From: Sedimentibacter sp. MB35-C1
GTDB taxonomy: Bacteria; Bacillota; Clostridia; Tissierellales; Sedimentibacteraceae
Length of the DNA: 64,000 nucleotides
Reading direction: 5' to 3'
Assembly: GCF_030913635.1 (NCBI RefSeq)
Contig: NZ_CP133188.1
Location: 2,728,001-2,792,000 of the forward strand
Below, piece by piece: positions 1 through 64,000 of this stretch. Under the pieces are notes generated by a model. That model ran no database searches and was not told where the DNA came from. It was given only the letters and a program-made list of their open reading frames with translations. Every line of letters starts with the position of its first letter. Within the stretch, counting starts at the first letter, position 1. The translations under genes and the position numbers were made by a program.

Positions 1-85
1 TGCCGAAGACCGGACTCGAACCGGTACGAATTTGAGGTTCGCAGGATTTTAAGTCCTGTGCGTCTGCCAATTCCGCCACTTCGGC
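1..85 (-). tRNA. tRNA-Leu (anticodon TAA)
   Basis: Read on the minus strand this folds as a class II tRNA with a long variable arm. The 7-bp acceptor stem begins GCCGAAG and closes at the window edge with discriminator A. The anticodon loop contains TAA, reading UUA leucine codons. It is the last gene of the rRNA operon, 13 bases after tRNA-Asn. Any encoded CCA lies outside the window. Confidence 0.95.
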
Positions 86-98
86 TTTGTATCTTTGT

Positions 99-173
99 TG
101 GCTCCGAGGGTGGGGCTCGAACCCACGACCTACCGGTTAACAGCCGGTTGCTCCACCATTGAGCTACCTCGGA
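99..173 (-). tRNA. tRNA-Asn (anticodon GTT)
   Basis: The minus strand gives a complete cloverleaf with acceptor stem TCCGAGG/CCTCGGA, anticodon GTT, a TTCGA T-loop and an encoded 3' CCA. It lies directly after the 5S gene and is cotranscribed with the rRNA operon. Confidence 0.96.
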
Positions 174-176
174 ATA

Positions 177-293
177 ACCCGGCGACGTCTTACTTTCCCA
201 GGCAGTTGCCCGCCAAGTATCATCAGCGCTGAAGAGCTTAACTTCCGTGTTCGAGATGGGTACGGGTGTGTCCTCTTCGCTATTGTCACCAGA
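177..293 (-). rRNA. 5S ribosomal RNA
   Basis: The minus strand carries the conserved 5S core (CCCATCTCGAACACGG, then AGTTAAGC) and the closing terminal stem. The length of about 117 bases is normal. Ends are placed from the terminal helix and may be off by a few bases. It lies between the 23S gene and tRNA-Asn. Confidence 0.93.
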
Positions 294-477
294 TATATAA
301 AAGTTCTTTCAGAACTTTCAAAATCGCATAGGAATTTTTAGATTAGACATTTTTGCGCAGTCTCATTTACCAATTTACTTGCTCCTTGCGTCGCATAAAT
401 TGGGAATTCGTTGCGAATGACCTACCTTCAATTTTTTTCTCCTTTTAGTCGAAAAAATTGGGTTAGGGCATCTTTGA
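294..477 (-). other. 23S-5S spacer with three hairpins
   Basis: No gene is visible here. Three inverted repeats stand out: AAAGTTC/GAACTTT at 302-320, CCAATTTA/TAAATTGG at 370-403, and CAATTTTTTTC/GAAAAAATTG at 429-460. They probably form processing stems in the rRNA precursor. GGTCAAGA beside the 23S 3' end pairs with TCTTGACC at its 5' end, as in an RNase III stem. Confidence 0.55.
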
Positions 478-3538
<3,061 letters not shown>

Positions 3539-3683
3539 TGTTTGTCATTGTTATGTCTTCATAACATTTTTTTTTGGTTAAATTGTATTTATTATTTAAA
3601 ATTTGAATTTAACTAATGTCTTCTCTTTTCATTTTCCTATGCAATTTTCAAAGTTCTGTATCGCTTTAACTTTGTCGTTAAAG

Positions 3684-3759
3684 TGGTGGAGATAAGGAGA
3701 TTCGAACTCCTGACCCCCTGCTTGCAAGGCAGGTGCTCTCCCAGCTGAGCTATACCCCC
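3684..3759 (-). tRNA. tRNA-Ala (anticodon TGC)
   Basis: The minus strand gives a complete cloverleaf beginning GGGGGTATAGCTC, with anticodon TGC and an encoded 3' CCA. It sits in the 16S-23S spacer, a common position for tRNA-Ala. The flanking spacers (3539-3683 and 3760-3880) hold no other gene that I can see; a tRNA-Ile, often its partner, is absent. Confidence 0.96.
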
Positions 3760-3872
3760 ACATTATTTGGTTTTAAAAAGAGCCACTTTATACTGTTAGC
3801 TCAACAGTCTTATTTAAAATACATAATTTTTATTGTTTTTAAATAAGCAATAAAACAGCATAAGTCCTTTAG

Positions 3873-5533
<1,661 letters not shown>

Positions 5534-5673
5534 TTCTTGCTCAAGATAGCGCTTAGCTTATCTTTGTCTTTCTTTACTTTGGTTCTTTAGTTCTTTTTTC
5601 TTTGAACTCTCAAAGGTTTCTTATGCTGTTTTATTGTCTAGGTTCTTCGCTGTTTTTTTGCGACAGCTTGAAT

Positions 5674-5702
5674 ATCTTATCACATCTTGTCGATGCTGTC
5701 AA
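5674..5702 (-). promoter_or_regulatory. rRNA promoter P1 (proximal to 16S)
   Basis: On the minus strand TTGACA (5697-5702) is followed by exactly 17 bases and TAAGAT (5674-5679), then CAAGCTGTC around the expected start. It is the nearest of four similar promoters to 16S. Apart from these promoters the gene-free stretch 5534-6076 shows nothing. Confidence 0.85.
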
Positions 5703-5827
5703 CTGGTAATTTCTTACTGCGTCTTATTGTTAAGTTCAGTTTGCCATCTGCTTTTTTATCGAATATGTACTATCATATTTTAATTTCATATGTATACACA
5801 ACTCGTTTTTCTTGAGACAGCTTTAAT

Positions 5828-5856
5828 AGCTTATCAGTTCAATTTGATTTTGTCAA
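5828..5856 (-). promoter_or_regulatory. rRNA promoter P2
   Basis: TTGACA (5851-5856), a 17-base spacer and TAAGCT (5828-5833) on the minus strand, followed by AAAGCTGTC at the likely start. The spacing equals that of P1 and P3, and the initial transcribed sequence is almost the same. Confidence 0.82.
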
Positions 5857-5909
5857 GAGTTTTTTTCCCAACATTTTTCTTAATTTCTTCATGCTTCGAC
5901 AGCTTTGTT

Positions 5910-5938
5910 AGTTTATCACAATACTGTTTCATTGTCAA
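5910..5938 (-). promoter_or_regulatory. rRNA promoter P3
   Basis: TTGACA (5933-5938), a 17-base spacer and TAAACT (5910-5915), followed by AAAGCTGTCG on the minus strand. P1, P2 and P3 share this start region, which suggests duplication of a promoter unit. Confidence 0.82.
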
Positions 5939-6001
5939 TAAAATTTTTATCTGTTTTAACCTGTCTTTTCATTTTGTTTCAAACGGCTGAAGCACTTTTA
6001 T

Positions 6002-6030
6002 ATTTTAGCTCAACAACTTATTCATGTCAA
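6002..6030 (-). promoter_or_regulatory. rRNA promoter P4 (distal)
   Basis: TTGACA (6025-6030), a 17-base spacer and TAAAAT (6002-6007) on the minus strand. It is the outermost promoter and lacks the AAGCTGTC start motif shared by the other three. Confidence 0.75.
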
Positions 6031-6076
6031 TCCCTTATTTTTCTTTTATACTACTTTTTATTATTACATTTTTCAT

Positions 6077-6122
6077 AAAAAGTACACCTGAAATGCAATT
6101 TTATATTAGCATTTACAGGTGC
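6077..6122 (-). terminator. Terminator after the TPR gene
   Basis: On the minus strand CACCTG(T)AAATGC pairs with GCATTTCAGGTG, 12 bp with one bulge, followed by TACTTTTT. It lies 20 bases after the stop of the TPR gene and just upstream of rRNA promoter P4, insulating the two units. Confidence 0.8.
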
Positions 6123-6142
6123 GTCTGATTATTATCTTATAC

Positions 6143-7279
6143 TTACTTTCTGTACAATTCTTCCTTGATACTTAATGCAACTGAATCATAAGGGTTAATT
6201 TTCAATGCTGTTTGAATGTCTTCCTTAGCTCTGTCCAATTGATTATTATACATTAATGCAACCGCTCTATTGCAAAACACTTCACAATTTCCAGGATCAA
6301 TATTTAATAAATCTGTAAAAATCTCGGCTGCTTCCACATATTTTTTCCTGCAAAGCTTGCACAATCCAAGCTCATTCAATGCATCCTTCTGTTCATGCTC
6401 TAATTTAAGCACATTTTCAAAGTATGTCTCAGCTATATCGTATTGTCCCAGCGCTCTATATGCAAGGCCTATAAAAAACAACAGATTCCACCATGTTCCA
6501 AGTTGTTTGACTAAAGGAAGCAGAAGCTCCAATCCCTCTTCCGGTTTTTCTTTTAATACAAGATTATACCCTTTTTCATAATCAACATACGGCTTTAGCT
6601 GTATTAATTCATTTCTTATTTCATCTATTCTCAAAGGGTCATCCTCGGTTTCCTGGTGCTTATTCCAAATAAGTTCTGCTTTAACATATTGCTGACTTCT
6701 TTTATAGTAAAACCCGAGTTTATAAAGTGATAGTGTAAATTTTTCATCATAGTCGAGGCATTTTTCAAAGTATTTATTTGCTTCTTCTAAAAAAATTTGG
6801 CCTTTCTTCGCTTTATTTTCTTCGTTATATTTCAAGCCCATTTTTTCTAGGGCAGATGCATAGACAAAACAACTTTTTTCATTTTCTTCTAAATTCACCA
6901 ATGCTTTGCCATAGACAACTCCTCTTTCAGATTCTTCTTCATCAAATTTATTTATACAATAAATAATATATGGTTTCAAATCAAAATTAAATTTTTCCAG
7001 CATTTTAATGTACTCATCCATAAGCTCAAAATTAATATCTGAGCCGGCAATATATATAATACCGTCTATGATGTTACTTAGTGTAATGCCGTCTACTTCA
7101 TCCTGTTTCTTAATATCTGCCAAAAGATTTTGTACCCTTACAGGAACAGGCAGTTCTTTGTCTGGGCTATATATATTATTTTTAAATGTTATTGATGCGC
7201 CTTTTTTTATAGTAATAAAAGAAATATCATTTCTTATTTTTTCATAAAACTCTTGAAAAAATTTATCTTTTTTGTTCAT
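6143..7279 (-). CDS. Tetratricopeptide-repeat protein
   Basis: This 378-residue protein has no signal peptide or membrane segment, so it is probably cytoplasmic. The C-terminal half (about 170-375) holds TPR-type helical repeats, such as FFIGLAYRALGQYDIAETYF and CNRAVALMYNNQLDRAKEDI. TPRs are protein-binding scaffolds; no enzymatic motif is seen. The first 130 residues resemble nothing I recognise. The ATG has GGAGG eight bases before it and overlaps the end of the radical SAM gene by 17 bases, so the two are translationally coupled. It is the last gene of a three-gene cluster (9865 to 6143) and may be a partner of the radical SAM protein. The specific role is unknown. Confidence 0.85.
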   Translation of the reverse strand: MNKKDKFFQEFYEKIRNDISFITIKKGASITFKNNIYSPDKELPVPVRVQNLLADIKKQDEVDGITLSNIIDGIIYIAGSDINFELMDEYIKMLEKFNFDLKPYIIYCINKFDEEESERGVVYGKALVNLEENEKSCFVYASALEKMGLKYNEENKAKKGQIFLEEANKYFEKCLDYDEKFTLSLYKLGFYYKRSQQYVKAELIWNKHQETEDDPLRIDEIRNELIQLKPYVDYEKGYNLVLKEKPEEGLELLLPLVKQLGTWWNLLFFIGLAYRALGQYDIAETYFENVLKLEHEQKDALNELGLCKLCRKKYVEAAEIFTDLLNIDPGNCEVFCNRAVALMYNNQLDRAKEDIQTALKINPYDSVALSIKEELYRK

Positions 7280-8990
7280 AGTTCATTTCCTCCAATAGTT
7301 CATTTATTATATACGTATCGCATCTGTTAAAAATATTATCCTTTTCTTTATATACAAATAATGTGGCCTTATTACCTATATCTACTAATCTAAATTCATT
7401 TGCTATTTTTTCCTTTGCCTCTTCTCCAAAATACTTTTCTTTAAATTTATTGTCATATGCCAGCTGCTTTTTTATAATTTTGTATTTGTCTTCCGAATTT
7501 CTATTTAGATAGTCTGGTATATCTTCATAATGATTATTAAGCACATAATCATATTTTAAGCATTCTGTGAATTCATCCGTCAAGTATCTATTATAGTCCA
7601 TATATTCATACAATATTTTATAAAGCTTTTTTCTGCTGTGCGCCATTTTATATAAACTCTGATGTTTCCAGTAAAGGCTAAAATTTTCATAAAATTCAAA
7701 TGCTGATTTAGCAAAATTATTTTTCAGTATATAATTAAGCGATTTTTCAAAATACTTTTCATTGTAATATTTATCAACTAGTTCCTCAATGTTTTTTAGT
7801 TTCAAGAGATCTATAGCAGAAATATACTTCGTGCATATGACTTCATACGGAGATGTTCTTCTGTATCTTATCCCATGTTTTTCAACATCTGAATATATCT
7901 TTGTTCCTTTTAACACTTTTAAAAATCCTAGCTGTATTTTTTCAGCCCTCATTCTATGTATTCCGTCAAATGACTTCTTAAATGTTTCATAGTTTTCATA
8001 CGGAAGCCCTGCTATTAAATCGAGATGAACATGTATGTTTTCACCATTTCTTATGCTGTTAATCACTCGTCTCAGCTTTTCTACATCCATATGCCTGTTT
8101 ATTTCAGCAAGTGTCTCACTATTCAAAGACTGAACACCTATTTCAAACTGAAACATATTGACTGGTACAGTATTAATGTAATGTAAAAATTCGTCATTGA
8201 TGATATCTGCCGTTATTTCAAAATGAATTGTCATGTTATTATTATTGTTTTCAATGATAAATTCCATAATTTCCATTGCTCTTTTATAGTCGGCATTAAA
8301 CGTCCTGTCTACAAATTTTATTTGCCTTGCCTTTGTATCTAAAAGTATCTTTAAATCTTTTTTTACTCTTGCAAGAGAAAAATTTCTTATTCTTTTATCT
8401 ATTGAAGACATGCAAAAGCTACATCTAAAGGGGCACCCTCTAGATGATTCATAATATATAATTTTATCTTTAAAACTTTCTCTTTCTTCATATGGATAAT
8501 TAATTATATCCAAATTCATAATTGGATCTCTTTGTTTGTTTATTACTACATTTCCATTTTCTCTATAAGCAAGCCCATCTATATTTCTAAAACAGGAATT
8601 TTCTTTTTTATATTCAAGCAAAAACTCTCTGAATGTTAACTCACCTTCTCCAAAAATAACATAATCCACATGCGGCTCATTATCCATAAATTTATTAATT
8701 TCAAATGAAACTTCTGGCCCTCCGCACAAAATTTCAACGCCTGTTTTTGCTTCTTTTATTATGTATGCCAATTCTTTTATGTATTCTATATTCCATACAT
8801 ATGTTGAAAAACATATTAAATCCGCATTTGCAGAAAACAACTCATCCAGTATGTATTCTTGCTTTTGGTTAATAGTAAACTCTTTTATTTCCATTTCAAT
8901 TTTATCGTTCTGACAAAATTTCTTCAAGTATCTAACTGCAAGATTAGCATGTATAAATTTTGAATCAAGAGTTATAAGCAAAATTTTCAT
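7263..8990 (-). CDS. B12-binding domain radical SAM protein (DUF4080-like)
   Basis: This 575-residue protein has an N-terminal cobalamin-binding-like Rossmann region (about 1-125, with MKILLITLDS and a GEGE motif). A radical SAM core follows, with cluster cysteines C186, C190 and C193 in RGCPFRCSFC. The C-terminal part looks like the DUF4080 region of clostridial relatives. Such enzymes use a [4Fe-4S] cluster and S-adenosylmethionine for radical chemistry, often methylation; the substrate here is unknown. The classic B12-ligating DxHxxG motif is not evident, so cobalamin binding is uncertain. Its ATG overlaps the upstream stop by four bases (ATGA), behind GAAGGTG. The neighbours are an unknown protein and a TPR protein. 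Confidence 0.85.
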   Translation of the reverse strand: MKILLITLDSKFIHANLAVRYLKKFCQNDKIEMEIKEFTINQKQEYILDELFSANADLICFSTYVWNIEYIKELAYIIKEAKTGVEILCGGPEVSFEINKFMDNEPHVDYVIFGEGELTFREFLLEYKKENSCFRNIDGLAYRENGNVVINKQRDPIMNLDIINYPYEERESFKDKIIYYESSRGCPFRCSFCMSSIDKRIRNFSLARVKKDLKILLDTKARQIKFVDRTFNADYKRAMEIMEFIIENNNNNMTIHFEITADIINDEFLHYINTVPVNMFQFEIGVQSLNSETLAEINRHMDVEKLRRVINSIRNGENIHVHLDLIAGLPYENYETFKKSFDGIHRMRAEKIQLGFLKVLKGTKIYSDVEKHGIRYRRTSPYEVICTKYISAIDLLKLKNIEELVDKYYNEKYFEKSLNYILKNNFAKSAFEFYENFSLYWKHQSLYKMAHSRKKLYKILYEYMDYNRYLTDEFTECLKYDYVLNNHYEDIPDYLNRNSEDKYKIIKKQLAYDNKFKEKYFGEEAKEKIANEFRLVDIGNKATLFVYKEKDNIFNRCDTYIINELLEEMNYEQKR

Positions 8991-9865
8991 ATGTTCACCT
9001 TCATAAGCCCTGACTTATTTCTCAGTATTACTTCATTTTTCCCTCTTTTTATGACCAAGCACTTTCCCAAAAACGGATGAGTGAAGGACGAATATTTCAA
9101 TAATTCTTTAACATCAGGTATGTTGCAATGTGATACTTTAAGCTTTTCAGGATTTATTATTCCCTTTCTCAGTTTATATAAATATGAAGAAAAACTCGAT
9201 AATACGGTTTCTTCACTTGTTTCAGTTTTTATTTTTTCTTCTACATTGAATAGATATTGAAGAGATTTAAATTTATCCATCAGTTCATCCGCCATTAACT
9301 TGTTTTCTGAAAGCATTTTAATTCTTTCTTTTTCAAATTCTATCAAACTGATTTTATTTACTTTCATATTATTATACTTTAAAAAATCTTTAAAAGAAAA
9401 ATTGATCAATCTCTCCCTGCACAGTTCAGTCATATTTTCTATATAATCATCTTTGCTTAAATATTCGAAAATTGCAGATGAGAGAATAATTGTATTTAAT
9501 ATAGCTTTTTTGCTTGAAGAATAAAAAAGCGTCGCCCTAAGTGCTTCATTTAATAATACATCCCATTGTGTGTTGGCTATAATTATGGGCATAATTTTAT
9601 ATTCCAACAGTAAATCATCGCATTCTGAAGGCTTTTTATGTTTATAATAGTACTCTAAATTATCATCATTCCCGTTTTTATAGCATGAGAATAGTTCAAT
9701 TTCTTTTTCATATCTTTCTTTATCAAACATACAGCCAATATTGTCTTCAAATGGCATAAGCGACTTTACTCCTAATATAAATAACTGTAATTTAATATCT
9801 GGAAGTTTGTCACCTGAATTATCTTCGTAGCAAAATTTAAGCAAACCATATATTTTTGACAGCAT
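8987..9865 (-). CDS. Conserved-looking hypothetical protein
   Basis: I do not recognise this 292-residue protein. It appears soluble, mainly helical and rich in Lys, Glu and Leu, with no signal peptide. The last 35 residues contain a short beta-like segment (HPFLGKCLVIKRGKNEVILR). It is the first gene of a tightly coupled set: its stop overlaps the start of the B12/radical SAM gene, which argues for a shared task. The start has AAGGAG seven bases upstream. That SD directly follows the T-run of a terminator hairpin (9876-9909), so expression may depend on read-through or on a promoter inside the upstream gene. Confidence 0.75.
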   Translation of the reverse strand: MLSKIYGLLKFCYEDNSGDKLPDIKLQLFILGVKSLMPFEDNIGCMFDKERYEKEIELFSCYKNGNDDNLEYYYKHKKPSECDDLLLEYKIMPIIIANTQWDVLLNEALRATLFYSSSKKAILNTIILSSAIFEYLSKDDYIENMTELCRERLINFSFKDFLKYNNMKVNKISLIEFEKERIKMLSENKLMADELMDKFKSLQYLFNVEEKIKTETSEETVLSSFSSYLYKLRKGIINPEKLKVSHCNIPDVKELLKYSSFTHPFLGKCLVIKRGKNEVILRNKSGLMKVNI

Positions 9866-9875
9866 TCTTGCTCCT

Positions 9876-9909
9876 TAAAAAAAATAGAATCCACGTAATC
9901 CGTGGTTCT
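9876..9909 (-). terminator. Terminator/attenuator abutting the next gene's SD
   Basis: On the minus strand AGAACCACG pairs with CGTGGATTCT (one bulged A), followed by ATTTTTTTT and then AAGGAGC, the ribosome binding site of the gene starting at 9865. It terminates the lytic transglycosylase transcript, and could act as an attenuator for the following three genes. Confidence 0.7.
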
Positions 9910-9952
9910 ATTATACATTCTTAACTAAAAATAATAAAGTACCTTTTTATTT

Positions 9953-10612
9953 CTATGATTTCTTTTCTGTAGATTCCTGCACATAATTTTTTTCGTATTC
10001 ATATGCGAATTTTAAAACCATGTTCGAATAATCACTGACAGCAGAGTTTTCATTATTGTTATTTTCCATATATTCAATTAGTCCTATTTGTCCTCTGTTA
10101 TAAGCAGTCAATGCCTTATGCATATCATTATTATATAATTCAACCAGATATGCAATCTGTGTAATTGTAAGTTTTAAATTATATCTTGTTTCAAACAGCT
10201 TGTCAGGATCGTAAACATATCCCAAATTCTCTGCAACCGGTTTAGCTGTATTTTCCATAAGTTGTCCAAGTCCTCTTTCCCCTGCCGCACCCTGTGCAAC
10301 TGGATTAAAGTCGCTTTCTCTTTTAATAACCCCAAGCACTATAAAAGGATCTATATTTTTATTTTTACACTCATTAACAAGAAATTCAGAGTCATCATAC
10401 TCAAAGTTTGTTAAGCTGCAAATATATTCGATTAATTCTTTTTGCATCAAGAATGAATTTTTTAAATCATATATCATAGCATGTCTTCTAACTATGTCAA
10501 ATTGATGATCTGACATATCCTCAGCAACAGCAATCATGCTTAAATTCACCATCATAAAATATGATAGTATGCATATAACAAGAAGTACCGCAAAATACTT
10601 TTCGCGCTTCAT
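9953..10612 (-). CDS. Lytic transglycosylase (SLT domain), membrane-anchored
   Basis: This is a 219-residue cell-wall enzyme. Residues 5-30 form an uncleaved signal anchor, so the catalytic domain faces outside. Residues 80-190 match the SLT goose-lysozyme-like fold: VIKRESDFNPVAQG with catalytic Glu99, then GLGQLMENTA and LTAYNRGQIG. Such enzymes cleave the MurNAc-GlcNAc bond of peptidoglycan to give 1,6-anhydro ends. The asparagine after AY, typical of the family, is retained. It is monocistronic, with a promoter at 10641-10669 and a terminator at 9876-9909. Whether it serves wall turnover, sporulation or secretion cannot be told. Confidence 0.9.
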   Translation of the reverse strand: MKREKYFAVLLVICILSYFMMVNLSMIAVAEDMSDHQFDIVRRHAMIYDLKNSFLMQKELIEYICSLTNFEYDDSEFLVNECKNKNIDPFIVLGVIKRESDFNPVAQGAAGERGLGQLMENTAKPVAENLGYVYDPDKLFETRYNLKLTITQIAYLVELYNNDMHKALTAYNRGQIGLIEYMENNNNENSAVSDYSNMVLKFAYEYEKNYVQESTEKKS

Positions 10613-10640
10613 TTTATCACCCTTTCATGTTTGTTAACTA

Positions 10641-10669
10641 ATTATATTTTTACTTTTTACTTAGGTCAA
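10641..10669 (-). promoter_or_regulatory. Promoter of the lytic transglycosylase gene
   Basis: TTGACC (10664-10669), a 17-base spacer and TATAAT (10641-10646) on the minus strand. The start site should lie near 10634, giving a 5' leader of about 20 bases. Confidence 0.75.
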
Positions 10670-10743
10670 CGAAAAAAGATGACATGTATTGTTGAAATGT
10701 GGAGCATTATGACAATACAAGGGCGATTTATAAGAAATCAGTT

Positions 10744-10774
10744 TAAAAAAAGAACAACACTTAGGTTGTTCTTG
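10744..10774 (-). terminator. argS terminator
   Basis: On the minus strand AAGAACAACC/GTTGTTCTT forms a hairpin around a TAAGT loop, followed by TTTTTT. It lies 17 bases beyond the argS stop codon. Confidence 0.85.
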
Positions 10775-10790
10775 AATATTGCTCACTATA

Positions 10791-12497
10791 TTACATTCTC
10801 TCAGGTGTTTCCATGCCTAAAAGTTCCATACCTTTTTTAAGCACCGTATTAACAGACTTAGTCAATAACAGCCTTGCTTTTTTCACTTCAATATCATCAG
10901 TTATTATAGGATTGTCATGATAGAAGCGGTTAAACTCTTGAGCAAGGCCTACAATGTACCTCGTAATGAAGAACGGCTCATACTTATCGTGAGAGCTTAG
11001 TACTGCAGCTTTAAATCCTTCAAGCTTTCTGATTACATTGAAGGCTTCCTTGTCGGTTAAAATAGAGTAATCCACATCATCATTAATTTGTGTTTCACTC
11101 TTGCGAAGAACACTGCATGTTCTCGCATATGTGTACTGTACATATGGTCCTGTTTCTCCCTCAAAGCTCAGTGTTTTTTCCCATGAGAACGTATAATCCT
11201 TTATTCTGTTATTAAATAACTCTTGGAATATTACCGCTCCAATTCCAACCTGCTTTGCAACCTCTTCCTTGTTTTCCAGATCTGAATTTCTTTCATTTAT
11301 TATGTCCATTGTTTTTTCAATTGCCTTATTTAATACATCTTCCAGGAAAACCACGCGTCCCTTACGAGTTGCAAGCGCACCATCCTCTAGGCTTACTGTG
11401 CCGAACATTACATGCACACAATCTTCTGGCCAGTCGTATCCCATTATTTCAATAATTTTTTTCCATTGTTCGAAGTGCAGCTTTTGAGGTGCTCCAACTA
11501 CATATATATTTTTATAAAAATCGTAAGTCTTCTTTCTGTACATTGCAGCTGCAATATCCCTTGTAACATAAAGGGTTGATCCATCACTTTTTTGTATTAC
11601 TGCATCAGTCAATCCATATTGCTGAAGCTCTACTATTTTAGCTCCTTCTGAATCTTTTAAAAGCCCTTTTTCTTCAAGCTCATCCAATACTGCCTGCATC
11701 TTATCCGAATAGAAACTTTCACCTGCATATGAATCAAACTTGATATTCAGCATGTTATAAACTCTGTTGAACTCCTTAAGGCTAACCTCTCTGAACCATG
11801 TCCAGAGTTTTTTCGCCTCCTCGTTTCCGTTCTCCAGCTCTTTAAACCAATACCTTGCTTCATCTCTATATTCAGGATGTGCCTCTATTTCCTGATTGTA
11901 TCTTACATAAAGCTTTAAAAGCTCTTTTATCGGGTCATTCTCAATTGCTTCTACCACTTCAGGAGTTCCCCATTTTTTATATGCTGATATCAGCATTCCG
12001 AATTGAGTGCCATAGTCTCCTAAATGGTTAATTGTAATTGTATTGTATCCTAAATATTTATAAACCTTATAAATAGAGTTTCCTATTATTGTAGTCCTTA
12101 TATGGCCGATGTGAAACGGTTTGGCTATATTTGGAGAAGAAAATTCAACAATGACATTTTTCCCTTCTCCTACGTTTGTACTTCCGTAATTTTCTTTTTC
12201 CTCATACACAAGCTTTAATATTTTTTCGGCAAAATGTTTTTTATCTACGAAAAAATTAACGTAGGGACCAGCGCTTTCAATTTTTTCAAACTCTTCTGTT
12301 GAATTTATTTTGCCTGCGATTTCAGAAGCAATAATTGCAGGAGATTTTCTGTATTTCTTTGCAAATTTAAAACATGGCACAGCATAGTCTCCCATATCCT
12401 GGCTTGGCGGTATCTCAATCATTGCAAGAGCTTCGTCCACAGACAGTTCATTTTCTATAGATGTAAACAATTCAGCTGCTCTAACTTTAAAATCCAT
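10791..12497 (-). CDS. argS: Arginyl-tRNA synthetase
   Basis: This 568-residue class I aminoacyl-tRNA synthetase charges tRNA-Arg with arginine in the cytoplasm. The N-terminal Arg-S additional domain (1-95) precedes the catalytic Rossmann fold with HIGH at 129-132 (FSSPNIAKPFHIGHIRTT). A C-terminal DALR anticodon-binding domain begins near 450 (YVQYTYARTCSVLRK) and ends in MELLGMETPERM, typical of the family. Length is normal. There is no T-box in the roughly 100-base leader, though T-boxes are common for clostridial synthetase genes. It is monocistronic, with a promoter at 12608-12636 and a terminator at 10744-10774. Confidence 0.97.
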   Translation of the reverse strand: MDFKVRAAELFTSIENELSVDEALAMIEIPPSQDMGDYAVPCFKFAKKYRKSPAIIASEIAGKINSTEEFEKIESAGPYVNFFVDKKHFAEKILKLVYEEKENYGSTNVGEGKNVIVEFSSPNIAKPFHIGHIRTTIIGNSIYKVYKYLGYNTITINHLGDYGTQFGMLISAYKKWGTPEVVEAIENDPIKELLKLYVRYNQEIEAHPEYRDEARYWFKELENGNEEAKKLWTWFREVSLKEFNRVYNMLNIKFDSYAGESFYSDKMQAVLDELEEKGLLKDSEGAKIVELQQYGLTDAVIQKSDGSTLYVTRDIAAAMYRKKTYDFYKNIYVVGAPQKLHFEQWKKIIEIMGYDWPEDCVHVMFGTVSLEDGALATRKGRVVFLEDVLNKAIEKTMDIINERNSDLENKEEVAKQVGIGAVIFQELFNNRIKDYTFSWEKTLSFEGETGPYVQYTYARTCSVLRKSETQINDDVDYSILTDKEAFNVIRKLEGFKAAVLSSHDKYEPFFITRYIVGLAQEFNRFYHDNPIITDDIEVKKARLLLTKSVNTVLKKGMELLGMETPERM

Positions 12498-12607
12498 ATC
12501 TATCCTCCATAGGTTCTACCTATTATGTAATAATTTATTTAATACTGCAATCATTTGTTACGCTAAAAAGCTGTAAAGTATCTGTATGTATAGAATTTTA
12601 TTGTTAT

Positions 12608-12636
12608 ATAATAACACGGTAAAATTTATATGTCAA
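12608..12636 (-). promoter_or_regulatory. argS promoter
   Basis: TTGACA (12631-12636), a 17-base spacer and TATTAT (12608-12613) on the minus strand. It begins just after the stop codon of the upstream acetyltransferase gene, so argS can be transcribed separately. The leader of about 100 bases shows no clear riboswitch. Confidence 0.8.
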
Positions 12637-12637
12637 T

Positions 12638-13717
12638 TTACAAATCCAGCTCTGTCTCCCCGTCTCCCTGAGTTATATGCCATTTGTCGTGGGCGGTTAT
12701 TTCATCTAAAGTTACTTTATCTGACAGTATATTGGCAATCATCATATTATTTTTTGGAGGCTTCCTTGTAAGCATAAACCCATGTCCCAGCAAAACTTTT
12801 TTATATTCACCATAAAGTCCCGTTCCTACCACAACATATTCAATTCCATTGTCATAGCAGTATTTTGAGACTCCGTTAGCCAAGGCCTTTATGAATCTCT
12901 CGCTTGTTGGGTCTGTAAAGAACTCCACCGCAGATGTCATCTTAGAACCATTGGCAAATGAATTGTGTAAAATAGCAAATCCTACTATTTCCCCATTATA
13001 TTTTGCAAGTATAGTTACATAATCTACGTCGGGTCTTTCATTATATCTATAGTTCAGGTACTTATAATCTCTTACCAGGCATACATTATATTTTGATTTA
13101 TATCTATCCCAACATTGCTGGATGCTTTGAGGAACTTTGTCAAGAATTTCAAATTTAATATCTTTATCCATTACTCTTGTCAGTCTGCTCTTCATAAATG
13201 TAGAATAAATCGAATTGCCTATCGCTGCAAGAGGTCCGATCTTTATTCTTCTTTTTAATATATTTGTTATTAATATAGGTTTTACATACACTTCCTTTTC
13301 AAACAATGTAGGCCAGCCGAATCTCTGATAAGCCGGATATGACTGATCATTAGCAAGGCCTATAACAACATCTACTCCATCTTGAAGTCCTCTTTCACAT
13401 GAATTCTGCGTCATTTTCCTGAATATTCCCTGCCTTTTGTAGTCAGGATGGGTCATTGATTTAACTGAGTGGGCTGTTAAAAGAACTTTTCCGTTTACGT
13501 ACAGCTCGTTCGGAAGAAGCCCGTCGCAGCCAATTACCTTATCTCCTTCTTTTAGCAAATACATCATGTTTCCCGACTTATTATAAGGATTTTTTTCAAA
13601 AAGCCATTCATACATCTCTTTTTTACTGTTTGTATTTTCTCCAAAGGATATCACCGATAACTCTTCAAATGCTTCAAAATCTCTGTCCATATCTAATCTT
13701 ACTATTTCTCTTTCCAT
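12638..13717 (-). CDS. GNAT-family N-acetyltransferase (Eis-like)
   Basis: This 359-residue protein has an N-terminal GNAT domain: VKSMTHPDYKRQGIFRKMTQ contains the R-x-x-G-x acetyl-CoA pyrophosphate loop, and VVIGLANDQSYPAYQRFGW is the C-terminal GNAT strand and helix. A second half of about 200 residues follows, an architecture like Eis-type acetyltransferases. The substrate is unknown; Eis relatives acetylate amines, including aminoglycosides, but resistance cannot be claimed from this. It starts at ATG behind GGGAGG with its own promoter at 13775-13803, divergent from the ABC-F gene. Confidence 0.85.
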   Translation of the reverse strand: MEREIVRLDMDRDFEAFEELSVISFGENTNSKKEMYEWLFEKNPYNKSGNMMYLLKEGDKVIGCDGLLPNELYVNGKVLLTAHSVKSMTHPDYKRQGIFRKMTQNSCERGLQDGVDVVIGLANDQSYPAYQRFGWPTLFEKEVYVKPILITNILKRRIKIGPLAAIGNSIYSTFMKSRLTRVMDKDIKFEILDKVPQSIQQCWDRYKSKYNVCLVRDYKYLNYRYNERPDVDYVTILAKYNGEIVGFAILHNSFANGSKMTSAVEFFTDPTSERFIKALANGVSKYCYDNGIEYVVVGTGLYGEYKKVLLGHGFMLTRKPPKNNMMIANILSDKVTLDEITAHDKWHITQGDGETELDL

Positions 13718-13774
13718 ACAACCTCCCGATGATTAATACCTGGTTTATCTTCTATTTTATGTAATTTATATTTT

Positions 13775-13803
13775 ATTATAATGTTTATAGTATTAAAATG
13801 CAA
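13775..13803 (-). promoter_or_regulatory. Promoter of the acetyltransferase gene
   Basis: TTGCAT (13798-13803), a 17-base spacer and consensus TATAAT (13775-13780) on the minus strand. It lies 42 bases from the -35 box of the opposing ABC-F promoter. Confidence 0.72.
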
Positions 13804-13845
13804 AAGTAATTTAATAAAATTGAAAACAAACATAATTTTTCAGAT

Positions 13846-13874
13846 TTGACAAATAAAATTATTCATATTATAAT
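13846..13874 (+). promoter_or_regulatory. Promoter of the ABC-F gene
   Basis: Perfect TTGACA (13846-13851), a 17-base spacer and perfect TATAAT (13869-13874). Transcription should start near 13881, leaving a leader of about 200 bases before the ABC-F start codon. Confidence 0.88.
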
Positions 13875-13880
13875 ATAGGC

Positions 13881-14084
13881 AAATCTGATAAAAGAAAGGT
13901 AATAGGTGGAATGATTAGATAATTTGCTTTTGATTATGTAAATAATAAATAAACCTGAAATGGTTAATTATTGACACATTATATTGAGAGTAAATTAATT
14001 TCCACACTTTTTTATACAATGCATATTTTTCGTTGTTTATTTTTTGTTTGGTGTTAATTTTCTCTCTTAAGGAGGGATTTTTTT
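13881..14084 (+). promoter_or_regulatory. Structured 5' leader of the ABC-F gene (candidate attenuator)
   Basis: Three segments can pair in two exclusive ways. Segment A (13957-13969, GAAATGGTTAATT) pairs with the right half of B (13993-14002). The left part of B (13986-13998, GAGAGTAAATTAA) pairs with C (14054-14066, TTAATTTTCTCTC) in 12 bp with one mismatch. C ends three bases before the Shine-Dalgarno AAGGAGGG. The A-B hairpin is followed by CACACTTTTTT, like a terminator. A three-codon ORF near the start could sense stalled ribosomes, as in known antibiotic-induced ABC-F leaders. The regulation is inferred. Confidence 0.6.
13911..13922 (+). CDS. Possible three-codon upstream ORF (Met-Ile-Arg)
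   Basis: ATG ATT AGA TAA follows an AGGTGG that could serve as a ribosome binding site, about 30 bases into the leader of the ABC-F gene. Minimal upstream ORFs occur in leaders of some antibiotic-resistance ABC-F genes. By itself so short an ORF is not evidence, and the call rests on its position. Confidence 0.3.
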   Translation: MIR

Positions 14085-15656
14085 ATGTCTTTAATACAAG
14101 TAAACAATTTGACATTCAGATATGAAACAAACTATAAAAATATATTTGAAAATACAACTTTTGAAATTGATACTGACTGGAAACTCGGATTCATAGGAAG
14201 AAACGGCAGGGGAAAAACTACGTTGCTAAAATTGCTTATGGGTATGTATAAGTACAGCGGTAATATAGAGGCTTCTGTAAAGTTTGATTACTTTCCTTTT
14301 GAAGCTGACGTTGAACAAAATACTCTTGAAACCGTAAGAAATATAGTAGCTCCTTTCACTTACTGGGAAAAAGAAATGGACCGATGTATTCGCGAAAAAT
14401 CTGACAGTTCAATTAAAAGATACGGAGAACTGTTGGATTTATATGCCCATAACGACGGATACATTATCAATGAATTAATTGAAAAGGAAATAAGGAAGCT
14501 TTATGTTGATGCGGAAATCCTCTCACGTAAATTCGATACCCTCAGCAGCGGTGAAAAAACAAAAGTCCTGATTGCCGCACTGTTTCTGAAGAAAAACAAT
14601 TTTCTACTTATTGATGAACCTACAAATCATCTGGATTTAGAAGGAAGAAATTGCGTTTCCGAATATCTGAGTCAGAAAAGAGGATTTATATTGGTTTCGC
14701 ACGACAGACATTTCCTTGACTCCTCGGTTGATCACATACTGTCAATAAACAAATGCAGCATCGAAATTCAGAAAGGAAATTTTTCTAGTTGGCAGGAAAA
14801 TAAAAATAGGCAGGATGCTTATGAAATAAATAAAAATGAAAAGCTTAAACGTGAAATTTTTAATCTCGAGGAGTCATTCAGGAGAACATCCGGATGGAGT
14901 GATAAGGTAGAAGCATCTAAAATAGGAGAACACGCCTATGACAGAGGAGCCATAGGACACAAAGCAGCAAAAATGATGAAAAGGGCAAAGTCCATTGAAC
15001 GGCGAAAGCTTAAATCTCTTGATGAAAAGAAAAAGCTTCTCAATAATATTGAACAATTTGATTCCCTTAAAGTAATTCCCAAGTCTTATCATAAGGACAC
15101 TCTTATATATATTGATAATCTAAGTATAAGTTTTAACGGCAGAAAAGTAATTGAGAATGTAGGATTTTCAGTAAGTCAAGGTGATAGAATTGCTTTAAGG
15201 GGCAAGAACGGTTCAGGAAAATCAAGCATATTAAAAGTATTGCTTGGTAAGAATGATTGCTATGGCGGAACCGTCAATATAGGTAGCAACTTGATTATAT
15301 CATATGTTCCGCAAGACACGTCTTTTTTGAAAGGTAGCTTTCAAAATTTCATAAATGACGAAAATATAAATGAAAGTGTCTTCAGAATGTTAATGTCAAA
15401 ATTTGATATGTATTCGGATGATTTCTCCAAAAATTTAGAGGAGTTAAGCGAAGGTCAGAAAAAGAAGGTATTAATTGCCAAGAGTCTGTCAGAAAGTGCT
15501 CATATATATGTTTGGGATGAACCGCTGAACTTTATCGATGTATATTCTAGGATTCAAATACAAGAGCTTATAGAAAATTTCGAGCCGACAATGATTTTTG
15601 TAGAACACGATTATTCTTTCAATGAAACTATATCAACTAAAATAGTAGAACTTTAA
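14085..15656 (+). CDS. ABC-F ribosomal protection ATPase (Lsa-like)
   Basis: This 523-residue protein has two ABC ATPase domains and no membrane segment. Domain 1 has Walker A GRNGRGKTT (38-46), signature LSSGEKTKV and Walker B LLIDEPTNHLDL. Domain 2 has GKNGSGKSS, LSEGQKKKV and VWDEPLNFIDV. A linker of about 80 charged residues joins them, as expected for ABC-F proteins, which enter the ribosomal E site. The opening (FENTTFEIDTDWKLGFIGRN) closely resembles the Lsa group, which protects against lincosamides, streptogramin A and pleuromutilins. It could also be a housekeeping ABC-F. It starts behind AAGGAGGG, with a strong promoter and a long structured leader. Confidence 0.88.
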   Translation: MSLIQVNNLTFRYETNYKNIFENTTFEIDTDWKLGFIGRNGRGKTTLLKLLMGMYKYSGNIEASVKFDYFPFEADVEQNTLETVRNIVAPFTYWEKEMDRCIREKSDSSIKRYGELLDLYAHNDGYIINELIEKEIRKLYVDAEILSRKFDTLSSGEKTKVLIAALFLKKNNFLLIDEPTNHLDLEGRNCVSEYLSQKRGFILVSHDRHFLDSSVDHILSINKCSIEIQKGNFSSWQENKNRQDAYEINKNEKLKREIFNLEESFRRTSGWSDKVEASKIGEHAYDRGAIGHKAAKMMKRAKSIERRKLKSLDEKKKLLNNIEQFDSLKVIPKSYHKDTLIYIDNLSISFNGRKVIENVGFSVSQGDRIALRGKNGSGKSSILKVLLGKNDCYGGTVNIGSNLIISYVPQDTSFLKGSFQNFINDENINESVFRMLMSKFDMYSDDFSKNLEELSEGQKKKVLIAKSLSESAHIYVWDEPLNFIDVYSRIQIQELIENFEPTMIFVEHDYSFNETISTKIVEL

Positions 15657-15810
15657 ATATTGATCGACCTTAAAACTTGCTCTTTATATTCTTTTCACTT
15701 ATTCATTTATTTTTTCTTAGTTATAGTGTATTATTAAAATGATAATACACTATTTTCTTATAACTGTTATTAATTTAAACGGTCGAAGATTAAGAACAGG
15801 CGGTGATATA

Positions 15811-16698
15811 ATGAAATACTTAATAGGTATAGATGCAGGTGGCAGTAAATCTGAGCTTACGGCATATGATTTAAGCGGAAACATACTGTCAGAAATAGCA
15901 GGAGGGGCAGGAAATCCTGCTATAAATCTAGAAAGTACGATGAATAATATTATATCTCTCATAAATAAATGTGCAGCCGAACTTGGAAAAGAATGCATGC
16001 TTATTTCAATTGGGATGGCATCAGTAGAAACTGGGAATTATGTCGAATTAATAAAAAAACATGTGGAAGATACATGTAAAATTGAAACTTTGGTTTTTAA
16101 TGATGGAGAAATGGCTTGTAAAGCATATTTCCAAGAGAATGACGGAATATTGGCAATTGCGGGTACCGGCTCTTCATGCTACGTTCAAAAAAATGGACAT
16201 GGCGAAATGGTTGGAGGCTGGGGGCATATTTTGGGTGATGAAGGAAGCGGATATCATATAGTAATAGAACTGTTCAAGGAGATAATTTATAACATTGACA
16301 AAAATATTGAATTAGATAATTTAAGCGTGCAAGCCCTTAGAGAAATAGGCGGCTCCTCCCGATCCGAAATAATGAATTTCATTTATAATAATGAAAAGGA
16401 CACCATAGCTGCACTGTTCCCAATAATTGCACACTGTGGAGAAAACGGAGATAATCATGCTGAAACGTTGCTGAATACAGCAGGAAAAAACCTTGCAGAA
16501 CTTACCTCCACAGCTTATAAGAAAAAGGGATTTAAAGGGCATATTACTATAGGAATAAAAGGCGGCGTGTTTCACAACAGCATAGTAATAAGACAATCGT
16601 ATATAAATGAGCTTAAGAAACAACTGAAAAGCTTCAGTATAATTGAAAAGGATATTTCCGCAACAAAGGCCGTGCTTTACTTATATAGCAATAAGTAG
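15811..16698 (+). CDS. BadF/BadG-type kinase, N-acetylglucosamine or MurNAc kinase-like
   Basis: This 295-residue ASKHA-fold kinase has phosphate-1 motif GIDAGGSKSELTAYD at the N-terminus, AIAGTGSSCYV as phosphate-2, GGWGHILGDEGSGYHI, and GGVFHNS near the end. This pattern fits the BadF/BadG/BcrA/BcrD family members that phosphorylate N-acetylglucosamine or N-acetylmuramic acid, such as clostridial MurK. That would fit cell-wall sugar recycling, but no sugar transporter or etherase is adjacent. I chose ATG 15811, preceded by AGGCGG and followed directly by the conserved MKYLIGIDAGG, over the 24-residue-longer start at 15739. A shared terminator follows. Confidence 0.85.
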   Translation: MKYLIGIDAGGSKSELTAYDLSGNILSEIAGGAGNPAINLESTMNNIISLINKCAAELGKECMLISIGMASVETGNYVELIKKHVEDTCKIETLVFNDGEMACKAYFQENDGILAIAGTGSSCYVQKNGHGEMVGGWGHILGDEGSGYHIVIELFKEIIYNIDKNIELDNLSVQALREIGGSSRSEIMNFIYNNEKDTIAALFPIIAHCGENGDNHAETLLNTAGKNLAELTSTAYKKKGFKGHITIGIKGGVFHNSIVIRQSYINELKKQLKSFSIIEKDISATKAVLYLYSNK

Positions 16699-16778
16699 TT
16701 ATAAACTCAATCTTCAAAAATAGTTTGTAAATCAGATGTTAAGATATAGCTTTTTATGACAAAATAAAAAATGATATG

Positions 16779-16812
16779 CAAACCACCAGTTCACTACACA
16801 ACTGGTGGTTTG
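16779..16812. terminator. Bidirectional terminator between convergent genes
   Basis: A perfect 13-bp stem CAAACCACCAGTT/AACTGGTGGTTTG with an 8-base loop. On the minus strand CATATCATTTTTTATTTT follows; on the plus strand ATTTTATATTT follows. It ends both the kinase gene and the TRAP/oxidoreductase operon. Confidence 0.9.
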
Positions 16813-16837
16813 ATTTTATATTTGATTCTAAATCACA

Positions 16838-17857
16838 TTATTCGGAAAGTTCCTTTAATTTCATACCATTTTCAGGATCTACTCTAAGAGCACTTTCCCA
16901 TCCCTTTTCATAAGCTAACTTATAATAAGCATCTGCAACATCTGATGGTAAAGTAAGCTCCACCATACCCTCTGCTGTTAATATATCATTTTCATCAGCA
17001 ATTGCTTTTACGTAGTATTCATTCGAAGCGGCTTCAATTTCTTTGCCTGCTTCTACTATTGCATTTTGCTGGTTTTTGCTTAGTTTATTCCAAGCTTTGT
17101 CACTCATCATAATACATACATCTACATTGTAGAAAGCTGGTTGGATTATATATTTAGACACTTCCTGCCATCCAAAATCTTTTACACCTACGCTCGGCCA
17201 TCCATAACCTTGGATAACATTACGCTCCAATGCTTGATATGCCTCTCCAGGAGCAGTATTTACAACACCGGCGCCTAATCCGTCTACGAAGGCTTGGTAT
17301 GCAGGAGTTGCCCTAATAGTCAAACCTTGGAAATCTTCAAGTTTAGTAATTTCATTTTTTGTATACAAATTATATGTTAATCCGTTTGTAGTTGCAGCTA
17401 TATAATGAGCATTAAGTTTATCTTTATATAAGTCTTTAACAAAATCAAATCCTCCTGTTTCTCTCAGTTTTTCTGCATCAGTTAATTTCATTGCTTCCAT
17501 GACAGGAACATGAGAAACATTATAAGTATGAGCTGTCCACGCTATATCTATTATCCCATTTTTTAGAGCTTCAACGAGTTGATAGCTTGGTATTGTCTCC
17601 GGGCCTCCGCCCCATACAACTTCAACTGTACCATTTGTTTTTTCTGACACTTTTTGTGCAAAATCATCCATGTTGAATAAAAGTGTATTACCTTCAGCCC
17701 ATGCGGATGTAACTGCAAGTGTTATCTTTTCATCAGCATTTCCCTCAGGAGAAACTTGTTCACCTAAAGATTGTGCAGGTTTATCGTTTTTTCCGCATCC
17801 AATTATCCCAATTAGCAACGTGATAATCAATAAAAATAGCAAGCCTTTCTTAAACAT
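16838..17857 (-). CDS. dctP: TRAP transporter substrate-binding lipoprotein
   Basis: This 339-residue extracytoplasmic binding protein has a lipoprotein signal ending in LIGIIGC (lipidated Cys21). The mature part matches the DctP family, including the region around ITKLEDFQGLTIRATPAYQ, where the family arginine that binds substrate carboxylate lies (R in TIRATP). DctP-type TRAP proteins capture organic acids, often 2-oxoacids or dicarboxylates, for sodium-driven uptake. It is the last gene of a seven-gene minus-strand operon with both TRAP permeases and a four-subunit 2-oxoacid oxidoreductase. That context suggests a 2-oxoacid substrate, though this is inferred. GGAGG precedes the ATG. Confidence 0.94.
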   Translation of the reverse strand: MFKKGLLFLLIITLLIGIIGCGKNDKPAQSLGEQVSPEGNADEKITLAVTSAWAEGNTLLFNMDDFAQKVSEKTNGTVEVVWGGGPETIPSYQLVEALKNGIIDIAWTAHTYNVSHVPVMEAMKLTDAEKLRETGGFDFVKDLYKDKLNAHYIAATTNGLTYNLYTKNEITKLEDFQGLTIRATPAYQAFVDGLGAGVVNTAPGEAYQALERNVIQGYGWPSVGVKDFGWQEVSKYIIQPAFYNVDVCIMMSDKAWNKLSKNQQNAIVEAGKEIEAASNEYYVKAIADENDILTAEGMVELTLPSDVADAYYKLAYEKGWESALRVDPENGMKLKELSE

Positions 17858-17889
17858 TTTCTTTCCTCCTTATTTTTCAATTAATTTAC

Positions 17890-19197
17890 TTAATATAGAC
17901 TTGGCAACCAAGTAACAATTGGTGGTATTACCGCCATTAAGAGCAACGCCAATACGTCCATTGTAACAAACGGTATGGCTCCGTCATATATATCGCGCAT
18001 TGTTACTTCTGGAGGTGATACTCCCTTCATAGTAAACAGTGCTAGTCCAACTGGTGGAGTAAGTTGACCTATCTGTAAACATATTAGGTAAAGAACTGCA
18101 AACCAAATTGTATTTACTCCTAAACTTATAATTACTGGCATCATAATAGGTAACGTTATCATCATGATTGCTGTTTGTTCCATAAAGAAACCTAGGGCAA
18201 CAATAATCAAAAGCATTGTAGAAATAATTATAAATGGAGACGTTGACATTCCCATTATAGCTACAACAGCTTCTCTACTTGCACCTGTCATAGCTAATAT
18301 TTGACTAAACCCTGCTGAACCTGCAATTATAATCAATACCATTGCAGTTACTTTTAAGGAATCAACCAGAGTTTTGTACACTAATTTCCAAGAAAATTTT
18401 CTATACATAATTGTTAAAATGTAAGAACTTAAAGCACCAATTGCTGCTGCTTCTGTTGGCGTACCTATTCCAGTAAATATAATTCCCATTACAACAAGGA
18501 ATATAAAGATTAAGGGTACAATATCCTTCAACGCTCCTAATAGCATTTCCTTTAAAGTAGAATCTTCTACATTGTATGCCGGTGCCATTTCAGGATTAAT
18601 AATGCATACCACCATAACATATCCAATATACATAGCCATCAATAATACTCCAGGAAGTATTGCACCTATTAATATCTTACCTACTGAAATTCCTGAAATG
18701 CTTCCTAGCAAAACTGCTAATGCACTTGGTGGAATTACCATGGCCAGAGCTCCGGAAGCCATTATTGAACCAGTTATTAATTTCTTTGAATATCCCCTGT
18801 TCATCATTTCAGGAAGCATCAGGGAGCCAAACATTGCCGTGTTCGCAACAACTGAACCGGATAGTGCAGCAAATACGCCGCCTCCAAGTAAAGTAATGAT
18901 ACTTAATCTTCCCGGAACCTTTTTAACGAACTTGGCCAGCGAATCCAGAGTTCTTGACACTAATCCGGATTGATAAAAAACTTCACCCATTATCATAAAA
19001 AACGGTATTGGGGTCAGTGAAAACTGAGCTACTTGATCATACATTCCTAATACAAGCTGACGAATTCCGAATGCACCCTGCATCTTAAACATAATAGCAG
19101 AAGATACAAGAATAAAACTAAATGCAATAGGTAACCCAGTCAGCATTACGGCTACAAGAACAAAGAAAATTAGAACTAATACTAAATACCACTCCAA
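17890..19197 (-). CDS. dctM: TRAP transporter large permease
   Basis: This is an integral membrane protein of about 435 residues with some 12 hydrophobic segments. It is the DctM subunit that moves substrate with sodium ions. Family sequences are visible, such as PFFMIMGEVFYQSG, SGSVVANTAMFGSLMLPEM and GIGTPTEAAAIGALSSY. I chose TTG at 19195-19197 as start because AAGAGGTGA lies five to six bases upstream. The GTG three codons earlier would overlap that Shine-Dalgarno. It is followed by dctP and preceded by dctQ with a gap of about 15 bases. Confidence 0.93.
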   Translation of the reverse strand: MEWYLVLVLIFFVLVAVMLTGLPIAFSFILVSSAIMFKMQGAFGIRQLVLGMYDQVAQFSLTPIPFFMIMGEVFYQSGLVSRTLDSLAKFVKKVPGRLSIITLLGGGVFAALSGSVVANTAMFGSLMLPEMMNRGYSKKLITGSIMASGALAMVIPPSALAVLLGSISGISVGKILIGAILPGVLLMAMYIGYVMVVCIINPEMAPAYNVEDSTLKEMLLGALKDIVPLIFIFLVVMGIIFTGIGTPTEAAAIGALSSYILTIMYRKFSWKLVYKTLVDSLKVTAMVLIIIAGSAGFSQILAMTGASREAVVAIMGMSTSPFIIISTMLLIIVALGFFMEQTAIMMITLPIMMPVIISLGVNTIWFAVLYLICLQIGQLTPPVGLALFTMKGVSPPEVTMRDIYDGAIPFVTMDVLALLLMAVIPPIVTWLPSLY

Positions 19198-19212
19198 ATA
19201 AATCACCTCTTT

Positions 19213-19716
19213 TTAAACTACTTTTTTGTATTTCTTGAACTCTTCATAATCACTAACGAAATTTCTAATGAATTGAATAGTGATAAAGAACATACCTAAC
19301 GGGATAACAATTGTGAGTAACCACTGTGGTGTCCCCATAGAATCCATTACCTTAATTTTGAAATTATAGTTATCTGATACTACTAAATATCCAAAGCAAA
19401 AAATACATGCAGATATAATAGCACCAACAAAATTAACAACCATTGACAAGATATTGTTTACTTTTGTCGGTAAGGCATTTATTAATATGTCGAGATTTAT
19501 ATGCCCTTTATTTTTCAATATCTGAGGTGACCCTAAGAATGTAACGTATAATAAACTGTATGTTGAATACTCAACTAAGTTCGAAAGTGGCTTATTAAAA
19601 ACCACTCTTGAAAAAGTCGAATAACATATACCAATCAGCAGGAAAGCCAAAGCTAATGCTGCAATTCCTGATAGAACTGATATGCAAATATCAATTACTC
19701 GATTAATTGTTTTCAT
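19213..19716 (-). CDS. dctQ: TRAP transporter small permease
   Basis: This DctQ-family protein of about 167 residues has four membrane segments. It contains FSRVVFNKPLSNLVEYSTY and LKNKGHINLDILINALP, matching the conserved KG-H-DI region of small TRAP permeases. It partners DctM. I favour ATG 19716, which has GGGTGATG about six bases upstream; ATG 19731 would add MGDEN but has only a weak ribosome site. The start is within 25 bases of the oxidoreductase beta gene stop, so cotranscription is very likely. Confidence 0.9.
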   Translation of the reverse strand: MKTINRVIDICISVLSGIAALALAFLLIGICYSTFSRVVFNKPLSNLVEYSTYSLLYVTFLGSPQILKNKGHINLDILINALPTKVNNILSMVVNFVGAIISACIFCFGYLVVSDNYNFKIKVMDSMGTPQWLLTIVIPLGMFFITIQFIRNFVSDYEEFKKYKKVV

Positions 19717-19738
19717 ATTTTCATCACCCATTCAATCT

Positions 19739-20644
19739 TTATTCAGACGTATCACAAAGTTTTTTGAGATTATCCCATTTCTCATCAACGTATTCCTGTA
19801 GTTGGGCTATTTGCTCCTCACTAACGTGCTTGTATTTTTTCATTGAATACAAATAATCTTTTAACGAAATGGGGTTCTTAACGTCAATATTCAACTTATA
19901 TTTACCGTTTTCAAATTCGTAAATTGGCATAAATCTTGACTGAACTCCTTTTCTAACAATATCGATACTTTTTTCGGATTCATATCCCCAACCTGTTGCA
20001 CAACTATTGTATATGTGAATATAAGCTAGTCCATTCTTCACATTTTTTGCTTTTTCAATTTTCTTAATTAAGTCAGGCATATATGCCGGTGACGCTGTTG
20101 CCATATAAGGAATTCCGTGTGCCGCCATTATCAAAGGCATATCTTTCTTATGAGATGTTTTGCCGTGACTTTTTGTTCCTACCGGAGTAGTCGATGTCCA
20201 TGATCCTAAAGATGTCGAACTGCTTCTTTGGAATCCGGTATTCATATAACCTTCATTATCATAACAAATGTATATTATATTGTCTCCTCTTTCCGCAGCT
20301 CCTGATAATGCTTGGAAGCCGGCATCTAAAGATGCACCGTCCCCTGCAAATGCAACTGCATTCACATCTCTGCCTATGCGTTCATAATATTTCTTTATTC
20401 CTGTAAGCATAGAGGCAGTATTGTCAAGTAGTGGAAAGAACACAGGAATTTTCATACCGGTCTTATCTGCCCAACCTACACTCTGTACTCCTCCCATGCA
20501 TCCTGGAGGAACTGCTACTATTGTATTAGGTCCTAATATTTGTAATGCTGTTCTCATGGAAAGCTCAACATTGCATCCTAAACAGGCAGTAATGCCAGGA
20601 CCCACCATATCTTCATATGACGCCATTTTTTCTGCTATAGACAT
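19739..20644 (-). CDS. 2-oxoacid:ferredoxin oxidoreductase, beta subunit
   Basis: This 301-residue subunit binds thiamine diphosphate. FAGDGASLDAGFQAL and YICYDNEGYMNTG make the TPP/Mg motif (GDG...N), and conserved cysteines appear in ITACLGCN and PPGCMGG. It matches the beta chain of four-subunit pyruvate or 2-ketoisovalerate ferredoxin oxidoreductases, which convert a 2-oxoacid and CoA to acyl-CoA, CO2 and reduced ferredoxin. Pyruvate and branched-chain substrates cannot be separated by reading alone; the linked butyrate kinase and phosphate butyryltransferase favour a C4-C5 acyl-CoA. It starts at ATG behind AGGGGAG, overlapping the alpha stop region. Confidence 0.93.
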   Translation of the reverse strand: MSIAEKMASYEDMVGPGITACLGCNVELSMRTALQILGPNTIVAVPPGCMGGVQSVGWADKTGMKIPVFFPLLDNTASMLTGIKKYYERIGRDVNAVAFAGDGASLDAGFQALSGAAERGDNIIYICYDNEGYMNTGFQRSSSTSLGSWTSTTPVGTKSHGKTSHKKDMPLIMAAHGIPYMATASPAYMPDLIKKIEKAKNVKNGLAYIHIYNSCATGWGYESEKSIDIVRKGVQSRFMPIYEFENGKYKLNIDVKNPISLKDYLYSMKKYKHVSEEQIAQLQEYVDEKWDNLKKLCDTSE

Positions 20645-20646
20645 AT

Positions 20647-21834
20647 TTATCTCCCCTTTCTGTTAATTAGCCAGTGGGCTCTATTTTCAAGTTGTTTATT
20701 TTCTCCTGCTTTGATAACACTATCCAAAGCTTCAACCATTAGATTAGTTGTCAAGTCTTCTCCGCCTAAACCACCTATGAATGGTACTGTCGGAATAGGA
20801 TCTAAGCTGCTTATAGCGGATTTTATTTCTTGATAAACAATACCTGTGTGCCAGCCAAAGCTTACGTTACGATCTATTACTCCAATTGCTTTAGCATTTT
20901 TAAGGAATTCATTTACCTCATCAACCGGGAATGGTCTTAGTGATCTTATTTTTATAAGTCCGCATTTAACACCTTTCTCCCTTGCCAAATCAACAGCTAT
21001 TCTTGCAGATCCGGTCAAAGAGCCTAATGTTACCAGGACATATTCGGCATCTTCCATTCTATATGGCTCTACAAGCCCAAAATAATCCCTGCCAAATTTT
21101 TTAGCAAATTCATCATTAACTTCCTTAATAACTCTTTTTGCATTATCCATAGCCGCCATATGAAGTTCTCTGTAATATTGCAGATAGTTTCCTGGTGTTA
21201 ACGGGTCAACAGCCATTGGAGTTTCCGGATCAAGCTTCACATGAGTTGGTTTGTATGGAGGTAAAAATGCATTAACTTCTTCCTGTAATGGAACTTCTAC
21301 ACCTTCAGTCATATGTGACAAATAAAACCCGTCATAGCATATATTTATTGGTAATAAAACGTCATTATTTTCCGCAATCTTAAATGCCTGGATAGTCATG
21401 TCTAAAATTTCTTGGTTATCTTCAACATAAATCTGTATCCACCCGGCATCCCTAACCGTAAGTGAATCTTGAGGTCCTCCCCAAACTGATTGAGGTGATA
21501 TCATTTCTCTGTTTACAATATTCATTACTATTGGCAATCTCATTGTAGATGCCCTAAAATATGGTTCATACATTAACGCCAGTCCCTGTGAAGATGTAGC
21601 TGTGAATGTCCTTGCTCCGGCAAGGGAAGCTCCGGTTAATACACTCATAGCAGAATGTTCTGATTCCGGCTCTACGATTGTAGAATCCATTACACCATCT
21701 GCAACATATTGACTAAAATGTTGAACTAATGGAGTTTGAGGTGTTATCGGATATGCAGCTACCACATCCGGTTTTGAAAGAATTGCACCTATAGCTGCTG
21801 CATGGTTTCCATCTAAAACTTTAATATTTTTCAT
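20647..21834 (-). CDS. 2-oxoacid:ferredoxin oxidoreductase, alpha subunit
   Basis: This 395-residue subunit is of the PorA/VorA type. The pyrimidine-binding domain opens with LDGNHAAAIGAI and AAYPITPQTPLVQHFS. VEPESEHSAMSVLTGASLAG contains the conserved glutamates, and TSSQGLALMYEPYFRAS completes the signature. Domain II follows near residue 255 (EYVLVTLGSLTGSARIAV). It forms the active heterotetramer with the adjacent gamma, delta and beta products. It starts at ATG with GGAGGAGCAGGAG upstream and is spaced two bases from beta and a few from delta, so one transcript. Confidence 0.94.
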   Translation of the reverse strand: MKNIKVLDGNHAAAIGAILSKPDVVAAYPITPQTPLVQHFSQYVADGVMDSTIVEPESEHSAMSVLTGASLAGARTFTATSSQGLALMYEPYFRASTMRLPIVMNIVNREMISPQSVWGGPQDSLTVRDAGWIQIYVEDNQEILDMTIQAFKIAENNDVLLPINICYDGFYLSHMTEGVEVPLQEEVNAFLPPYKPTHVKLDPETPMAVDPLTPGNYLQYYRELHMAAMDNAKRVIKEVNDEFAKKFGRDYFGLVEPYRMEDAEYVLVTLGSLTGSARIAVDLAREKGVKCGLIKIRSLRPFPVDEVNEFLKNAKAIGVIDRNVSFGWHTGIVYQEIKSAISSLDPIPTVPFIGGLGGEDLTTNLMVEALDSVIKAGENKQLENRAHWLINRKGR

Positions 21835-21836
21835 TT

Positions 21837-22097
21837 CTACTCCTGCTCCTCCTTAATATATTCAATAGCTTTTGCAGGACATTCATGAATACACACACCA
21901 CATCCTTTACAAAATTCTAAATCAATATGATAACTTCCATCAATTAACTTAACAGAATTGGTTGGACAATACAATAAACACATTCCGCATTTTTTACATT
22001 TATCGTGCTGTATAACTGGTGGATAAACTTTCCAGCTGCCGGTATTGATAATATTCAATTCCTTTCCTACAGCACATATAAAGTCAGTTTTAATCAT
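21837..22097 (-). CDS. 2-oxoacid:ferredoxin oxidoreductase, delta (ferredoxin) subunit
   Basis: This 86-residue subunit carries two [4Fe-4S] clusters bound by CKKCGMCLLYCP and CKGCGVCIHECP. They pass electrons from the TPP site to external ferredoxin. I chose ATG 22097 because GGAGGT lies eight bases before it; the ATG five codons upstream is part of that Shine-Dalgarno. The start overlaps the gamma gene by eight bases, giving translational coupling. Length is usual for PorD. Confidence 0.94.
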   Translation of the reverse strand: MIKTDFICAVGKELNIINTGSWKVYPPVIQHDKCKKCGMCLLYCPTNSVKLIDGSYHIDLEFCKGCGVCIHECPAKAIEYIKEEQE

Positions 22098-22647
22098 GAA
22101 TAATACCTCCATTCACTTCCTTTATAACAACATTATTATATCCGCACTTCAACGCATCAAGGTTCTTAGAGCCCCAAATCTCCTGAGTCTTCTCACTAAC
22201 CTTATCAAAGCTTACCCAGTTTGTTGCTTTGACAAATGCACCTAACACAATAGTGTTTGGCAATAATCTTCCAAATATCTTCATTGAAGCAGAATTTGCG
22301 TCTATGTAAGCCACTTTAGTTATATTTTTAGGGATTTTAATTTCTTCAATTGTTTTAGAGTTAATAATAAGTATAGCGTTTTCCTTTGCTCCAACAAAAA
22401 CATCTACACTATTTAGCAGCGATGGGTCAATTACCATTATGCAGTCTGGATTGTAAACTTGGTTTTTTTCTCTTATTTTCTTTTCATCAATTCTTACAAA
22501 GGCGCTAACTGGGCCACCTTTTTTTTCAAACCCAAAATAAGGAAAACAGGCGCCAAATTTACCATCTTGAACTGCAGCATATACAATTATCTCAGATGTA
22601 GTAACAGCCCCTTGTCCTCCTCTTCCATGAATTCGAATTTCTTTCAT
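22090..22647 (-). CDS. 2-oxoacid:ferredoxin oxidoreductase, gamma subunit
   Basis: This 185-residue subunit begins with the family signature IRIHGRGGQGAVTTSEI. FGACFPYFGFEKKGGPVSAF and VRIDEKKIREKNQVYNPDCI are also typical of PorG. It is the first gene of the minus-strand operon gamma-delta-alpha-beta-dctQ-dctM-dctP. The 230-base region before it is shared with a divergent Crp/Fnr regulator and holds an 18-bp palindrome, a candidate operator. Start is ATG with AAAGGAG at somewhat long spacing. Confidence 0.93.
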   Translation of the reverse strand: MKEIRIHGRGGQGAVTTSEIIVYAAVQDGKFGACFPYFGFEKKGGPVSAFVRIDEKKIREKNQVYNPDCIMVIDPSLLNSVDVFVGAKENAILIINSKTIEEIKIPKNITKVAYIDANSASMKIFGRLLPNTIVLGAFVKATNWVSFDKVSEKTQEIWGSKNLDALKCGYNNVVIKEVNGGIIHD

Positions 22648-22719
22648 TATAAATCACTCTCCTTTACTTTTTTAATAATCTTAAATATAAACTTTGTAAT
22701 ACTATAAATTATTGTTTAT

Positions 22720-22737
22720 TTATAAAATGGTTTATAA
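22720..22737. promoter_or_regulatory. Candidate Crp/Fnr-type operator
   Basis: TTATAAAATGGTTTATAA is a perfect 7-4-7 inverted repeat in the intergenic region between the oxidoreductase operon and the crp/fnr-like gene. Its half-site length and spacing resemble Crp/Fnr operators, and the divergent regulator is the obvious candidate to bind it. AT-rich palindromes do arise by chance, so this is an inference. Confidence 0.45.
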
Positions 22738-22813
22738 GCCACTTTTTTAAAGTGTAAATATTCTATCTTCGCATTCAAACCTAATTTGATAAACTCCGTT
22801 TTAACAAGTAATG

Positions 22814-22842
22814 TTTACAATTTATACTCTATCTTCTATAAT
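22814..22842 (+). promoter_or_regulatory. Promoter of the Crp/Fnr-like regulator
   Basis: TTTACA (22814-22819), a 17-base spacer and TATAAT (22837-22842). The expected start near 22849 leaves a short leader before GGAGGTG and the ATG at 22878. Confidence 0.72.
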
Positions 22843-22877
22843 TAATATTAACTTGTATATAAATTGGAGGTGTTTCA

Positions 22878-23603
22878 ATGCTCAATAAGTCTCTTTGGGT
22901 TATCGAAGACAAAAATATTCAAGAAAAAATAATCAAGTATTCTAAAAATATTCGCCATTTCCGCAAAGGTAACTTAATTTTTCAGCAAGAAGATATAAGA
23001 GATTGCCTATATTTTCTAACCGAAGGTAGAGTCAGAGTAAGTATTTCAAATTCCAGTGGCTCCGAAAAAACCCTTGCCGTTCATGAGCCCGGTTCATTCT
23101 TTGGCGAAACAGCTTTCTTTGATGAAGACCCAAGTTTTACTTATGCTGAAGCTCTTAAAGATTCTACCCTGGTTGTTTTAAACAAAGAACAATTTACAAA
23201 GATGATGAAGGATGACCCAAATCTTGCCTTCAACATATTTAATTCTATGGGCAGAAAAATTCGGCTACTTTCATATCAGGTAAAATATCTTTCTTTCATG
23301 AAAATTGAAGAAAGGTTAATGTCATTATTAATAACATTGTTCTTAACAGTTGGCACAAAATGTTCTCGTGATGCTATATGCAAAGTAAAATCCTCCAAGT
23401 TTAATGGTTCATGCGCTAATGGCCATATCTTAGATTTAACAATTACCGATCAAGAAATAGGGGACATGATTAGTGCTAGGAGAGAAGCTATAACCAAAGC
23501 CATAAATAATTTAAAAAATCAAAAATTAATATATAAAAACAAAAGAACAATCTGTTGTCCTAATCTATCACTTTTAGAAGAACTCCTTTCTAACTTGGAA
23601 TGA
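22878..23603 (+). CDS. Crp/Fnr-family transcriptional regulator
   Basis: This 241-residue regulator has a cyclic-nucleotide-binding-like beta barrel at about 25-125 (GNLIFQQEDIRDCLYFLTEG, PGSFFGETAFF), a dimer helix and a C-terminal winged helix-turn-helix (LTITDQEIGDMISARREAIT). An insertion-like stretch at about 158-187 between helix and HTH holds C162, C168 and C179, and C216-C217 follow near the end. These could bind a metal or iron-sulfur cluster, which would suit a redox-responsive switch, but that is inference. It is divergent from the 2-oxoacid oxidoreductase/TRAP operon and upstream of buk-ptb, so it probably controls this island. Confidence 0.9.
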   Translation: MLNKSLWVIEDKNIQEKIIKYSKNIRHFRKGNLIFQQEDIRDCLYFLTEGRVRVSISNSSGSEKTLAVHEPGSFFGETAFFDEDPSFTYAEALKDSTLVVLNKEQFTKMMKDDPNLAFNIFNSMGRKIRLLSYQVKYLSFMKIEERLMSLLITLFLTVGTKCSRDAICKVKSSKFNGSCANGHILDLTITDQEIGDMISARREAITKAINNLKNQKLIYKNKRTICCPNLSLLEELLSNLE

Positions 23604-23642
23604 GTAAAAACCGTATCTATATAATGACACATTTATTTTTAT

Positions 23643-23676
23643 AAAACTGTGCTAATTAACACAGTTTTGTTTTTTA
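23643..23676 (+). terminator. Terminator of the regulator gene
   Basis: Perfect 9-bp stem AAAACTGTG/CACAGTTTT with an 8-base loop, followed by GTTTTTTAT. It separates the regulator from buk, so buk-ptb needs its own promoter. A TATAAT at 23680-23685 lacks a clear -35 box, which would fit an activator-dependent promoter. Confidence 0.85.
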
Positions 23677-23738
23677 TACTATAATAAATTATTTGAAGAT
23701 GGATTAAAATTGATTTTGAAGGGAGCTAAAACATATCT

Positions 23739-24812
23739 ATGAATAATTTGTTATTGATTATGAATCTTGGCAGCACATCAACAAAAGTTGCAATTTATAA
23801 AAATATGGAATGCCTTCACCAAGATACTTTACGTCATGATAAGGATGCTGTATTTCGTGCAATAAACGATATTTGGGACCAATATGATTTTAGGAAAAAG
23901 GTTATCACTGACTTTGTATTTAAGTGTAATTACAATCTGTCAGACTTTGACTACATAGTATCCAGAGGAGCACCGGTAAAAGCAATGAACAGCGGCACTT
24001 ACAAGATTAACGAGTCCATGGTAAATGATGCAAAAAGCAGGCTTTATGGAAACCATCCCTGTGGTGTAGGTTGTGCAATTGCTTTAGATTTAGCTAACAA
24101 ATTAAATATATCCGCATTAACCGTCGATGCACCTTGTATTGACGAATTCATACCTCAATCTCGATATACAGGATGGAAGGATGTTTATCGCAAAAGTTTC
24201 TACCAAGCTTTGAACCAAAAATCTGTAGGTAGAAAAGTAGCAAATGAACTTAATAAAAGCTACAATGACTTGAATGCAATTATAGTGCATATGGGAGGAG
24301 GCATGTCCATAGCTGCTCATCATAAGGGCAAGGTTGAAGATGTCAATAATGGCTTGGATGGTGATGGCCCTATGGCTCCTGAAAGAGCAGGAACATTGCC
24401 TGCCGGCGAGGTCCTAAAATATGCGTATTCAGGCAAATATACTTATGAGCAGTTGTACAAAATGGTTAATGGTAAAGGCGGACTATATCAATTATTAGGA
24501 ACTACGGAATGTAGAGATATCGAAAAATTGATAGCTAATGGAGATGAAAGCACAAAAGAAGTATATGATGCTATGATTTATCAAATAGCAAAAAGTATCG
24601 GGGCTGCTGCAATTACACTTAAAGGTGAAGTAGATGCCATTGCCTTTACAGGAGGATTAGCTTACTCAGAGTATATAATAGATGAAATTTCTAAATGGTG
24701 TGGCTTTATTGCACCCATACACTTATTCCCGGGAGAAAATGAAATTGAATCTCTTGCCGAAGGTGCTATGTTAGCAATTCAGGGTAAATGGTCAATTCAA
24801 CATTATGAATAA
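23739..24812 (+). CDS. buk: Butyrate kinase (acyl kinase)
   Basis: This 357-residue ASKHA kinase matches butyrate or branched-chain acyl kinases. It has phosphate-1 motif NLGSTSTKVAIY, the conserved IVHMGGGMSIAAH, DGDGPMAPERAGTLP, and AFTGGLAYSEYI near the end. It transfers phosphate from butyryl-phosphate or isobutyryl-phosphate to ADP, giving ATP and the free acid. With ptb 30 bases downstream it forms the usual energy-conserving pair. The ribosome site GGGAG lies 13 bases from the ATG, which is long, so translation may be modest. The regulator and oxidoreductase context suggests use with acyl-CoA from the 2-oxoacid oxidoreductase. Confidence 0.94.
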   Translation: MNNLLLIMNLGSTSTKVAIYKNMECLHQDTLRHDKDAVFRAINDIWDQYDFRKKVITDFVFKCNYNLSDFDYIVSRGAPVKAMNSGTYKINESMVNDAKSRLYGNHPCGVGCAIALDLANKLNISALTVDAPCIDEFIPQSRYTGWKDVYRKSFYQALNQKSVGRKVANELNKSYNDLNAIIVHMGGGMSIAAHHKGKVEDVNNGLDGDGPMAPERAGTLPAGEVLKYAYSGKYTYEQLYKMVNGKGGLYQLLGTTECRDIEKLIANGDESTKEVYDAMIYQIAKSIGAAAITLKGEVDAIAFTGGLAYSEYIIDEISKWCGFIAPIHLFPGENEIESLAEGAMLAIQGKWSIQHYE

Positions 24813-24841
24813 AAACAAAAAGATACTGGAGGAGATTTTAT

Positions 24842-25741
24842 ATGATTAAATCATTAGATGATGCACTATACGTAGTTTCCAATCGTCCAAAAAAAACTAT
24901 AGCAGTTGCACAAGCAACTGACAAAGATATACTGCAAGTTACTGATATTGCAATAAGAAAAAATTTAGCAAATTTCATTTTTATTGGAAATAAAGAAACA
25001 ATTACAAATATGATCGAAGAAGGCAAATACGATCTCAAACATGTAGAAATAATTGATGCCGATAATGATACTCTATGTGCTGCAAAGACTGTGGAATTAG
25101 TTAAAAAAGGTATGGCTGATATGCCTATGAAAGGATTGTTGCCAACATCAACTTTTATGAAAGCTGTTTTAGACAAAGAAAAGGGACTTCGTTCAGATAA
25201 ATTAGTGTCTCAAATAACTGTAACAGATAATATTCATGGAACCGGGCTGAATTTTATAACCGATTGTGCAATGAATATTTCACCGGACCTCAATGCTAAA
25301 AAAGAAATACTTCAAAATGCAGTCTACTTGGCAAAGAAAATGGGATTAAAATGCCCAAAGGTTGCAGTTTTAACGGCTTTAGAAACTGTCAATCCGGCAA
25401 TGCCTGAAACTATGGATGCAGCAATACTAAGCAAGATGAATGAACGTGGCCAAATAAATGGTTGTATTGTAGACGGTCCCTTTGCTCTTGATAATGCAAT
25501 TTCTTTAGAATCAGCAATGCATAAAGGAATCAAAGGTGAAGTTGCAGGAAATGCAGATATACTCTTAGTTTCTGATATTCGAATGGGAAATGTATTGCAT
25601 AAAGCAATAACTTATTTTGCTAACAAGCGAGTTGGTTCAGTGATAATTGGTACGACAATCCCCTTAGTTATGACATCACGGTCTGACTCGGTTGAAGATA
25701 AGTTAATATCCATTGCGCTTTCAAGCTTTCTTATACATTAG
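24842..25741 (+). CDS. ptb: Phosphate butyryltransferase
   Basis: This 299-residue enzyme of the phosphate acetyl/butyryltransferase family exchanges CoA of butyryl-CoA (or related acyl-CoA) for phosphate. Family sequences visible are MKGLLPTSTFMKAVLDKEKG, VTDNIHGTG-like substrate region and VAGNADILLVSDIRMGN near the end. It feeds acyl-phosphate to the adjacent kinase. GGAGG precedes its ATG and it shares a transcript with buk. Order buk-ptb is the reverse of the ptb-buk order in Clostridium acetobutylicum. Confidence 0.94.
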   Translation: MIKSLDDALYVVSNRPKKTIAVAQATDKDILQVTDIAIRKNLANFIFIGNKETITNMIEEGKYDLKHVEIIDADNDTLCAAKTVELVKKGMADMPMKGLLPTSTFMKAVLDKEKGLRSDKLVSQITVTDNIHGTGLNFITDCAMNISPDLNAKKEILQNAVYLAKKMGLKCPKVAVLTALETVNPAMPETMDAAILSKMNERGQINGCIVDGPFALDNAISLESAMHKGIKGEVAGNADILLVSDIRMGNVLHKAITYFANKRVGSVIIGTTIPLVMTSRSDSVEDKLISIALSSFLIH

Positions 25742-25849
25742 GCTAAAATTAATCAACAAACTGTTAAAACCCTGATTTTTAAATTCTTTTCTAATGTAAC
25801 AAATGTAATTTATACAACAATTCCGTATTTTTGCTTTCAGGCACTCATT

Positions 25850-25890
25850 AAACTCCTCATTTTAATAATAATCATCAAAATGAGGAGTTT
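25850..25890. terminator. Terminator between ptb and mutS2
   Basis: Perfect 14-bp stem AAACTCCTCATTTT/AAAATGAGGAGTTT with a 13-base loop, between convergent genes. The U-tracts are short (TTTAATTT) but the stem is strong in both directions. The 108 bases before it hold nothing else. Confidence 0.78.
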
Positions 25891-25896
25891 AATTTA

Positions 25897-28275
25897 CTAT
25901 TTAAATGTTACAATTGTTACGCCGTCTCCGCCCTCGTTGAATGTGCCCAGCCTGGATGACTTAACATGCTTGTGTTTTTTCAAAAATTGTGTTACTCCTT
26001 CTCGCAATATTCCCATTCCTTTGCCGTGAATAACCTGAACCTCGTTTAAATTTGACATGAAAGCATCATCCAAGTATTTATCCAGTTCGAGAAGTGCTTC
26101 CTCAAGATTAAGTCCCCTCAAGTCAACAACGGGGTTAATAGAAGATGTTTTCAACTTAATCATTCTTGATGTTCTTGTTTTCTGCTTCTCCTCTTCATCA
26201 GATTTAATTTTAACTAAATCAGCTTTCTTAACCTTCATTTTCATAATTCCAACTTGAACCATTACATTTTGAGAACTGTCAACATCTGAAATAATGTGTC
26301 CCTTCTGATTAAGATTTTTCACCAGGACAGCATCTCCATTTGATAGTTCCGAATTTTCGTCATAATTATCATCATTGAAAATTTGTTCCGTATATTGATT
26401 TTCATTTAGTTCCTTTGTCTTTTCATTCAGGCTCTGCCTCAGATCGTTAATGCGCCGTACCTTGTCCTTATCCATATCCACATTCATTTTCCTGAGCTCT
26501 TTAATAATTTCTGATGCTTCTTTCTTAGCATTTTCAACAATTCTTCTTGCTTCATAATTTGCATCGTTTATCATTTTTTCGCTCTTCTCAAGAGATTTCC
26601 TCTCTTTAGAAATGAAGCTTGAATGTTTTTTCTGGCTCTCTTCGTTCAGCCTGTCAATTTCATGTTTTTTTTCTTCAATATATATGCGTCTTTCCTCAAT
26701 TTGCCTCAGTGCGTCTTCAAATTCAACCTTATCAGTTTCTATAGTTTCCCTTGCCTTATCTATTATTTCCTTACCTAATCCCAGCTTCTTAGATATTTCA
26801 AATGCATTGGATTTTCCAGGAACGCCTATTAGTAGCTTGTATGTAGGGCTTAGAGTTTCAACGTTAAATTCCACGCTTGCATTAATAACACCTTTTTTTG
26901 TAAGTGCATATAGCTTAAGTTCACTATAGTGTGTCGTAGCAGCAGTCACTATTTTTCTGTCAAGGAGGGTATCCAAAATAGACGTAGCTAGCGCAGCACC
27001 CTCAGTTGGGTCAGTTCCTGCTCCCAACTCGTCAAACAAAACGAATGATTTTTCATCCACTTTGCGCAATATTTTAACTATGTTGGTCATATGAGATGAA
27101 AATGTACTCAAGCTTTGTTCAATGCTTTGCTCGTCACCTATATCTGCAAACACCGAGCTAAAAACAGATATTTCCGTGCCGTACTCTGCAGGAAGATGAA
27201 GCCCTGCCATTCCCATCAAAGTAAAAAGCCCCAGTGTTTTAAGTGAAACGGTTTTTCCACCTGTATTTGGTCCTGTAATTATAAGTGTGGTGAATTCATC
27301 TCCCAAATAAGCATCTATGGGAACAACAACCTTTGGATCAATCAACGGATGTCTTCCCTTTTTAATACGAATATATCCTCTGTCGTTAATTTTAGGCTCT
27401 ATTCCATTTATGCTTATGGCAAACTTACCCTTTGCAAATATAAAGTCTAACTCTGTTAATATATCTTGGTTTGAAACCATTTCAGATGAAATATCTCCTA
27501 TCATCCCGCTTAATTCAAGTAAAATTCTTTCAACTTCCTTTTTTTCATTAACCTTTAAATCAGTAATATCATTTGTCATTTCTACAATAGCCATTGGCTC
27601 TATAAAAATAGTAGAGCCTGTTGATGACTGGTCGTGTACGATACCTTTAACCATAGCTCTATATTCTTTTCTGACAGGAATTACATATCTGTCATTCCTC
27701 ATTGTAACAATTGTTTCTTGAAGATATTTCTGCATAGCAGATGATCCCACGATTTGATTTATTTTATTTTTTATGGAATTCTGCTTAACTTGTATTTCTC
27801 TTCTTATTCGTTTCAGTTCAGGGCTGGCATCATCTGCTATTTCTTCTTCGCTTATTATTACGTTATAGATACGTTCCTCTGTTTCCTTATTTACGTATAT
27901 GTCAGAACATAGTTTTTCAAGCGTTTCATAATATGAGTCATCTTTGTTATTTAAGATAACATAATTTTTTATTAATCTGCCTGCTCTAAGGGTATCTGCA
28001 CAGTTCAATAAACCCCTCAGAGAAATTATTCCGCCAACCGATCCTCTTTTTACATATTCTTTTATATCAGTAATTCCTCCCATGGGAGGATTCCCTTTTT
28101 CTATTATAATTGAAAGTGCTTCTGCCGTTTGCTTCTGCATAAATTTCACGCTATCTATATCAGATGAAGCGTCCAATTTTTTTACATATTTTTTTCCATT
28201 TACAGTTTCCGCAAACTCTGTGAGCTTCTCAATTATTTTATTAAATTCCAAAACCGATTTTGTTTTTTCCTTCAT
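25897..28275 (-). CDS. mutS2: MutS2 ATPase/endonuclease
   Basis: This 792-residue protein has the MutS core and clamp at 1-310, Walker A GPNTGGKT at 335-342, Walker B region FVLFDELGAGTDPTEGAA, and a long coiled coil at about 520-630. A C-terminal Smr domain starts near 710 (VDLRGLNLEEALLELDKYLD, VIHGKGMGILREGV). MutS2 does not do classic mismatch repair; it suppresses recombination and, in Bacillus, acts on collided ribosomes. Full length for the family. ATG lies behind AAAGGAATG. It is followed, after about 50 bases upstream, by the U32-family gene in the same direction. Confidence 0.96.
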   Translation of the reverse strand: MKEKTKSVLEFNKIIEKLTEFAETVNGKKYVKKLDASSDIDSVKFMQKQTAEALSIIIEKGNPPMGGITDIKEYVKRGSVGGIISLRGLLNCADTLRAGRLIKNYVILNNKDDSYYETLEKLCSDIYVNKETEERIYNVIISEEEIADDASPELKRIRREIQVKQNSIKNKINQIVGSSAMQKYLQETIVTMRNDRYVIPVRKEYRAMVKGIVHDQSSTGSTIFIEPMAIVEMTNDITDLKVNEKKEVERILLELSGMIGDISSEMVSNQDILTELDFIFAKGKFAISINGIEPKINDRGYIRIKKGRHPLIDPKVVVPIDAYLGDEFTTLIITGPNTGGKTVSLKTLGLFTLMGMAGLHLPAEYGTEISVFSSVFADIGDEQSIEQSLSTFSSHMTNIVKILRKVDEKSFVLFDELGAGTDPTEGAALATSILDTLLDRKIVTAATTHYSELKLYALTKKGVINASVEFNVETLSPTYKLLIGVPGKSNAFEISKKLGLGKEIIDKARETIETDKVEFEDALRQIEERRIYIEEKKHEIDRLNEESQKKHSSFISKERKSLEKSEKMINDANYEARRIVENAKKEASEIIKELRKMNVDMDKDKVRRINDLRQSLNEKTKELNENQYTEQIFNDDNYDENSELSNGDAVLVKNLNQKGHIISDVDSSQNVMVQVGIMKMKVKKADLVKIKSDEEEKQKTRTSRMIKLKTSSINPVVDLRGLNLEEALLELDKYLDDAFMSNLNEVQVIHGKGMGILREGVTQFLKKHKHVKSSRLGTFNEGGDGVTIVTFK

Positions 28276-28325
28276 TGTACATTCCTTTCGTAATGTTCAT
28301 AAAGTTCCAAATTGCTTACAACTTT

Positions 28326-30506
28326 CTACAGTATATTTTTTAGGTAATGCCCGCGAGTAAAGTTGTTTGCTTTTAATATTTTTATACCATCCACATTATT
28401 TATTTCACAGTACAGCGCATCAATAACTTCTTCAGGCTTATCAAGCCACTTTGTATCAACCATGAAGTACTCAACGCCTGCATTTAAAAAGTCTTTAGTC
28501 TTTCCTAGTATAGATAGCTGAACAGAATTATATATATATGTCAGGCCGTGGCTTCTTTCGATATTAAAAAATGCGTTTTTCCTGTCATTTAAAGCATATC
28601 TGTTCCTATAGGAACAACCATTGCAGTCATGCATGTTTTTACAGTTCTTCATCAATGACATAGGGCAATTTTTCATAACCATAAGTTGAACATATTCATG
28701 AGCTGCAACTTCTGATTTCATAGTATTATTTCTTATAACACTTTCCATATCTTTAATGTTTGCTTCCACAGAAAATGTATAACCTTCAGCTTCCCTTTCC
28801 TCCAATAATTTTACAGAAAATGTATTAATAATATTAAAGAACTGACCACAGTGTATTTTCAAGTTGCTGTTTTCACTGAAAAAATAAAAACTTCCCGCAT
28901 TATTAACGCATACTCCGTCAAAAATACTTTCATACAACGGTATATTCTTTCTAAGAATATCATACTGATCCTTACTTATAATATTTGGTAAGTATAAATA
29001 TTTCTCTTTAACATCTATTTTTTCCGCTGCCTTCACATCTAAATCATAAGGGATATATACTCTGTATACCTTGTTTTTATCAACAAGCTTCATCTCTTCG
29101 TTACTATTTATTTTCAGGCTCAGTTTTGTTAATACTTCGTTGTTTTTATGTTTATAATCAAATAGTATGTTTAATGGTATGCGCTCCAATTCAATCCTGT
29201 TATGGTATATAGATCCTTTGCTATATAATAATTCAATAGCATCTCTTCTAAGCTGATTTAATGTGCTCTTTCGTACAAATACATTCTCATCAGCATCGAT
29301 TGCCACACTGTTAAGCTCGTAAATAGAGTTGCCCAGCTTACCTAGCTGATCTCTTATAATTTCTTCAATTGCAGCATTTTTAAGACTTGTTTCGCACAAT
29401 TCGTTGCTTTCTGAAATAGCCTCATTTTTGCCGTCACTAACTTTTAATATCGCCTTGCTGCCTATTTTCAGAGATATTTCAAAATTAATCTTTGTTCTTC
29501 TATATGATGAAAATTCCTGAGCCTTATCTCTCGTCTCCTCCTGAATCTCATCAATGTTATCTCCCTTTACGCCGGAGCTTGTTTTAGCAAACATTACATC
29601 ATCACCTGAAGGCTTGAGATATGAATTTGTATATCCCCTGCTGAATGTTGCAATTGCTCTTTGTTTGTTTTTGCTTATATCAATATTTCTACCTTCATAA
29701 TAACCGTCTATTATTTGTCTGTAATATTCAACGACTGCCGAAGTATATTCAGGTCCTTTCATTCTTCCTTCTATCTTAAATGTTTTTATGCCTGATTCTA
29801 TAAGCTCAGGTAAACTATCTCCGGCCATAAAATCTTTTAAGCTTAATAAAGGAATTTCTCCAAAATCCTCAATCATTTCACTTCTTTGCTTATCATAAAA
29901 CTTATAGCTCAGTCTGCATGGCTGCGCACACTTTCCTCTGTTCCCGCTTCTTCCTCCAAGAAAGCTCGACATGTAGCATTGTCCAGAATAACACATGCAA
30001 AGTGCACCGTGTATAAACACCTCTAAATCGCTATCAGTATCCAACGCAGCTTCTTTGAGCTGTTCCATTGACATTTCTCTTGCTAAAATAACCTTGCTGA
30101 CATCGTAATATTCAAAAAACTTAATACCAAATTCGTCATACACAGCAGCCTGCGTACTGATATTGACATGAATATCCGGAATGAACCGTCTTATGAGGTA
30201 TAATAGACCAATATCCTGCACAATTACTGCATCTACATCATTTTCATACAAAAACATAGCATAATTTAACGCATCCCCAATTTCTGTATCCTTTAAAACT
30301 ATATTCAGCGTTACATATACCTTGACGTTCTTGTTATGTGCATATGAAATTATATGTTGCATTTCATCATTATCAAAATTTTGCGAATTATATCTTGCGT
30401 TAAACAGTTTACCTCCTAGGTACACTGAATCCGCTCCGCTGTTTACTGCAGCATAGAAGGATTCTATGCTCCCAGCCGGTGCCAAAAGCTCTGCTTTTTG
30501 TTTCAT
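28326..30506 (-). CDS. U32 peptidase-family protein (RlhA/TrhP-like)
   Basis: This 726-residue protein starts with the U32 signature LLAPAGSIESFYAAVNSGAD and contains VFIHGALCMCYSGQCYMSS and GNRGKCAQPCRLSY. These cysteines can hold a cluster. A further region with CPMSLMKNCKNMHDCNGC follows near 630. The C-terminal extension fits the DUF3656-bearing long members. Family relatives RlhA and TrhP hydroxylate 23S C2501 or tRNA U34 using prephenate, so RNA hydroxylation is the likely role rather than proteolysis. AGGAG precedes ATG 30506, and mutS2 follows. Confidence 0.88.
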   Translation of the reverse strand: MKQKAELLAPAGSIESFYAAVNSGADSVYLGGKLFNARYNSQNFDNDEMQHIISYAHNKNVKVYVTLNIVLKDTEIGDALNYAMFLYENDVDAVIVQDIGLLYLIRRFIPDIHVNISTQAAVYDEFGIKFFEYYDVSKVILAREMSMEQLKEAALDTDSDLEVFIHGALCMCYSGQCYMSSFLGGRSGNRGKCAQPCRLSYKFYDKQRSEMIEDFGEIPLLSLKDFMAGDSLPELIESGIKTFKIEGRMKGPEYTSAVVEYYRQIIDGYYEGRNIDISKNKQRAIATFSRGYTNSYLKPSGDDVMFAKTSSGVKGDNIDEIQEETRDKAQEFSSYRRTKINFEISLKIGSKAILKVSDGKNEAISESNELCETSLKNAAIEEIIRDQLGKLGNSIYELNSVAIDADENVFVRKSTLNQLRRDAIELLYSKGSIYHNRIELERIPLNILFDYKHKNNEVLTKLSLKINSNEEMKLVDKNKVYRVYIPYDLDVKAAEKIDVKEKYLYLPNIISKDQYDILRKNIPLYESIFDGVCVNNAGSFYFFSENSNLKIHCGQFFNIINTFSVKLLEEREAEGYTFSVEANIKDMESVIRNNTMKSEVAAHEYVQLMVMKNCPMSLMKNCKNMHDCNGCSYRNRYALNDRKNAFFNIERSHGLTYIYNSVQLSILGKTKDFLNAGVEYFMVDTKWLDKPEEVIDALYCEINNVDGIKILKANNFTRGHYLKNIL

Positions 30507-30521
30507 TTTTTCTCCTGTTTC

Positions 30522-30548
30522 AAAAAAGAACGCTGAAGCGTTCTTTTT
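30522..30548 (-). terminator. Terminator of the ZapA-like gene
   Basis: Hairpin AAAAAGAACGC/GCGTTCTTTTT with a 4-base loop, followed by T-rich sequence on the minus strand. It lies between the ZapA-like gene and the U32 gene, which it precedes by about 20 bases. Confidence 0.85.
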
Positions 30549-30569
30549 ATTTTAAATTAGCGAAAAGCT

Positions 30570-31655
30570 CTACTGAACAGATGTTTCCTCTTCAAGCAGC
30601 TCCATAAGTTCCTTGTTGTCTTTTTTAAGCTTTTCAATTTCTAGTTGATTCTGAAAATTTTCAGTTTCTTTTCTGTTTAATTTTTCCTGAAGTTCATTAT
30701 TATTGCTGATTAAATTTTCCTTATCATTATTTATCATCAACAGTTCTTCTAGATATTTTTCCTTTTCATCATTAATGCTGTCATAATTATTCTTTAAAAG
30801 ATCTGCACTTGCTTTATACTCTGCAATCACTTTATCCTTACCGCTTATTATGTCATCTTTTTCACTGAGTTTATTTTGCAGCATAGCTATTTTATTATTT
30901 AACGACTCCACTTCTTTTTGTTTTGAATCAATAGTTAAACTTAATTTTTGGTGTTCGTCGTTAATATTGTATATTTTTTGAGTTTTATCCTCATTAGAGC
31001 TTTTTAATTCTCTGATGGTTTTCTCAAGCTGAGAAACTACCTGTTCTCTCTCGTTAAGCTTAAGTTGCAACTTTGATATTCTTCCGTTTAAGCTGCTCTT
31101 GGTATTATTCATAAAGCTCAACTCTTTTGTGAAATTTTCACGCTCATTCTTAAGCTCTTCGCAATTTTCTTCCAGTTCTTCATTTTTGCTTTTTAATTCA
31201 TTTATTAGAACCTCACTTTTTAAAAGTTGCTGTTCCTGCTCGCTAATTTTATCCTGAAGTCTGGATATCTGAGAATTTAAATACTCCCTATCATTGTCTC
31301 TTGCCAGCAGTTTTTCTTTGTATCTTTCCTTTTCAATAACTGCCTCAGATGATTTTTCTGCTGCTTCTTCTTTTTCTCTGACAGCAGTTTCTCTTTGCTC
31401 TTTCAAAATGGCTATTTCTTCAATTATCCCATTTTTGTAAGACTCAGCTTCAGTTGTAAGTTTCATATATTTATCAACTATAACAAATGAGGATAATATC
31501 AGTTTATCCATTTCATTAAATCTTCTATTTGAATTTGCTATCTGATTTATTTGATCATTTATAACGGTTTCTATCTGCTTTACGTATTCGGGACTTTCAT
31601 CGGTTTTGACATTATATTTTTTATCACCAACAATTATTTCTATTTTATTCATCAT
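30570..31655 (-). CDS. ZapA-domain protein with long coiled coil
   Basis: Residues 1-95 match ZapA, the FtsZ-associated protein (IEIIVGDKKYNVKTDESPEY, then FNEMDKLILSSFVIVDKYMK). The remaining 265 residues are an almost continuous coiled coil rich in Glu, Lys, Asn and Leu. Ordinary ZapA is about 85-110 residues, so this is more than three times longer. ZapA cross-links FtsZ filaments; the long arm could bridge filaments or recruit partners, which is inference. I start at ATG 31655, five bases after AAAGGGG; a TTG just before it is too close to the ribosome site. It has its own promoter and terminator. Confidence 0.85.
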   Translation of the reverse strand: MMNKIEIIVGDKKYNVKTDESPEYVKQIETVINDQINQIANSNRRFNEMDKLILSSFVIVDKYMKLTTEAESYKNGIIEEIAILKEQRETAVREKEEAAEKSSEAVIEKERYKEKLLARDNDREYLNSQISRLQDKISEQEQQLLKSEVLINELKSKNEELEENCEELKNERENFTKELSFMNNTKSSLNGRISKLQLKLNEREQVVSQLEKTIRELKSSNEDKTQKIYNINDEHQKLSLTIDSKQKEVESLNNKIAMLQNKLSEKDDIISGKDKVIAEYKASADLLKNNYDSINDEKEKYLEELLMINNDKENLISNNNELQEKLNRKETENFQNQLEIEKLKKDNKELMELLEEETSVQ

Positions 31656-31746
31656 CAAATCCCCTTTATTCTTCTTTTGATATTTGAATATTTTTATATA
31701 TAGTAATCTTCTTAATGTGCATACAATTATTCAAGTTTATATAATA

Positions 31747-31775
31747 ATATTAAAGTATACAACTTAAAATATCAA
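31747..31775 (-). promoter_or_regulatory. Promoter of the ZapA-like gene
   Basis: TTGATA (31770-31775), a 17-base spacer and TAATAT (31747-31752) on the minus strand. It lies in the 190-base gap after dxs, which otherwise shows only AT-rich sequence. Confidence 0.6.
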
Positions 31776-31849
31776 TAGCTAATAATATTTTTTGACTATT
31801 TTTGATAATGAAAATAAGCTTTTTTTAATATTTTTAAATTTTTGCAGTG

Positions 31850-33724
31850 TTATCTTTTTATTCCGACAGTCCTTGACAAATGTGCCGAAACAAAATCTGC
31901 GATGCTTTGAGGGTCAAGCTTATTTTCTGCCAACAGTTCTTCAACTGACCCATGTTTTATAAAATTGTCAGGCAGTGCAATTATGTTTACATCTACAGTA
32001 TTCGGTATTATATCTTTGATTAAAAGGGCTGCTCCATAAAGTGAAGCTTCACTTATTATTACAGCGTGTTCCGTTTTATTTACAGAGTTAATAATCAGCT
32101 CGCGATCCAATGGTTTTGTAAACCTCAAGTTAAGCACTTCAGCATCTATTTCGTTTTCTTTTAAAATCTCTCTTGCTTCAATTGCCGTTTCTACCATTCT
32201 GCCACAAGCAATAATTGTAACATTTTCTCCATAAGCTGCAATAACTCCCTTACCCTTTTCAATTTTAGTTTCACTGTTACTAATATTTTTCTTAGAACTT
32301 CCTCGAGGGTACCTCAATACAATAGGGCCGTCAAATTCATTAACCGCAAAGTCAATCATATTTTCAAACTCTCTGTAATCTGCAGGAGCCATAACCGTCA
32401 TATTAGGAATCTGACAAAGAAATGCTTCATCAAATACACCTTGGTGAGTTTCTCCGTCGTTTCCAACCAAGCCTGCTCTATCAACAGCAAAAACAACATG
32501 AAGATTTTGCAATGCAACATCGTGAATCACTTGATCATATGCTCGCTGCAAAAACGAAGAATAAAGAGCAACAACAGGTATTATTCCGTTTACTGAAAGG
32601 CCTGCTCCCATTGTCACCGCATGCTGTTCAGCAATTCCAGCATCAAAAATGCGATCTGGATATTTTTTTGCAAATCCAGTTAAACCTGTACCGTCAGTCA
32701 TAGCAGCTGTTATTGCTACTACCTTGTCATTTTTATGCGCTATTTCGCAAAGCTTGTTTCCAAAAACATTAGAATATGACGGCACACCAGATTTTTTTAA
32801 TTTATCTCCTGATACTACATCAAACGGAGAAACACCGTGGAATTCATTTGGCCTCAATTCTGCGTACTTATATCCTTTTCCCTTTTTGGTTATAACATGC
32901 ATTATTAAAGGTCCTTCAATATTTTTAGCAATCTTAAATGATTTAAGAAGCTCATCTATATTGTGTCCGTCGATAGGACCCATATAGGTAAGTCCCAACT
33001 CTTCAAACAGCATCCCCGGAACAACCACCTTCTTAATTCCATCCTTAGCTCTTTTCAGAAACTGTTTAAGTTTTTTTCCGCAAAGCGGTAACCCGTTCAG
33101 CAACTTTTCAACATCTTTTTTTGTTGAAAGGTATCTTTCGTCTGTTCTTAATCTTTGCAGGTACCGTGATAGCCCGCCGACATTTTGTGAAATAGACATT
33201 TCATTATCATTTAATATGATCATAAGTTTTGTATTGCTTCTTCCAGCGTCATTTAATGCTTCAAAAGCCATTCCTCCGGTTAGAGCACCGTCTCCTATTA
33301 CCGCCACTACTTCATAATTCTCATTTTTTAAATCTCTTGCTCTAGCCATCCCTATAGCTGCAGAAACTGAAGTACTACTGTGCCCTGTGTCAAATGCATC
33401 ATATACGCTTTCACTACGTTTAGGGAATCCGCTCATGCCATTTAGCTGCCTGAGGGTATTCATCTGGGCTTTTCGCCCTGTAAGTATTTTATGTACATAG
33501 GATTGGTGTCCCACATCCCATATTATTTTATCATCAGGAGTATTTAATGCATAGTGAAGAGCAATTGTCAATTCAATAACACCCAGATTTGATGCAAGAT
33601 GGCCTCCTGTTTTTGATACGCTTTCTATTATATATTCTCTCAATTCATCGCTGAGTATTTTCAATTCATTAATATTAAGCCGGCGTAAATCATCCGGCGA
33701 ATTTATCTTATCTAAATACTTCAT
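31850..33724 (-). CDS. dxs: 1-deoxy-D-xylulose-5-phosphate synthase
   Basis: This 624-residue TPP enzyme condenses pyruvate and glyceraldehyde-3-phosphate in the first step of the non-mevalonate isoprenoid pathway. The sequence shows GGHLASNLGVIELTIALHY, DVGHQSYVHKILTGR, the TPP motif GDGALTGGMAFEALNDAG, and DRAGLVGNDGETHQGVFD in the pyrimidine domain. A transketolase C-domain ends the protein. Length is normal. I chose ATG 33724 with GCGAGGG upstream; the longer GTG start six codons before would place the ribosome site inside the gene. It is divergent from ppdK. Confidence 0.96.
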   Translation of the reverse strand: MKYLDKINSPDDLRRLNINELKILSDELREYIIESVSKTGGHLASNLGVIELTIALHYALNTPDDKIIWDVGHQSYVHKILTGRKAQMNTLRQLNGMSGFPKRSESVYDAFDTGHSSTSVSAAIGMARARDLKNENYEVVAVIGDGALTGGMAFEALNDAGRSNTKLMIILNDNEMSISQNVGGLSRYLQRLRTDERYLSTKKDVEKLLNGLPLCGKKLKQFLKRAKDGIKKVVVPGMLFEELGLTYMGPIDGHNIDELLKSFKIAKNIEGPLIMHVITKKGKGYKYAELRPNEFHGVSPFDVVSGDKLKKSGVPSYSNVFGNKLCEIAHKNDKVVAITAAMTDGTGLTGFAKKYPDRIFDAGIAEQHAVTMGAGLSVNGIIPVVALYSSFLQRAYDQVIHDVALQNLHVVFAVDRAGLVGNDGETHQGVFDEAFLCQIPNMTVMAPADYREFENMIDFAVNEFDGPIVLRYPRGSSKKNISNSETKIEKGKGVIAAYGENVTIIACGRMVETAIEAREILKENEIDAEVLNLRFTKPLDRELIINSVNKTEHAVIISEASLYGAALLIKDIIPNTVDVNIIALPDNFIKHGSVEELLAENKLDPQSIADFVSAHLSRTVGIKR

Positions 33725-33804
33725 ATACATCCCTCGCTCCACCTCTTAATATTTAATAATTATATATGGTTATATTAAATATGTCAAAATTTTATTATTT
33801 GTTG

Positions 33805-33840
33805 TTTTCGCTGAAAATACACTGTACTTTTCAGTGAAAA
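33805..33840. promoter_or_regulatory. Pair of 13-bp palindromes before ppdK
   Basis: TTTTCGCTGAAAA (33805-33817) and TTTTCAGTGAAAA (33828-33840) are each near-perfect palindromes and nearly identical to each other. Their centres are 23 bp apart, about two helical turns. This looks like a paired operator in the dxs-ppdK divergent region. It does not match the classic cre or Rex consensus. No regulator gene is adjacent. Confidence 0.5.
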
Positions 33841-33966
33841 TGTTATATCATAAATTATATTTTTTTCTTTTTAGTATATCATAATATTCGGTAGCAACTT
33901 TAAAGAAAAAAGCAGTATTAAGTATAATAAAGGTTAAATCAGGAATTTTAATTTCAGGAGGGAAAC

Positions 33967-36606
33967 ATGAGCAAAAAATGGGTTTATTTATTTAAAGAAG
34001 GAAGTGCTTCACAAAAAGACTTATTAGGAGGAAAAGGAGCTAACCTGTGTGAAATGACAAACATCGGTCTGCCGGTTCCTCCGGGATTGACCGTTACAAC
34101 AGAAGCCTGTACCGAATTTTATGTACAGGGAAAAAAACTTACCGATGATATGGTCAGCCAAATCAAATCTAATCTAAAGACTTTAGAAGAACAAACAGAA
34201 AAAAGTTTTGGAAATGCAGAAAATCCTCTTTTAGTATCGGTACGTTCCGGTGCAAAAATTTCAATGCCTGGTATGATGGATACAATATTGAATCTTGGAC
34301 TTAATGATAAAACGGTGGAAGGATTAGCAGAAAAAACAGGAAATATGCGTTTTGCATACGATAGCTACAGAAGATTTATACAAATGTTCGGTGATGTTGT
34401 ATTGGGTATATCGAAGCATAAATTTGATAACATTCTTGATGGAACCAAAGAAAAGAACAACTACAAGTATGATACAGAACTTACTGCCGAAAATTTAAAA
34501 ACTATTGTAGAAGAGTTTAAAAAAGTATATATAAAAGAAAAAAGCACCGAATTTCCTCAAGAACCCGAAACACAGCTTCTTATGGCTATTGAAGCAGTGT
34601 TTAGATCATGGAATAACCCAAGAGCAATTACATACAGAAATCTTTATGATATACCTCATAATATAGGAACCGCAGTAAATGTGCAGTCAATGGTGTTTGG
34701 AAATATGGGCGATACTTCAGGAACCGGGGTTGCATTTACAAGAAACCCTTCGACCGGTGAAAAAAAGGTGTTTGGAGAATTCTTAATCAATGCCCAAGGA
34801 GAAGATGTTGTGGCAGGTATAAGAACTCCTCTGTCTATTGATAAATTAAACGAAGTTATGCCTGATATATTTAAGCAATTTATGGATGCTGCAGAAACCC
34901 TCGAACATCACTACAAGGATATGCAGGACATTGAATTTACAATAGAACAAGGTAAGCTCTACTTCCTTCAGACAAGAAATGGGAAAAGAACTGCGGATGC
35001 TGCTCTGAGAGCTGCAGTTGAAATGGTCGGAGAAAACCTCATAACTAAGAAAGATGCAGTTATGCGAGTGGATCCAAAATCCCTTGATCAGCTTCTTCAC
35101 CCTAAATTTGATCCTGAAGAATTAAAAAGCTTAACTTCTGTTGCAAAAGGGCTTCCTGCATCACCAGGAGCTGCAACAGGAAAAATATACTTCAATGCTG
35201 ATGATGCAGTAGCTGCCGCAAATAAAGGTGAAGATGCAATACTTGTCAGAAAAGAAACATCACCTGAAGATATAGAAGGCATGAACAAAGCAAAAGGTAT
35301 ATTGACATCAAGAGGAGGCATGACTTCCCATGCTGCTGTTGTTGCAAGAGGAATGGGAAAATGCTGTGTTGCCGGCTGTGAAGCTGCTCATGTAGACGAA
35401 GCTAAGAAAATCATGACAATTAAAGGCGAAACCTACCAAGAAGGAGATTTCATTTCTCTTGACGGAAGTACAGGAAATATATACAAAGGTAAGGTAAAGA
35501 CTGTTGAAGCCAACATATCTGGAAATTTTGAGGCTCTCATGAAGTGGGCTGATGAATTTAGAAAGCTTGGAATCCGAACAAATTCAGACACACCAAAGGA
35601 TTCAGAAACAGCTGTTAAATTTGGTGCGGAAGGAATTGGCCTTTGCAGAACAGAGCATATGTTTTTCGAAGAAAGTCGTATATTCTCTGTTCGAAAAATG
35701 ATTATTTCAGAGACTGTCAGCCAAAGAGAAAAAGCTCTGGCGGAAATACTTCCTATGCAGAAAAATGACTTCAAAGGTATATTTAAAGTTATGGGCATCA
35801 GACCTGTAACTATAAGATTATTGGATCCTCCTTTGCACGAATTTATTCCTACCGATGAAGAAGATATTGTTGAACTTGCAAAAGACATGGATGTTTCTGT
35901 TTCAAAATTAAAGGAAACAATTCACAGCCTGCAAGAATTCAATCCAATGTTGGGGCACAGAGGATGCAGACTAGCAATCTCATACCCTGAAATGGCAAAA
36001 ATGCAGACAAGAGCTATAATAGAAGCTGCCATTGAAGTTTCTGAAGAAGAAAACATAAGTATAGTTCCCGAAATCATGGTTCCGTTGGTAGGGAAAAAAG
36101 AAGAGCTTGAAATTCTGAGAAAGCTTATAATAGAAGTTGCAGAAGAAACTAAAAAAGAAATGAATTCCTATTTAAGTTACCTGATAGGAACAATGATTGA
36201 AATTCCGAGGGCATGTGTAACTGCAGATGAAATCGCGCAATGTGCTGACTTCTTCTCGTTTGGTACAAATGACCTGACACAGATGACATTTGGTTATTCA
36301 AGAGATGATGCAGGAAAATTCCTCGAAGATTACAAAGACGCTGGCATACTTGAACAAGATCCATTCCAGAGTATAGACCAGGCTGGTGTCGGCAAAATGG
36401 TTGAAATGGCAGTGGAACTGGGAAAAGAAGCACAATCCCACCTGCACCTAGGTGTATGCGGAGAGCACGGCGGTGACCCTGCATCAATAGAGTTTTTCCA
36501 TAATACCGGTTTAGATTATGTATCATGCTCACCATTCAGAGTTCCTGTTGCAAGACTGGCAGCAGCACAGGCGGCATTGAAAGGAAATAGCCCTATCTCT
36601 AAATAA
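33967..36606 (+). CDS. ppdK: Pyruvate, phosphate dikinase
   Basis: This 879-residue enzyme interconverts pyruvate, ATP and Pi with PEP, AMP and PPi. Domains in order: nucleotide-binding N-terminal (GGKGANLCEMTNIGLPVPPG), swivelling phosphohistidine domain with RGGMTSHAAVV (His455 catalytic), and PEP/pyruvate-binding barrel (GTNDLTQMTFGYSRDD, LGVCGEHGGDP). Length and catalytic residues match the clostridial enzyme. Here it could work glycolytically with PPi or gluconeogenically from pyruvate. GGAGG precedes the ATG. A TATAAT lies at 33923-33928, paired palindromes are further upstream, and a terminator follows. Confidence 0.97.
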   Translation: MSKKWVYLFKEGSASQKDLLGGKGANLCEMTNIGLPVPPGLTVTTEACTEFYVQGKKLTDDMVSQIKSNLKTLEEQTEKSFGNAENPLLVSVRSGAKISMPGMMDTILNLGLNDKTVEGLAEKTGNMRFAYDSYRRFIQMFGDVVLGISKHKFDNILDGTKEKNNYKYDTELTAENLKTIVEEFKKVYIKEKSTEFPQEPETQLLMAIEAVFRSWNNPRAITYRNLYDIPHNIGTAVNVQSMVFGNMGDTSGTGVAFTRNPSTGEKKVFGEFLINAQGEDVVAGIRTPLSIDKLNEVMPDIFKQFMDAAETLEHHYKDMQDIEFTIEQGKLYFLQTRNGKRTADAALRAAVEMVGENLITKKDAVMRVDPKSLDQLLHPKFDPEELKSLTSVAKGLPASPGAATGKIYFNADDAVAAANKGEDAILVRKETSPEDIEGMNKAKGILTSRGGMTSHAAVVARGMGKCCVAGCEAAHVDEAKKIMTIKGETYQEGDFISLDGSTGNIYKGKVKTVEANISGNFEALMKWADEFRKLGIRTNSDTPKDSETAVKFGAEGIGLCRTEHMFFEESRIFSVRKMIISETVSQREKALAEILPMQKNDFKGIFKVMGIRPVTIRLLDPPLHEFIPTDEEDIVELAKDMDVSVSKLKETIHSLQEFNPMLGHRGCRLAISYPEMAKMQTRAIIEAAIEVSEEENISIVPEIMVPLVGKKEELEILRKLIIEVAEETKKEMNSYLSYLIGTMIEIPRACVTADEIAQCADFFSFGTNDLTQMTFGYSRDDAGKFLEDYKDAGILEQDPFQSIDQAGVGKMVEMAVELGKEAQSHLHLGVCGEHGGDPASIEFFHNTGLDYVSCSPFRVPVARLAAAQAALKGNSPISK

Positions 36607-36656
36607 GGTGTATACCCTATAAACCCTTATATGAAGCGGTTTTAAGCTAAATGTAT

Positions 36657-36692
36657 AAAAGGACACTGTATTATACAATCAGTGTCCTTTTT
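36657..36692 (+). terminator. ppdK terminator
   Basis: Perfect 12-bp stem AAAAGGACACTG/CAGTGTCCTTTT with an 11-base loop, followed by TTAG. It lies 50 bases after the ppdK stop. Confidence 0.85.
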
Positions 36693-36746
36693 AGTAATAA
36701 TATTTTAACTTGGTGTTATGCTCATAATCTACCCATAAACGGTAAT

Positions 36747-37259
36747 TTATTCGTCGATTTTCACCGCGTAACATTCATCAATCAAAATGTAATTACAGTT
36801 ATATTTTTTACACATCTCAAGATAATGCGCATTGTCCTCAAGTACAGAATTCATGGTACACCATGTATCATCAACACGTTTCTCTATTTCGTTAGCATAT
36901 TTTTTTATATCTGAAAAGTGTTGCTTAATATAGTTTTCGCTCATCACAAGACAGTGATAGTGAATTTCATTCAGATACACCTCACTAAAATCCTCTTTCC
37001 AACTAAATGGAATATAACAGCCTTCAACCACAAGATTTTGCTTATTTTCAATGGCAGTCTTAATCATTTCCCGAACAATCGGCCATAAATAGACCTCCAG
37101 TTCACTGTCATCTTCGGGAGTTAGATTTGTATTTCCACTTCGTATTAATCCCATTTTCAAAAGGTCAACAGATAGATATGGATATTGGTACTTTTTAAGA
37201 AGCTTCTGTGCCAACAAAGTTTTACCTGTGTGAGAAGCCCCTGTAATCAATATAATCAA
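36747..37259 (-). CDS. Small P-loop kinase-like ATPase
   Basis: This 170-residue protein has Walker A GASHTGKT at 7-14. LSVDLLKMGLIRSG and NLVVEGCYIPFSWK suggest an adenylate-kinase-like or zeta-toxin-like small-molecule kinase fold. No antitoxin partner is adjacent, so a toxin role is unsupported, and the substrate is unknown. The start is TTG, seven bases after AGGAGGG; the TTG-ATT-ATA context fits M-I-I-L-I-T-G of P-loop kinases. It stands alone between ppdK and a small lipoprotein gene, perhaps acquired horizontally. Confidence 0.78.
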   Translation of the reverse strand: MIILITGASHTGKTLLAQKLLKKYQYPYLSVDLLKMGLIRSGNTNLTPEDDSELEVYLWPIVREMIKTAIENKQNLVVEGCYIPFSWKEDFSEVYLNEIHYHCLVMSENYIKQHFSDIKKYANEIEKRVDDTWCTMNSVLEDNAHYLEMCKKYNCNYILIDECYAVKIDE

Positions 37260-37359
37260 TTGTACTCCCTCCTGTCCAAATTCTGATTTGTAGTCCAGTT
37301 AGTGTTGAAAAACCTCCTACAAATCACGTTCATCGCACAATAAGATTAACCAAATAATC

Positions 37360-37581
37360 TTATTTTTTCTTTTTTATAAAATAAATAATAGCAGCTATAA
37401 CCAATACTATAATAAGTGTTACAATAATTGTTAAATAACCATTTGATTTTTCTGTAATAAAAATAGCTGTAGGCCCATCAGCTCCACCAATAATAGCTGT
37501 AGATGAATTTTCCTTGTTTACACATCCTGTAAATAATAAAACTGCCACTAAGGATAATAATCTTATTTTTTTCATGTTCAT
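37360..37581 (-). CDS. Small lipoprotein with a decarboxylase-pump motif
   Basis: This 73-residue protein has a lipoprotein signal ending LLFTGC (Cys20), then AIIGGADGPTAIFI at about 29-42, and a membrane helix at about 49-69 followed by Lys-rich KKKK. The GGADGPT(A/S)IF sequence is a hallmark of the beta subunit of sodium-pumping oxaloacetate or methylmalonyl-CoA decarboxylases, where it lies in a membrane-embedded loop. It is not expected in such a short lipoprotein. No decarboxylase subunits are nearby. The function is unknown. ATG behind GAAGGAAG. Confidence 0.8.
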   Translation of the reverse strand: MNMKKIRLLSLVAVLLFTGCVNKENSSTAIIGGADGPTAIFITEKSNGYLTIIVTLIIVLVIAAIIYFIKKKK

Positions 37582-37760
37582 AACTTCCTTCGTAAAATAT
37601 AAATAGTAATTATTATCATTGTACTGTAAATTTTACCCATTAGCAATATGCTTTTTATTATGTACAACGTTTCTTTAAATACTTTGGTTGCACATTTCAT
37701 AAATGATGAAAAAGCATCAGCTGATATTATACCATATTCTTCTATAAAAGAATTTTAATA

Positions 37761-37793
37761 AAAAATTAGACACCATGCATGTGTCTAATTTTT
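37761..37793 (-). terminator. folA terminator
   Basis: Perfect 13-bp stem AAAAATTAGACAC/GTGTCTAATTTTT with a 7-base loop, directly after the folA stop. It sits in the 214-base gap after the small lipoprotein, where I see nothing else. Confidence 0.88.
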
Positions 37794-37795
37794 CA

Positions 37796-38308
37796 TTACT
37801 TAAATTCGTAATTTTCAATTGTTTTATTTTTATATGTATTGAACATAAATTTCAACCCGTTATCTTCATGAACTTCTGATGCATATGACAAGTACCAGTT
37901 CTCATCCTCATCAAAATTATGAAGGAATGTGTCAGCGTTGGCTATTGCATCAACTTTAGTTATCAAAGCCTCACTGCAATAAGGATATAATTCATTATAT
38001 ATTTTTCCACCGCCTACAACAAATATATCATCACTGTTATACTTTTTAAGCTCTGTAAACAGTTCATCTAAAGAGTGGCATATTATACAACCTTCTGCTT
38101 CAAATTCCCTGTTTGTTGTTAATACAATATTTGTCCTGTTCTTAAGAGGCTTAGCTCCTGGAAAAGACAGGAGAGTATTTCTCCCCATAACAACAACCTT
38201 GTCTACTGTAGTTTTTTTAAAAAACGCCATATCATCAGGCAAATTAAACAACAAGTCTCCATTAAAACCTATTGCCCAATTTTTTGCAACTGCAACTATT
38301 AACTTCAT
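37796..38308 (-). CDS. folA: Dihydrofolate reductase
   Basis: This 170-residue enzyme reduces dihydrofolate to tetrahydrofolate with NADPH. It has the family opening MKLIVAVAKNWAIGFNGDLL, substrate region LPDDMAFFKKTT (acidic Asp in PDDM), VVVMGRNTLLSFPGAKPL and FVVGGGKIYNEL. Length is normal. It lies ten bases after thyA, in the common thyA-folA order for dTMP synthesis, since ThyA consumes the folate that FolA regenerates. Confidence 0.96.
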   Translation of the reverse strand: MKLIVAVAKNWAIGFNGDLLFNLPDDMAFFKKTTVDKVVVMGRNTLLSFPGAKPLKNRTNIVLTTNREFEAEGCIICHSLDELFTELKKYNSDDIFVVGGGKIYNELYPYCSEALITKVDAIANADTFLHNFDEDENWYLSYASEVHEDNGLKFMFNTYKNKTIENYEFK

Positions 38309-38317
38309 AACTTCTCC

Positions 38318-39148
38318 TTAAACTGCAATAGGAACTTTTATCTTAAACGGATTATATTTATAATCGTTTAATTTAAAGCTGTCAACCGTAAAATCATAAA
38401 AACTGTTTATAGATTTATCTATTACCAGCTCCGGTGAATCATGCTCTTCTTTCTCAATAAGTTCCTCAATAATAGGGATGTGTCTGTCATAAATATGAGC
38501 ATCGGATATTACATGGACCAGTTCCCCTGCAACCAAACCACTTATTTGAGCCATCATATGTACAAGAATTGAATATTGAACAACATTCCAGTTATTTGCC
38601 GCAAGAACATCCTGTGAACGCTGATTTAATATTGCATTCAGCTTGTTTCCTGAAACATTAAATGTCATGCTGTATGCGCAAGGATAAAGATTCATCTCAT
38701 GAAGGTCCTGAAAATTATATATATTTGTCATTATCCTCCTGCTGGCAGGATTATTTTTTAAATCATATATAACTCTGTCTACCTGATCAAATTCTCCCTC
38801 ACTATATTTGTGCTTGATGCCAAGCTGATAGCCGTAAGCTTTGCCTATGGAACCTGTTTCATCTGCCCACGAATCCCAAATATGACTGTTTAAATCATTT
38901 ATATTATTTGATTTTTTTTGCCATATCCAAAGCAGTTCATCTATGGCTGCTGTAAAATTAGTTTTTCTTAGTGTCAGAATCGGAAAAGATTCCTGCAGGT
39001 TATATCTGTTTACAACACCAAACTTTTTTATTGTATGCGCAGGTGTTCCATCTTTCCACCTGGGTCTTACATCGTAGTCCTTGTCCCACACACCGTTAGT
39101 AAGTATGTCCTTACAAGTATTTATAAATATTTTATCTGCTGTGCTCAT
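38318..39148 (-). CDS. thyA: Thymidylate synthase
   Basis: This 276-residue ThyA converts dUMP to dTMP using 5,10-methylene-tetrahydrofolate. The nucleophile is Cys157 in MNLYPCAYSM. Conserved RRIMTNIYNF (phosphate-binding Arg), DVLAANNWNVVQY-like N-rich region and SDAHIYDRH are visible. ATG with GGAGGCGG-type site upstream. A strong promoter is at 39173-39201. It forms an operon with folA, ending in a terminator after folA. Confidence 0.97.
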   Translation of the reverse strand: MSTADKIFINTCKDILTNGVWDKDYDVRPRWKDGTPAHTIKKFGVVNRYNLQESFPILTLRKTNFTAAIDELLWIWQKKSNNINDLNSHIWDSWADETGSIGKAYGYQLGIKHKYSEGEFDQVDRVIYDLKNNPASRRIMTNIYNFQDLHEMNLYPCAYSMTFNVSGNKLNAILNQRSQDVLAANNWNVVQYSILVHMMAQISGLVAGELVHVISDAHIYDRHIPIIEELIEKEEHDSPELVIDKSINSFYDFTVDSFKLNDYKYNPFKIKVPIAV

Positions 39149-39172
39149 TTCCGCCTCCCGTTATTTTACTAT

Positions 39173-39201
39173 ATTATATATTAGAGGCAAGATGTTTACA
39201 A
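39173..39201 (-). promoter_or_regulatory. thyA-folA promoter
   Basis: TTGTAA (39196-39201), a 17-base spacer and TATAAT (39173-39178) on the minus strand, about 25 bases before the thyA ATG. Confidence 0.7.
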
Positions 39202-39306
39202 GGATTAATTAAGAAGCTTTGAGCATTCTTAATGATCTTTCACAGCATGGATATAATAAAAAAGTTATAATTATAGTTATAGGGAACATAAATTTTGTAT
39301 TCCCTT

Positions 39307-39501
39307 TTATCTCATAGTATTTTGATTTATAAAATTCTTTATTTGCATTTTTTCATCGAATCCTTTAATTTTTAAAGCCTGTGAATCTTCATTATCAAAA
39401 TTTTTAAAATAAATGCACATTTCTCCGTCCTTTGTGTCATCATATCTTATGCATCTGAAACCATCATCATACATTTTTTTTATCTTTTCAAATTCGTTCA
39501 T
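39307..39501 (-). CDS. Small hypothetical protein
   Basis: This 64-residue acidic cytoplasmic protein (MNEFEKIKKMYDDGFRCIRY) is not one I recognise. It is a credible gene because AAAAGGGGAG sits eight bases before ATG and codon use matches its neighbours. It lies upstream of thyA but on its own, separated by about 158 bases that include a weak hairpin. The function is unknown. Confidence 0.6.
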   Translation of the reverse strand: MNEFEKIKKMYDDGFRCIRYDDTKDGEMCIYFKNFDNEDSQALKIKGFDEKMQIKNFINQNTMR

Positions 39502-39567
39502 AATACACTCCCCTTTTGTTATATATTATATTATTGCCGATACGAACGAATTTATGACTATTTTTGC

Positions 39568-39612
39568 AAAAAAAATAAGCCAGGGAATTACAATTGTAAT
39601 TCATAGGCTTAT
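39568..39612 (-). terminator. Terminator of the HAD gene
   Basis: On the minus strand ATAAGCC/GGCTTAT encloses AATTACAATTGTAATT, and TTTTTTTT follows. The left arm overlaps the stop codon of the HAD gene. Confidence 0.85.
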
Positions 39613-40373
39613 GCCGTCCATAATTCTCTGACTTCATAGTTTTTTTCATCCAGCGAGTTTAAAACTTCATCATCAAACAGGCATTCTATTGATGGAAGTA
39701 TTATGTTTGCCGTATCCTTTAAATTGATCTTGCAACTTACTCCCGAAAGAACCCCTACTCCGATTGCACCAGAATTTTTAGCGAATAACATATCATTGTA
39801 GGAATCACCTACTATCGCAACTTCACTTGGTTCTAAGCCATACATCTTGCAAAATCTCTCACACATATCCTTGTGCGGTTTTCTTTTCATTATGCCATCA
39901 TATGCACCGACAAAATCAAAGCAACCATCAAGGTTAAGCTTATTAATCATATGTTCAGCAGACTGCATGGAATCTGCCGTAGCAATGCCCATCTTAATTC
40001 CCTTAGAATTCATGTGTCTGTATAATTCTTTTAAATCGACAATCTCTTTAAATTCAGCATCATCGCTTAGCACTTCTTTTCTCAAAAGCTCCGGAACATG
40101 TTTTTTAAATGCCTCTAAATCTACACTGCGATATTTATTAAGCACGAATTGAAGTTCCGCAGCCAAATCCTCATGAGATTTGTATGCCAACGCTCCAAAC
40201 GGTTCAACTCCGTAATCGGTAATTCCTATAGATTTTTTTAACATTCTAAATATTTCATCATCATGGAGATCGTACTCATCCATTATCGCCATAATAGTTT
40301 TTATTGCCGCATTTTCCCACAATGAGAAGTCAATCAGCGTTCCATCTTTGTCAAATAAAATTCCTTTTATCAT
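39609..40373 (-). CDS. HAD-family phosphatase
   Basis: This 254-residue haloacid dehalogenase-like hydrolase has motif I FDKDGTLIDF with the nucleophilic Asp, a cap domain at about 20-110, motif II GIATADS, and motif III/IV KPHKDMCERF and GDSYNDMLFA. The long cap resembles phosphoglycolate or pyrophosphate phosphatases. Substrate cannot be named. ATG is behind a GGAGGTG site. It is divergent from the prenyltransferase-like gene. Confidence 0.88.
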   Translation of the reverse strand: MIKGILFDKDGTLIDFSLWENAAIKTIMAIMDEYDLHDDEIFRMLKKSIGITDYGVEPFGALAYKSHEDLAAELQFVLNKYRSVDLEAFKKHVPELLRKEVLSDDAEFKEIVDLKELYRHMNSKGIKMGIATADSMQSAEHMINKLNLDGCFDFVGAYDGIMKRKPHKDMCERFCKMYGLEPSEVAIVGDSYNDMLFAKNSGAIGVGVLSGVSCKINLKDTANIILPSIECLFDDEVLNSLDEKNYEVRELWTA

Positions 40374-40607
40374 ATTTTCACCTCCTTTATTTTAATATTA
40401 CGCCTGGTTTGTAATTATCCAACATTGTGTTTGTAAAATAATTGTAAATCAAACTATATATATTATATCTTTTTTTCCTTTAGCAAGCCTTAATTTCACT
40501 TGGAGTATTATTATATTAAAAATAAAGAATAATGTTACTCATATGGTAATAATTATCTGTATTCTGTAAATAATACCACTATGCAGAAATCAAAGGAGAA
40601 GACTACT

Positions 40608-41249
40608 ATGAGAATACCAAAACATATAGGGCTTATACCCGACGGAAACAGAAGATGGGCGGAGAACAAAGGGCTTCAAAAACAGGACGGATATGAACAC
40701 GGACTTGATCCGGGACTACAGGCCTTAAGGCTGGCAAAAAAATACGGAATTAATGAAATTACATATTACGGTTTTACAACCGATAACTGCAAAAGACCGC
40801 GAAATCAGATTGATGCATTTGTCAAGTCATGCATCGACGCTGTCAACATGATTGCAGGGGAAAATGTATCTCTTCTGGTCATAGGCAACACAAATTCTGC
40901 AATGTTTCCAAAAGAATTATTAAAATATACAAAAAGAACAGTGCTTGGGAATGGAGAAACAAAGGTGAACTTTCTTGTTAACTACGGTTGGGACTGGGAT
41001 ATTTCCGCCATAGGTTCAGAAAATACAAGCAGAAAAAGTATTATGGACTCCCTTAATTCAAGAGATATCTCACGCATTGACCTGATACTCAGGTGGGGAG
41101 GAAGAAAAAGACTGTCAGGGTTCTTGCCTGTCCAATCCGTGTATTCAGATATATATACTATAAATGATCTATGGCCCGATTTCAAGCCAGAGCAGTTCCA
41201 CAACGCAATTAAATGGTACAACATGCAGGATGTAACCCTGGGAGGATAA
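40608..41249 (+). CDS. Short cis-prenyltransferase-like protein (UppS family)
   Basis: This 213-residue protein is related to undecaprenyl diphosphate synthase: PKHIGLIPDGNRRWAENKG holds Asp12, FTTDNCKRP aligns with FSTENWKRP, and RIDLILRWGGRKRLSGFLPV aligns with RTGGE-RISNFL. It is shorter than UppS (about 240-250). Arg replaces the glutamate normally in GGE-KR that coordinates magnesium. It may have altered product specificity or activity. I chose ATG 40608 with AAAGGAGAAG upstream; the earlier ATG at 40581 is within that leader. dxs elsewhere provides isoprenoid precursors. Confidence 0.82.
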   Translation: MRIPKHIGLIPDGNRRWAENKGLQKQDGYEHGLDPGLQALRLAKKYGINEITYYGFTTDNCKRPRNQIDAFVKSCIDAVNMIAGENVSLLVIGNTNSAMFPKELLKYTKRTVLGNGETKVNFLVNYGWDWDISAIGSENTSRKSIMDSLNSRDISRIDLILRWGGRKRLSGFLPVQSVYSDIYTINDLWPDFKPEQFHNAIKWYNMQDVTLGG

Positions 41250-41263
41250 AAAGTGGTTTTGCT

Positions 41264-41299
41264 TAAAAAGACGCGTCATGTTAGGACAGCGTCTTTTTA
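41264..41299. terminator. Bidirectional terminator between the prenyltransferase gene and yhbY
   Basis: Inverted repeat TTAAAAAGACGC/GCGTCTTTTTAT-like, 10-11 bp with a 14-base loop and T-runs on both strands, between convergent genes. Confidence 0.85.
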
Positions 41300-41308
41300 T
41301 ATGTTAAT

Positions 41309-41599
41309 CTATTTAGGCATATTTATTTGTTTTTCTTTTGACTCTCTGTATAGTACAAATTTATTGCCTATGCTTTGTACATATTCTGCACCGACAGCTG
41401 CTGCTATTTCATTTGCAGTGTCCTTAGCTTCCAGCATACTATTGTTTAATATGCTGATTTTTATCAGCTCTCTGGCTTCTAATGCATCGTCTATCTGCTT
41501 TATAACATTTTCTGTTACTCCGCCCTTGCCTATCTGCATTAATGAATCTATTTTATTAGCCAAAGATTTTAAATAACTTCTTTGCTTTCCTGTAAGCAT
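41309..41599 (-). CDS. yhbY: YhbY-family RNA-binding protein
   Basis: This 96-residue CRM-domain protein is related to YhbY, which associates with pre-50S particles during ribosome assembly. The conserved sequence is MLTGKQRSYLKSLANKIDSL, GKGGVTENVIKQIDDALEA and VQSIGNKFVLYRES. The gene follows obg, itself a ribosome assembly GTPase, by about 40 bases in the same direction. ATG behind AGGAGG. Confidence 0.92.
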   Translation of the reverse strand: MLTGKQRSYLKSLANKIDSLMQIGKGGVTENVIKQIDDALEARELIKISILNNSMLEAKDTANEIAAAVGAEYVQSIGNKFVLYRESKEKQINMPK

Positions 41600-41642
41600 C
41601 GTTCCTCCTAATAATAATTTACTACTTTCTTAATTGCTGATT

Positions 41643-42956
<1,314 letters not shown>

Positions 42957-42990
42957 TCACCCTATGTAGCCGCTCTCTGCTTTATAATAC

Positions 42991-43014
42991 AAAAAACCTA
43001 CCTTAACGGTAGGT
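42991..43014 (-). terminator. Terminator after rpmA
   Basis: On the minus strand ACCTACC/GGTAGGT with a 5-base loop, followed by TTTTTTG. It lies 12 bases after the rpmA stop and 70 bases before obg, so obg is only partly coexpressed with the ribosomal genes. Confidence 0.8.
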
Positions 43015-43025
43015 GCTTTTGCTTA

Positions 43026-43319
43026 TTATGCTTCTAATTCACTTGGATATACACTAACTTGTTTTCTTGTTTTGTCTTTTCTTTCGAACTTCACTTTTCC
43101 GCTTACCAGTGCGAACAATGTATCGTCGCTTCCGATACCTACATTTAAGCCTGGATGAAGCTTAGTTCCTCTTTGTCTTACAAGTATATTTCCCGCCAAT
43201 ACGAATTGACCGTCAGTTCTTTTTACTCCGAGTCTTTTAGAATTGCTGTCACGACCGTTTTTAGAGCTACCAACACCTTTTTTATGTGCAAATAACTGTA
43301 AATTTAATTTCAATAACAT
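43026..43319 (-). CDS. rpmA: 50S ribosomal protein L27 (pre-protein)
   Basis: This 97-residue L27 has the firmicute N-terminal extension [10 protein letters not shown] before [15 protein letters not shown]. In Staphylococcus, Prp removes this extension between F and A, and the new end reaches the peptidyl-transferase centre. The prp gene is immediately upstream. Core sequences [14 protein letters not shown] and [10 protein letters not shown] are conserved. ATG behind GGAGGTG. Confidence 0.97.
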
Positions 43320-43321
43320 GG

Positions 43322-43651
43322 TTACACCTCCTCAAATTTAAGTGTAATATAATCGCTGTAATCTTCCAGTAATAATTCTATTCCTACCATGAAACACCTG
43401 TAAACAACATCGGTTTTATCATTGTTTACCAATGTTCTCAAACTCATCAGTCCGGTTTCTTCATCAACACTGTAGCTTATATTTTCAGCTTCAATTCCCG
43501 CAACTAAGTTGATTGAATTGAGAGCCGTATAGCTCAATATAGATACCGATGAGCACACTATGTCCATTCCATGTTCAGCGTAACCAGAGTGTCCTTCAAC
43601 AATAAAACCCTGGATTTCTTCGCCGGTTCTGTATATAGTAACTGTAATCAT
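43322..43651 (-). CDS. prp: Ribosomal-processing cysteine protease Prp
   Basis: This 109-residue protease has catalytic His21 and Cys33 in [18 protein letters not shown]. It cleaves the L27 N-terminal extension encoded by the adjacent rpmA. Short spacing on both sides (2-3 bases) puts it in one transcript with rplU and rpmA. Length is normal. Confidence 0.95.
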
Positions 43652-43654
43652 AGA

Positions 43655-43966
43655 CTAACCAACAATTTTTTCAATTTTAATCTGTGTATATGGTTGACGA
43701 TGTCCTTGTTTTTTTCTGTAGTCTTTTTTTGCTTTATATTTGAAAATAATTATTTTCTTTGCTTTATCCTGTTTTTCTACTAAGCCTTCAACTACAGCTC
43801 CGTCAACATATGGTTTTCCAACATTTAATTTACCTTCTTCTGCAACAAGTAAAACTTTATCAAATTTTACCTGCTCGCCTTCAGCAATGTTTAATTTTTC
43901 AACTCTTATAACATCGCCTTCCTGAACTCTGTATTGTTTTCCACCTGTTTCAATAACTGCGTACAT
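43655..43966 (-). CDS. rplU: 50S ribosomal protein L21
   Basis: This 103-residue protein starts with the family signature [18 protein letters not shown] and ends with [13 protein letters not shown] chose ATG 43966, seven bases after GAGGAGGTAAG; the longer ORF start lies within the leader. It is the first gene of rplU-prp-rpmA. Its promoter overlaps the end of the RNase E/G gene. Confidence 0.97.
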
Positions 43967-44040
43967 AAACTTACCTCCTCTTCCCAGTCTCGCCATTGCA
44001 GGCACATAAAGTTTAAACCTGATCCGTGCGGCTCTTACAA
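43967..44040 (-). promoter_or_regulatory. Candidate L21 leader RNA
   Basis: A leader of about 70 bases from the probable start to the ribosome site contains GAGCCGCACGG and GGCGAGACTGGGAAGAGG. Leaders with conserved structure upstream of rplU occur in Firmicutes and may bind the ribosomal protein. The assignment to that family is from position and general look only. Confidence 0.45.
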
Positions 44041-44046
44041 AATAAA

Positions 44047-44075
44047 AGTTTACCAAACAAATCCTTGTTTGTCAA
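44047..44075 (-). promoter_or_regulatory. rplU-prp-rpmA promoter
   Basis: TTGACA (44070-44075), a 17-base spacer and TAAACT (44047-44052) on the minus strand, beginning two bases after the RNase E/G stop codon. It resembles the rRNA promoters of this window. Confidence 0.85.
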
Positions 44076-44076
44076 C

Positions 44077-45576
44077 TTATTTTTGCTTTATTATGCTATT
44101 AATATAATCCAGTTTCCCCATTTTTTCAATAACTATTTCATCGGTAAGAATGTTCTCATCTTTCTTAAAATAAATTTTAATGCCGTACTTTTTTTCTATA
44201 CTTTCAACAATTTCCATACATTCATTAACTATCTTGTTTTTTGTAATACAGCCGGCACTTAATATTACTGCTTCACAAGAGGTATTTTTTTTGATTTTTT
44301 TAACTATGTTCTCCAGCTTAAAAGATATAAAAACTTTTGAACCCGTTCTTCCTCCACCTCTGCAATGTGAACACTCCTCTGTTATTATATTAAAAAAATT
44401 CTCTTTATCTTTTTTTCTTGTTATCTCCATAAGATTCAGTTTCGTCATGCCCAGAATGTTTGTTTTCGCCTTATCTTCCTTAAAAATCCGCTTGGCTTTG
44501 CTAATTATAAAATTTATATTTTCTTTGCTCTTAACATCTATAAAATCAATTATTATAATTCCACTGATATTCCTCAGTTTAACCTGTCTTCCTATCTCTT
44601 CAAGAGCCCCAAGGTTTATTTCTAATGCTGTTTGTTCCATATTTTTGCTTCCCACATATTTCCCGCTGTTTACATCTATTACAGTTAAGGCTTCTGTAAC
44701 ATCGATAAATATCGATCCTCCATTGTCAAGCTCAACCTTCCTTTCAAATAACATGCTTATCTGTTTTTCAACATTAAGCATTTCAAATGCTCCAGATGAT
44801 TCAATTATGGAAATGTTTTTAAACTTTTCAGAATCGTATCTTCCTATAAGTCCTAAAATATTATCCTTTGTTTTTTTATCATCCACATATATTTGATCTA
44901 CCGTGGAATCAACATAATCCAGAAATAATTTTTCAATCATTGAATTACTTTGGTGCAAGAGCTTTGGGGCGTAGGAATAATTGTATTCCTGCTCTATCTG
45001 AGCAAATACAGATGAAAGAAAATTATACTCCTTCTCAACTTCCTCTTTTGGACATCCCTCGGAGAATGTTCGGAATATCATCCCGTTTCCGTTCTTCATT
45101 ATCTCTTTCCCTATTTTTTCCAAGCGTATGCGCTCAGTAACATTATTTATTTTTTTGGAAATATTAATCTCTGTGCTCTTAGGTATAAGTGCAATGTATT
45201 TACCCGAAAGAGATACATCGGTTGTAACAGCAATATTTTTTTCCCCCATTGGCTCTCTAATAATCTGAACCAGAAGTTCATCTCCCTTTTTCAAAACCTT
45301 GCTTATATTTTTAACGTCTCTTTTTCTAATTTTCTTTTCTTTCAAGAATTTATCTGAAAGCAAATCATCTAAAAAAAGATACGCATTTTTTTCAAGTCCA
45401 ACATCCACAAAAGCTGCTTCCATTCCAGGAAGGATGTTAGCTACTCGTCCCTTGTAAATGTTTCGTATCACGCCTCTGTTAATTTTTTCTTCATGCACAT
45501 AATCGATTAGCCTGCCATCCTCTAAAATGGCAAACTGATCGAAGAATGCTGAACTATTAATTAAAATCTGTTTCAT
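44077..45576 (-). CDS. rng: Ribonuclease E/G family protein
   Basis: This 499-residue endoribonuclease has an S1-like region near residue 40 (RNIYKGRVANILPGMEAAFV), the RNase-H-like catalytic core with IFIDVTEALTVIDVNSG and IIIIDFIDVKSKEN carrying the metal-binding aspartates, and the zinc-link CSHCRGGGRTGS. It lacks the long C-terminal degradosome tail of E. coli RNase E, so it is Rng-like. It matures rRNA and tRNA and degrades mRNA. I chose ATG 45576 with GAGGGGC upstream; the longer ORF is eight codons longer. It lies between a radical-SAM-linked gene and rplU, as in other clostridia. Confidence 0.94.
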   Translation of the reverse strand: MKQILINSSAFFDQFAILEDGRLIDYVHEEKINRGVIRNIYKGRVANILPGMEAAFVDVGLEKNAYLFLDDLLSDKFLKEKKIRKRDVKNISKVLKKGDELLVQIIREPMGEKNIAVTTDVSLSGKYIALIPKSTEINISKKINNVTERIRLEKIGKEIMKNGNGMIFRTFSEGCPKEEVEKEYNFLSSVFAQIEQEYNYSYAPKLLHQSNSMIEKLFLDYVDSTVDQIYVDDKKTKDNILGLIGRYDSEKFKNISIIESSGAFEMLNVEKQISMLFERKVELDNGGSIFIDVTEALTVIDVNSGKYVGSKNMEQTALEINLGALEEIGRQVKLRNISGIIIIDFIDVKSKENINFIISKAKRIFKEDKAKTNILGMTKLNLMEITRKKDKENFFNIITEECSHCRGGGRTGSKVFISFKLENIVKKIKKNTSCEAVILSAGCITKNKIVNECMEIVESIEKKYGIKIYFKKDENILTDEIVIEKMGKLDYINSIIKQK

Positions 45577-45602
45577 AATGCCCCTCACATACTGATACAC
45601 CC

Positions 45603-46283
45603 TTATAGTATAGGCTCCATATCTTTATCAAGAGCATCTACTTTCATAATCGTATGATAATCCAGGTTAAACGCTCTATCATTTATAAGCTTTAGAAGCT
45701 CATCAACTTTCATACTTCCTGTTTCAGAAGTAATAAAAACAGCTTCTATCTTAGCTTTATTATCTCCGGATTTATCAGCCTTAAGATATCTTATATATTC
45801 TTTTGTGTTAATTTCTTTATTGACAAGCTTTTTTTTCTTGTTTTTTTTCTGCCTGATATAAACTACTCCTGTTTCTAGCATTTCAGATAACAGATTATTT
45901 AACCTATCCATATCTAAATTTTCAGATTCAATTCCTATTATATATTCTGCATAGGCACATCTTGCCATAATTGAGTTTGTATTATCTGAACAGCTGGACT
46001 TAATTATCTGCATTTCCTTGGGCATTACTGAATTCATTTTTCTTTTGAATTCCTCCGGAGGAAGATTTTCGTTTAGTTCGATCTCAAAATACTCCCCTAT
46101 GCTTTCTATTCCCAATGAAAGAGGAAATCCAAAGGATGTCTTCATATGTGGATTGAAACCTTCAGAATACTTTGCTCGAATTCCCGCTCTGTTAACAGAT
46201 CTCTGAATAAATCTTAACACGTCTAAATGTGATATATACTTCAAATTTCCAGTCTTACTATATTTATTTATTATTTTGCACAT
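45603..46283 (-). CDS. Radical-SAM-linked protein (DUF2344)
   Basis: This 226-residue protein matches the DUF2344/TIGR03936 group found next to the TIGR03960 radical SAM protein in Firmicutes. Recognisable are KYISHLDVLRFIQRSVNRAG and GFNPHMKTSFGFPLSLGIES. No biochemical function is known to me; a role with the radical SAM partner and in rRNA or tRNA modification is a guess. I chose ATG 46283; a GTG four codons upstream lacks a spaced ribosome site. The start overlaps the upstream gene end by about 20 bases. Confidence 0.88.
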   Translation of the reverse strand: MCKIINKYSKTGNLKYISHLDVLRFIQRSVNRAGIRAKYSEGFNPHMKTSFGFPLSLGIESIGEYFEIELNENLPPEEFKRKMNSVMPKEMQIIKSSCSDNTNSIMARCAYAEYIIGIESENLDMDRLNNLLSEMLETGVVYIRQKKNKKKKLVNKEINTKEYIRYLKADKSGDNKAKIEAVFITSETGSMKVDELLKLINDRAFNLDYHTIMKVDALDKDMEPIL

Positions 46284-48126
46284 GCGGACAGGCACCCCCT
46301 ATAAGTCTGTGATTGACACCGCAGTTTGTGCAACCGAGTCTGCAATCATGTGTTGTCATAGCTTCAAGTGATTTTTCATATTCGCTGATTAGATATTTCT
46401 TGCTTACGCCAACGTCAATAAAATCCCAAGGCAAAACTTCTGTAATCTCTCTCTGCCTTTTTGCAAAGAAATCAGGATCAACATTTGTTTCATTAAATGC
46501 TTCCATCCACTTATCAAAATCAAACATATCGTACCATCCGTCAAAACGGCATCCTTTTTCCCAAGCACTTATCAATACTTTGGATAGACGTCTGTCTCCA
46601 CGGGCAAACACTGCCTCAAGATAACTAAGCTTCGGCTCGTGATAACTAAAGGAAACTTTTTTATCTTTTATTTCTCTTTGCAGCATCTTAGCTTTATCAT
46701 AAAACTCTTCTATGCTGTTCTGAGCCGTCCATTGGAACGGAGTAAATGGTTTTGGAACAAAACAAGATGCACTTGAATTTATTTTAAGGTTGCCTTTTAT
46801 TTCTTCCTTAGGTCTTGCAAAAAACTTATCTTTTATTTTGTATGAAAGTTCCTTTATTCCCAGGACATCTTCCATAGTTTCACCGGGCAAGCCAATCATA
46901 AAATATAATTTAACCGTTGACCAACCTAATTTAAATGCAGTTTCAACAGGTCCCAAAATCTGCTCTTCTGTAAGGTTTTTATTGATTACATCTCTCATTC
47001 TCTGAGTTCCCGCTTCTGGAGCAAATGTAAGCCCGGACTTACGAACCTCCTGAAGCCTTTGTATTATATCGAATGTCATTGAATCAAGTCTAAGTGACGG
47101 CAGAGAAATACTTACATTATCATTTTCATATTTATCTAAAAGTTTTAAAGTAAGGTCTGGCAAGCATGAATAGTCACCAGAACTCAGTGATGTAAGTGAT
47201 ATTTCATCGTGTCCTGTAGAATTAAGCATGCTTTCTGCCTGATTAACAAGAGTATCGGACTTTTTCTCCCTTACAGGTCTGTAAACCATCCCCGCCTGAC
47301 AGAAGCGACATCCTCTTGTGCATCCTCTGAATAGTTCAAGAACTACTCTGTCATGAACAACATCAATGTAAGGAAGAATGCTTTTATCAGGATAATAAAC
47401 TTTGTCCATATCCTTTATTATTCGTTTTGTAATGATGTCCTTAGCATTATTGTTTAGTACTTTTCTTTCCTTAATAGTATTATCTTCATTATATACTTCC
47501 TCATAAAATTGAGGCACATATATTCCTTCAAGCTGTGAGGCTTTTTCTAAGAATTTAAGTTTGTTAAACCCGTTTAGTTTTTCCTTTTCATAAATACCCA
47601 AAAGCTCCGGCAGAAGTTCCTCTGCTTCTCCAACTGTAAATAAATCTACTATTTCGTGCAGTGGCTCCGGATTATATGCACAAGGTCCCCCGGCAATAAC
47701 AATGGGCATGTTGTCTGTTCTATCCTTTGATTTTAACGGTATTCCTCCCAGGTCAAGCATATTCAAAATATTTGTATAGCTCATTTCATACTGAAGGGTA
47801 AACCCTATAAAATCAAATTCTTTCAGCTCATCCTTGCTTTCCAATCCATATAAAGGTATGCTGTTTTTTCGCATTACTTCTTCCATATCAGTCCACGGTG
47901 CAAATACCCTTTCACACCAAACATTTTCAATGCTGTTTAGCATATGATATAAAATATGAAGCCCCGTATGCGACATCCCTACCTCGTAAACATCGGGAAA
48001 TGCAAAAGCAAATCTAACGCTTGTTTTTTCTTTGTCTTTAACAACCGAATTCAGTTCACTTCCTACATATCTTGCAGGTTTTTCCACACTTAACAACTCT
48101 CTGTCAAGCTTCTTTACATCTATCAT
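46264..48126 (-). CDS. B12-binding radical SAM protein (TIGR03960)
   Basis: This 620-residue protein has an N-terminal B12-binding-like domain (about 50-165) and a radical SAM core with cysteines C269, C273 and C276 in FRGCTRGCRFCQAGM. The opening KKLDRELLSVEKPARY is that of the TIGR03960 family, whose members occur in a conserved cluster with DUF2344, RNase G and ribosomal genes. The specific reaction is unknown. I chose ATG 48126 with GAAAGGATT upstream and the conserved opening directly after it; an ATG 37 codons upstream has no comparable support. Confidence 0.88.
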   Translation of the reverse strand: MIDVKKLDRELLSVEKPARYVGSELNSVVKDKEKTSVRFAFAFPDVYEVGMSHTGLHILYHMLNSIENVWCERVFAPWTDMEEVMRKNSIPLYGLESKDELKEFDFIGFTLQYEMSYTNILNMLDLGGIPLKSKDRTDNMPIVIAGGPCAYNPEPLHEIVDLFTVGEAEELLPELLGIYEKEKLNGFNKLKFLEKASQLEGIYVPQFYEEVYNEDNTIKERKVLNNNAKDIITKRIIKDMDKVYYPDKSILPYIDVVHDRVVLELFRGCTRGCRFCQAGMVYRPVREKKSDTLVNQAESMLNSTGHDEISLTSLSSGDYSCLPDLTLKLLDKYENDNVSISLPSLRLDSMTFDIIQRLQEVRKSGLTFAPEAGTQRMRDVINKNLTEEQILGPVETAFKLGWSTVKLYFMIGLPGETMEDVLGIKELSYKIKDKFFARPKEEIKGNLKINSSASCFVPKPFTPFQWTAQNSIEEFYDKAKMLQREIKDKKVSFSYHEPKLSYLEAVFARGDRRLSKVLISAWEKGCRFDGWYDMFDFDKWMEAFNETNVDPDFFAKRQREITEVLPWDFIDVGVSKKYLISEYEKSLEAMTTHDCRLGCTNCGVNHRLIGGACPHVQNNK

Positions 48127-48301
48127 GTTAATCCTTTCTATTTTGGCGGTGATTATTTGAGATTTATCTCTCACACTATTTATTCTGTTATATTGTACCA
48201 TATAAATTCTAAAATATTTTATCATACGCGAATTCAAATGACAACTTCAATTTATTTAACTGTACTCATGAAGTTTTAATTCTGCGTTTAGGACTATAAT
48301 T

Positions 48302-48333
48302 TTGTTGAAAAACCATGGCAAATATTATAATAT
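48302..48333 (+). promoter_or_regulatory. folC promoter
   Basis: TTGTTG (48302-48307) with an 18-base spacer to TATAAT (48326-48331), or TTGAAA (48305-48310) with 17 bases to TAATAT (48328-48333). Either would start transcription just upstream of the GGAGG before folC. Confidence 0.6.
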
Positions 48334-48359
48334 AAAATAAGAAAAAAACGGAGGCTGAA

Positions 48360-49673
48360 ATGAATTACGAAGAAGCAATACAATTTATTCATTCTACATA
48401 TAAATTTGGCTCTAAGCTAGGGCTTAAAAACATTACTAGGCTGACGGAACTTTTGGGCAATCCTCAGAACTCCTATAAAATAATACATGTTGCAGGCACT
48501 AACGGAAAAGGTTCCACCTGCAGCATGATACACGATGCTCTTATGGCATCTGGCTACAAAACAGGACTGTTTACTAGCCCGTACCTGGAGAAATTTACAG
48601 AAAGGATTCAGGTTAACAGACAGCAAATAGATGACAAAGCTTTGGCCAGAATTACAGGGCTCGTAAAAGAAAAAATAGATTTAATGATACAGGAAGGCTA
48701 CAATCACCCCACAGAATTTGAGGTTGTAACCGCCATTGGATTCAAATATTTTGAAGAGCAGGGAATTGACTTTCTTATTCTTGAAGTGGGAATGGGAGGA
48801 AGGTTTGATGCTACAAATGTGGTAAATAACACACTTGTTTCTGTAATAACCTCTATCAGCTATGACCACACGGAGTATCTTGGAGATACACTTGAAAAGA
48901 TAGCTTTTGAAAAATCCGGAATAATAAAAGAAGGCTCTGATGTAGTGGTGTACCCCCAGGGAAAATCTGTTGTTGATGTAGTAAAAAATACAGCAAAAAA
49001 TAAAAATGCCACTGTATACGAAGTGGAAAAGAGCAATGTTGAAAAATTAGGCGGGGACCTTTCAGGTCAGCGTTTTAAATATCTCAAAACAGATATATTT
49101 AATATTCCCGAAGCAAAAATACGCCTTTTGGGAGAACATCAGCTTTACAATGTATTGACAGCGTTACGAGCTCTTGAACTGGTCAAAAAAAGAGGCTACC
49201 ATGTCACTGAAAAAGCCATTATTGAAGGCTTTAACAACTGCCGCTTTGCAGGTCGATTCGAAGTAGTAAACGAAAACCCTGCTATAATTATTGACGGAGG
49301 GCACAACATAAACGGCATTGAATACTTTGCAAAAGCAGTAAGAGAAAACTTTGGAAACAGTAAAATAACTTTGTTTTTCGGAATGCTGAAAGATAAGAAC
49401 CCTGAGGAAGTACTTCCTTTGCTTATACCATTGTGCAATGAAATATTTACTTTGACTCCGAACAATCCACGTGCAATGAAATCAGACTTCCTTGCACGTC
49501 TTATAAGCAATCATTCAAATATTAAAGTTACAGCATTAGATGACTACGAAGACATTGTACCTGTATTAAAAAATACAGATAACGGCGACTGTATTTGTTT
49601 TGCAGGCTCACTGTACATGATAGGTGATGTAAGAACACTTTTAAGAAACAAAGGATTTGCCAATAAAATTTAA
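48360..49673 (+). CDS. folC: Folylpolyglutamate synthase / dihydrofolate synthase
   Basis: This 437-residue Mur-ligase-fold enzyme adds glutamate to dihydropteroate or folates. It has P-loop GTNGKGST at 46-53, FTSPYLEKFTERIQVN, FLILEVGMGGRFDATN and YDHTEYLGDTLEKIAFEK. Length is normal. It lies divergent from the radical SAM cluster and alone on plus, ended by a strong terminator at 49679-49722. It cooperates with folA and thyA at 37796-39148 in folate metabolism. Confidence 0.96.
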   Translation: MNYEEAIQFIHSTYKFGSKLGLKNITRLTELLGNPQNSYKIIHVAGTNGKGSTCSMIHDALMASGYKTGLFTSPYLEKFTERIQVNRQQIDDKALARITGLVKEKIDLMIQEGYNHPTEFEVVTAIGFKYFEEQGIDFLILEVGMGGRFDATNVVNNTLVSVITSISYDHTEYLGDTLEKIAFEKSGIIKEGSDVVVYPQGKSVVDVVKNTAKNKNATVYEVEKSNVEKLGGDLSGQRFKYLKTDIFNIPEAKIRLLGEHQLYNVLTALRALELVKKRGYHVTEKAIIEGFNNCRFAGRFEVVNENPAIIIDGGHNINGIEYFAKAVRENFGNSKITLFFGMLKDKNPEEVLPLLIPLCNEIFTLTPNNPRAMKSDFLARLISNHSNIKVTALDDYEDIVPVLKNTDNGDCICFAGSLYMIGDVRTLLRNKGFANKI

Positions 49674-49678
49674 ATACA

Positions 49679-49722
49679 GAAAAGAACGGCCATTTTATAA
49701 ATTTTACGTGCCGTTCTTTTTT
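49679..49722. terminator. Terminator between folC and mazF
   Basis: Stem AAAAGAACGGC/GCCGTTCTTTT, 11 bp with a loop of about 22 bases, flanked by T-runs on both strands. It serves convergent folC and mazEF. Confidence 0.85.
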
Positions 49723-49734
49723 ATATGTACTAAA

Positions 49735-50085
49735 CTAAAAATCTATTAGCCCCAAACTTATCTTCAAGCAATCATTTACTTCTCCCATAAGATTTTTATC
49801 AAAACGGCCTATCTTCTCCTTCAAACGTTTTTTATCGATGGTGCGAATTTGTTCAAGCAAAACAACAGAATCCTTAGGAAGGCTGAAGTCTTCAGAACTA
49901 ATTTCAATATGTGTAGGCAGCTTTGCTTTGTTAATCTGAGACGTAATTGCAGATACTATAACTGTAGGGCTATACCTATTCCCAATATCATTTTGTATTA
50001 CTAACACCGGCCTTACGCCTCCCTGTTCGGACCCAATGACCGGACTTAAGTCGGCGTAATACACATCTCCCCTTTTTACAATCAA
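49735..50085 (-). CDS. mazF: Endoribonuclease MazF/EndoA toxin
   Basis: This 116-residue toxin matches Bacillus Endo[41 protein letters not shown] and the C-terminal half [13 protein letters not shown]. The protein cleaves mRNA at specific short sites and is held by the antitoxin. I chose TTG at 50083-50085, right after the antitoxin stop and eight bases after GGGAAG. This gives [16 protein letters not shown], as in the Bacillus protein, and the 116-residue length matches. The upstream GTG overlaps the antitoxin. Confidence 0.95.
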
Positions 50086-50086
50086 A

Positions 50087-50362
50087 CTATTCACTTCCCA
50101 ATAATTTTGTTTCGTAGCTTAAAAAATCCTCATAGTCCCCTTCTGAGTATTCTTCTGTAATGCTTTTATTTATATTGCTCATCTCTAAATATCCGGCCTT
50201 CATTTTGTTTCTTATTTCGAGTTTTCTTTTTTCAATTAAATAAAACCTTATAGATTTACGTATAAAGTCGCTTCTGTTGTTTCCTTCTTCTTTAACTGCA
50301 TTGTCCAATTCTCTCAAAAGATTTTCGGGAATTGAAATCAATATTTTTTTATTGTCAGCCAA
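50087..50362 (-). CDS. mazE: MazE/EndoAI-type antitoxin
   Basis: This 91-residue antitoxin has an N-terminal ribbon-helix-helix region ([39 protein letters not shown]) for operator binding. The acidic C-terminal tail ([19 protein letters not shown]) would wrap the toxin. I chose TTG at 50360-50362, six bases after GAGGTG; a GTG three codons upstream is part of that site. The stop is directly before the toxin start. A 13-bp palindrome at 50431-50443 overlaps the likely -10 box. Confidence 0.9.
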
Positions 50363-50427
50363 ATTACACACCTCGATTACTCAAACTAAGTTCATTTAAA
50401 CATATCTTATGTAATTTTACCACAATA

Positions 50428-50443
50428 ATTATACAAGTTGTAT
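50428..50443 (-). promoter_or_regulatory. Candidate mazEF -10 box with overlapping palindrome
   Basis: ATACAACTTGTAT (50431-50443) is a perfect 13-bp palindrome on either strand, and TATAAT (50428-50433, minus) overlaps its end. It is flanked by an outer inverted repeat CACAATAAT/ATTATTGTG (50421-50429 and 50456-50464). The arrangement fits autorepression by the ribbon-helix-helix antitoxin, which is inferred. The -35 box is weak. Confidence 0.5.
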
Positions 50444-50471
50444 GGTAACTTCTGTATTATTGTGAAAATTA

Positions 50472-50981
50472 TTATTCCTCTTCATTCAGTCTTTCATATT
50501 GTATAGTTTTAACCAAATTATCGTTTTTATAAATAATAATTGTTGCTGGAAGCAGTGTTTCTTTGCTAAAGTTAAGAACATGCTTATAAATTCCGTCATA
50601 ATATACCAATTCGTCAGGAATAGTATCCGTTGAATTTTCAAACTTGGATAAGTCTAAATCATAGATTAGAGAATCTGTCAATTTGAAATTTTCTATCACA
50701 ACGCTGTTTTCAGGAAATTTATCATTGTTCAAAACACATCTGTTACCGGATAAATAAGCGGCGTTCCAGCTTTGAGCTTTATTTTCGGATTTTAAGCTGT
50801 AATTTTTATCTCTGCAGACAATGACAACCTTGTATTCATTTTCGCTGTTTTCGGTATAAACCTTCATTAGAGCTTCTCCTGTATAATTAACAGGAATGAC
50901 ATAGGGGTCGGCCTTTGTCTTTATTGAGCAACTACTTACTACAATCGCTAAAATAATTAACAACAATATCTTAAATTTCAT
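50472..50981 (-). CDS. Uncharacterised lipoprotein
   Basis: This 169-residue protein has a hydrophobic signal segment (FKILLLIILAIVV) and lipobox VSSC; the remainder is polar and probably beta-rich, with no recognised domain. It resembles small outer-surface lipoproteins placed next to acpS in firmicutes (outer lipoprotein-sorting-like region), but the identity is unclear. I chose ATG 50981, after AGGATGATGAG; the ORF extends 15 codons upstream without a signal-peptide-like start. It follows acpS by about 75 bases in the same direction. Confidence 0.72.
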   Translation of the reverse strand: MKFKILLLIILAIVVSSCSIKTKADPYVIPVNYTGEALMKVYTENSENEYKVVIVCRDKNYSLKSENKAQSWNAAYLSGNRCVLNNDKFPENSVVIENFKLTDSLIYDLDLSKFENSTDTIPDELVYYDGIYKHVLNFSKETLLPATIIIYKNDNLVKTIQYERLNEEE

Positions 50982-51055
50982 CTCATCATCCTGCTTCCAT
51001 CCATATATAATAGAATATGACGTCAAATGAAATTATATGACTAAATTATGGGCTG

Positions 51056-51421
51056 TTACTCTACAATGCAGAAGGCTGTAGCATATTCTTCTGTATGAGA
51101 AATTGAAAGATGAATATTAGTAATTCCAAGTTCTCTTGCTCTTTTAAAGGCATTGCCAGTTAAATTCACATATGGCTTCCCTTCGTCATCCTTTAATATT
51201 TCAACATGGCGAGGTCCGAAATTTGAGAAACCTGTACCAAGGCACTTAGAAACAGCTTCTTTTGATGCAAACATGCCTGCCGCTGTTTGTGCATTGAATT
51301 TTCTTGAGATTAAATACTCTCCTTCTTTTTCCGAATATACCTTTTTTATGAATTTATCATTCTCCAGATTTTTCTTTATTCTTCCTACTTCTGTAATATC
51401 AACACCAATACCTATAATCAT
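51056..51421 (-). CDS. acpS: Holo-[acyl-carrier-protein] synthase
   Basis: This 121-residue enzyme transfers 4'-phosphopantetheine from CoA to acyl carrier protein. The magnesium-binding residues are Asp8 in GIGVDITEVGRI and Glu55 in FASKEAVSKCLGTG. HLSISHTEEYATAFCIVE at the end is also typical. Length is normal. It is divergent from upp and followed by the lipoprotein gene. Confidence 0.96.
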   Translation of the reverse strand: MIIGIGVDITEVGRIKKNLENDKFIKKVYSEKEGEYLISRKFNAQTAAGMFASKEAVSKCLGTGFSNFGPRHVEILKDDEGKPYVNLTGNAFKRARELGITNIHLSISHTEEYATAFCIVE

Positions 51422-51446
51422 TTTTATTCTCCTAACAAAAAATTAA

Positions 51447-51475
51447 TTGACAAACTGCAGCATGTACGTAATAAT
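51447..51475 (+). promoter_or_regulatory. upp promoter
   Basis: TTGACA (51447-51452), a 17-base spacer and AATAAT (51470-51475), in the divergent acpS-upp region. The leader is about 55 bases. No PyrR-type attenuator is apparent. Confidence 0.65.
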
Positions 51476-51537
51476 TATATTATATGATTAAATTTAATAC
51501 AATTCTAATTTAACAAATCTCACAAAGGAGTCAATAT

Positions 51538-52167
51538 ATGAATAATGTAACAGTGGTTTCTCATCCGCTGATTCAGCACAAGCTGACGATGTTAAGAGAC
51601 AAAAATACTTCCTCTAAGGATTTCAGGGAGCTTGTAAGAGAAATAGCCATGCTTATGGCTTACGAGGTAACAAGAAATCTTCCTTTAAAAGATATAGAAA
51701 TTGAAACACCTATAACAACAACTACCGGAAAAGTACTGGCAGGAGAAGATATTGCAATAGTACCTGTCTTAAGAGCTGGTTTAGGAATGGTGGACGGAAT
51801 GCTTGATTTAATTCCAAACGCCAAAATAGGACACATCGGTCTTTACAGAAATGAAGAAACTCTGCAGCCTGTAGAATATTACTGCAAGCTTCCAAGTGAT
51901 ATTGAAAACAGAATAGTCATAATAACTGAACCTATGCTGTCAACAGGAGGCTCAATGAACGGTGCAATATCTCTTTTAAAACAAAAGGGTGCGAAAAGAA
52001 TTAAATCAATCCACCTTGTGTGCGCCCCTGAAGGTTTGAAAAAGGTTACTGATGCTCATCCTGAAGTTGAAATATATACTGCTTCAATAGACGAAAAATT
52101 TAATGACATCGGATACATAGTTCCAGGACTTGGAGATGCGGGAGACAGATTATTCGGAACAAAATAA
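51538..52167 (+). CDS. upp: Uracil phosphoribosyltransferase
   Basis: This 209-residue enzyme salvages uracil, forming UMP from uracil and PRPP. It has [35 protein letters not shown], the PRPP loop region [16 protein letters not shown] and [13 protein letters not shown] at the C-terminus. In Upp the PRPP motif is usually DPMLATGGS; here E replaces D ([11 protein letters not shown]). Length is normal. AAAGGAG precedes ATG. A terminator follows before the MATE gene. Confidence 0.96.
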
Positions 52168-52187
52168 GGATAATCAATTATAACATA

Positions 52188-52213
52188 GGCGTGAGCTATC
52201 ACGTCTTTTTTTT
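52188..52213 (+). terminator. upp terminator abutting the MATE gene's ribosome site
   Basis: Stem GGCGTGA/TCACGTC with a 4-base loop, followed by eight T, then directly GAGGATAAT and ATG of the MATE gene. It ends upp and may regulate read-through into the MATE gene. Confidence 0.75.
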
Positions 52214-52222
52214 GAGGATAAT

Positions 52223-53584
52223 ATGAAAAATATATATAACAGAAATAAAAAATTTATTGCAGCCTTAGTAGTAATTGCACTTCCTGTCATAATTCAGAAT
52301 GTCATAAGTATCGGTTTGAACATGATTGACACTGTAATGGTAAGTAAGCTTGGGAATGATGCAATCTCGGCAGTTGGGCTGGCAAACAGGATTTACTTTA
52401 TTTTCACAACAATTTGCTTCGGAATATTCAGCGGTGCATCAATTTTTATTGCTCAGTACTGGGGAGCCGAAGATACGCAAAGTATTAAAAAAGTTTTTGG
52501 AATAGATTTGGCAATCGGTACAGTTTTATCACTATTTTTTTCTTTAGCAGTCTTTTTTTTCAGAGAACCAATAATGAAAATATTTATAGATGAAATTTCC
52601 GTCATTCAACCTGGAAGCAGATATTTACGAATTATATCATTTTCTTATTTTTTTACAGCTATCTCATTTGCTTTCAGCTTTAATTCCAGAGCCATACACA
52701 GACTTAAGCTTCCAACTATAATAAATGCTGTAGCACTTGTAATAAATACATTTTTAAACTGGGTATTAATTACAGGCAACCTTGGTTTTAAGGCACTTGG
52801 CGTAGAAGGCGCAGCAGTAGCTACATTAACAGCCAGAATTTTCGAATTTTTTGCTCTTATATTGTTAATATACAAAGATAAAACTCATCCTTTAGCAGGG
52901 ACTTTTACTGAATTTACATCTTGGAACAGAATAATGCTGAAAAAAATTCTTAAAACATCACTGCCTGTTATAATGTCTGAAACTGCTTGGTCTGTAGGTA
53001 CCTCAGTTTACTTTATAGCCTACGGTTATATGGGATCATCCGCAATTGCGGTTGTTCAAATTGCATTTAACATATCTGATTTCTTTCAGACATTATTTTT
53101 TGGAATAGGAAATGCTAGTGCTGTAATGATTGGAAATGAAATAGGTAAAAATGACATTGATAATGCTATGGAATACAGCAATAAATTCGTAAAAATAACT
53201 GTTTTTCTCAGCGTTGCTCTTGCTGTAGCTCTGTTCTTCTCCAGGAACGCACTTACAAGTTTTTTCAATTTAGATCCTTTTACCAGTGAAAGCCTGAGTC
53301 GAACTCTTATAGTTTACTCGTTATATTTTACACCAAAAATGTTTTCTTATATGTTTATATGTGGAATACTTAGAGCAGGAGGAGATACAAAATTCTGTAT
53401 GTTTGTTGATATTATATCTGTATGGGTGATAGGAGTCCCTCTGTCGTTTTTCTCTGTATTAGTATTGAAATTGCCCATACATTTGGTTATTGCCGTCGTA
53501 TTCAGCGAGGAGCTTATTAAATCTATCGCTGTAATCAAAAGATATAAAAGCCAAAATTGGATAAATAACTTGATTATTGAGTAA
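52223..53584 (+). CDS. MATE-family efflux transporter
   Basis: This 453-residue membrane protein has 12 predicted hydrophobic segments in two similar halves, a MATE hallmark. Sequences such as VIQNVISIGLNMIDTVMVSKLG, FGIFSGASIFIAQYWGAED (in pieces under 20) and AVEGAAVATLTARIFEF-like regions fit the sodium or proton-driven multidrug exporter family. Substrate is unknown. It lies close to upp, but a terminator separates them; dagK follows by 42 bases. The ribosome site GAGGATAAT abuts the T-run of the upp terminator. Confidence 0.9.
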   Translation: MKNIYNRNKKFIAALVVIALPVIIQNVISIGLNMIDTVMVSKLGNDAISAVGLANRIYFIFTTICFGIFSGASIFIAQYWGAEDTQSIKKVFGIDLAIGTVLSLFFSLAVFFFREPIMKIFIDEISVIQPGSRYLRIISFSYFFTAISFAFSFNSRAIHRLKLPTIINAVALVINTFLNWVLITGNLGFKALGVEGAAVATLTARIFEFFALILLIYKDKTHPLAGTFTEFTSWNRIMLKKILKTSLPVIMSETAWSVGTSVYFIAYGYMGSSAIAVVQIAFNISDFFQTLFFGIGNASAVMIGNEIGKNDIDNAMEYSNKFVKITVFLSVALAVALFFSRNALTSFFNLDPFTSESLSRTLIVYSLYFTPKMFSYMFICGILRAGGDTKFCMFVDIISVWVIGVPLSFFSVLVLKLPIHLVIAVVFSEELIKSIAVIKRYKSQNWINNLIIE

Positions 53585-53626
53585 CTGCAGTAAATGTATT
53601 TCTATTTTTATTAACCAGGAGGCCTC

Positions 53627-54571
53627 ATGAGACACATATTTATAATAAACCCTGCCGCAGGAAACGGAAGGTATCAAAATGATTTAGCCGACTTAATAAA
53701 TTCTGAATTACTGGATAAAGATATTGAATATGAAATCTATTTAAGCAGGTTTAAAGGGGATATTCACAGCTACCTGCTTAAGAAATGCAATGATAAAATT
53801 GAAAGTGTAATCTACGCCTGCGGAGGTGACGGCACCCTGCATGAAGTAATAAATGCAACACATAACGTCCCTCATGTGAGTATCGGAGTAATCCCGCGCG
53901 GCTCAGGTAATGATTTTATCAAGAACTTCAGTAAAGGCACACATTTTAACGATATTAATTTTCAAATCCATGGAAGCAGCGTAAATCTGGACCTTATAAA
54001 AGTTAATAATAAATATGCTGCATCTGTATGTACTGTAGGCCTTGATGCAGATGCAGCATTCCAAATGCACAAATTTAAAAAGATTCCATTCATAAATGGT
54101 TCAACAAGATACTATTTAGCCGTAATATATTGTCTGATAAACAAACTAGGCAATCACCTTGAAATTTCAGTTGACGGAAGCGGTGCCACCAACAGCTCCT
54201 ACCTTTTAACAGTAATGGCAAACGGACAATTCTACGGCGGAGGATATAAATGTGCCCCTCTTGCTATTTTGAATGATGGGTTAATGGATTTATGTCTGGT
54301 CAAAAACATTTCAAGATTTAAAATACTAAATTTAATGAACAGCTATAAAGCCGGAACACACTTAGAAAATCCTAAGCTTAGTAAATGGATTAGTTATAAA
54401 AAATGCAAAAAAATAAAAATTAAAAGTTCCAAGCCATTAAACGTATGTGTTGACGGAGAAATATATTTGCATAATGAAGTCGCGCTTGAAATAGAAAAAG
54501 ATGCATTCAAATTCTGGATGCCAAAAGAAGTGCAAATTATAGGCAGTAAAAAGACTGCTAAAAACAAATAA
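53627..54571 (+). CDS. Diacylglycerol kinase-family lipid kinase
   Basis: This 314-residue protein matches the DagK/YegS catalytic fold: IINPAAGNGRYQ at the N-terminus, the GGDGTLHEVIN signature (CGGDGTLHEV), and VIPRGSGNDFIK. It probably phosphorylates diacylglycerol or a related lipid with ATP, as in lipid recycling for teichoic acid synthesis. The function is from family, and substrate is not proved. AGGAGG lies six to seven bases before ATG. A strong terminator follows. Confidence 0.9.
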   Translation: MRHIFIINPAAGNGRYQNDLADLINSELLDKDIEYEIYLSRFKGDIHSYLLKKCNDKIESVIYACGGDGTLHEVINATHNVPHVSIGVIPRGSGNDFIKNFSKGTHFNDINFQIHGSSVNLDLIKVNNKYAASVCTVGLDADAAFQMHKFKKIPFINGSTRYYLAVIYCLINKLGNHLEISVDGSGATNSSYLLTVMANGQFYGGGYKCAPLAILNDGLMDLCLVKNISRFKILNLMNSYKAGTHLENPKLSKWISYKKCKKIKIKSSKPLNVCVDGEIYLHNEVALEIEKDAFKFWMPKEVQIIGSKKTAKNK

Positions 54572-54600
54572 TGAGGCGAAATGCCTCATTATTTGTTTTT
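54561..54600. terminator. Terminator between the lipid kinase gene and queT
   Basis: A 17-bp perfect stem AAAACAAATAATGAGGC/GCCTCATTATTTGTTTT with a 5-base loop and T-tract on plus. It overlaps the end of the lipid kinase gene. It also serves queT on minus. Confidence 0.88.
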
Positions 54601-54623
54601 ACTGAAACGGTTACCCGTCTTTT

Positions 54624-55130
54624 TTAATTGATTGATAATCTATCCACTAAATTAGTATTTTTCATAATTGAATTTACAACAGCTGTTCCTGCTAATGTCA
54701 CAACAGCAAATTCCCCTATGGCTACATAAATAGCGTTAATAACAAACGGTGTCTGAAACAAATATGTCAGTTCAAATCCTACAAGCACCGCATTTGAAAT
54801 TACCGGACCAAGACTTGCAACTATCAATGATCTTTTGTTGTATCCCAAAGTCTTCCTCACTGTTACTATAAACACAATAGCAATGAAAGTTGCAAACGAG
54901 CCTACAACAATATCAATTACTCCCAAAGGGCTTGCTATATTGGCCAGAACACATCCCAGGACTAGTCCAAGACCATATTTAGGCTCTATGAATGCAAACA
55001 ACACCAAAACCTCTGCTATTCTGAACTGTAATTGCTCATAGCTCATCCATGCAAATGCATAGGTTAATGCCACATATGCCGCTGCTATCAGGGCAGTGCG
55101 TGTAATAAATTGTACATTATTTTTTTCCAT
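54624..55130 (-). CDS. queT: QueT-family ECF transporter substrate subunit
   Basis: This 168-residue membrane protein has six hydrophobic segments and matches the QueT family (COG4708): FITRTALIAAAYVALTYAFA, YEQLQFRIAEVLVLFAFIEP and SPLGVIDIVVGSFATFIAIV. QueT supplies preQ0/preQ1, precursors of queuosine, with the general ECF module. An ecfA1-ecfA2-ecfT module is encoded nearby at 57022-59490 and could serve it. A preQ1-I-like riboswitch at 55173-55208 and a ribosome-site hairpin precede it, supporting the assignment. ATG behind AAAGGAG. Confidence 0.88.
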   Translation of the reverse strand: MEKNNVQFITRTALIAAAYVALTYAFAWMSYEQLQFRIAEVLVLFAFIEPKYGLGLVLGCVLANIASPLGVIDIVVGSFATFIAIVFIVTVRKTLGYNKRSLIVASLGPVISNAVLVGFELTYLFQTPFVINAIYVAIGEFAVVTLAGTAVVNSIMKNTNLVDRLSIN

Positions 55131-55161
55131 AAAAAAACTCCTTTCGAATACTTCTCGGAGT
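55131..55161 (-). promoter_or_regulatory. queT expression-platform hairpin (SD sequestering or terminator)
   Basis: On the minus strand ACTCC pairs with GGAGT around a 15-base loop; the GGAG is queT's Shine-Dalgarno. Seven T follow, running into the ATG. It could block ribosomes or stop transcription when formed. AGTG just before it can also pair with CACT of the preQ1-like stem. Confidence 0.55.
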
Positions 55162-55172
55162 CACTAAAAAAA

Positions 55173-55208
55173 TCTTGATTTTTAAAGTGGGTGCCAAGAA
55201 AACACTTG
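55173..55208 (-). promoter_or_regulatory. Candidate preQ1-I-type riboswitch
   Basis: On the minus strand AAGTG and CACTT form stem P1 around a loop TTTTCTTGGCACC; after it comes a TAAAAAT A-rich tail and CAAG, which pairs with CTTG of the loop. This is the H-type pseudoknot order of preQ1-I riboswitches (P1, UUC-like loop, P2, ACCC, P1', A-rich tail, P2'). A conserved C lies before the loop's TTG. The match is degenerate, but it stands upstream of queT, a usual target. Confidence 0.55.
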
Positions 55209-55248
55209 AAATCCTTAATAATATTATCAGAATTTCTATATTTGTTTG

Positions 55249-55270
55249 AAAAGGGACGGATTCCCGTCCC
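55249..55270 (-). terminator. rpsI terminator
   Basis: Perfect stem GGGACGG/CCGTCCC with a 4-base loop, followed by TTTTC on minus, 8 bases after the rpsI stop. Confidence 0.8.
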
Positions 55271-55277
55271 AATAAAA

Positions 55278-55667
55278 TTATCTCTTGCTGAACTGTGAAG
55301 CCCTTCTTGCTTTTTTCAAACCGTATTTCTTTCTTTCCTTCATTCTTGAATCTCTTGTCAAGAATCCGGCTTTCTTTAAAATCGGTCTTAATTCATTGTC
55401 CACTTCAAGCAAAGCTCTTGAAATACCATGTCTGATTGCTCCTGCTTGACCTGTGTATCCGCCGCCTTTAACATTTACTAATACATCATACTGACCCATT
55501 GTATCTGTAATCATCATCGGTTCTCTTACTAAAACTCTTAATGTTTCATACTTGATATAATCATCTAATTCTCTTTTATTAATAACAATTTTTCCCGTTC
55601 CCGGTACTAATCTTACTCTAGCTATAGCTTTTTTTCTTCTGCCTGTTCCTCTGTATTGTGCATCCAT
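55278..55667 (-). CDS. rpsI: 30S ribosomal protein S9
   Basis: This 129-residue protein has the typical opening [16 protein letters not shown], core [20 protein letters not shown] and C-terminal basic tail [17 protein letters not shown], which reaches the P-site tRNA. GGGAGGAGG precedes ATG. It follows rplM by 17 bases, the universal pair. Confidence 0.98.
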
Positions 55668-55684
55668 CTATTTGTCCTCCTCCC

Positions 55685-56113
55685 TTAAAACTCGTATACT
55701 TGCGGTTGCTGAGCTTGATGATTGTGTTCAGGACCTGCGTATACTTTTAGTTTCTTTAACATTTTTCTTCCAAGGCTGTTTTTTGGAAGCATTCCTTTTA
55801 CTGCCAGATAAACCGGTTGCTCAGGTTTAGTCTTAAACAAAGTTCTGTAAGGTGTTTCCTTTAATCCGCCTGGATAAAGAGAGTGGTGTCTATATAGTTT
55901 TTGGTCTAATTTTTTACCAGTTAAAACAACTTTATCAGCGTTAACAACTATAACAAAATCTCCTGTATCAACGTGTGGTGTGTAAATTGCTTTGTGTTTA
56001 CCTCTTAAAATTTTTGCAATTTCTGTTGCAAGTCTACCTAAAGTCTTACCTTCGGCATCGATAACATACCATGCCCTGCTAACTTCATTAGGTTTAGCCA
56101 AGAAGCTTTTCAT
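55685..56113 (-). CDS. rplM: 50S ribosomal protein L13
   Basis: This 142-residue protein opens with [20 protein letters not shown] and contains [20 protein letters not shown] and [20 protein letters not shown] chose the second of two adjacent ATGs (56113), seven bases after GGAGG, since L13 proteins begin MKS. Its promoter and a hairpin leader lie upstream (56166-56258). L13 and S9 close the ecf-truA-rplM-rpsI group. Confidence 0.97.
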
Positions 56114-56165
56114 CATGTTTCCTCCTGTATTTCTACTATTAAACTATTATTATAATGCAATATAT

Positions 56166-56207
56166 CGAAAAAACCTAACTCCGGGGCATTGGAACAACGG
56201 TTTTTCT
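56166..56207 (-). promoter_or_regulatory. Candidate L13 leader hairpin
   Basis: On the minus strand GAAAAACC pairs with GGTTTTTTC, with CC...GG pairing inside, in the leader between the rplM promoter and the gene. Structured leaders precede rplM in many Firmicutes and may bind L13. Membership is inferred from position. Confidence 0.5.
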
Positions 56208-56229
56208 CTAATCTTATCATACCTAAAAC

Positions 56230-56258
56230 ATTCTATATTAAATTAATTTTTATGTCAA
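56230..56258 (-). promoter_or_regulatory. rplM-rpsI promoter
   Basis: TTGACA (56253-56258), a 17-base spacer and TAGAAT (56230-56235) on minus, in the truA-rplM gap. The leader of about 110 bases contains the candidate L13 hairpin. Confidence 0.8.
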
Positions 56259-56272
56259 GTAGTTTTTGTAAT

Positions 56273-57028
56273 TTATAAGTTTTTTTGCTGCCTGTAATTA
56301 ACATTCAGCAAAAATAATCCTTGCGGCTCAGCAGTCTTCCCCAGCAATTTTCTATCTTTTTCTTCCAAAGCTCTTTCTATGCAGTCAACATTTTTAATTC
56401 CCTTTCCGATATCTATCAATGAGCCTGCTATTATTCTTACCATATTATATAAAAACCCGCTTCCGTTTATATATAATTTTATTAGCTTATCCTCTTTGAC
56501 AAGCTTAGCTTCATATACCGTCCTGACAGTAGTTTTCACGTCTGAATTCGATGCCATAAACCCTCTGAAATCGTGGGTTCCTATTAAAGATCCAGAGGCT
56601 CTTTCCATAATTTCAAAATCAAGAGTAGCCGGAACAAAGCAGGAGTATCTGCTGTAAAAAGGGCTCCATACTCTATCATTGTATATTTGGTACATATAAG
56701 TCTTGTCATGGGCATCAAATCTTGAATTAAAGTCTAAAGGAACATCCACCGAATCAATAATTCTAATATCCGTAGGCAGGTTTGCATTTAGAGCAATCTT
56801 TATCTTGTTTTCTGGGATCTTTGTATCTGCAGTAAAGTTTGCTACCTGATCAAATGCATGTACGCCGCTGTCGGTCCTTCCTGAGCCTGTTAAATTGACT
56901 TTTTGCTTCATTACAATACTAATAGCCTTCTCTATGGTTTCTTGGATTGTAGGCCCATTTAATTGGGTCTGCCAGCCGTGATAATTTGTACCATCATATG
57001 CAATGTTTAGCTTAATATTTCTTACCAT
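56273..57028 (-). CDS. truA: tRNA pseudouridine synthase A
   Basis: This 251-residue enzyme makes pseudouridine at positions 38-40 of tRNA anticodon arms. Catalytic Asp53 is in GSGRTDSGVHAFDQVANF, and LNIAYDGTNYHGWQTQ opens the protein. Length is normal. ATG overlaps the ecfT stop region by seven bases (ATATGGTAAG), so it is translationally coupled. The position in ecfA1-ecfA2-ecfT-truA-rplM is the usual firmicute arrangement. Confidence 0.97.
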   Translation of the reverse strand: MVRNIKLNIAYDGTNYHGWQTQLNGPTIQETIEKAISIVMKQKVNLTGSGRTDSGVHAFDQVANFTADTKIPENKIKIALNANLPTDIRIIDSVDVPLDFNSRFDAHDKTYMYQIYNDRVWSPFYSRYSCFVPATLDFEIMERASGSLIGTHDFRGFMASNSDVKTTVRTVYEAKLVKEDKLIKLYINGSGFLYNMVRIIAGSLIDIGKGIKNVDCIERALEEKDRKLLGKTAEPQGLFLLNVNYRQQKNL

Positions 57029-57819
57029 ATTTTTATTACTATTATCGCTGCAAAATATATAATAAATACGCCTGATGCAACGTAATCACCTTTTGTTATT
57101 TTTAGCTGTCTCATTCTTGTTCTATTTTCTCCGCCTCTGTAGCATCTTGCTTCCATAGCCATAGCAAGTTCATCTGCTCTTCTGAACGCACTTATAAACA
57201 AAGGCACCAGCAAAGGCACAAGATTTTTTGCTCTGCTCATTATATTTCCACTTTCAAAATCAGCACCTCTTGATTTTTGAGCTTTCATTATTTTTTCCGT
57301 TTCCTCCATCAAGGTAGGAATAAATCTAAGAGCAATGGTCATCATCATTGCAAGTTCGTGAGCAGGAAGTCCAAACCTTTTAAAAGGATTTAGAAGCGCC
57401 TCTATTCCATCGGTCAAAATTATAGGTGAAGTAGTCAACGTTAAAAGCGAAGTACCCATTATCAGGAGTGTAAGCCTTATTGCCATAAACCCCGCCTGCT
57501 TCAAGCCTTCTTCAGTAATCTTAATAAATCCTGCCTGAAATAATATTTTACCTGGTGTCATTAACAAATTAATCACAAATGTAATTAAAATTATCATAAG
57601 TATCGGCCTTAATCCTCTAATGACAAATTTAATCGGCACCTTAGATAGATATATTGAAGTTGCCAGAAAAACTATAACTACTATGTAGGTTGTAAAACTT
57701 TCAATAAGGAACAAGGAAATAATAAAAATAAAAGTTATAATAATTTTTATTCTCGGATCAAGATCATGAATCGGAGAATCTACGGGATAATGCTGTCCAA
57801 TTGTTAAATTTTTAAACAT
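57022..57819 (-). CDS. ecfT: ECF transporter transmembrane subunit EcfT
   Basis: This 265-residue membrane protein is the scaffold of group II ECF transporters. It has several hydrophobic segments in the N-terminal half and the coupling-helix motifs RSRGADFES and ARCYRGGENRT near the C-terminus. The two motifs contact the EcfA ATPases. It pairs with any of several substrate subunits, such as QueT at 54624-55130. ATG lies eight bases before the ecfA2 end. Confidence 0.95.
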   Translation of the reverse strand: MFKNLTIGQHYPVDSPIHDLDPRIKIIITFIFIISLFLIESFTTYIVVIVFLATSIYLSKVPIKFVIRGLRPILMIILITFVINLLMTPGKILFQAGFIKITEEGLKQAGFMAIRLTLLIMGTSLLTLTTSPIILTDGIEALLNPFKRFGLPAHELAMMMTIALRFIPTLMEETEKIMKAQKSRGADFESGNIMSRAKNLVPLLVPLFISAFRRADELAMAMEARCYRGGENRTRMRQLKITKGDYVASGVFIIYFAAIIVIKIW

Positions 57820-58672
57820 TTCTCTTCCTCACTTCCCTCAGAATCTCTTCTTTAGCTTCTTCAACTGTTATTATGTCAGGCTTTATATTAAAACCACGTT
57901 TTCTAAGTTCATTAACTATTTGGGCAACCTGAGGAACTCCAAGGCTGATTTTTTTAAGCTCATCAGCTTTGGCATATATCTCCTTCGTCTTGCCTTCCAT
58001 GTATATCTTTCCTTTATATAAAACAATTACTCTGTCAACCAGCTTGGCAATATCCTCCATGCTGTGAGAAATTAAAACAACAGTTACATTTGCTTTCTCG
58101 TGCAGCATTTTTATCTTTTCAAATAATTCATTTCTTCCAGCCGGATCAAGCCCTGCCGTCGGCTCATCTAAAATAAGATAATTCGGTTTCATTGCAAGAA
58201 CTCCGGCTATGGCAACTCTTCTTTTTTGACCTCCGGACAAATCAAAGGGAGAAGCATCCTTAATTTTATCATAGTTAAATCCCACCAGCTCAAGAGCTTC
58301 TCTAACTCTTTTATCTATTTCATCCTTAGTCAGGCTCAAATTCATCGGCCCAAACGCAACATCTTTAGCAACGGTTTCTTCAAACAACTGGTATTCTGGA
58401 TATTGAAATACAAGGCCTACAGTCTGGCGTACTTTGCTAAGCAATTTTTTTTCTTCGCCTATCGCTATTTTGTCAACAACTATTGTACCGTGTGTAGGTT
58501 TTTCTAACCCATTAAAAAGTTGAATCAAGGTGGATTTTCCCGAACCGGTATGACCTATAATGCCAACGAACTCACCTTCACGTATTTCTAAATTTATGTC
58601 ATCAAGGGCTACAGTCCTAAATGGAGTTCCCTCACTGTATATGTATTTAATATTGTCTGCTTTTATTGACAT
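57812..58672 (-). CDS. ecfA2: ECF transporter ATPase EcfA2
   Basis: This 286-residue ABC ATPase has Walker [26 protein letters not shown] as signature, and [16 protein letters not shown] as Walker B. It pairs with EcfA1 and EcfT to energise vitamin and metal uptake. I chose ATG 58672 with GGTGG about seven bases upstream; a TTG two codons before would be too close. It overlaps ecfA1 by ten bases and ecfT by eight. Confidence 0.95.
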
Positions 58673-59490
58673 AGCCAATCCACCAATTCCTTTACCTCGA
58701 TTATATCCCTGGGAACGTTCAGGCCTTCATCCGCCAGTTCCTTAGCAAGTTCAGTAACTTGTGGAACATCAAGCCCAAATTTTTTTATTTCAACAACATT
58801 CCTGAAAACTTCCTTAGGGGTTCCATCAAGCTTTATACTTCCCTTATCCATTATTACAACTCTATCAGCTTGTACAGCCTCATCCATATAATGTGTTATT
58901 AAAAGTATAGTCTTACCACTTTTCTTCAACTTATGAAGCGTTTCCATTACCTCATCTCTCCCTGACGGATCAAGCATTGCGGTAGGCTCATCAAGTATTA
59001 TACATTCTGAATTAAGCGCAAGGATTCCGGCAATTGCAATTCTTTGCTTTTGTCCTCCTGAAAGCATATGAGGAGGTCTTTTTCTATATTCATACATGCC
59101 GACCGCTTTTAAGGCGTCATCAACTCTTTTTCTTATTTCTAACGGTTCAACCCCTTGATTTTCAGGTCCAAATGCTATATCTTCTTCCACAATTGTAGCA
59201 ACAAGCTGATTGTCGGGATTTTGAAAAACCATTCCGGCAGTCTGACGTATGTCCCACAATTTAGAATCATCCGCCGTATCCATTCCATTTACATATATCT
59301 TTCCATCCGTTGGAAGAAGCAGTGAGTTTATCAATTTAGCCAATGTTGATTTGCCCGAACCATTGTGGCCAATTATTGCTGTAAACTCTCCTTTTCTGAT
59401 GTTCAAGTTAACTCCATCTACGGCAAAAGAGCTATCCTCGTTGTTGTATTTAAATTTTACATTTTCAATTCTTATAATATTCTCTATCAT
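58663..59490 (-). CDS. ecfA1: ECF transporter ATPase EcfA1
   Basis: This 275-residue ABC ATPase has Walker [10 protein letters not shown] at 41-49, signature [15 protein letters not shown] and [17 protein letters not shown]. It forms the ATPase pair with EcfA2. In Firmicutes ecfA1 normally follows rplQ directly; here a complete agr locus of about 3 kb lies between. A promoter at 59524-59552 can drive the ecf operon by itself. AGGTG precedes ATG. Confidence 0.95.
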
Positions 59491-59523
59491 AACGCACCTG
59501 CAATTATTTTTTCACTGCATTAA

Positions 59524-59552
59524 ATAATATCATTATTCAATTAATTTTACAA
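59524..59552 (-). promoter_or_regulatory. Promoter of the ecfA1 operon
   Basis: TTGTAA (59547-59552), a 17-base spacer and TATTAT (59524-59529) on minus, about 35 bases before ecfA1. It makes the ecf genes independent of agrB upstream. Confidence 0.65.
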
Positions 59553-59586
59553 CACTAAATTATTACCTAACTTAACGTATTGTGCA

Positions 59587-59616
59587 GAAAAAAGCAGCCC
59601 ATATCCGGACTGCTTT
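59587..59616 (-). terminator. agrB terminator
   Basis: AAAGCAG/CTGCTTT stem with a 12-base loop followed by TTTTC on minus, 20 bases after the agrB stop. It separates agr from the ecf operon. Confidence 0.78.
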
Positions 59617-59636
59617 ATAACCCAATACACAATGCT

Positions 59637-60197
59637 TCACTTTTTCAATAGACTTACCGATTCAATTACCATTGCCACAACTCCTGTAATGTAAACATAA
59701 CCGGTTTCTGCTCTTAAACAATATAAACTAACAGCAGCTAAGCTAAGTACTATAACTATTATTCTGCTTATTGTCTTATATTTTTTCTTCTCATTTTTAT
59801 TCAAAGGTTTATTTTCCGTTTCGGCCGGCGCAAGCCAAAAAACCATGAAAATAGAAAATATGATTCCAAGTACTAAAACAGTCTCCCCATATTGCTTTAG
59901 ATATGTACCGCACAATGCTGATATGACAAATATAGAAAATGATAAAAGCATACACTCAACATGCGTTTTGGCATGATAACCTCCGGCAAAAGTTCTAAGT
60001 CCCGAGAGAAAAATGATAAAAATTAAGAGCTCAAGTTTTTTGTTCAAAAGGTAAGCTGTAACAAAAAGAATTATCAGATTCAGCAAAAGAGACAGTAAAA
60101 CCTCTATGCTGTAGGCATACACAGCCTTTTCATTATCTGAGGAATTGAGCTTCGACCCAATTCCCTCAGACAAGAAAACAGAAATCTTATTTATCAT
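59637..60197 (-). CDS. agrB: AgrB-type peptide-processing membrane protease
   Basis: This 186-residue polytopic membrane protease cleaves AgrD and cyclises it. Catalytic His75 and Cys82 lie in LRTFAGGYHAKTHVECMLLS, matching the staphylococcal H77/C84 pair. The remainder has five or six hydrophobic segments. The start ATG overlaps the agrD end by 11 bases, so it is coupled to agrD translation; no strong ribosome site is seen. The order agrA-agrC-agrD-agrB differs from the staphylococcal agrB-D-C-A. Confidence 0.92.
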   Translation of the reverse strand: MINKISVFLSEGIGSKLNSSDNEKAVYAYSIEVLLSLLLNLIILFVTAYLLNKKLELLIFIIFLSGLRTFAGGYHAKTHVECMLLSFSIFVISALCGTYLKQYGETVLVLGIIFSIFMVFWLAPAETENKPLNKNEKKKYKTISRIIVIVLSLAAVSLYCLRAETGYVYITGVVAMVIESVSLLKK

Positions 60198-60324
60198 CTT
60201 TCAACAGGCATTGCGGAACCTTCGGCTGGTTATACAATAATATGCAAGTCATCCCCATGGTTGTTTGAGCAGTAGCCACCAAAAATGCAGCAATACATGA
60301 CATAAAGGATAAAGTTTTTCTCAC
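60187..60324 (-). CDS. agrD: AgrD-type cyclic lactone autoinducer precursor
   Basis: This 45-residue peptide follows AAAGGAGG eight bases before a GTG start. An amphipathic hydrophobic N-terminus (KTLSFMSCIAAFLVATAQ) precedes TCILLYNQPKVPQCLLKDDK. The core C-I-L-L-Y and the following NQPKVP match clostridial AgrD, where a cysteine thioester-linked ring ends at an aromatic residue and the QPK-P tail is removed. Predicted product: a five-residue thiolactone on CILLY, inferred. An extra Cys in the tail is unusual. It is too short for routine gene calling but its position before agrB fixes it. Confidence 0.88.
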   Translation of the reverse strand: MRKTLSFMSCIAAFLVATAQTTMGMTCILLYNQPKVPQCLLKDDK

Positions 60325-60354
60325 TTTACATTCCTCCTTTCAAACGTTAACAAC

Positions 60355-60383
60355 ATAATATATTATTTGTGGACAACATTCAA
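60355..60383 (-). promoter_or_regulatory. agrDB promoter
   Basis: TTGAAT (60378-60383), a 17-base spacer and TATTAT (60355-60360) on minus, upstream of agrD in the 189-base agrC-agrD gap. A repeated 9-bp element lies just upstream of the -35 box. Confidence 0.68.
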
Positions 60384-60394
60384 TAATTTTTAAC

Positions 60395-60403
60395 TCAGAT
60401 TGC
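60395..60403 (-). repeat. Direct repeat upstream of agrDB promoter (copy 1)
   Basis: GCAATCTGA on minus, 11 bases upstream of the agrDB -35 box. An identical copy is at 60495-60503, exactly 100 bp away. It may be an AgrA (LytTR) binding site, which is inferred. Confidence 0.4.
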
Positions 60404-60445
60404 CTATTCGGTTATTTTTGTTGTTTGAGCGGTATTGCATGGCGT

Positions 60446-60475
60446 AAAATAAACTTGTAATCAGCTGCTTACAAG
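60446..60475 (-). terminator. Weak hairpin after agrC
   Basis: CTTGTAA/TTACAAG, a perfect 7-bp stem with an 8-base loop, followed by TTTATTTTA on minus. It may partially terminate the agrA-agrC transcript before agrD. Confidence 0.45.
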
Positions 60476-60494
60476 AATAGTTCCATGGCTATAT

Positions 60495-60503
60495 TCAGAT
60501 TGC
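60495..60503 (-). repeat. Direct repeat upstream of agrDB promoter (copy 2)
   Basis: The second GCAATCTGA, just past the agrC stop. The spacing of 100 bp to copy 1 is far larger than the roughly 20 bp usual for paired LytTR boxes. Confidence 0.35.
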
Positions 60504-60513
60504 TTCGATATCC

Positions 60514-61833
60514 TTACATTTTTGCCATCATCTGTACTTCCACAACAAATACGTTGCCTTCATAATTTAATTTTACAAATCCTCCGTATTTCTCTGCTAT
60601 ACTCCTAATGCTCTTAAGTCCGTATCCATGCCTTGTTTTATCTTTCTTAACGGTGAGTAATTTGTCTCCTTGTTTATTAAGCTTTCCGCTATATGGATTT
60701 TCCGATTTTATTATGATGCAATTGCCCAGCATATCTATTTTAAGATTTATATATTTTTCATCGCATTTTGCACACGCTTCAATTGCATTGTTAATAATGT
60801 TATTTAATATCCGGCATATATCCTCCTTGTCAATATATATTTCATTTTCCTCTGTCAAGCCGCTTTGAATATCAACATCTATATTTTGAGAATTTGCCTC
60901 TTTAAGCTTAAAATTTAGAAATGATGTAATTATGTTATCCTTATCTATTTGAGGCAAGTGCTGTATATCCATTTCCCGGAGCTTTTTTTCAATATGTTTA
61001 GATATTTTCTCCCTTTGGTTTAACTCATTGTAGCCGTAAAGTATTGCCAGCTCTCCCCGCATATCATGTCTTAAAATTCGAATTTCTTCCAAAACCGAAT
61101 TAACATCAGAAAAATACGTGTGCTCCATTTTCATATGCTGCAGCTCAAGATCATTTTTATGTTTCTCGTCCATATCCTTTATTATTCGCCCTGTTAAAGC
61201 TATTGAAACTATTGAAATAAGCGATACGCACAATGTAAGAATAACCAAATTGGTATTTACAGCTTCATTTTCAATTTTAATGTTTCCGTACATCCAAATA
61301 ACCATAACTATTACGGTAACTGTTAAAAATAGTATTGTACCTACAAGAAAATAATACCTGTTATTAAGTAAGTTCAACTTTTCCTTGTTGATCTTTTTCT
61401 TCATAAACATATAGATATACACAAACAAAGTCTGAGATATTACCATACCCTCGAATCTTAAGAAATTTTGTTCTTGGTTTAGTTTTAAATCTAATCCAGA
61501 TATCGTAGAAATTAAAACAGCTGCCAATAATTCACATATACCAAGAATTACAATAAGTAAAAAGGTTATAACTGCTTTTGAAAATACATTTCCCCTAAAT
61601 ATAATAACTGTAAAAATAAAAATGAGTACAATGTAACTTAAATATATAAAAGGATTTAATCCAATTGAAATATTATAATTTAAAATGCACAATATCGCTG
61701 TCATAAATAAAATAGCAGTTTCCACTGAATACCTAAATCTGAGCCTTCGATCATAATTTAATTCAAACACTTTAAATATCACAAAGACTTGAAGAAAATT
61801 AACCAAAAACTCTATTAAATACCACTTGCTCAT
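60514..61833 (-). CDS. agrC: AgrC-type sensor histidine kinase
   Basis: This 439-residue kinase has about six membrane segments in residues 5-215 that would bind the peptide signal, a coiled linker, phosphoacceptor His256 in RILRHDMRGELAIL, and a GHKL ATPase with N-box NNIINNAIEACAK and GYGLKSIRSIAEKYGG. It is of the HPK10 type paired with LytTR regulators. It overlaps agrA by four bases. Its ligand should be the peptide from the agrD gene just downstream. Confidence 0.92.
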   Translation of the reverse strand: MSKWYLIEFLVNFLQVFVIFKVFELNYDRRLRFRYSVETAILFMTAILCILNYNISIGLNPFIYLSYIVLIFIFTVIIFRGNVFSKAVITFLLIVILGICELLAAVLISTISGLDLKLNQEQNFLRFEGMVISQTLFVYIYMFMKKKINKEKLNLLNNRYYFLVGTILFLTVTVIVMVIWMYGNIKIENEAVNTNLVILTLCVSLISIVSIALTGRIIKDMDEKHKNDLELQHMKMEHTYFSDVNSVLEEIRILRHDMRGELAILYGYNELNQREKISKHIEKKLREMDIQHLPQIDKDNIITSFLNFKLKEANSQNIDVDIQSGLTEENEIYIDKEDICRILNNIINNAIEACAKCDEKYINLKIDMLGNCIIIKSENPYSGKLNKQGDKLLTVKKDKTRHGYGLKSIRSIAEKYGGFVKLNYEGNVFVVEVQMMAKM

Positions 61834-62561
61834 AATTTCACCGCCAATCTTTTTAGTTTAAACTTATTATTCAATTCCGCCAAACACCTCCGGCTTGCCT
61901 CTTCTCTTGCTTCATTGCTGAAATAAACTATATTTTTTTTGATTGTCCTGACATTGCGCATATTTATCAAGCATGATTTACTGGCTCTTACTATGTAATC
62001 ATTGCACTCCAGTTCTTTTTCAATACTTTCAAGTGTTTGCACAATTATTACTTCTTCTTCATCCAAACGATGTATGTGTACTTTGCGATCTTCTTTTTTG
62101 CGCAATATGTGAGTTATTTCATTTACAGGTATCCGGTATTTTACTCCTTTAAAATCCTTTACATCCAAAAACATTACTTCTTTCCTGATTTCTTCGTTGC
62201 ATTCACGCAGAGCATTTTCTATAATACTTGTGCTGACAGGCTTTAAAAGATAATTTTTGGCTTTGACCTTGTAAGATTCATATGCGTATTCTTTATATGA
62301 AGTCAAATAAAAAATAACAGGATCTTTACTTTTTTCCCTAATCAGCAGACCTGTTTCTATGCCATTTAATTCAGGCATTTCCATATCTAAAAATATAATG
62401 TCAAATTGATTTTTCATAAACGCTTGTACAAGATTTCTACCTGAACTATATGTACTTATTTTGCAATTCATATTTATATTTAAGGCAACCGTTTTTATTA
62501 TTTCGGTCACTATTTCTCCATATTCTATGTTGTCATCACAAACAGCAATATTGAATCTCAT
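61830..62561 (-). CDS. agrA: AgrA-type LytTR response regulator
   Basis: This 243-residue regulator has a receiver domain with acidic Asp9/Asp10, phosphoacceptor Asp59 in FDIIFLDMEMPELNG and Lys107 in YLLKPVS. A LytTR DNA-binding domain (about 135-243) follows. It presumably activates the agrDB promoter and other targets when phosphorylated by AgrC. It is the first gene of the locus, with a promoter at 62586-62613. It lies in the gap where ecfA1 is usually next to rplQ. Confidence 0.92.
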   Translation of the reverse strand: MRFNIAVCDDNIEYGEIVTEIIKTVALNINMNCKISTYSSGRNLVQAFMKNQFDIIFLDMEMPELNGIETGLLIREKSKDPVIFYLTSYKEYAYESYKVKAKNYLLKPVSTSIIENALRECNEEIRKEVMFLDVKDFKGVKYRIPVNEITHILRKKEDRKVHIHRLDEEEVIIVQTLESIEKELECNDYIVRASKSCLINMRNVRTIKKNIVYFSNEAREEASRRCLAELNNKFKLKRLAVKL

Positions 62562-62585
62562 ATTTTCACATCCCTATAATAGTAT

Positions 62586-62613
62586 ATTATATCAAATAAT
62601 GAAAATTTTTCAA
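62586..62613 (-). promoter_or_regulatory. agrA-agrC promoter
   Basis: TTGAAA (62608-62613), a 16-base spacer and TATAAT (62586-62591) on minus, 25 bases before the agrA ATG. Confidence 0.7.
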
Positions 62614-62687
62614 TGTATGATTATAAGAACTTTTAACTTAAGTACACAAATCAATCTTTAATTTGTTCGTTCTCCATGCTGTGCGCA

Positions 62688-62726
62688 CAAAAAAAGCAAC
62701 TTAAATTTTTTAAATTGCTTTTTTAA
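62688..62726 (-). terminator. rplQ operon terminator
   Basis: AAAAAAGCAA.TTAAA/TTTAA.TTGCTTTTTT stem on minus followed by TTTTTGTG. A second hairpin ACTGAAAGGG/CCCTATCAGT at 62728-62754, one mismatch, lies between it and rplQ. These end the alpha operon before agrA. Confidence 0.85.
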
Positions 62727-62776
62727 AACTGAAAGGGAAAAATCCCTATCAGTCATATTTATTTATTTGATGAACT

Positions 62777-63118
62777 CTATACAAGTTCAATTATCGCCAT
62801 TTCTGCTCCATCGCCTCTGCGTGGTCCCAATTTTAGAATTCTGGTGTATCCACCGTTTCTATCCTTGTATTTAGGAGCAACTTCTTCAAATAGCTTACTT
62901 ACTGCATTTTTGTCATATAAATAAGCTGCCGCCTGACGTCTTGCATGTAGGTCTCCTCTTTTGCCCAGAGTAATTGTTCTTTCTGCAACTCTTCTTAATT
63001 CTTTAGCTCTAGTTACTGTTGTAACAATTCTGCCTTTATTAATTAAGTCAGCAGTCATATTTCGAAGCATTGCTACTCTGTGGCTAGTCTTGAAACCAAG
63101 CTTTCTGTGACTACCCAT
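62777..63118 (-). CDS. rplQ: 50S ribosomal protein L17
   Basis: This 113-residue protein has the family opening [20 protein letters not shown] and [20 protein letters not shown], ending in [16 protein letters not shown]. Length is normal. AAAGGAGG precedes ATG. It lies 20 bases after rpoA, the usual end of the alpha operon. Confidence 0.98.
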
Positions 63119-63138
63119 GCTTAGTCCTCCTTTTACAA

Positions 63139-64000
63139 CTAATTATCATTTTTTCTAAGAGATAAACCCAGTTCTTCAAGTTTCTTCGCAACTTCGTCTA
63201 AAGATTTCTTTCCAAGGTTTCTTACTTTCATCATATCATCTTCTGATTTGTATGTAAGCTCCTCAACAGTATTGATTCCTGCTCTTTTCAGACAGTTGTA
63301 CGATCTAACTGATAGATCAAGTTCCTCTATTGTCATTTCCAAAACTTTTTCTTTTTCATCTTCTTCTTTTTCTACCATTATTTCAACGTCATTTACATGA
63401 TCTGTCAATGATATAAATAAATTAAGATGTTCATTCAATATCTTAGCCCCTAAAGAAACAGCTTCTTCAGGTTCAATTGTACCATTAGTCCAAATCTCAA
63501 TTGTCAATTTGTCGTAATCCGTTCTGTTTCCTACTCTGGTATCTTCAACAGTAAAGTTTACTTTTTTTACAGGTGTGTAGATAGAATCTATAGGAATAAC
63601 GCCTATGGGCTGACTTTCCTTTTTATTTCTTTCTGCCACCACATAACCTCTTCCTTGTTCCATTTCCATTTCTATAATGAGCTCGGAACCTTCTTCAAGA
63701 GTCGCAATGTGCAGATCTTCATTTATTATATCCACATCTGTGCCTGTAATTATATCTGCTGCCGTAACCTCTTTAGGACCTTTTGCATCTATAAGAAGCT
63801 GCGCAGGTCCTGGTACGTTCATTTTAGCAGCTAGATTTTTTATATTAAGAATTATTTCTGTTACATCTTCTCTTACTCCAGGTATTGTTGAAAATTCATG
63901 CAACACACCTTGAATATTGATTGATGTTACAGCTGCTCCTGGTAACGATGAAAGAAGTATTCTTCTGAGTGAATTTCCAAGTGTTGTTCCATAACCTCTT
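63139..64000 (-). CDS. rpoA: RNA polymerase alpha subunit (5' end outside window)
   Basis: The reading frame stays open to the window edge, so the first codons are missing. Visible parts are the N-terminal assembly domain ([20 protein letters not shown], then [18 protein letters not shown]) and the C-terminal domain ([30 protein letters not shown]-like [15 protein letters not shown]) that binds UP elements and activators. About 287 of some 315 residues are present. It is followed by rplQ. Confidence 0.97.

Follow-up and report, generated by a model that had tools for sequence, protein, structure and literature searches.

A recurrent ten-gene cassette in Sedimentibacter, predicted to link 2-oxoacid import to ATP formation

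Three described systems resemble parts of the locus reported here. The first is the trio HpdDEFG/HpdJ/HpdK of Clostridium scatologenes, published in 2026 and reconstituted biochemically for tyrosine fermentation, in which a four-subunit 2-oxoacid:ferredoxin oxidoreductase is clustered with a Ptb-family transferase and a Buk-family kinase, yielding ATP and reduced ferredoxin. According to the available part of that paper (PMC13285125), such oxidoreductase, Ptb and Buk clusters are widespread in anaerobic Firmicutes; Hpd itself receives its substrate from tyrosine, and the Hpd oxidoreductase grouped with the VORs (cluster 3). The second is PadEFGHI, the NADH-forming phenylglyoxylate dehydrogenase of denitrifiers, and the third is the TRAP binding protein Bpro_4736 of Polaromonas (PDB 4mnc, 4mni). 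Compared to Hpd, our locus has a TRAP importer and a Crp-type regulator built in; TRAP is not mentioned in the main text of PMC13285125. No such cassette was described in the literature on phenylglyoxylate with TRAP and on the parts of the cluster, as far as our partial coverage went, nor such a cluster in the available part of PMC6776118.

The window, a 64,000-nucleotide stretch of the Sedimentibacter sp. MB35-C1 genome, was analysed by computation. Ten open reading frames fill positions 16838-25741, seven leftward and three rightward (Table 1); this gene content, computed directly, agrees frame by frame and family by family with an earlier note on this DNA, which had listed a TRAP transporter, a four-subunit oxidoreductase, a Crp/Fnr regulator, Buk and Ptb in divergent arrangement. 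The leftward run encodes, in order, the gamma, delta, alpha and beta oxidoreductase subunits, then DctQ, DctM and DctP; the rightward run encodes the Crp-type regulator followed by the butyrate-kinase and Ptb family members. The leftward genes are spaced by 2-32 bases, with a 23-base gamma/delta overlap, as in an operon.

Table 1. Features of the cassette (positions in the window).
Feature	Position	Strand	Evidence
DctP, TRAP solute-binding protein, 339 aa	16838..17857	-	PF03480 120 bits
DctM, TRAP large permease	17890..19206	-	PF06808 260 bits; TIGR00786 292 vs cut-off 268
DctQ, TRAP small permease	19213..19731	-	PF04290 86 bits
Oxidoreductase beta subunit (ThDP-binding)	19739..20644	-	Top NCBIfam model PadI 381 bits (cut-off 700); PorB 309; GDG...N ThDP-type motif
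Oxidoreductase alpha subunit	20647..21834	-	Top NCBIfam model PadG 487 bits (cut-off 700); PorA_Arch 457.5 (cut-off 550)
Oxidoreductase delta subunit	21837..22112	-	TIGR02179 84 vs cut-off 60; two CxxCxxCxxxC motifs (2[4Fe-4S] ferredoxin type)
Oxidoreductase gamma subunit	22090..22647	-	TIGR02175 187 vs cut-off 81
Divergent promoter region (putative)	22648..22877	.	Gap separating two divergent gene runs
Crp/Fnr-family regulator, 241 aa	22878..23603	+	PF00027 87 bits; PF13545 37 bits
Stem-loop ACTGTG-N8-CACAGT then T run, between crp and buk	23641..23670	+	Terminator scan
Acyl kinase, butyrate kinase family	23739..24812	+	TIGR02707 414 vs 289; PDB 1saz/1x9j butyrate kinase 2, 304 bits
Phosphotransacylase, Ptb family	24842..25741	+	PF01515 149 bits; TIGR02706 354.7, under cut-off 410.5
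9,145-bp cassette	16706..25850	.	Missing from orthologous site in G015

The borders of the cassette were read from an empty site. In the close relative G015, nagK and mutS2 adjoin each other, while in the window they are separated by 9,145 bp (16706-25850) containing exactly the ten genes. By blastn, window positions 13901-16705 match positions 344-3155 of the G015 locus (L180) at 94.7% identity, and 25851-28311 match 3158-5621 at 94.4%. The same ten genes in identical order were found at three other loci: L049 (genome G008), L071 (Youngiibacter fragilis) and L157 (G226). The surroundings differ among the four genomes: when five flank genes of the window were searched in the three other loci, the sole match, in L049, was to an ABC domain at 23% identity. 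The shared order in three other genomes, together with the empty site, argues for more than chance, and the view of the earlier note that these genes form one unit, for which it had proposed a neighbourhood search, is borne out: borders and recurrence, both computed directly, make the ten-gene block a real, co-inherited island. The cassette also appears to be mobile, moving as a block.

The regulator gene is present in all four units. Its product might be a CprK-type sensor of aromatic acids, but CprK chains gave 33-35 bits against it, behind many others (best 62). In the region, 42 promoter matches were found against 40.5 in shuffles, i.e. no excess, and 6 terminator sites against 5.5. Since both are at shuffle level, only the conserved stem-loop in the 135-base crp-buk gap was used. 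Its palindrome is kept in the three other units with a changed loop. The motif TGTG-N8-CACA occurs twice in the window, a count reached by 14 of 100 shuffles, and scanning the divergent region of the four units for palindromes did not bring it up; this candidate element could therefore as well be a terminator or attenuator as a Crp-type operator.

The most economical reading of the homologies and the conserved context is the scheme that the earlier note had outlined. DctPQM would bring in a 2-oxoacid, and the gamma/delta/alpha/beta enzyme would decarboxylate it oxidatively (2-oxoacid + CoA + ferredoxin giving acyl-CoA + CO2 + reduced ferredoxin), ferredoxin being presumably the acceptor. The Ptb-type enzyme would then exchange the CoA of acyl-CoA for phosphate, and the Buk-type kinase would use acyl phosphate and ADP to make ATP and a carboxylic acid, which would leave the cell; the Crp-type regulator would govern both arms. 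Each activity, as well as direction, co-regulation and substrate, is predicted from sequence, with the precedent that the trio has been reconstituted for tyrosine fermentation (PMC13285125, available part). We consider this general scheme of import, oxidation to acyl-CoA and ATP formation quite probable. The kinase gene passes the butyrate kinase cut-off, and the transferase lies within PTA_PTB, yet under the phosphate butyryltransferase equivalog cut-off (Table 1); the substrate range of both is predicted.

The same enzymes could work in reverse, an imported carboxylic acid being activated at the cost of ATP and then carboxylated reductively, which would supply a 2-oxoacid for making amino acids; the homologous Hpd pathway is thermodynamically reversible at every step (PMC13285125, available part). 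A mobile cassette of patchy distribution that brings its own importer and a local regulator suits catabolism better, and several relatives carry ADP-forming synthetases or Ptb/Buk, although an AMP-forming ligase is found at L075 and L076 and a CoA transferase at L079, L081 and L082. We regard the reverse direction as very improbable.

What the imported acid might be was approached through the oxidoreductase. The earlier note had suggested 2-oxoisovalerate, and this did not hold up: the alpha subunit reaches 117 of the 399 bits that the VorB model requires and 350 of the 646 of the archaeal 2-ketoisovalerate model, both under PadG (487) and PorA (457). Elsewhere in the genome, three other alphas each adjoin a different further Buk gene: one of VorB type (540 vs 399 bits), which has a Ptb beside it as well, one of IOR type (705 vs 651) and one of 2-oxoacid:acceptor type (538 vs 411). 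Given the VorB score and the VorB-type enzyme that has its own Buk and Ptb, a branched-chain 2-oxoacid taking the same route is a most improbable substrate, even if the C. difficile cluster 3a kinase prefers propionate, isobutyrate and isovalerate (PMC13285125, available part). By the same VorB comparison (117 vs 399), the cassette enzyme differs from Hpd in standing on the PadG side and not in the VOR/HpdE group; from the available text we infer that it would fall in cluster 6 of PMC13285125, which holds PadG.

Among NCBIfam models, PadG scores best for alpha, 29 bits ahead of PorA, and PadI for beta. Both subunits are under the cut-offs of 700 (487 and 381 bits), PadH is absent from the ten cassette genes, and the 301-aa beta subunit covers positions 141-439 of the 443 in the PadI model, i.e. 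the N-terminal PadI domain is missing. The enzyme therefore falls outside the Pad definition. A tree of alpha subunits was computed with 54 rows: 38 of 80 loci (these 80 being the best of a longer list), the window, 14 rows from other genomes and Acetoanaerobium. It leaves out characterised PadG, loci L053, L060 and L065, G033, one G040 match, and the later finds L157, L158, L153, L171, L174 and L176-L179; L064 forms a very long branch. The window alpha falls in a 23-row clade with that of L072 (support 100/100), set apart from the other 31 rows (100/100). Residue 120 is Gly or Ser in 23/23 clade rows and Asp or Glu in 31/31 others, residue 110 is Glu or Asp in the clade and Ala, Thr, Ser or Gly outside it, and the active-site loop is altered in all 23 clade rows. 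L072 is a Pad-like operon with a PadH (403 bits vs cut-off 475) and a PadI (644 vs 700), followed by DctP (43-45% identical), DctQ and DctM, and adjoined by a LarA-family racemase gene that scores under cut-offs. A search of plasmid proteins with the alpha subunit gave no Pad-named record among the best 25 of 58.

The PadG model was preferred over PorA by the alphas of 10 of 15 relatives (L071, L050, L072, L073, L080, L074, L146, L157, L177, L178), and PorA by the other five (L062, L052, L131, L171, L174), with 525 vs 355 bits for L171 (G359) and 481 vs 305 for L174 (G435). The closest solved oxidoreductase is 9bt4, a pyruvate enzyme (330 bits), followed by oxalate oxidoreductase (243). With PorA_Arch as the second-best alpha model and 9bt4 as nearest structure, the enzyme could act on pyruvate or accept aliphatic 2-oxoacids broadly, making the cassette an extra fermentation route for pyruvate or 2-oxobutyrate. 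However, the alpha subunit is below the PorA cut-off (457.5 vs 550), its clade is separated with full support and carries the changed loop throughout, and the genome already encodes two long proteins of PFOR type (1187 and 1197 aa) as well as a full-length member of the acetate kinase family. We judge a pyruvate-type substrate improbable, although the importer, described below, gives it some support.

The P, Q and M components of the importer are all present, each over its Pfam cut-off. By far the closest solved relative of DctP is Bpro_4736 (169 bits, the next 55), at only about 30% identity (24-25% in another comparison); 4MNC was reportedly solved with benzoylformate. A DctP model built on four sequences was of low quality (mean pLDDT 58.5) and shows a DctP-type fold only; with it, Foldseek ranks 4mnc first, while VIA-align ranks it 23rd (Z 15.8, vs 17.0 for the best, SiaP). 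TRAP binding proteins have a conserved carboxylate-binding arginine (PMC4646407, available part). R182 of DctP, a candidate for this residue, is invariant in four relatives and lies opposite an Arg of 4mnc in the alignment. Of 249 genomes of the order, three carry a DctP relative (E<=1e-45), in each case some 3 kb away from the oxidoreductase, and seven carry window-type oxidoreductases at E<=1e-112, a threshold that is not a clean clade border because it admits the PorA-side G359. In the phylum sample, relatives occur in 6 of 398 genomes: a full oxidoreductase adjoins in G000, G359 and G435, only a gamma-like frame in G575, and none is near in G457 and G554. Importer and oxidoreductase therefore seem to belong together. 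In G359 and G435 (L171, L174), the relatives, 32-34% identical, adjoin PorA-side oxidoreductases, which means that the family is not confined to Pad-side partners; consequently, the Ldh_2 gene of L174 and the BenE-type transporter of L171 say little about the window. On plasmid pBAM2, presumably a degrader of 2,6-dichlorobenzoate, a DctP relative (31.6%) is near a ring-hydroxylating dioxygenase.

The earlier note had also called the joining of these parts unusual. This stands in part: the enzyme trio is widespread (PMC13285125, available part), while a TRAP importer in the cluster is rarer, yet also seen in L072, L171, L174 and L062. On the Pad side, within the stretches compared, TRAP genes were found only in the four ten-gene units and L072. 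At L050, L176, L171 and L174 the oxidoreductase likewise adjoins an ATP-yielding acyl-CoA step, but an ADP-forming acyl-CoA synthetase replaces Ptb/Buk.

Because the cassette oxidoreductase shares its clade, itself computed directly, with a phenylglyoxylate-dehydrogenase-like operon carrying a related DctP, our best guess is an arylglyoxylate, e.g. phenylglyoxylate (benzoylformate), which would be converted to benzoyl-CoA, benzoyl phosphate and benzoate. The two DctP relatives beside pyruvate-type oxidoreductases lowered our estimate for an aromatic substrate slightly, from even to just short of it.

Neighbourhoods were compared for 35 loci, with labels given by blastp against a purpose-made reference set, so that unlabelled genes may hide; short contigs (e.g. 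L051, L153, L158) narrow the view. Two Pad-side loci have neighbours that would suit an arylglyoxylate substrate, namely dehydrogenase, Ptb and Buk genes: in L080 the dehydrogenase is of LDH/MDH type and a Nit6803-type nitrilase is also present, and in L178 it is of ketopantoate-reductase type, a family within which D-mandelate dehydrogenases occur. Clade oxidoreductases lie beside BMC shell and hydantoinase-family genes at L050, L157, L176, L069 and L077, and the first three also have a class-V PLP enzyme, which hints at a nitrogen-containing precursor. Hydantoinase-family genes were found at seven compared loci in all, with L158 and L073; one of the seven is archaeal, with no BMC genes in its 10 kb. 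In G226, the ten-gene unit directly follows the BMC locus, where G015 carries a sister oxidoreductase together with an acyl-CoA synthetase of the ADP-forming kind. This compartment type, for which we know of no pathway, is also accompanied by a sister oxidoreductase in G356. The purine (Xau) compartment, for which xanthine dehydrogenase, formimidoyltransferase and others are named (PMC6620236, available part), is a candidate identity for it.

These neighbourhoods suggest that the same pathway might act on a 2-oxoacid that the microcompartment produces, by a route in which a class-V PLP enzyme would work with a hydantoinase-family amidohydrolase. No PF00936 match was found in the window genome, G008 or Youngiibacter, so that the window organism would take up an oxoacid made by others; this acid may still be an arylglyoxylate, e.g. 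one bearing an amino group left by ring opening. The position of the G226 unit and the seven hydantoinase loci favour this origin, but the compartment occurs in one of the four unit-bearing genomes, and the G226 adjacency could be post-transfer chance. We consider it rather unlikely.

Taken as a whole, a mobile ten-gene catabolic cassette leading from 2-oxoacid import to ATP, with an arylglyoxylate as most likely substrate, is a tentative proposal to which we give somewhat less than even credence. The fuller version is doubtful: a horizontally mobile, self-contained cassette of importer, ferredoxin-reducing arylglyoxylate oxidoreductase and aroyl-phosphate kinase, drawing ATP from benzoylformate-type acids with no further pathway, and in G226 joined to a microcompartment locus. 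The chemistry is known; what is new is the other oxidoreductase clade, the built-in TRAP importer, the mobility and the place in G226 beside a microcompartment locus. Kinase, binding protein and transferase are simple to express, which makes the substrate directly testable, and the answer would bear on similar oxidoreductases named only by inheritance from pyruvate enzymes. If the proposal is true, the oxoacid of the cassette would identify what the linked G226 compartment degrades, and if the substrate is aromatic, the cassette would be a fermentative (ferredoxin-linked, ATP-forming) counterpart of the NADH-linked Pad enzyme. More generally, ten genes would suffice for an anaerobe to draw low-potential electrons as well as ATP from a 2-oxoacid in its surroundings, and would be transferable as a unit.

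The ten-gene content and the span proposed in the earlier note were borne out: ten open frames fill 16838-25741 exactly, with no broken frame apparent and no integrase among them. Genes of the leftward arm are spaced by 2-32 bases, with one 23-base overlap (ORF coordinates). The beta subunit of the 2-oxoacid:ferredoxin oxidoreductase has a ThDP-type motif, and the delta subunit two four-cysteine clusters. Between crp and buk, a stem-loop with a T run is kept in all four units compared (4/4), which suggests a terminator or attenuator separating the right arm from crp, or else an operator.

Coordinates and content of the features described, by locus
Locus	Genome	Position	Strand	Content
Cassette, leftward arm	Window		-	From centre: gamma, delta, alpha, beta oxidoreductase subunits, DctQ, DctM, DctP
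Cassette, rightward arm	Window		+	Crp-type regulator, butyrate-kinase-family gene (Buk), Ptb-family gene
ABC-F protein	Window	14085-15656		Score 451, above the general ribosomal-protection cut-off (380); 642, below the Lsa cut-off (750)
L043-L046	Window genome	near 425215, 2559617, 2630975, 1340914		Other butyrate-kinase-type genes
L157	G226	477-4944		Microcompartment locus
L050	G015	4277-8845		Microcompartment locus
L176	G356	11258-15264		Microcompartment locus
L069				Microcompartment locus; HpcH/HpaI-type aldolase present
L077				Microcompartment locus; HpcH/HpaI-type aldolase present
L062	G008	2530-15997		UbiD-type decarboxylase, IclR regulator, PorA-side oxidoreductase, ketopantoate-reductase-type dehydrogenase, another TRAP, Ptb, Buk
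L080	Dorea sp. D27	5952-14163		Nitrilase, LDH/MDH-type dehydrogenase, Pad-side oxidoreductase, Ptb, Buk together
L073	Archaeoglobaceae	6316-9654		Ribonucleotide reductase frame with an intein carrying a LAGLIDADG domain

The window genome is one contig of 3.62 Mb. Its nearest relative among 25 genus genomes is G015 (mutS2 97%, nagK 92%), in which both of these flanking genes match one contig, at sites 63 bases apart. The cassette is a sharply delimited island: the DNA alignment between the two genomes stops at 16705 and restarts at 25851 (94.7 and 94.4% identity), so 9,145 bp holding only the ten cassette genes are extra relative to G015, either gained in the window or lost in G015. Their G+C is not unusual (0.352 against 0.354). 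All ten genes recur in identical order in three other genomes, G008 (L049), that of Youngiibacter fragilis (L071) and G226 (L157), where a search for five window flank genes gave a single weak ABC-domain match (23%, in L049). The alpha subunits of these three units are 94, 90 and 85% identical to that of the window, against 82% for the mutS2 of G008, a pattern that fits movement of the unit from one lineage to another. For the Crp of G008 the identity is lower (75%).

With cut-offs of E<=1e-45 for DctP relatives and E<=1e-112 for the oxidoreductase, 249 genomes of the order yielded the former in 3 and the latter in 7, and 3/3 DctP-bearing genomes also had the oxidoreductase, ~3 kb away. The corresponding numbers in a phylum sample of 398 genomes were 6 and 8; G000 and G359 had both. 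A complete, more distant oxidoreductase (45%) adjoins the DctP of G435, just one gamma-like frame lies beside that of G575, and none was found near DctP in G457 and G554 within the stretch examined. Both genes are present in L072, from a Deltaproteobacteria MAG. Around most of the oxidoreductases compared from the alpha clade of the window, the examined stretches contained no TRAP genes; beyond the window, these were found only in L049, L071, L157 and L072. We conclude that importer and oxidoreductase belong together.

Evidence in favour of an aromatic 2-oxoacid as the substrate begins with the oxidoreductase: the window alpha subunit scored 487 bits with PadG versus 457 with PorA, and the beta subunit 381 with PadI versus 309 with PorB, the Pad model being top in both cases and all scores below the model cut-offs. 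PadG and PadI are models of phenylglyoxylate dehydrogenase subunits. When the alpha subunits of 15 relatives were tested, PadG came first in L071, L050, L072, L073, L080, L074, L146, L157, L177 and L178 (Pad-side), and PorA in L062, L052, L131, L171 and L174 (PorA-side). A tree of 54 alpha subunits placed the window and L072 in a 23-row clade (support 100/100). Two residues, in a loop near a conserved arginine, set this clade off from all other rows: position 120 holds Gly/Ser in 23/23 clade rows versus Asp/Glu in 31/31 others, and position 110 Glu/Asp in the 23 versus Ala/Thr/Ser/Gly in the 31. This loop is presumably at the substrate, as in pyruvate enzymes. Every part of L072 resembles Pad: its alpha subunit scores 519 bits, its PadH 403 (cut-off 475) and its PadI, which is extended and 437 aa long, 644 (cut-off 700). 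Downstream of its Pad-like genes lie DctQM, with a DctP 43-45% identical to that of the window.

Among solved structures, 4mnc/4mni from Polaromonas stands out as nearest to DctP (169 bits, the next 55); it was reportedly solved with benzoylformate, another name for phenylglyoxylate. In L080, an LDH/MDH-type dehydrogenase and a Nit6803-type nitrilase (both below cut-offs) adjoin oxidoreductase, Ptb and Buk, a set that would suit a route from mandelonitrile via mandelate and phenylglyoxylate to benzoate, with ATP gain. A ketopantoate-reductase-type gene lies beside the Pad-side relative in L178, a LarA-family racemase is a neighbour in L072, and on pBAM2 a DctP relative is found near a ring-hydroxylating dioxygenase. 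Judged by gene neighbourhood, Pad-side enzymes would fit 2-hydroxy- and 2-oxoacids, each clue alone being weak. Against an aromatic substrate, the oxidoreductase adjoining the DctP relative is PorA-side in G359 and G435, where DctP is 32-34% identical; this DctP family thus serves more than one oxidoreductase type. L174 has Ldh_2, L171 a BenE-type transporter and L062 a ketopantoate-reductase type, each next to a PorA-side enzyme, and in L173 a D-isomer 2-hydroxyacid dehydrogenase adjoins a DctP without oxidoreductase. These support 2-oxoacids in general and not the aromatic reading. L062 repeats the design of the cassette with diverged components.

The metabolic logic of the earlier note, from uptake through oxidation to ATP, is likely. 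The TRAP transporter would take up the substrate; 2-oxoacid, CoA and 2 oxidised ferredoxin would give acyl-CoA, CO2 and 2 reduced ferredoxin; acyl-CoA and phosphate would yield acyl phosphate, and this, with ADP, acid and ATP. PMC13285125 describes the oxidation, acyl phosphate and ATP steps reconstituted for p-hydroxyphenylpyruvate with homologous enzymes. Aroyl-CoA may be accepted by the cassette Ptb and Buk. In a comparison with eight other kinases, those of the four cassettes grouped separately (100/100). Besides the cassette's, the window genome has four butyrate-kinase-type genes, and partners of the other kinases are a VorB-type oxidoreductase with Ptb, a 2-oxoacid:acceptor type with Ptb, IOR, or Ptb alone. 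These are parallel 2-oxoacid fermentation modules, to whose set the cassette brings one more oxidoreductase type. The guess of 2-oxoisovalerate as substrate is unlikely: a VorB-type oxidoreductase with Buk and Ptb is already there, and the differing type of the cassette enzyme adds doubt. The cassette is a variant, in which the enzyme trio is known and the new elements are an oxidoreductase of another clade, a portable block and its own importer.

A complication is that, in G226, the ten-gene unit comes after a microcompartment locus with shell genes, a class-V PLP enzyme and a hydantoinase-family amidohydrolase. G015 and G356 carry these genes too, there accompanied by a sister oxidoreductase and by an ADP-forming acyl-CoA synthetase. 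In L069 and L077 this combination recurs without the PLP enzyme, and L157 is the only listed locus without the synthetase. Microcompartment loci of unknown function appear in lists by Axen et al. (PMC4207490) and Sutter et al. (PMC8217296), and the main text of Sutter et al. does not contain the term "ferredoxin oxidoreductase". No shell gene match was found in the window genome, G008 or Youngiibacter. The oxidoreductase may thus burn the compartment's product, and the organism of the window may use that acid as well, taking it up from outside.

Follow-up and report, generated by a model that had tools for sequence, protein, structure and literature searches.

Why does a complete agr quorum-sensing locus lie between rplQ and ecfA1 in Sedimentibacter sp. 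MB35-C1 (genome G000), and is this position peculiar to the strain? The window analyzed here is the whole stretch of 64,000 nucleotides (G000:C1:2728001-2792000) from a 3.62-Mb single-contig genome. Our open reading frame list and family searches gave the minus-strand order rpoA, rplQ, agrA, agrC, agrD, agrB, ecfA1, ecfA2, ecfT, and truA in the window, and positions 59587-62726 cover the agr locus including the terminators on both ends. Elsewhere in the window, a 16S rRNA match at 3883-5531 measured 1649 bases against a model of 1533 positions and probably contains extra sequence.

Our reading, to which we assign a probability of approximately 0.85, is that the locus is a standard, self-contained A-C-D-B agr module in a genus-level position, and that the cassette entered early and was inherited mostly vertically, with loss, replacement, and exchange. 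The gene content, gene order, signals, and distribution behind this reading were established from the genomes compared; the working of the module is proposed from homology.

Genes and regulatory signals of the module

The features of the locus and its borders are as follows.

58663-59490, minus strand: ecfA1, energy-coupling factor ATPase, right border of the site (TIGR04520)
59524-59552, minus strand: ecfA1 promoter, TTGTAA-17-TATTAT (promoter scan and genus comparison)
59591-59616, minus strand: agrB terminator (RNA fold z -3.3)
59637-60197, minus strand: agrB, membrane peptidase (PF04647)
60187-60324, minus strand: agrD, 45 aa, GTG start (TIGR04223 and orthologue alignment)
60355-60383, minus strand: agrDB promoter, TTGAAT-17-TATTAT (conserved in the genus alignment)
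60401-60432, minus strand: putative AgrA (LytTR) box, direct repeat CCGnnYnRnCA / CCGAATARRCA (conserved in the agrC-agrD gaps of all intact carriers)
60514-61833, minus strand: agrC, sensor kinase with GHKL ATPase (PF14501, HATPase_c_5; hydropathy; motif columns)
61830-62561, minus strand: agrA, response regulator with receiver Asp and LytTR DNA-binding domain (PF00072, PF04397)
62586-62613, minus strand: agrA promoter, TTGAAA-16-TATAAT, extended -10 (11/12 consensus match)
62690-62754, minus strand: rplQ terminator, two consecutive stem-loops, the second closing on a T tract (RNA fold MFE -28.4 kcal/mol, z -6.0)
62777-63118, minus strand: rplQ (L17), end of the rpoA-rplQ unit, left border of the site (PF01196/TIGR00059)

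The claim of a complete agr locus, made in a preliminary description of this DNA, was borne out by family matches and conserved motifs in all four genes. AgrD scored 25.4 bits against TIGR04223 (quorum_AgrD; cut-off 19), and AgrB scored 132.5 bits against PF04647. The His75/Cys82 pair of AgrB lies within GGYHAKTHVEC at the spacing of known AgrB proteins, and both residues are invariant across 13 orthologues. Hydropathy showed about 7 hydrophobic peaks in AgrC, which predict about six to seven membrane segments, and its RHD H-box, N-box, and G-box are conserved among orthologues, as is the phospho-acceptor motif LDMEMPE of AgrA. The agrA and agrC genes overlap by 4 bp, and agrD and agrB overlap by 11 bp. 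Judged from their sequences, AgrA, AgrB, AgrC, and AgrD all appear to be true members of the agr system, and a putative direct-repeat box lies upstream of the signal-gene promoter. Two further AgrB genes of MB35-C1 were found in unrelated loci (L289 and L290) away from the ribosomal cluster; the proteins of these loci are approximately 27-29% identical to those of the window agr locus, with which L289 has the A-C-D-B order in common.

The agr2 locus of Clostridioides difficile, agrACDB, is a complete module that has its four genes, their order, and a LytTR regulator in common with the window locus, which is an ordinary agr system in an order already known from agr2 (PMC3754575). However, agr2 is thought to form one transcript, whereas the window locus has a conserved, separate agrDB promoter and an AgrA box. 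The Staphylococcus aureus system (agrBDCA plus RNAIII) resembles the window locus in its protein families and in the AgrA direct repeats upstream of a promoter, but differs in gene order. A literature search for agrB in Sedimentibacter found nothing.

The putative AgrA box of MB35-C1 is ACCGCTCAAACAACAAAAATAACCGAATAGGCA, with half-site starts 21 bp apart, and lies 17 bp upstream of TTGAAT-17-TATTAT. Its proximal half is approximately 58 bp 5' of the inferred agrDB transcription start, similar to the promoter-proximal AgrA repeat of S. aureus, which is centred near -60 (PMC4227749). Whole-genome scans with two patterns, both allowing up to 3 mismatches (weaker sites could escape), each detected only one box in MB35-C1, at agrDB. 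The scans also hit the agrDB box in every other intact carrier of the cassette, although in G007 with the looser pattern only. Non-carriers contained no convincing match at up to 3 mismatches. Unlike S. aureus, which has RNAIII, MB35-C1 yielded no second box marking a P3/RNAIII unit in scans at this threshold, which weaker sites could escape.

A wider AgrA regulon in MB35-C1 was discarded because box scanning gave the agrDB site alone. Weak hits in G007, G014, and G024 resembled chance or repeated unrelated sequence. Only G010 yielded a further good box, at L306:2450-2800 (G010:C59), with TTGAAA-16-TATAAT after it and then a short stretch containing a 63-aa ORF and a stem-loop; this may be a small gene or RNA under AgrA control, specific to G010.

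Alignment of the AgrD orthologues, which share TC/TS-xxxx-NQP[KR][VA]PQCLL, predicted a cyclic ring, C27-I-L-L-Y31, followed by the tail NQPKVPQCLLKDDK. The predicted rings include CILLY (G000 and G010), CIFLV (G015), CLFLY (G008), CILFI (G005 and G013), and SIFIY (G018), the last of which is predicted to be a lactone because Ser replaces Cys. In the nearest pair, G000 and G015, the AgrC proteins are 70-85% identical in residues 41-160, within the membrane sensor part, and 95-100% identical beyond residue 160, and the ring changes from CILLY in G000 to CIFLV in G015. Such differences would be expected if signal and receptor change together.

By homology, processing, signalling, and regulation would proceed in the usual manner of agr systems. 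AgrB would cut AgrD after Tyr31 and close the five-residue thiolactone ring Cys27-Ile-Leu-Leu-Tyr31; the cyclic peptide would be released and, on accumulation, sensed by AgrC, which would phosphorylate AgrA. The LytTR domain of AgrA would bind the 21-bp-spaced repeat at 60401-60432 and activate agrDB, giving a positive loop, and agrA-agrC would be transcribed from a separate sigma-A-type promoter.

Distribution and history of the cassette

The preliminary description also held that agr breaks a canonical rplQ-ecfA1 order and proposed that the junction be compared in related genomes. In both sister genera rplQ is directly followed by ecfA1, and the order rplQ-ecfA1-ecfA2 was found in 14 of the 15 genomes sampled from other families of the order, the exception being G027, which has other genes at the junction. 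The break in gene order was thereby confirmed, and the canonical arrangement holds outside the genus; however, the cassette is not peculiar to MB35-C1.

The junction was compared in 25 genomes of the genus, and its state was called in 24 (G022 was left out). The agr cassette adjoins rplQ, ecfA1, or both in 13 of the 25 (G000, G001, G004, G005, G006, G007, G008, G010, G011, G013, G015, G018, and G020); the contigs of G004 and G006 end before rplQ, and the fetched contigs of G001 and G007 end before ecfA1. A fourteenth genome, G012, has agrA beside rplQ, followed by the contig end. Four genomes have a plain rplQ-ecfA1 junction (G014, G016, G017, and G023), and six have other DNA there (G003, G019, G024, G009, G002, and G021, with contig ends nearby in the last two). 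The position of agr is a genus-level trait and the majority state in the genus, and some species have lost or lack agr. The preliminary description named as its refutation an agr locus at this site in all close relatives, making it ancestral; the position is indeed ancestral at about the genus level, although some close relatives lack agr there.

Some carriers differ in arrangement. In G007 (L036) and on contig G011:C280 (L282) the order is C-D-B-A, with agrA downstream of agrB, and a gap of 680 bp remains between rplQ and agrC. The G011 bin is probably mixed, since it has two agr-ecf versions on two contigs (L049 and L282), one of which is nearly identical to that of G007.

When AgrC was searched for in 249 genomes of the order, the orthologues at the rplQ-ecfA1 site proved to be 54-92% identical to the window AgrC. 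The next-best AgrC, at 38%, was a G024 paralogue encoded in an A-C-D-B locus at another site, and identities outside the genus were 29% or less. A radA-like gene adjoins L288 (G024:C5), which is a divergent agr locus in the A-C-D-B order (AgrB 55%, AgrC 37%); the rplQ-ecfA1 junction of the same genome has a transposase, not agr.

Distances for agr correlated with those for alaS (Mantel r 0.70-0.84, p 0.0002). A comparison of the agr tree with a species tree, also proposed in the preliminary description, gave a divided answer. The deep branches agreed with a species tree built from alaS, rpoB, and rpoA, but the finer topologies rejected each other (AU p ~0.001 with 11 taxa and 9e-6 with 13 taxa), and strictly vertical inheritance of agr is ruled out by these tests. 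Equal-cost parsimony preferred approximately five changes from a root without agr; an ancestral gain followed by approximately eight or nine losses wins only where one gain costs more than three losses. Parsimony by itself decides neither for the five or so changes nor for one early gain with losses.

The AU incongruence and the parsimony preference suggest that recombination through shared flanks may often transfer the cassette, and recombination through conserved flanks could move it between relatives. Independent insertions of orthologous cassettes at one point and in one orientation are implausible. The cassette was probably gained once, by the genus ancestor or close to it, and then underwent losses and some exchange. 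In the history that we propose, it would have settled between the terminator of rplQ and the promoter of ecfA1; its descent would since have been mostly vertical, interrupted by repeated loss or replacement and by some exchange between related genomes.

The rplQ-ecfA1 junction and its neighbours

The alternative that survives best would add to the agr explanation: the junction may be a recurrent entry and exit site for small cassettes, with agr as one of several cargoes, helped by REP-like palindromes and perhaps by REP-associated (Y1/IS200-like) transposases, and with deletion by recombination between flanking repeats. We regard this as possible but tentative. Several junctions are as it would predict: G003 (L293) and G019 (L037) hold permease and B12-radical SAM genes, G009 holds approximately 19 kb, G002 has an SLH protein beside rplQ, and G021 has a GH18-like gene near ecfA1. 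G024 has a Y1_Tnp transposase and a polysaccharide deacetylase; GGGGACTGTCCCC palindromes lie close to each border, in a layout that resembles that of REP-associated tyrosine transposases (PMC2817692). G005 and G013 have palindromes of the GGGACGGTTC type on both sides of agr, G023 and G016, which are related but empty, have a single short palindrome copy at the junction, and the repeat is dispersed in the G005/G013 clade (2 to 130 matches per genome). However, the REP-like repeat is absent from the window and has one match in the whole MB35-C1 genome, in agreement with the preliminary description, which saw no mobile-element ends; moreover, REP elements tend to occur at the ends of genes in any case, and near-identical strains showed no deletion junction. 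Repeat-mediated loss of agr is a reasonable hypothesis.

The insert in L037 and L293 is approximately 7.8 kb long and comprises a Trp/Tyr permease, four consecutive B12-binding radical SAM-like genes, and an unassigned 352-aa gene.

A broader proposal is that in this genus the rplQ terminator and the ecfA1 promoter bound a recurrent, REP-shaped exchange site, where an entire quorum-sensing module is lost, replaced, or swapped together with its species-specific signal types, and that the AgrA of these genomes has essentially a single strong target, namely its own agrDB promoter. We consider this combination rather unlikely.

The self-contained module that we favor also has to be set against coupling to its neighbours. 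Since agrA lies approximately 215 bp downstream of rplQ in the same orientation, read-through from rplQ might couple agr expression to ribosomal-protein transcription, and the preliminary description had suggested that neighbouring highly expressed genes may affect agr activity. The analysis gave no support to such an effect: a strong double stem-loop separates rplQ from agrA, and agrA is preceded by a near-consensus promoter of its own, which can be recognised in most carriers in the genus alignment. The promoters and terminators that the same description placed on both sides of agr were found, and the promoters are conserved in the genus. The ecfA1 promoter, or a close variant, occurs in nearly all genus genomes, whether the junction holds agr, is empty, or holds other genes, which indicates that the cassette sits between the terminator of one unit and the promoter of the next. 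The two stem-loops and the separately conserved agrA, agrDB, and ecfA1 promoters argue for an insulated locus with its own switches rather than reliance on highly expressed neighbours. On this predicted terminator and promoter evidence we rejected coupling to ribosomal expression, which appears very improbable.

A recent, strain-specific horizontal insertion into the ribosomal cluster, which the canonical order outside the genus and the lack of a close AgrC homologue beyond the genus in the order might have suggested, is refuted to near certainty by orthologues that share its place and orientation in 12 or more further species of the genus and by the matching deep phylogeny.

Implications for the genus

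The locus contributes a well-resolved agr family, including a predicted signal peptide and a precise box for its regulator. It represents a complete quorum-sensing module that has long resided beside the ribosomal-protein cluster in one genus, although not in every member, at a junction that varies across the genus and where REP-like palindromes flank agr in some relatives. The AgrA box offers a direct handle on AgrA-controlled targets, and the nearest species pair, with predicted CILLY and CIFLV rings, provides a test case for signal-receptor divergence.
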